A stretch of DNA of 18,296 bases from an uncultured Tabrizicola sp. GTDB taxonomy: Bacteria > Pseudomonadota > Alphaproteobacteria > Rhodobacterales > Rhodobacteraceae. The notes under the pieces are model-generated. The model was not told the origin of the DNA. It did no database searches and saw only the letters and a list, made by a program, of their open reading frames with translations. The first letter of the stretch is position 1; every line of letters begins with the position of its first letter. Below, in pieces: positions 1 to 18,296 of this stretch. Location of the stretch: NCBI GenBank assembly GCA_937858255.1, contig CALLZQ010000207.1, forward strand, positions 1 through 18,296, in the 5' to 3' direction. The position numbers and the translations under genes were made by a program.

Positions 1-30
1 AGAATGGCCCATCATGCAAGCGCCGCGCGT

Positions 31-1344
31 TCAGCCCTCGGCGGACTCTTGCCGCCACCGGGTGCAAAAGATGTCGCGGATCGCGGCATAGCTGGCGTCA
101 AAACTCTCACGCGCCCGGCTCCAGCCGTCGCGGCCGATGTCGCGGTAATCGGTGCCATAGATCGTGGCGCCCCCGCCGGCGGCAATCAGCGCCGCGAATT
201 CCTGCCGCACCGGCAGCATCGCCGGCCCCAAGGCCGCCTCGATCCGGCTGGCGATCAGCCCCTGCGGCGCCGGCGCCACCCCGGTCAAGAGACAGCGCAT
301 CTCGGGCCAGGCCAGATCGGCGGCGGGCTGGCCAAGGGCGCGGGCGGCCAGCGTTTCGCGCGCCTCGATCGTCTCGAAGGCCCGGTGCAGCAGGCCGAAG
401 AACCGCCCCGTGCCCTCCAGATCGGCCTCGGTCGCGGCCAGCGGCACCAGCAAGAGATCGGCCGCCGCCACCGCCGCCAGCGTCAGGGCGCCGAAACCGG
501 GGGGCGTGTCGATCACCACCAGATCCCAGGGCGCCGCCTCGCCCGGGGCCAGCATCTCGGCCAGCGCCAGCCGCAGCGCCTGCCAGCCCCGCCAGCCGCG
601 CAGCCGCTGTTGCCACTGGGGCATCAGCATCTCGGCCCGGGCCAGATCGAGCCCGGCCGGGATCACCCCCAGCCCGGGCCAGCCCCCCGGACGGATCAGC
701 CCCGCCGGGTCGAGCCCCAGCGCCCGGTCCAGCATCGCATCGAGCGGCACCGGATCCTCGCCCCGCCCGACGCGCTGACGGTTCTCGGCCTGCAACGCCC
801 TTGCCTGCTGGCGGGCAAAGAGCGGCAGGGCAGTTTCCCATTCATCGCCCGCGCTCTGCCCCAGCGCGGCGCTGAGCCGGGCCTGCGGGTCAAGGTCGAT
901 CACCAGGACGCGGTAGCCCTCCAGCCGCGCCGCCAGTGCCATATGCAGGGCCGTCGTCGTCTTGCCGCTGCCCGTCCGGGCGTTGGCAAGGGTCAGGATA
1001 CGGGCGCGGGCCCCCGGCGGGCGATAGGGGGCATAGGCTTTGGCGGCCGATCCGCTGCGGGCGAAATGGGCGCGCAGCATGTCCACTTCGGCCAGGGTGA
1101 ACCAGCGCACGGTGCCGCCGCCCTCGGGCTGGCCCTGCGGCAGATCGGGCCGTGCCGCCAGCACCCGGCGCAGATGGCCCGGCGCCATCGGGATCAGGTA
1201 GCGGGCGATTTCCCAGGTCGAGAACAGCCGGGGCGGCGCGGCCCTGTTCGAGAGATCCCTCCCGCCCGGCAGGGCGCAAAGCCCGGCCAGTCTGGCGGCG
1301 GCGGCACTGTCGAGCCGGATCGGGGGAAGGGGGGCTGGGGGCAT
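31..1344 (-). CDS. parA: ParA-like plasmid partition ATPase with N-terminal HTH
   Basis: A 437-aa ParA/MinD-superfamily ATPase that would drive plasmid partition with a ParB partner. An N-terminal HTH-like region (about 41-92, with FSTWEIARYL and RWFTLAEVDML) matches the DNA-binding part of type Ia ParA proteins. The ATPase core follows: Walker A at 123-130 (RTGSGKTT), Walker A' at 146-154 (VLVIDLDPQ) and Walker B at 274-282 (DLVVIDTPP). The usual deviant Walker A is KGGxGKTT, so here arginine stands at the signature-lysine position and threonine replaces a glycine. It is divergent from repA across the presumed origin. The ATG at 1344 has no good Shine-Dalgarno site; the HTH sets the latest possible start. 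parB is expected downstream, beyond the left edge. The family call is firm, but whether this copy is a fully active partition ATPase is open because of the Walker A change. Confidence 0.9.
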   Translation of the reverse strand: MPPAPLPPIRLDSAAAARLAGLCALPGGRDLSNRAAPPRLFSTWEIARYLIPMAPGHLRRVLAARPDLPQGQPEGGGTVRWFTLAEVDMLRAHFARSGSAAKAYAPYRPPGARARILTLANARTGSGKTTTALHMALAARLEGYRVLVIDLDPQARLSAALGQSAGDEWETALPLFARQQARALQAENRQRVGRGEDPVPLDAMLDRALGLDPAGLIRPGGWPGLGVIPAGLDLARAEMLMPQWQQRLRGWRGWQALRLALAEMLAPGEAAPWDLVVIDTPPGFGALTLAAVAAADLLLVPLAATEADLEGTGRFFGLLHRAFETIEARETLAARALGQPAADLAWPEMRCLLTGVAPAPQGLIASRIEAALGPAMLPVRQEFAALIAAGGGATIYGTDYRDIGRDGWSRARESFDASYAAIRDIFCTRWRQESAEG

Positions 1345-1399
1345 CTGTCGATTCGGGTGGGGCGGTTACGGCGTGGCGTTATTTTCAGGATGTAGCATA

Positions 1400-1428
1400 T
1401 ATACTCAAACATCAATCATTATGTGCAA
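1400..1428 (-). promoter_or_regulatory. Candidate sigma70-type promoter for parA
   Basis: On the minus strand a -35 box TTGCAC (1428-1423) is separated by 17 nt from a -10 box AGTATA (1405-1400). Transcription would start near 1393 and leave a leader of about 50 nt before the parA ATG. The location in an AT-rich island upstream of parA supports it, but the -10 match is only moderate. Confidence 0.4.
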
Positions 1429-1524
1429 CATTAAATCGCAAACCCCTGTTTTTCTTAGCCTATTCCAGGGTATCCGCCGGAGTGCCTTCTTTCAGACTTT
1501 GCGCGGATTTTGCCGCTCTCTGAA

Positions 1525-1546
1525 GTTAATCTGAGTTAATAGATTA
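1525..1546. repeat. Inverted and direct repeat in the AT-rich origin segment
   Basis: TAATCT (1527-1532) and AGATTA (1541-1546) form an inverted repeat with an 8-nt centre. GTTAAT also occurs twice in direct orientation, 10 bp apart (1525 and 1535), i.e. on the same helix face. It could be an operator or part of the melting region. The function is unknown and the arms are short. Confidence 0.4.
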
Positions 1547-1615
1547 GTTACAGAGAACCCACAAAAATCCATCTATTTGAAATAAAACAAGAAAACACGC
1601 CAGGTCTTTCCCTCT

Positions 1616-1640
1616 GCGACTCTGAACCCACGATCAGGCG
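1616..1640 (+). repeat. Iteron copy 1
   Basis: A 25-bp direct repeat whose core is tctgaacccacgatcaggcg (1621-1640). It matches copy 2 at 24 of 25 positions. The 44-bp distance between copies is about four helical turns, as expected for RepA binding sites on one DNA face. It lies upstream of the repA promoter. Confidence 0.7.
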
Positions 1641-1659
1641 ATTCCGTTTCCCCGAAGTT

Positions 1660-1684
1660 GCGACTCTGAACCCACGATCGGGCG
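1660..1684 (+). repeat. Iteron copy 2
   Basis: The second 25-bp copy, core tctgaacccacgatcgggcg (1665-1684), differs from copy 1 at a single base. The identity over 25 bp inside a gene-free region argues for a protein-binding site, most likely for RepA. Confidence 0.7.
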
Positions 1685-1717
1685 CGGCTGCCGGGCAGGC
1701 GGTTTGGCCCGGCGGAC

Positions 1718-1747
1718 TGGACGCGGCTTGGCGCGGCTGTCTATAGT
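1718..1747 (+). promoter_or_regulatory. Candidate repA promoter
   Basis: A -35-like TGGACG (1718-1723) and a good -10 TATAGT (1742-1747) are separated by 18 nt. The start point would fall near 1754, giving a leader of about 107 nt before the preferred repA start at 1861. It lies just downstream of the iterons. Confidence 0.45.
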
Positions 1748-1753
1748 TGCGTA

Positions 1754-1768
1754 ATTGAAACCACGAAC
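1754..1768 (+). promoter_or_regulatory. Degenerate iteron-like element at the repA transcription start
   Basis: attgaaaccacgaac matches 11 of 15 bases of the iteron core tctgaacccacgatc. It starts 89 bp after copy 2, about twice the 44-bp iteron period, and overlaps the predicted repA start point. A weak initiator-binding site there would suit autorepression, as in other iteron plasmids. This is an inference from a partial match. Confidence 0.3.
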
Positions 1769-1860
1769 CTTTCCCCATGGCTTGCAGTGCCTTGCGGGCG
1801 GGGCGACAGGCGCCAGACCGCAGAGCAGATGCCGAAACCGATCATGCCGGAAGTGCTGAC

Positions 1861-2883
1861 ATGACTGTGCCGGGGCCGCAGGGGCGCCCCGGCGCGATGC
1901 CGGCGCTGTTGCCCGAGCGTCATCCGCAGGGCGATTTCTTTCTCTGTGACATTCTCGATGCGCTGCCCAAGGCCGATATGGCCTCGATGGAACATCCGCT
2001 GTTCTCTCTCTCGACCCGGCCCGATCTGCGGGTGCTGCACTATGGCCATAATGGTGTGTCGATCACCGTCACGCCTTCGGTGCGGGGGTTGGCCACGCTG
2101 TTTGACAAGGACATCCTGATCTATTGCATCAGCCAGCTGATGGCGGCGCTGAATGCCGGGCGGGCCATCGGACGCACCCTGCAACTGACGGCGCATGATC
2201 TGTTGGTGGCCACCAACCGCGAGACCAGCGGCGATGGTTATCAGCGGTTGCGCGATGCCTTTGAACGGCTGGCCGGCACCCGCATCACCACCAATATTGC
2301 GACAGGCGGGCGCGAGGTGACCACCGGCTTTGGCCTGATCGAGAGCTGGCAGATCGTGCGGCGCAGCCGGGGCGGGCGGATGGTGCAGGTGCTGGTCACG
2401 CTGTCGGACTGGCTGTACAGCGCGGTCCTGTCCAAGGCGGTGCTGACGCTCAGCCGCGATTATTTCCGCCTGCGCAAACCGCTGGAGCGGCGGATCTACG
2501 AACTGGCGCGCAAACATTGCGGCCATCAGGCGGAATGGCGGATTTCCATCGAGACGCTCTGCCTCAAGTCGGGTTCGGCCAGCCCCCTGCGGGTGTTTCG
2601 CAAGATGATCCGCAATATGGTTGCAAGCGATCATCTGCCTGAGTACAGCCTGACCGAAGAGCCGGGCGACATTCTCTGTGTCAGACGCCGCGATGCGGTG
2701 CTGGTGCCGGGGGACGGGCCGCCGTTACGTCCGGCGACGATCGAGACGGCGCGCGCGCTGATGCCCGGCTGGGATGTCTATGCGCTGACCGCGGAATGGA
2801 CCGCGCTCTGGCAGCGCAGCGGCCGGCCCCGGCTGCGCTCGCCCGATGCGGCCTTCCTCGGCTGGCTGCGCAAGCGCCGCTGA
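1861..2883 (+). CDS. repA: RepA-type plasmid replication initiator
   Basis: A 340-aa initiator of the RPA/RepA family (replication initiator protein A) widespread on Rhodobacteraceae plasmids. It would bind the iterons upstream and open the origin. The family-typical N-terminal block (LLPERHPQGDFFLCDILDA, from about residue 17) is followed by two winged-helix-like regions, about 75-180 and 195-290. The second contains YFRLRKPLERRIYELARKHC. The start at 1861 is chosen because GGAAG (1849-1853) lies 7 nt upstream. An in-frame ATG at 1777 has no ribosome site and would add 28 non-family residues. Iterons, promoter and divergent parA complete the replicon. The next gene begins 19 bp after the stop with no visible terminator, so read-through into the polysaccharide genes is likely. 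Confidence 0.9.
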   Translation: MTVPGPQGRPGAMPALLPERHPQGDFFLCDILDALPKADMASMEHPLFSLSTRPDLRVLHYGHNGVSITVTPSVRGLATLFDKDILIYCISQLMAALNAGRAIGRTLQLTAHDLLVATNRETSGDGYQRLRDAFERLAGTRITTNIATGGREVTTGFGLIESWQIVRRSRGGRMVQVLVTLSDWLYSAVLSKAVLTLSRDYFRLRKPLERRIYELARKHCGHQAEWRISIETLCLKSGSASPLRVFRKMIRNMVASDHLPEYSLTEEPGDILCVRRRDAVLVPGDGPPLRPATIETARALMPGWDVYALTAEWTALWQRSGRPRLRSPDAAFLGWLRKRR

Positions 2884-2902
2884 CAGGCTGGAAGGGAGTG
2901 TC

Positions 2903-5122
2903 ATGACGCGCGAGAGATCCGAGACCGGCAGGCCGATGGGCAGTGCTGAACCCGCGACCGGGCGGCACAGCGGTATTCTCGAGACGCCGCGCGGCTGGCG
3001 CGCCGAGGATTGGCAGGAACAGGGGGCGCTGAGGGCGCTGTTGGCGGCGGGGCCGCTGGCGGCCGCGGATCCGCGCGGCCTGCCGGTCTATCTGGGGTTC
3101 CCCTGGTCGGCCTGGATCGACAGCCTGGCCAGCCCCGAGGCGCTGGAGGCGCCCTTGTTGCGCAGCGCGCTGCGTGCCCAGCCGGCCCGGCGTCCGCGCG
3201 GGGCGGCGGCGGTCACGCTCTGCACCCATCCGCAACTGCCCGCGCATCTGCCCCGGCTGGTCGAGGCGGGGGTGACCGATCTGTTCTGGACCGGCACGAT
3301 GCCGGGCGCGGACCGGCTGCCCGCCGCGCCGCAGATCCGCCTGCATCCCTTTCCGGCGCTGCCCGCGCCCGGCACGCCCGCCCCGGCGGGCGAGGGGCCG
3401 GGGGGGCTCTTTGCCTTTTGCGCCGCAGGCGGCAACCGCCCGGCGGTCTGGGCGGCGCTGGCGGCGGGGCTGATCCCCGTCCTCGATCTGAACGGCCCAC
3501 TTTTGCCGGGTGAGGCCGCGCTCTGGCAGGCGGCGGCGGTGATCCATGACGGCAGCGAGGCGGCGCAGGCCGGGCTGGCGGCGCGGCTTGAGGCACTGGC
3601 GGGCGATGCCGGGGCCATTGCGGCGATGCAGCGCGCCGGGGCGGCGCTGCATCTGGCCTATGGCGCAGCGGACCGGGTGCAGGATCTGCTGCTCTGTCTG
3701 GCCGGGCTGACCCGCCCGGAGGAACGCCCCGAGACCGCCCCTGCCGAGGGGGCGGGCCACAGCCTGCTGGCGCCGCTGATCCGCCGCCTTGCCGGGCGCA
3801 CGGAACTGAGCCGGGCCGAGGCACAACTGGTGCTGCAACAGGCGGGCTGCGACCTTCTGGCGGGCGAGGGCCATGATCTGGTGCTGGCCCCCGGCCCGGC
3901 TTCGGCCGCCGCCTGGCGGCTGATCGGGCTGGCGCGCAACACGCTGGCCGATGACCCGCTGGCCATGACTCGTTTTGACGAGATCCTTGATCTCTTGCGC
4001 AGCCGCGATCTGCTGCCAATGCGTGCGCCGCGGACGGGCGGGCGGGCGGCGGCGGCGCTGCGCCTCTATCTGCTTGGCCCGCGCGGGCAGCACACGCCGC
4101 TGTCCTATGCGCCGTTGCGCCGCCATCTTCAGGGCAAGATCACGCTGGTCGAGCGTGCCGAAGAGGCCGATCTGATCGTCACCGGCTGGAACCGCGATCT
4201 GGAAGACAACCGCGCGATGCTGGCCGGGCTGCGGCAGGCGGGCCGCCGCCCGCGTCTGGTGGTCCTGTCGGAAGAACCGCTCTGGGACAGCCTGTGGAGC
4301 GGCGATCTGGCGGCGCGCGACCGTCTGCTGGATTGTGGCGGCGGGCTGAACCTGCCCTATCGCAGTCTGAACCATGTGAATTCCGCCATCTTCCGCTTTC
4401 AGCATCTGCCGTGGTTCCTCCTCAGCGACGAGCGTTATGCCGCGCGGCAGGCGATGCTGATGGCGGGCTTTGCCGCGCTGACGCCCCGGGCGCTCTTGGC
4501 GCATTGGCAGGCGGCGCCCGTGCAGGCGGCCTTTGTCGCCGAGAACCGCGACAGCGCGGAATATGCCGTGACCTGGCCGGTCGAGGGCGTGGCCGGGCTC
4601 AGCCGCTATCGCAGCCGGGTGGCGGCGCTGACACCGGAAGTGGCAGGGCGCGGCGGCATCTTGCGGCTGGGGCAGGGCTGGCCCGGATCCGGCCCGCGCC
4701 GGCAGGATCTGCCCGACTGGCATCTGGACAAGCTGGCGCGGCTCTATGGCCGGGTGCGCCTCTGCGCCGCCTATGAAAACACCCTGCAATCGCATTACAT
4801 CACCGAAAAACCCTTTGACGCCATGGCTGTCGGGGCGATTCCGGTGGTGGTGGCCGATGCCGGCCACCGGCTCTTGGATCTGATCCGGCCCGAGGCGATG
4901 CTGAACACCTGTTTCTCTGCCCCCGATGTGGCGGCGGCGCGGATTGCGGCCTTTACCCCCGATCTGGTCACCGCCGAAGCCTGGCGTGACAGTGCCCATG
5001 ACCTGCTGGCGCTGCTGCGCGACCCCGCCCTCATCCTAGCCGAGCGTCAGCGGCTGGCCGAGGCCTGCCATGCCGAGCTTGCCGACTATCTCCAGGCCGA
5101 AGAGGTTGCGCCGGCGGCCTGA
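2903..5122 (+). CDS. Two-domain glycosyltransferase with C-terminal GT10 (fucosyltransferase-like) domain
   Basis: A 739-aa cytoplasmic protein. Its C-terminal part carries the donor-binding signature of alpha-1,3-fucosyltransferases (GT10): an ENT...YITEKPFDAMAVGAIPVVV pattern at about residues 625-652, with E625, Y632 and K636 in the expected places. The N-terminal half contains a second, weaker block (FCAAGGNRPAVWAALAAGLI, about 172-191) that resembles the end of a GT-B or GT10 donor domain, so the protein may hold one degenerate and one active transferase. GT10 enzymes are usually 300-450 aa, so this is about twice normal. The start at 2903 has a strong GGAAGGGAG ribosome site (2890-2898); an in-frame ATG at 2936 is less likely. 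No GDP-fucose genes are in the window, so the donor could be another sugar. It probably shares a transcript with repA. Confidence 0.75.
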   Translation: MTRERSETGRPMGSAEPATGRHSGILETPRGWRAEDWQEQGALRALLAAGPLAAADPRGLPVYLGFPWSAWIDSLASPEALEAPLLRSALRAQPARRPRGAAAVTLCTHPQLPAHLPRLVEAGVTDLFWTGTMPGADRLPAAPQIRLHPFPALPAPGTPAPAGEGPGGLFAFCAAGGNRPAVWAALAAGLIPVLDLNGPLLPGEAALWQAAAVIHDGSEAAQAGLAARLEALAGDAGAIAAMQRAGAALHLAYGAADRVQDLLLCLAGLTRPEERPETAPAEGAGHSLLAPLIRRLAGRTELSRAEAQLVLQQAGCDLLAGEGHDLVLAPGPASAAAWRLIGLARNTLADDPLAMTRFDEILDLLRSRDLLPMRAPRTGGRAAAALRLYLLGPRGQHTPLSYAPLRRHLQGKITLVERAEEADLIVTGWNRDLEDNRAMLAGLRQAGRRPRLVVLSEEPLWDSLWSGDLAARDRLLDCGGGLNLPYRSLNHVNSAIFRFQHLPWFLLSDERYAARQAMLMAGFAALTPRALLAHWQAAPVQAAFVAENRDSAEYAVTWPVEGVAGLSRYRSRVAALTPEVAGRGGILRLGQGWPGSGPRRQDLPDWHLDKLARLYGRVRLCAAYENTLQSHYITEKPFDAMAVGAIPVVVADAGHRLLDLIRPEAMLNTCFSAPDVAAARIAAFTPDLVTAEAWRDSAHDLLALLRDPALILAERQRLAEACHAELADYLQAEEVAPAA
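2945..2964 (+). repeat. Iteron-like sequence inside the GT10 gene start
   Basis: gctgaacccgcgaccgggcg matches 17 of 20 bases of the iteron 2 core (1665-1684). It lies 61 bp downstream of the repA stop. It may be a relic or extra RepA site on the other side of repA. It could also be chance, as it reads as ordinary codons (AEPATGR). Confidence 0.3.
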
Positions 5123-5143
5123 TCCCCGATAAATCCTGCAATG

Positions 5144-5170
5144 TTGACCCGACTGCGCGTTTCATAACAG
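5144..5170 (+). promoter_or_regulatory. Weak candidate promoter upstream of the GT2 gene
   Basis: TTGACC (5144-5149) is followed after a short 15-nt spacer by TAACAG (5165-5170) in the 60-bp gap before the ATG at 5183. The -35 is good, but spacing and -10 are poor. The gene may simply be read from upstream. Confidence 0.2.
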
Positions 5171-5182
5171 CGAAAGACCTCA

Positions 5183-5842
5183 ATGTCCCAACCACGTCCC
5201 GCCATCAGCATCCTGGTCCTTTGTCGGAATGAGGCAACGTTCATTCGCCGTGCCATTCGTTCTGTCCTTGCCCAGACGATCGACCAGCCGCTGGAGATCA
5301 TCGTGATGGACGATGCCTCAAGCGATGGCAGTGCCGATCTGGCCCGTCAGGAAGTCGAGGCCGCCGGCCGTCCCGGGACCGAGTTTCGGGTGGTCCGTTC
5401 CGAGACCAATCTGGGCGATGGTCTGGCCTTTGTCGCGGCGATCGAGGCGGCGCGGGGGCGGTTCTACCATGTGCTTGATGCCGATGACTTCTGGGTCGAC
5501 CCGGATAAGTTGCGCAAGCAGATGGCCCTGCTCGAAACCCATGGCTCTCTGGCCGGGGTGGGGCACCGTGCCATCCTGCGCGCCGCCGAGGACGGCAGCG
5601 AGAGCTTTCACCCCCAGCAGGATCCGGTAAAGCCGGTGCTTAATCTGGAGGACCTGCTGACCAGCGGGGCCTATTTCCACACCAGCGCCATGCTGTTCCG
5701 CAACAGCTTTTACGATCCGGCCAGCGGCAAGGTGGTGGTGCCTCAGATCCTGCGCGAAGTGACCGGCGATACCATCCGCCTTTTGGTTCATGCCGCAGCG
5801 GGGGGGGATCTATTACCTGCCGCAGACCATGTCGGTCTATGA
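5183..5842 (+). CDS. GT2 family glycosyltransferase, N-terminal part of a frameshifted gene
   Basis: Encodes 219 aa with a GT-A (GT2) domain: an opening strand ISILVLCRNEATFIRRAIRS, nucleotide-binding MDDASSDGS (42-50) and metal-binding DADD (99-102). It would transfer a sugar from a nucleotide donor on the cytoplasmic face. GT2 homology runs up to about residue 206 (LLVHAAAGG), then the frame reads 13 unrelated residues to a stop. The natural continuation (GIYYLPQTMSVYDDHRGGIW) is in the next frame, entered at a run of eight G at 5800-5807. Removing one G would join both parts into about 769 aa. The start is preceded only by a weak GAAAG. The GT2 call is firm; whether this short form is a functional product is unclear. 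Confidence 0.8.
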   Translation: MSQPRPAISILVLCRNEATFIRRAIRSVLAQTIDQPLEIIVMDDASSDGSADLARQEVEAAGRPGTEFRVVRSETNLGDGLAFVAAIEAARGRFYHVLDADDFWVDPDKLRKQMALLETHGSLAGVGHRAILRAAEDGSESFHPQQDPVKPVLNLEDLLTSGAYFHTSAMLFRNSFYDPASGKVVVPQILREVTGDTIRLLVHAAAGGDLLPAADHVGL

Positions 5843-7493
5843 CGATCACCGGGGCGGCATCTGGACCGGGCTTAACTGGCCGGGGCGGCGCAAGCTGTTG
5901 AATCACCTTTATGACCGCCTGTCCGAACATGGCTATCTGAACGGGCTGGGCGAGGCCAGGGCCGCCGAATATCTGGCCGAGCGTCTGGCCGAGATTGCCG
6001 CCTATGCGCCGGCCTCGCTGCGGCCGATCTCGCTCTATCCCGATCAGGTGATGAATGCCCCGCGCAGCCGGGTGACCGAGATCTCGCGGGTCTCGAGCCT
6101 GCTCGACCTTGAGACTCAGCTTTCGGCCCTGACCGCCGCCGATCAGTATGAAGAGGCGCTGCGGCTGGTCTTCCGCTTTCTCAGCGCCGTGGCCTATGAC
6201 CGCAATCTGAGCCGCGCCAGCCGGTCGCGCCGCATCACCAGCCCCGAGATCGACTGGCACTGCGCCCATATCGGTGGGCGGATCGCGGCGGCGCAAAAGA
6301 TCCTGCCGGTGGCCGCCGATCCGGCCGAGGCCGAGGCCGGGCCGGTGGTCCTCCTCGTCTCGGGCATGGCCGAGGATCGCGACGGCATGTGGGAGGCCAC
6401 GCAAGAGGCGATCGAGATCTGGCGCGGTCAGCGCCGGGTGGTGGTGCTGTCGACCGAATTGCTGGCGACCATGCCCGATATTCAGGAGCGGGTCGGCCCC
6501 GAGGTCGAATTGCTGCTGAACACCGATCACACGCTGGTGGACAAGACCGCCTGGCTGATCTGGCATATCACGCGGCTGAAACCCTCGCGCATTCTGGCGC
6601 TGCCGGCGCGCAATGATGTGGTGATCGCCGCCGGGCTGCGGCGCGAACATGCGCCGCGGATCCATCTGATCGCCGCCTATACCACCGGCTATCTGCCGGG
6701 CTGCCACTCCTATGCGCTGGATGGCTATGTGCTGCGCCGGCCCTATGATCTGGCCTGGTTCCACAAGCTGGCGCCGCGGCGCGAGGCGATCCATCTGCCG
6801 CGGCTGTTGCCCGCCGCGGCGGCGCCCGAGCCGCTGCCCGAGGGGACGGGGCTGGTCACCGCCACCGGCGCGCTGGTGCCCGGGCGGTTCGAGGGGCATT
6901 ACGATTTCGGCCTGCATCTGATGGTGCCGGTGCTGCTGAAATCGGGGGCGCATCGCCATATCCATGCCGGTCCCCTGTCCGAGGCGATGCTGAACCGTAT
7001 CCGCAAGGAACTGATCCGGCAGGACATGTCGCCCGAGGCCTTTGTGCATCTGCCCGAAAGCCGCGACATCGGCGCCGATCTGCGTGCGGCGGGGGCGAGC
7101 CTGTTCCTGCAGGGCTTCCCCTGGCCCGAGGCGGGGGCGCTGGTCTCGGCCATGGTGGCGGGGCTGCCGGTGATGGCGCATCAGAACTATCTGCATCCGG
7201 CATTGTCACTGGCCGATCTCTGCCCCGAAGGCACGCCGGTCTGGGCCGATGCCGAGCAACTGGCGGCGCTGATCCGCGGGATCGACGCGCCCTGGATCGC
7301 GGCGCAATCGGCGGCGGTGGCGGCCCATGTCGGCAGCCGCCATTCGGCCGAGGCGCTGCGCGCGACGCTGGGCGAGGGCTTCATGGTGCCGGTCGCGCCC
7401 GGGGCGCTGCCCGATCTGCCGGTGCCCGAAGGCCGGCAGGAATTGCGCCGGCTGATGTCGGAGCTGATGGAGATGACGGTCTTTACCGCCTGA
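5790..7493 (+). CDS. GT-B-like glycosyltransferase, C-terminal part of the frameshifted gene
   Basis: Up to 567 aa. The first residues (IYYLPQTMSVYDDHRGGIW) complete the upstream GT2 domain, including the late Y/H-rich segment typical of these enzymes, so 5790 is not a natural start. Beyond about residue 175 lies a Rossmann-like domain (VVLLVSGMAEDRDGMWEAT). Near 442-470 there is a GT4-like donor segment (FPWPEAGALVSAMVAGLPVM), suggesting a second, GT-B-fold transferase. With the upstream reading frame it forms a likely GT2/GT-B fusion, as found in capsule and O-antigen clusters. No separate ribosome site is visible; if expressed alone it would start poorly, for example at the ATG at 5829. 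It ends just before a strong hairpin facing the convergent kpsT. Confidence 0.7.
   Translation: MPQRGGIYYLPQTMSVYDDHRGGIWTGLNWPGRRKLLNHLYDRLSEHGYLNGLGEARAAEYLAERLAEIAAYAPASLRPISLYPDQVMNAPRSRVTEISRVSSLLDLETQLSALTAADQYEEALRLVFRFLSAVAYDRNLSRASRSRRITSPEIDWHCAHIGGRIAAAQKILPVAADPAEAEAGPVVLLVSGMAEDRDGMWEATQEAIEIWRGQRRVVVLSTELLATMPDIQERVGPEVELLLNTDHTLVDKTAWLIWHITRLKPSRILALPARNDVVIAAGLRREHAPRIHLIAAYTTGYLPGCHSYALDGYVLRRPYDLAWFHKLAPRREAIHLPRLLPAAAAPEPLPEGTGLVTATGALVPGRFEGHYDFGLHLMVPVLLKSGAHRHIHAGPLSEAMLNRIRKELIRQDMSPEAFVHLPESRDIGADLRAAGASLFLQGFPWPEAGALVSAMVAGLPVMAHQNYLHPALSLADLCPEGTPVWADAEQLAALIRGIDAPWIAAQSAAVAAHVGSRHSAEALRATLGEGFMVPVAPGALPDLPVPEGRQELRRLMSELMEMTVFTA
5800..5807 (+). repeat. G8 homopolymer at a reading-frame break
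   Basis: Eight consecutive G are followed by ATC at the exact point where the GT2 homology changes frame. Seven G would restore one long open frame. Possible explanations are slipped-strand phase variation, transcriptional slippage, a fixed mutation, or a base-calling error in a homopolymer. Confidence 0.7.
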
Positions 7494-7523
7494 GGGACCT
7501 GAAAGCGGCGACCGCAACGGGGC

Positions 7524-7558
7524 GCCGGCCGCGGGGGCATCGAGCCCCCTTGGCCGGC
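7524..7558. terminator. GC-rich hairpin between convergent genes
   Basis: GCCGGCC (7524-7530) plus GGGGGC (7533-7538) pair with GCCCCC (7544-7549) plus GGCCGGC (7552-7558). The loop is ATCGA and there is one GC/TT internal mismatch. It lies between the stop of the glycosyltransferase (7493) and the end of kpsT (7600). No T tract follows on either strand, so a bidirectional terminator is likely but not certain. Confidence 0.5.
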
Positions 7559-7599
7559 CCTGCCGGGGAAGACGCCGTGGCCGGTGGCCTGACCTTGGG

Positions 7600-8256
7600 T
7601 CAGACGCTCATGTTGTTCAGGTGGCGGCGGATGGCATGTTCGATATTGTCGAACACGATCAGCTCACCCTTTTCCAGCACCATCCCCATGGTGCAGAGCC
7701 GCCGCATCAGCCCCATGGAATGCGAGACCACGATGGCGCCGCTGTCCTTCATGCGGCGGTTGAACACCTCTTCGCTTTTCTTCTGAAAGGCGGCATCGCC
7801 GACGCTGGTCACTTCATCGACCAGATAGGTGTCAAAGCGGATGCCCATGCTGACGCCAAAGGCAAGGCGCGAGCGCATCCCCGAGGAATAGCTGCGGAAG
7901 GGCAGGTGGAAATGATGGCCGAGTTCGGCGAAATCCTCGACAAAGGCCACCAGCGCATCGGTCTCGACCCCGTAGACCCGGGCGATGAAGCGGGTGTTCT
8001 GCGCCCCGGTCAGATCGCCGTGAAAGCTGCCGGCAAAGCCGACCGGCCATGAGATGGTGCCATCGGTGATCACCCGGCCCGCGCTTGGCTTGATGGTGCC
8101 GGCGATGATGCGCAGCAGCGTCGATTTGCCGGCGCCGTTGCGCCCGAACAGGCCCACCGAGACCCCGGTGGGGAACTCGACATTGATCTGATCCGCGACG
8201 GTCTGGCGCATGCCGTCGAGCGTATAGACCTTGCTGAGGTTTTCCAGCCGGATCAT
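7600..8256 (-). CDS. kpsT: Polysaccharide ABC exporter ATPase, KpsT-like
   Basis: A 218-aa nucleotide-binding subunit that powers export of a finished polysaccharide across the inner membrane with KpsM. Walker A GRNGAGKST is at 38-46, the ABC signature YSSGMRSRL at 123-131, Walker B FDTYLVDE at 141-148 and the H-loop histidine at 179. The segment ISWPVGFAGSFHGDLTGAQN (68-87) is typical of the KpsT/Wzt group. The length matches capsule-type KpsT (about 220 aa), so there is no C-terminal glycan-binding domain as in long Wzt proteins. It lies 15 bp downstream of kpsE on the same strand, surely one operon. Its membrane partner kpsM is on the opposite strand beyond kpsE. Confidence 0.92.
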   Translation of the reverse strand: MIRLENLSKVYTLDGMRQTVADQINVEFPTGVSVGLFGRNGAGKSTLLRIIAGTIKPSAGRVITDGTISWPVGFAGSFHGDLTGAQNTRFIARVYGVETDALVAFVEDFAELGHHFHLPFRSYSSGMRSRLAFGVSMGIRFDTYLVDEVTSVGDAAFQKKSEEVFNRRMKDSGAIVVSHSMGLMRRLCTMGMVLEKGELIVFDNIEHAIRRHLNNMSV

Positions 8257-8271
8257 CGCGGGGCCCGCCCC

Positions 8272-9897
8272 TCAGCGCCGGTCGCGGATGCTGTAGAAGA
8301 TCAGGACCCCGATCGCCCAGGCCATCAACAGGAAGAACCCGGTCAGCCCGATCAGCGTGCCACGCTGGGGATATTCGGATTCCTCGGCCAGAGTCGGGCG
8401 GATATGGGCGGCCAGATAGCGCGACTTGCGCTGCGCCTCGGCCTGGGCTGCGTCAAAGGCCGCCAGCGCCACCCGATAGGCCTGTTCGGCGAATTCGCGG
8501 TCCACGCTCAGCCGCTCGAATTCGGCGACCATGGTGGCATAATCCTCGCCCCCGGGGGCCTGATCGCCCTCATTGAACTTGCGGCGTTCTTCCTCCATGC
8601 GGTTCTTGATCACCTCGATGCGCTGCTCGATCTGGGTGATGCGCGGATCGCCGGCATTGCCGGAACTGCGCAAGAGATCCAGCTCGACATAGCTTTCGGC
8701 CAGTTGCGCCTGAAGGCTGTTGATGATGCCCATCTGGCCCTGAAGGTCGGCCACCGGATCGACCACCCGGGTGCGCATGCGGAAGCTGGTCATCGCCTCG
8801 CGCGCATCTTTCAGCCGGTCGAGCGCGCGTTCCATCTCGATCCGGGCATAGCGGGTCGCATCCTCGCGCGCCTCGGCAGAGAGGGCGTTGATCTTGTCGG
8901 TGCTGTGTTCGAGGATCTTTTCGGCCACCACTGTCGCTTCTTCGCGACTGAAGGCCAGCACCCGCAGCGTCATCAGCCGCGAGCTGGAATCATAGGTGAT
9001 CTTGACCTTGCTCTTCCAGTGATCGACCAGATCCTCGACCGAACCCGAGGGATCGAAGGCAAAGACCGGATCGGCGGGCCAGGCCTTGGCATAGATCGCG
9101 CGCAGGTCGATCTCGGCATCCAGCGCCTCGACCAGTTCCTGACTGTGGATATAGTCGTAAAGGATATCGCTGTCCGATGATCCCCCGCCCGAGAGCCGGG
9201 TGATCCCGCCCAGCAGGTCGAGTGAAGAGGACACTTCCTGCGTGCGCACGGAAAAGCCCACGGTCGAGGCATATTCGTCCTGCGCGATCACCCAGAGATA
9301 GATGGCGCTGGCCAACACGGGCACCAGCACAAGGGCGATAAAGCTGATCATGATGCCGCGATGGCGCGGGCGCACCGTGGCGGCCGTGGCCAGCGGCGGG
9401 CCCTTGGCGGCGGCAGGGGGGGTGGGTGAGGGGGGCACGCCCGGTACGGGAAAGGGATGCGGCTGTGCCGCCGGTTGTGGCTGACCCATGGGCTGACCTG
9501 TCTTTTGTGTCTGTTCCGGCCCGGCCGCAGGCTTGTTTGCCGCCATGGTTCCCGGGGCGGTGCCGCTGCCGGGCCGCGCCGGCGCGCGCTGAAAGCCCGC
9601 CAGCGCGGCCGCCGTGCCGGGACGCAGCGCCGCCGAGGGCGACAGGGTGCCGGCCCGGCGCATCTCGCCCGCCGGTTCGGCGGCGGGGGCGTCGGGGTCT
9701 GGACCGGTTGCCGCGCCGGTCGCGGCGGGCGGGCCCCCGGGGGGTGCTGCGGTGGGGATCATCGTCCCGCTTGCCGGCGCGGGCGGCGCTTCACCCGGAT
9801 CCGGCGCCTCGGGCAGAGAGGCGGCCTCATCCTGCGGCGAAGTGCCCACGGCCTTCAGCACGGGTCTTTGTGTGGATTTTCCCTGAAATTTGGTCAC
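8272..9897 (-). CDS. kpsE: Capsule polysaccharide export inner-membrane protein, KpsE/BexC/CtrB-like, with long Pro-rich N-terminus
   Basis: A 541-aa periplasm-spanning adaptor of group 2-type capsule export (PCP family), linking KpsM/KpsT to an outer-membrane channel. The first 180 residues are a Pro/Ala/Gly-rich, probably disordered cytoplasmic extension. Then come a membrane segment (about 183-205) and a periplasmic region with the family start DEYASTVGFSVRTQ. Long predicted coiled coils follow (about 330-480), then a C-terminal membrane segment (about 514-534) ending IRDRR. E. coli KpsE is about 380 aa, so the core is normal and the extension is extra. The start is GTG at 9897. It is the first gene of the minus-strand kpsE-kpsT pair and divergent from kpsM. 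No convincing promoter was seen in the gap. Confidence 0.88.
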   Translation of the reverse strand: MTKFQGKSTQRPVLKAVGTSPQDEAASLPEAPDPGEAPPAPASGTMIPTAAPPGGPPAATGAATGPDPDAPAAEPAGEMRRAGTLSPSAALRPGTAAALAGFQRAPARPGSGTAPGTMAANKPAAGPEQTQKTGQPMGQPQPAAQPHPFPVPGVPPSPTPPAAAKGPPLATAATVRPRHRGIMISFIALVLVPVLASAIYLWVIAQDEYASTVGFSVRTQEVSSSLDLLGGITRLSGGGSSDSDILYDYIHSQELVEALDAEIDLRAIYAKAWPADPVFAFDPSGSVEDLVDHWKSKVKITYDSSSRLMTLRVLAFSREEATVVAEKILEHSTDKINALSAEAREDATRYARIEMERALDRLKDAREAMTSFRMRTRVVDPVADLQGQMGIINSLQAQLAESYVELDLLRSSGNAGDPRITQIEQRIEVIKNRMEEERRKFNEGDQAPGGEDYATMVAEFERLSVDREFAEQAYRVALAAFDAAQAEAQRKSRYLAAHIRPTLAEESEYPQRGTLIGLTGFFLLMAWAIGVLIFYSIRDRR

Positions 9898-10008
9898 GAC
9901 GATCCGCGGGACTGAATGTTTTCGGCGTCAATTCACCAGCAGGCTTTTCTTACCGCAGGGCCGGTGCTAGGTCTAGCGCCTGTTTTCCGCAAGCCCCGCG
10001 CAGGCCCG

Positions 10009-10839
10009 ATGCCGCCCTCTGCCCCGCCTCTTTCCGCCGCTGCGCCGCCCCTCGATCAGGACGGGCTGCGCGCCCGGCGTTTTCGCAGCCTGCGCACCAT
10101 CGTGGCGCTGATGCTGCGCGAGATGGCCACCTCTTATGGCCGCTCGCCGGGGGGTTATCTCTGGGCGGTGCTGGAACCGGTGGCGGCGCTGGCGATGTTT
10201 TCCCTGGGCTTTTCGGTGGTGTTCCATGCCCCGCCCATCGGCAACAGCTTTCCGCTGTTCTATGCGACGGGCTTTCTGCCCTTCATGCTGTTCAACGATG
10301 TCGCCAACAAGATGGCGACCTCGGTGAACTTCTCGCGCCCGCTTCTGGCCTATCCGGCGGTGACTTTCCTTGATGCGCTGATCGCGCGGTTTTTGCTGAA
10401 CGTGCTGACCCATCTGATGGTCGCCTATATCGTGTTCTTCGGCATTATCGTGATCTTCGAGGCGCGGGCGGATCTTGACCTGCCGGTGATCCTGCTGGGA
10501 TTTTCGCTGGCGGCTTTCCTTGGCATCGGGATCGGCACGCTGAACTGTTATCTGATGACCGCCTATCCGGTCTGGGAGCGTAGCTGGCAGATCGCCACCC
10601 GGCCGCTGTTCATCATCTCGGGCATCTTCTTCACCTATGACTCGATGCCGCGCTTTGCCCAGGATCTCTTGTGGTACAACCCGCTTTTGCATGTGGTGGG
10701 GGTGACGCGGGCGGGATTCTACGGGGCCTATCGGGCGGATTATATCAGCCTGACGCTGGTCACCGGGGTGGCGAGTGTCACGCTTTTGCTGGGGCTGATG
10801 CTGCTTTGGCGCCATCATCGCAGCCTTCTCGAGGGCTGA
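10009..10839 (+). CDS. kpsM: Polysaccharide ABC exporter permease, KpsM-like (ABC-2)
   Basis: A 276-aa ABC-2 type permease that forms the channel for polysaccharide with KpsT. After a Pro-rich lead, the family motif FRSLRTIVALMLREMATSYG (25-44) and RSPGGYLWAVLEPV (45-58) precede about six membrane segments. The late block ISGIFFTYDSMP...NPLLHVVGVTRAGFY (203-238) is also typical of KpsM. The start at 10009 fits the family length. An in-frame ATG at 9916 would add 31 residues and leave only 18 bp to kpsE. It would put the divergent promoters inside genes, so 10009 is preferred, although neither start has a good ribosome site. The 111-bp gap to kpsE (9898-10008) shows no clear promoter. Confidence 0.9.
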   Translation: MPPSAPPLSAAAPPLDQDGLRARRFRSLRTIVALMLREMATSYGRSPGGYLWAVLEPVAALAMFSLGFSVVFHAPPIGNSFPLFYATGFLPFMLFNDVANKMATSVNFSRPLLAYPAVTFLDALIARFLLNVLTHLMVAYIVFFGIIVIFEARADLDLPVILLGFSLAAFLGIGIGTLNCYLMTAYPVWERSWQIATRPLFIISGIFFTYDSMPRFAQDLLWYNPLLHVVGVTRAGFYGAYRADYISLTLVTGVASVTLLLGLMLLWRHHRSLLEG

Positions 10840-10862
10840 GCCGCCGCGCTGCTGATCGGAGG

Positions 10863-10891
10863 CTGACATCCTCTGTCCAAGCGGCTATAGG
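10863..10891 (+). promoter_or_regulatory. Candidate sigma70 promoter for the coiled-coil / sugar synthesis block
   Basis: CTGACA (10863-10868) and TATAGG (10886-10891) are separated by exactly 17 nt. The start point near 10898 would give a leader of about 100 nt before the ATG at 11001. It is the best promoter match in the window and could drive the coiled-coil, ugd and rml genes. Confidence 0.5.
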
Positions 10892-11000
10892 ACGACAGGG
10901 GCGTGACGGCTTCTGGATCGGATTTGATGATTTTTCACATGTTCACAAGGCTGCTGTCCGTACCGGACCTGAGAAAAGAAGAAGAACGAGACCTTCCCTG

Positions 11001-12671
11001 ATGACGGATGGACCAACGCCCGCCCCCTTGCCCCTGATCCTGTGCCTGCCCGCGCCCGAGGCGGTTCCCGCCGCGGCGGCGCTGCTGCCCGCGGGGCAGC
11101 CTGTGGCCGATCTGGCGGCGGCCGAGGCGGGGCTGGCCGCGATGCCGGGGGCACGGCTGGTTCTGATCTGTCCGGCCCCGGCGGTCTGGGTGGCACAATC
11201 GCTGGCGGCGGGGGCGGCGCCGGCCGGCGCGGTCGCCGCGTGGCGGCAGGGGCTGCGGCCGGTGATGGCCTTGCTGCGGACGCGGCGGCGGCAGGTCCGG
11301 CTGGTCTTTGCCGGGGCGCTGGAGGTCGATCCGGCGCCGGTGGCCGAGGTGTTGGGGCTGTCCCTTGCCGGGGATAGGGCGGCAGGCGGCGTTGCCCCTG
11401 CCGATCCGGTGCTGGTGATGATCGCCCGTGATACGCTGGCCCGCGATGTGGCGGCGCAGGCGCTGGCCGATGAATTGGCCGCCAGTGCCCTGTTGACAGG
11501 GGCCGGCGACGCCCCCGATCCCGAACAGGCCCTGATGGCCTATGATGCGCGGCGCGCGGCGCAGAGGCAGGCTGAGACCGAGGCGGCCACGGCCCGTACC
11601 GCCCTGACCGCCGCCGAGGCGCGTCATGAGTCAGAGGCGCGGCTCTTGCACAATCAGATCCGTCTGGCCGATGAGGCCGCAGCCACAGCCCAGGCCGCCC
11701 TGACCAAGGCGCAAGCGCGCCTCTCGGATGCCGAGGGGATCCGCGACAGCCTGCAGGCCGAGGTCGGGTTGCTGCGCGAGCAGATCCGCGCGGATAGTGA
11801 GATGATGGCCGGTCTGGAGACCGCCCTGTCGGAGGCCAAGGGCGCGCATGACAATCTGCAGGCCGAGGCCGGGTTACTGCGCGAGCAGATCCGCGCGGAT
11901 GCCGAGGTGGTGGCCGGTCTGGAAACCGCCCTGTCCGAGCTAAAGAACATACGCAGCGCCCAGCAGGCCGAGATCAAGCTGTTGCGCGAACAGATCCGGT
12001 CCCGCAGCGAGACCGCTACCGGTCTCGAGACGGCTTTGTCCGAGGCGAAAGCGGACCGTGGCGCCCTGCAGGCCGAGATCGGGCTGCTGCGCGAACAGAT
12101 CCATGCTGACAGCGAGACCGCCGGCGGTCTGGAGGCCGCCCTGTCCGAGGCAAAGGCGGACCGCGGCGCCCTTCAGGCCGAGATCAGGCTGCTGCGCGAA
12201 CAGATCCGCGCTGACATCGACGTACAATCCCGGCTTGAGGCCGTGCTCAGGGCCAGCCGCCTTGAGACCCGCGAGGCGCGGGGGCAGGCCGAGGCGGAAT
12301 TCAGCCAGATGATCGGGCAATTGCGCGAACAGGTGTTCCAGACCGGGCAGGCGCTGGCCGGCCATCACAGCCAGCTCGAGGCCTTGCAGGCCGAGCGGGC
12401 CGATCTGATGTCGCAGATCGAACAGGTCGAGGGCGCGCGCGAAGAGCTTGAGGGCTATTATGACCGGGCCCGGCAGTTCTCGGGCCGGATCGAGGCGCTG
12501 ACCGGCGATATCGGCCGGTTGCAGGCCGAGGCCGAGGCGGCCCGGCAGGCGCTGGATGACCGCACCCGGCAGGCCGAATTCCTTGAGGCCGAGATCGGCC
12601 GCATCCACCGCTCGCGCAGCTACCGGCTGACCGAGCCCCTGCGCAAGATCCGCAGCAAGACGCGGAAATAG
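11001..12671 (+). CDS. Coiled-coil protein with 35-residue tandem repeats, function unknown
   Basis: Encodes 556 aa with no signal peptide or membrane segment, so probably cytoplasmic. The N-terminal ~180 residues look globular (alternating strands and helices such as LILCLPAPEA and GARLVLICPAP) and are not recognised. Residues about 185-530 form a long Ala/Glu/Leu/Arg-rich coiled coil. Residues 251-425 are five 35-residue repeats with the core LQAEIGLLREQIRADSE. The C-terminus ends with SRSYRLTEPLRKIRSK, a tail often seen on coiled coils attached to surface-glycan transferases and methyltransferases. The start at 11001 has only a weak upstream GAG. It sits between kpsM and ugd, so a role in polysaccharide assembly, export or length control is inferred. 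It could also be a scaffold for the glycosyltransferases. Confidence 0.8.
   Translation: MTDGPTPAPLPLILCLPAPEAVPAAAALLPAGQPVADLAAAEAGLAAMPGARLVLICPAPAVWVAQSLAAGAAPAGAVAAWRQGLRPVMALLRTRRRQVRLVFAGALEVDPAPVAEVLGLSLAGDRAAGGVAPADPVLVMIARDTLARDVAAQALADELAASALLTGAGDAPDPEQALMAYDARRAAQRQAETEAATARTALTAAEARHESEARLLHNQIRLADEAAATAQAALTKAQARLSDAEGIRDSLQAEVGLLREQIRADSEMMAGLETALSEAKGAHDNLQAEAGLLREQIRADAEVVAGLETALSELKNIRSAQQAEIKLLREQIRSRSETATGLETALSEAKADRGALQAEIGLLREQIHADSETAGGLEAALSEAKADRGALQAEIRLLREQIRADIDVQSRLEAVLRASRLETREARGQAEAEFSQMIGQLREQVFQTGQALAGHHSQLEALQAERADLMSQIEQVEGAREELEGYYDRARQFSGRIEALTGDIGRLQAEAEAARQALDDRTRQAEFLEAEIGRIHRSRSYRLTEPLRKIRSKTRK
11751..12275 (+). repeat. Five tandem 105-bp repeats in the coiled-coil gene
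   Basis: Units begin at 11751, 11856, 11961, 12066 and 12171, each with the codons for (L/Q)QAE and LLREQI. The period of 105 bp is 35 codons, i.e. exactly five heptads, so adding or losing a unit keeps both the frame and the coiled-coil phase. Units 3-5 are most alike around their junctions, and the last unit decays in its second half. A looser related block (SEARLLHNQIR) lies 42 residues before unit 1. Confidence 0.9.
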
Positions 12672-12737
12672 GCCAGAGGATCACCACCCAGAGAGGGCCG
12701 GATGCCGCAACAGCAAGGGTCAGAGAGCGGATCGAAA

Positions 12738-13904
12738 ATGAAGATCATGGTGGCGGGTCTGGGCTATGTCGGCCTGTCGATGGCGGTTCTGCTGGCGCAG
12801 CGCCATTCGGTTCGGGCGCTGGATATCGACCCGGGCCGGGTGGCGATGCTGGGGGCCGGCAAATCGCCGATCGAAGATGCCGAGATCACTGCCCGGCTGG
12901 CGCAGGGCGGGCTTGACCTGACCGCGACCACCGAGCCGGCCGAGGCGATGGCCGGGGCGGAACTGGTCGTCATCTGTACCCCCACCTCTTATGACCCGCG
13001 CAGCAACCGCTTTGACACCACCTCGGTCGAAGAGGTGGCCGAGGCGGCGCTGACCCTGGCCCCGCGCGCGCATATCGTCATCAAATCCACCATTCCCGTC
13101 GGCTTTACCGAGGCGCTGAACGCCCGGCTGGGCACCGACCGCATCCTGTTCTCGCCGGAATTCCTGCGCGAGGGGCGGGCACTTCATGACAACCTGCATC
13201 CTTCGCGCATCGTGGTCGGCGGGCGGGGCGATGCGGCCGAACAATTTGCCGGGCTGCTGAAAGAGGCCTCGCTCGACCCCGGGACCGCGGTCCTGCTGAC
13301 CGGCCCGCGCGAGGCCGAGGCGATCAAGCTCTTTGCCAATACCTATCTGGCGATGCGGGTTGCCTTCTTCAACGAACTCGACAGCTATGCGCTGGCCCAT
13401 GGCATCGACAGCCGCCAGATCATTCAGGGCGTCGGCCTCGATCCGCGCATCGGCAGCCATTACAACAACCCCTCTTTCGGCTATGGCGGCTATTGCCTGC
13501 CCAAGGATACCAAGCAGCTTCTGGCCAATTACGATGCGGTGCCGCAGAACCTGATCCGCGCCATCGTCGAGGCCAATTCGACCCGCAAGGATTTCATCGC
13601 CGAGCGCATTCTGGAACGGCGCCCGCGCCGGGTGGGGATCTACCGGCTGGTGATGAAGGCGGGGTCGGACAATTTCCGCGACAGCGCCATTCAGGGCATC
13701 ATGAAGCGGGTCAAGGCCAAGGGCATCCCGGTCACGGTGTTCGAGCCGCAACTGGCCGGCGATCACTTCTTCAACTCGCCGGTCGAGCGCGATCTGGCGC
13801 GGTTCAAGGCCGAATGCGATGTGATCATCGCCAACCGCCGCGCCCCGGAACTGGCCGATGTCGAGGCCAAGATCTTTACCCGCGATATTTTCGGCGCGGA
13901 TTGA
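12738..13904 (+). CDS. ugd: UDP-glucose 6-dehydrogenase
   Basis: A 388-aa enzyme that oxidises UDP-glucose to UDP-glucuronate with two NAD+, supplying glucuronic acid for capsule or exopolysaccharide. The NAD-binding GLGYVG lies near residues 7-12. The region [19 protein letters not shown] is conserved. The catalytic cysteine C253 is in [14 protein letters not shown]. The C-terminal UDP-binding domain is complete. The length equals E. coli Ugd when the ATG at 12738 is used; AGCGGA is upstream. An in-frame ATG at 12702 has a better GAGAGGG site and would add 12 residues. It follows the coiled-coil gene by 66 bp and precedes rmlB by 72 bp, probably in one transcription unit. Confidence 0.95.
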
Positions 13905-13976
13905 TCGCCCCGCCCCGGTTATGGCACAGGGCAGCACATTGGACCCAAGACGGTTTGCAGCAAGCGAGGAACGGGC

Positions 13977-15026
13977 ATGAAACTTCTGGTGACGGGCGGG
14001 GCGGGGTTCATCGGCTCGGCCGTGGTGCGGCAGGCGATCCGCGACGGCCACAGTGTCGTCAATCTGGATGCGCTGACCTATGCCGCCTGTCTGGAAAACG
14101 TGGCCTCGGTGGCCGATGCCCCGGGCTATGTCTTTGAACAGGCCGATATCCGCGACCGCGCCGCGCTGGACCGGATTTTTGCCGCCCATGACCCCGATGC
14201 GGTGATGCATCTGGCCGCCGAAAGCCATGTCGACCGTTCCATCGACGGGCCGGGCGATTTCGTCGAGACCAATATCACCGGCACCTACAACATGCTCGAG
14301 GCCGCGCGCGCCAATTGGACGCGCAGGGGCAAACCTGCGGATTTCCGCTTTCACCATATCTCGACCGATGAGGTCTTTGGCAGCCTGCCCGCCGATCCGG
14401 CGGTGAAATTCACCGAAACCACCCCCTATGATCCGCGCAGCCCCTATTCGGCCTCCAAGGCGGCCAGTGACCATCTGGTGCGCGCCTGGCATGAGACCTA
14501 TGGCCTGCCGGTGGTCCTGACCAATTGCTCGAACAATTACGGGCCCTATCACTTTCCCGAAAAGCTGATCCCGGTGATCATCCTCAATGCGCTGGCCGGC
14601 AAGCCGCTGCCGATCTATGGCGACGGGTCGAACATCCGCGACTGGCTCTATGTCGAGGATCATGCCGATGCGCTGTTGCTGGTGGTGCAAAAGGGGCAGG
14701 TGGGGCGCAGCTACAATATCGGCGGCGAGAATGAGCGGACCAATCTGGAGCTGGTGAAAACGCTTTGCGCCATTCTGGACCGGCAGCGGCCCAAGGCGGC
14801 CGGGTCCTATGCCGATCAGATCACCTTTGTCACCGACCGCCCCGGCCATGATGCGCGCTATGCGATTGACCCTGCCCGCATCCGCGCCGAACTGGGCTGG
14901 CGGCCATCGGTGACGGTCGAAGAGGGGCTGGCGCGCACCGTCGCCTGGTATCTGGACAATGAGGCCTGGTGGCGCCCGCTTCAGGCCCGCCATGGTGTCG
15001 GCCAGCGGCTGGGGGTCAAGGCATGA
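13977..15026 (+). CDS. rmlB: dTDP-glucose 4,6-dehydratase
   Basis: A 349-aa short-chain dehydrogenase/reductase catalysing the second step of dTDP-L-rhamnose synthesis (dTDP-glucose to dTDP-4-keto-6-deoxyglucose). It shows the NAD-binding TGGAGFIG (6-13), the catalytic T129-D130-E131 triad in ISTDEVFG, and YSASK (Y156, K160). Sugar-binding [17 protein letters not shown] is also present. A GAGGAA ribosome site precedes the ATG. Its stop overlaps the rmlD start (ATGA), implying translational coupling. The length is normal (E. coli RmlB 361 aa). Confidence 0.96.
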
Positions 15027-15874
15027 GCCTTCTGGTCTTTGGCACCTCGGGGCAATTGGCCTGCGAATTGCGCCGCGCGGCGCCAGAGGCGATCTATCTG
15101 GGCCGGGCCGAGGCCGATCTGTCCGACCCCGCCGCCTGCGCGGCGGCGATCAGGGCGCACCGCCCCGAGGCGGTGATCAATGCCGCCGCCTGGACCGCCG
15201 TGGACAAGGCGGAAACCGAAGAGGCCGCGGCAACCGTGATCAATGGCGCGGCCCCCGGCGCCATGGCCCGGGCCTGTGCCGATCTGGGCATTCCGCTGGT
15301 GCATGTCTCGACCGATTACGTCTTTGACGGCGCGGGCACAGCCGCCTTTGCGCCGGAGGCCCCCACCGCGCCGCTGGGCGCCTATGGCCGGTCCAAGCTG
15401 GCCGGCGAGGTGGCGATCCGCGCCGCGGGCGGCCCCCATGCGATCCTGCGCACCTCTTGGGTGTTTTCTGCCCATGGCGCGAATTTCCTGAAAACCATGC
15501 TGCGGCTGGGGCGTGAGCGCGCGCATCTGAACGTCGTCGCCGATCAGATCGGCGGCCCCACCCCGGCGCGCGATCTGGCCGCCGCCTGCCTGCGCATTGC
15601 CGCCGCGCTGACCGCCGATCCGGGCAAGGCCGGCACCTATCATTTCGCCGGCGCCCCCGATGTCTCCTGGGCGGATTTTGCCCGGGCGATCATGGATCAG
15701 GCCGGTCTGGCCTGCCGGATCGAGGATATTCCGACCAGCGCCTATCCCACCCCGGCGCGGCGCCCGGCCAACAGCCGGATGGATTGTACCAGCCTTTCAA
15801 CCTTTGGCCTTTCCCGGCCCGACTGGCGCCCCGGCGTCCGCGCGGCCCTTCAGGAACTGGGAGCGATTTCATGA
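15023..15874 (+). CDS. rmlD: dTDP-4-dehydrorhamnose reductase
   Basis: A 283-aa NAD(P)H-dependent reductase catalysing the last step of dTDP-L-rhamnose synthesis. Motifs are FGTSGQLA (6-13), STDYVFDG (96-103), the catalytic pair Y121/K125 in YGRSK, and the C-terminal RPANSRMDC, typical of RmlD. The ATG overlaps the rmlB stop and fixes the start, although the frame is open further upstream. Its own stop overlaps the rmlA ATG. It needs the product of RmlC, whose gene is not in the window. Confidence 0.95.
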
Positions 15875-16776
15875 CCAAGACCACCGCCTCGGGGCGCAAG
15901 GGCATCATTCTGGCCGGCGGCTCGGGCACACGGCTCTATCCGATCACCATCGGCCTGTCGAAACAGCTTTTGCCGGTCTACGACAAGCCGATGATCTATT
16001 ACCCGCTCTCGGTGCTGATGCTGGCCGGCATCCGCGAGATTGCCATCATCACCACCCCGCAGGATCAGGATCAGTTCCGCCGCCTGTTGGGCGATGGCCG
16101 CCAGTGGGGCCTGAGCTTTACCTTCATCACCCAGCCCTCGCCCGACGGGCTGGCGCAGGCCTATCTTCTGGCCGAGGATTTCCTGGCCGGGGCGCCTTCG
16201 GCCATGGTGCTGGGCGACAACATCTTTTTCGGGCAGGGCCTGACCCGGATGCTGGCGGCGGCCGATGCGCAGGATACGGGCGGCACGGTCTTTGGCTATC
16301 AGGTCTCGGATCCCGAACGCTATGGCGTGGTGGGGTTCAATGAGGGCGGGCAGGTGGTCTCGATCATCGAGAAGCCGGTGAAACCCGCCTCGAACTATGC
16401 CGTGACCGGGCTCTATTTCCTTGACGGGCGCGCGCCCGAGCGGGCGCGGCAGGTCACGCCCTCGGCCCGGGGCGAGCTGGAGATCACCGACCTCCTGGAA
16501 AGCCATCTGGGCGGGGGGGGATTGCAGGGTCATCGCATGCGCCGCGGGTATGCCTGGCTGGATACCGGCACCCATTCCAGCCTGCTCGATGCCGGCAATT
16601 TCGTCCGCACGCTGGAAAAGCGGCAGGGCTTGCAGGTCGGCTGCCCCGAAGAGATCGCCTATGAAAACGGCTGGCTGGGCCGGGCGGAACTGGAGCGGCT
16701 GGCGGCGCAATATGCCAAGAACGATTACGGGCGCTATCTGGCGGGGTTGCTGGCGCAGGGCCGGGCGGGCGAGTGA
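15871..16776 (+). CDS. rmlA: Glucose-1-phosphate thymidylyltransferase
   Basis: A 301-aa nucleotidyltransferase making dTDP-glucose from dTTP and glucose-1-phosphate, the first and feedback-controlled step toward dTDP-rhamnose. It shows GGSGTRLYP (16-24), [17 protein letters not shown] (31-47), GDNIFFG, IIEKP and [10 protein letters not shown]. The start at 15871 has GGGAG (15859-15863) 7 nt upstream and overlaps the rmlD stop. A G8 run at 16513-16520 encodes part of GGGG (214-217) without breaking the frame. The gene order B-D-A differs from the E. coli B-D-A-C only by the missing C. Confidence 0.96.
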
Positions 16777-17711
16777 GCGCGCCGGGCGTGACCATCCTGA
16801 TGGCGGTCCGCAATGGCGCCGGGGCATTGCCGGCGCAACTGGCCAGTTTCCGCGCGCAACAGGGCTGCGACTGGCGCCTGATCGCCAGCGATGACGGCTC
16901 GGCCGATGACAGCCGGGCCCTGCTGGAGGATTTCGCCCGCACCGCTCCGGCCGAGGTTGTCTCTGGCCCGGGCCGGGGCTTTGTCGCCAATTTCCTGTCG
17001 CTGCTGGCCCGGCCGGGGCTTTCGGGGCCGGTGGCATTGGCCGATCAGGATGATGTCTGGTTCCCGGACAAGCTGGCCCGGGCGCTGGCCGCCTTGGCCG
17101 AGGTGCCGGCGGGGCAGCCCGCGCTCTATTGCAGCCGGCGGATCAACTGGTGGCCCGCTGCTGAGCCGGAGGCCGGAGAAGGCCGCCGGCGGCTGTCGCG
17201 CGCCTATCCCGGCCCCTATGGCTTTGCCAATGCGCTGGTCGAGAATGTGGCGCCGGGCAATACCATCGTCCTCAATGCAGCCGCGCTGGATCTGGCGCGC
17301 GAGACGGCAGAGGCGGCGGCGGAGGTGCCCTTTCACGACTGGTGGCTGTATCTGTTGATCAGCGGCGCGGGCGGCCGGGTGATCCATGATCCGCGCCCCG
17401 GCCTGCTCTACCGTCAGCACGGGGGCAATGTGCTGGGGCAGGGTGAGGGGTTCCGCGCGGCAGTGGCGGTCCGGCGCGGGGTGATGCGTGGCACCTATGG
17501 CCGGCGCATCGGCCAGAACCTGACGGCCCTGACGCAGATCGAGGCGCGGCTGACCCCGGAAAACCGCCGCCGTCTGGCCGATTTCATCGCGGCGCGGCAG
17601 GCGGGTTTGCCCGAACGGCTGGCGCTGATGCGCCGCGCCGGGGTTTACCGGCAGGGTGGCTGGCGGGCAGCGGCGTCCTTCTGGGGGGCGGTCTGCCTTG
17701 GCCGGGTCTGA
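16773..17711 (+). CDS. GT2 family glycosyltransferase, rhamnosyltransferase-like
   Basis: A 312-aa GT-A enzyme. It opens [11 protein letters not shown], with SDDGS (39-43), ADQDDVW (90-96) and a C-terminal HDWWLYLL...[12 protein letters not shown] pattern. This last pattern is characteristic of rhamnosyltransferases such as those of O-antigen and rhamnan clusters. It starts with GTG at 16773, overlapping the rmlA stop (GTGA), so it is translationally coupled to the dTDP-rhamnose genes that would supply its donor. The acceptor is unknown. It is likely cytoplasmic or membrane-associated. Confidence 0.88.
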
Positions 17712-18296
17712 GGCGCCGCAGGGCGATGCGCGCCCGCATATCCTGCTGATCGGCGGCGATGGCGGCCTGTCGGGGGTGCCCACCTATCTGGCGCAACTGA
17801 TGCGGGCGATGGGCGCGCGCGCGCGGTTCACCGTGCTGTCTGATCGCAACCGGGGCGGCTATGATTTCGTCACCGCCCTGGACGGGCGGCATGTCGAGCT
17901 GCCGGGGCTGCAAACCTCGCTCTCGCTGCTGCGGGCAATCGGGGCGCTGCGGGGGATGGCGGCCGAGATCGACAGGGCCGCGCCGGATCTGGTCTGGGCC
18001 CATGCGCGGATGGCGGTTCTGCTGTTGCGGGTGCTGGCGGTCTGGCGGCGGTTGCGGGGGCAGCCGATGCCGCCGCTGGCGATCACCTTTCACGGCCTGC
18101 CCTTTGGCCCCGGGCACCGGCCCCTGACCGGCAGGCTGGCGCGGATGATCGAGGCGGGGTTCCTCTGGGCGATGCCGCGCCATCACCTGATCTTTTTGTC
18201 GGATCAGGGCGCGGCGGGGGTTTCCCCCGCCCCGGGGGCGGGGGGGCCCGCCCCCCCTATCTTTCCTGTGGTGGGAAACCGCTCCGGTCTGGGGCC
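17698..18296 (+). CDS. GT4-like glycosyltransferase, 3'-truncated by the window
   Basis: An open frame runs without stop to the window end (199 codons). The N-terminal strand HILLIGGDGGLSGVPTYLAQ, with a glycine-rich turn, and the later ITFHGLPFGP are typical of the acceptor domain of GT4 (GT-B) enzymes. No ATG lies before the first strand. TTG at 17698 (a G-rich stretch 9 nt upstream, overlapping the previous stop) or GTG at 17656 are the possible starts. Around residues 175-190 the expected sequence before a VVGN segment is interrupted by a Pro/Gly/Ala-rich insert encoded by two perfect hairpins (18214-18255). The catalytic C-terminal domain is outside the window. Confidence 0.65.
   Translation, partial: MAGSEAPQGDARPHILLIGGDGGLSGVPTYLAQLMRAMGARARFTVLSDRNRGGYDFVTALDGRHVELPGLQTSLSLLRAIGALRGMAAEIDRAAPDLVWAHARMAVLLLRVLAVWRRLRGQPMPPLAITFHGLPFGPGHRPLTGRLARMIEAGFLWAMPRHHLIFLSDQGAAGVSPAPGAGGPAPPIFPVVGNRSGLG
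18214..18255. repeat. Pair of perfect GC-rich hairpins inside the GT4 gene
   Basis: GCGGGGG (18214-18220) pairs with CCCCCGC (18224-18230) around TTT. GGGGGCGGG (18234-18242) pairs with CCCGCCCCC (18247-18255) around GGGG. A third overlapping palindrome spans the middle (CCCCCGCCCC with GGGGCGGGGG). In frame it encodes a low-complexity VSPAPGAGGPAPP stretch. It resembles a short REP-like palindromic element inserted in a coding region. Mobility is inferred. Confidence 0.6.

What the first reader, a model, noticed from the sequence alone, without database searches (positions are those of the whole stretch)
11001..12671. Possible repeat-built molecular ruler in an ABC-exporter polysaccharide cluster
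Five in-frame 105-bp repeats each encode exactly five coiled-coil heptads, so unit gain or loss would lengthen or shorten the rod by about 5 nm without breaking phase. The gene lies between kpsM and ugd. In E. coli O9a, the WbdD coiled coil sets O-antigen chain length in an ABC-dependent system (established). This protein has no recognised kinase or methyltransferase domain, so it would be a different kind of ruler or scaffold. The ruler role is inference.
Basis: partly seen in the sequence, partly recalled or inferred. Interest (0 to 1): 0.7.

Follow-up and report, generated by a model that had tools for sequence, protein, structure and literature searches.

The report
Modular coiled-coil capsule scaffold, KfiB-like
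A gene in a bacterial surface-sugar cluster makes a protein with a long rod built from repeated pieces; it looks like a distant cousin of the E. coli capsule protein KfiB, whose rod also comes in different lengths in nearly identical strains, so nature may already hold a test of whether rod length sets sugar-chain length.

The parts
11001..12671 (+). Whole ORF, 556 aa: head + coil + basic tail, KfiB-like
   Evidence: relatives
11001..11558 (+). N-terminal head (aa 1-186), sulfotransferase-like fold without the PAPS P-loop; conserved W81 and R93/R96/R97 patch
11547..12446 (+). Coiled-coil rod (about aa 183-482); borders approximate
   Evidence: 3.50-residue hydrophobic period; anchor LEGY at aa 483
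11724..12223 (+). 105-bp tandem array; LLREQI-phased units start at 11769, 11874, 11979, 12084, 12189 (fifth partial)
12447..12611 (+). Conserved C-terminal coil segment (LEGYYD to before SRSYR): 55 aa here; in 12 relatives measured, 55 in 9 and 48 (one heptad less) in 3
   Evidence: alignment
12612..12668 (+). Basic tail with SRSYRLTEPLRKIR; last 22 aa net charge +8; likely membrane or partner contact (inference)
7600..8256 (-). kpsT-like ABC ATPase, 218 aa; no carbohydrate-binding extension matched
8272..9897 (-). kpsE-like (BexC/CtrB/KpsE family, below NCBIfam cut-off)
9916..10839 (+). kpsM-like ABC permease
12702..13904 (+). ugd, UDP-glucose dehydrogenase

Best explanation
The protein is a distant relative of E. 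coli K5 KfiB: a cytoplasmic, probably non-catalytic scaffold of an ABC-exported, capsule-type polysaccharide machine. The C-terminal basic segment and the conserved coil next to it dock it at the inner membrane or on the transporter/polymerase; the heptad coil oligomerises and carries the head away from that base; the head, a sulfotransferase fold that has lost its PAPS P-loop, binds a partner enzyme or the growing glycan. The coil is modular: units of whole heptads (or heptads plus hendecads) are gained or lost in frame, changing reach and the number of LLR[ED]QIR motifs without breaking the coil. SHOWN here: repeat, heptad phase, head fold (model), lost P-loop, locus linkage, profile relation to KfiB, length variation. 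FROM PAPERS (passages): KfiB is needed for KfiC membrane localisation and is reported to touch KpsM/KpsT. INFERRED: that the window protein does the same, that the tail binds membrane, and any effect of coil length on polymer length.
Confidence: 0.6

Rival explanations
1. Chain-length ruler of the WbdD kind: the coil holds the head a set distance from the membrane-bound polymerase, and the chain stops (or leaves for export) once it reaches the head, so each added unit lengthens the polymer.
For: Layout matches published rulers: N-terminal module, extended coil, C-terminal membrane/recruitment region (PMC11231755 and PMC5082667 passages). Coil length varies by phase-keeping units, down to 1, 2 or 3 units in otherwise near-identical kfiB genes. 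KfiB reported to give more uniform chain length (PMC12834895 passage); in a table there, kfiABCD strains gave 39.6-118 kDa and kfiAC strains about 5-150 kDa, but in different studies. A 2025 review says a chain-length factor for ABC-dependent capsules is not identified (PMC12220298 passages).
Against: No terminator enzyme recognised in the head and the P-loop is gone. KpsT has no carbohydrate-binding extension. By my arithmetic with recalled values (379 Da and about 1 nm per disaccharide), 40-118 kDa heparosan is about 100-300 nm, several times any KfiB coil, so a simple stretch ruler does not fit K5. PMC13171606 states that coil-length variation in E. coli group 3 methyltransferases is not expected to be critical (passage).
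Confidence: 0.22
2. Multivalent docking rod: the repeated LLR[ED]QIR segment is a binding site for a glycosyltransferase or KpsT, and unit number sets valency rather than distance.
For: Across the five window units L, L, E of the motif change only synonymously and R, Q, I not at all; E359, L363 and nearby R364 are invariant or nearly so over 18 relatives. Strict motif counts run 1-4 in the 12 full or near-full relatives of the close group (a looser pattern finds 6 in the window protein).
Against: L and I are also core coil positions; long-rod P0007 (513 aa) and P0012 (452 aa) have one copy. KfiB's 28-aa unit does not contain this motif.
Confidence: 0.2
3. The head is an active enzyme of a new kind (for example a transferase that starts or ends the chain) and the coil is only its tether.
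For: Conserved W and R patch; an unrecognised terminator with coil was found in Klebsiella O4 (PMC11231755 passages); KfiB was listed and purified as a candidate transition transferase (PMC11666461 passages; I did not see its result).
Against: P-loop regex absent in 47 of 48; no family match for nine heads at E up to 5 apart from one chance-level hit at 0.076.
Confidence: 0.15
4. Coil length is neutral drift: tandem units come and go because coils tolerate any in-phase change.
For: In-phase periods are what a coil permits; lengths scatter widely (DPVL-to-LEGY 105-462 aa in 11 proteins).
Against: The window units differ at third positions yet keep the motif residues; ends stay conserved. Neither excludes drift in length.
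Confidence: 0.3

Closest known systems
KfiB of E. coli K5 (RefSeq: hypothetical protein / DUF8374 / kfiB protein)
   Same: Head related by profile, coil with heptad-multiple tandem repeat (28 aa), basic C-terminal tail, in a KpsMT capsule locus with a UDP-glucose dehydrogenase.
   Different: No significant pairwise identity; KfiB's head is larger; tail sequence differs (a 61-aa-spaced duplicated element, whose second copy weakly matches an NCBIfam Campylobacter capsule family far below cut-off).
WbdD (E. coli O9a) and other coiled-coil terminators (WbbB, Klebsiella O4/O7)
   Same: N-terminal module + extended coil + C-terminal membrane/recruitment region (PMC11231755, PMC5082667 passages).
   Different: No kinase, methyltransferase or known transferase; capsule-type KpsMTE exporter; no carbohydrate-binding part on KpsT.
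Sulfotransferases (PF13469 and kin)
   Same: Fold of the head; bridging proteins found with the KfiB profile match PF13469 and show HRSGTS.
   Different: Head is shorter, lacks the P-loop and does not match PF13469.
Group 3 capsule putative methyltransferases of E. coli with length-variable coils
   Same: Coil length varies between strains in an ABC-dependent capsule cluster (PMC13171606 passage).
   Different: Methyltransferase head; not compared here by sequence.

Membership tests
KfiB-type capsule scaffold | Homologous head domain | tested here: met
   Profile-profile 91.5%, score 47.1 vs best shuffled 12.6, partly transitive through G564; direct pairwise and single-sequence tests not significant
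KfiB-type capsule scaffold | Coil after the head, with heptad-phase tandem units | tested here: met
   window; KfiB
KfiB-type capsule scaffold | Gene in a KpsMT-type capsule locus with UDP-glucose dehydrogenase | tested here: met
   window kpsM/T/E and ugd; K5 locus
KfiB-type capsule scaffold | C-terminal membrane anchor | tested here: inconclusive
   Both tails are basic, +8 and +6, but the sequences are not shown to be related and binding is untested
KfiB-type capsule scaffold | Needed for membrane localisation of a glycosyltransferase | not testable with these tools
   Known for KfiB only through passages of PMC4366286
KfiB-type capsule scaffold | Match to the DUF8374 model used by RefSeq for KfiB | not testable with these tools
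   hmmscan of KfiB itself gave no DUF8374 in the Pfam copy here
WbdD-type terminator-ruler | Kinase and/or methyltransferase or other terminating enzyme at the N-terminus | tested here: not met
   no WbdD chain among 19 PDB sequences at E up to 1
WbdD-type terminator-ruler | Extended coiled coil | tested here: met
WbdD-type terminator-ruler | Coil length sets polymer length | not testable with these tools
   needs polymer sizing
Sulfotransferase (PF13469) | Sulfotransferase fold | tested here: met
Sulfotransferase (PF13469) | PAPS 5'-phosphosulfate P-loop | tested here: not met
   own regex: 47 of 48 without; the one hit (L062) lies away from strand 1

The most novel reading that the evidence does not exclude
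Coil length is a genetic dial. In a family spanning Rhodobacteraceae plasmids and E. coli K5, in-frame gain or loss of whole-heptad units in a P-loop-less sulfotransferase-headed scaffold tunes polymer length or spacing, and this is the missing chain-length factor of at least some ABC-exported capsules. The 1-, 2- and 3-unit kfiB alleles would be its natural length series.
Probability: 0.2. Interest if true: 0.85.

Novelty: new variant of a known kind. Interest (0 to 1): 0.6.

Why it matters
How chain length is set in ABC-transporter-dependent capsules is open: a 2025 review asks whether chains are unregulated or a factor is yet to be found (PMC12220298 passages). KfiB has been known for over two decades without an agreed role. 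The results here put KfiB in a wider family of sulfotransferase-headed coil proteins whose rods change length in phase-keeping steps, and point to natural kfiB alleles with 1, 2 or 3 four-heptad units on otherwise identical or near-identical sequence. Rod length could then be related to polymer size with existing strains.

Tried and rejected
Rejected or set aside: (1) WbdD membership. (2) Cytoskeletal, SMC or crescentin relatives: only sub-cut-off coil hits. (3) Genome-level co-occurrence with KpsE: uninformative, 365 of 394 genomes have it, so same-contig distance was used. (4) Phage origin: one viral-contig scan, 25 pattern matches, no relative. (5) tblastn of the window protein in plasmids: no match at 1e-5; P0010 gave one weak hit, E 3e-3. 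(6) PDB sequence search with the head profile: best E 0.26, nothing relevant. (7) 'Length differences are multiples of 7' fails for whole DPVL-to-LEGY distances in the close group: remainders 5,0,2,0,1,5,1,6,0,5,4; only repeat periods and the C-terminal segment keep phase. (8) The repeat-period classes have no null of their own: a coil favours in-phase periods anyway.

Absences only: WbdD and glycosyltransferase folds did not appear in the 50 rows, which excludes nothing.

Dropped before counts: 3 of 39 head places (G345:C19, G345:C20, G350:C31) were not found as ORFs and are missing from the 36; the window itself is not among the 36. In one search 21 of 51 proteins had no repeat above their shuffles and are outside the 29 of 30; P0015, P0018 and P0019 were scanned whole, and X was read as A. 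In one search only 60 of 270 genomes were listed; copy number was read directly in 8 genes.

Full report
What is in the window. ORF 11001-12671 encodes 556 aa and lies between kpsM-like 9916-10839 and ugd 12702-13904, with kpsE- and kpsT-like genes on the other strand and rmlB, rmlD, rmlA and glycosyltransferases further on. The 105-bp array is real: TRF score 448, 4.5 copies; five LLREQI-phased units of exactly 35 aa, the last one partial; tandem score 438 against a maximum of 72 in 40 register-keeping shuffles. The coil's hydrophobic period is 3.50 residues, far above shuffles. The window is a contig of a draft genome (83% complete, 875 contigs). Two same-genus hits carry the name Pseudotabrizicola. 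A ParA-like gene and an RPA-family replication initiator at the left end suggest a plasmid, of the kind known in this group to carry rhamnose genes (the 'biofilm plasmid' papers were seen as a listing only).

Relatives. Searches of 5.8 billion proteins gave P0002-P0020. In the close group head and C-terminal region align well and the middle does not. P0002 is the most telling: 102 N-terminal residues with at most four differences and 135 identical C-terminal residues, but a different, longer middle (646 aa). It comes from one short contig, so a chimera is not excluded. The distance from DPVL to LEGY runs from 105 to 462 aa in 11 proteins, while LEGY to the tail motif is 55 aa in 9 and 48 aa, one heptad less, in 3 of 12. 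Szabonella alba keeps the whole cluster in order at 63-88% identity; its coil protein is 398 aa and aligns only at both ends, at 45-48%.

Family spread. A head profile hits 31 of 394 Rhodobacteraceae genomes. In a class-wide sample of 385 genomes, besides the own genome, only one further genome (G564) has a head match and one (G622) a tail-only match (the first look scored at most four candidates per genome, so this is a lower bound). Of 36 family genes with flanks, 22 have kpsE or kpsM within 30 kb and 8 within 10 kb; chance would be roughly 3% by arithmetic.

Rod repeats. In 30 of 51 proteins scanned, the best internal tandem period scores above all 40 of that protein's shuffles. Its remainder on division by 7 is 0 in 14, 4 in 12, 1 in 3 and 3 in 1, i.e. 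heptads alone, or with one or two hendecads, in 29 of 30. A coil favours such periods, so this shows phase-keeping, not function; the proteins are related, so they are not 30 independent events. One relative (G117, L041) has four 147-nt units (seven heptads) identical in every base, a recent expansion.

KfiB. A paper names K5 kfiB a putative sulfotransferase and highly polymorphic (PMC13171606 passages). The kfiB gene of E. coli Nissle 1917 (NZ_CP022686; P0021) encodes a head, a coil and a basic tail. Its head matches that of G564 with 81 bits, and G564 is hit by the family profile (E 1e-6). KfiB alone against the family profile is weak. A profile of KfiB, G564 and four sulfotransferase-like proteins (three of which were scanned or have a near twin that was; PF13469 in L146, L147 below cut-off, and L149) against the family head profile gives 91.5% probability, score 47.1, with 12.6 the best of 30 column-shuffled controls. 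G564 in that profile makes this partly transitive.

A natural rod-length series. KfiB's coil holds a 28-aa repeat (four heptads), the two Nissle copies identical over 84 nt. kfiB is found in 270 of 5,426 complete E. coli genomes; of 60 rows spread over the ranking, 48 span 1688-1690 nt, 7 span 1605-1607, 3 partial spans proved to be 1773-nt genes, 1 spans 1681 and 1 is a 178-nt fragment. Eight genes read directly: one unit in ABU 83972, AVS0967, 21220 and cS51a (534 aa), two in Nissle (562 aa), three in AHB7, EH01-18-04-A and PCP06238 (590 aa). Outside the units ABU 83972, Nissle and AHB7 are identical over 1110 + 411 nt; the other five differ at 1-5 positions. All eight frames are intact.

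What KfiB does, from papers. [quoted passage not shown] A review says it stabilises KfiA-KfiC, aids processivity and uniform chain length, and also that it is not directly involved in polymerisation but interacts with KpsM and KpsT (PMC12834895 passages). It was a candidate transition transferase in another study (PMC11666461 passages; outcome not seen).

Mechanism. I favour a membrane-proximal scaffold with an in-phase, length-variable coil. The ruler reading has the right layout (PMC11231755, PMC5082667 passages) but no terminator, and for K5 the chain appears several times longer than the coil (my arithmetic from the 39.6-118 kDa with recalled sugar dimensions). A docking-rod reading is suggested by the LLREQI block, in which changes across window units are synonymous.

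Novelty. None of the ten paper searches listed a paper that I saw linking KfiB to these Rhodobacteraceae proteins or describing the kfiB repeat count; but kfiB variation is stated to be known, with a preprint I could not read, so the E. coli repeat itself may be in print. The kind, a coiled-coil accessory protein of ABC-dependent polysaccharide assembly, is known; the sulfotransferase-headed, unit-built variant and its spread appear new.

Noticed in passing
window 5183-7493: A GT2-type gene is split into two overlapping frames (5183-5842 and 5790-7493), while Szabonella alba has one 777-aa ORF matching both parts: a frameshift or a draft-assembly error.
   Followed up: partly
window 31-2883: ParA-like and RPA replication-initiator genes next to a polysaccharide cluster with rml genes: looks like a Rhodobacteraceae RepA-type plasmid.
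   Followed up: partly
window 13977-16776: rmlB, rmlD and rmlA are present but no rmlC was seen in the window; a strong rmlC lies on another contig of the genome, C697.
   Followed up: yes
L041 (G117:C2) ORF 9599-11668: Four 147-nt units identical in every base in the rod of a relative; true copy number could be higher if the assembly collapsed repeats.
   Followed up: partly
L055:15500-18454 and L069:8788-12327: Two long ORFs (985 and 1180 aa) with an MptE-like domain end in a coil and the same SxSWRxTxPLR tail as this family; a GT2 in L137 does too. The tail seems a shared module of glycan-cluster proteins.
   Followed up: partly
NZ_CP007799.1 about 3427483-3430007: This Nissle 1917 record shows kpsS directly beside kpsT with no kfiABCD, unlike NZ_CP022686: probably an assembly collapse.
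   Followed up: no
P0021 (KfiB) residues 454-548: A hydrophobic element is duplicated 61 aa apart; the second copy weakly matches an NCBIfam Campylobacter capsule transferase family (20 bits against a cut-off of 600).
   Followed up: no
own genome contigs C541 and C633 (L134, L133): A second kpsE-like gene (C541) and a KpsC-type protein with two Capsule_synth parts (C633) lie outside the window.
   Followed up: partly
window 2846-5122: A 758-aa ORF with a borderline GT10 (fucosyltransferase) match at its end (24.0 bits, cut-off 23.9), conserved in Szabonella alba.
   Followed up: no
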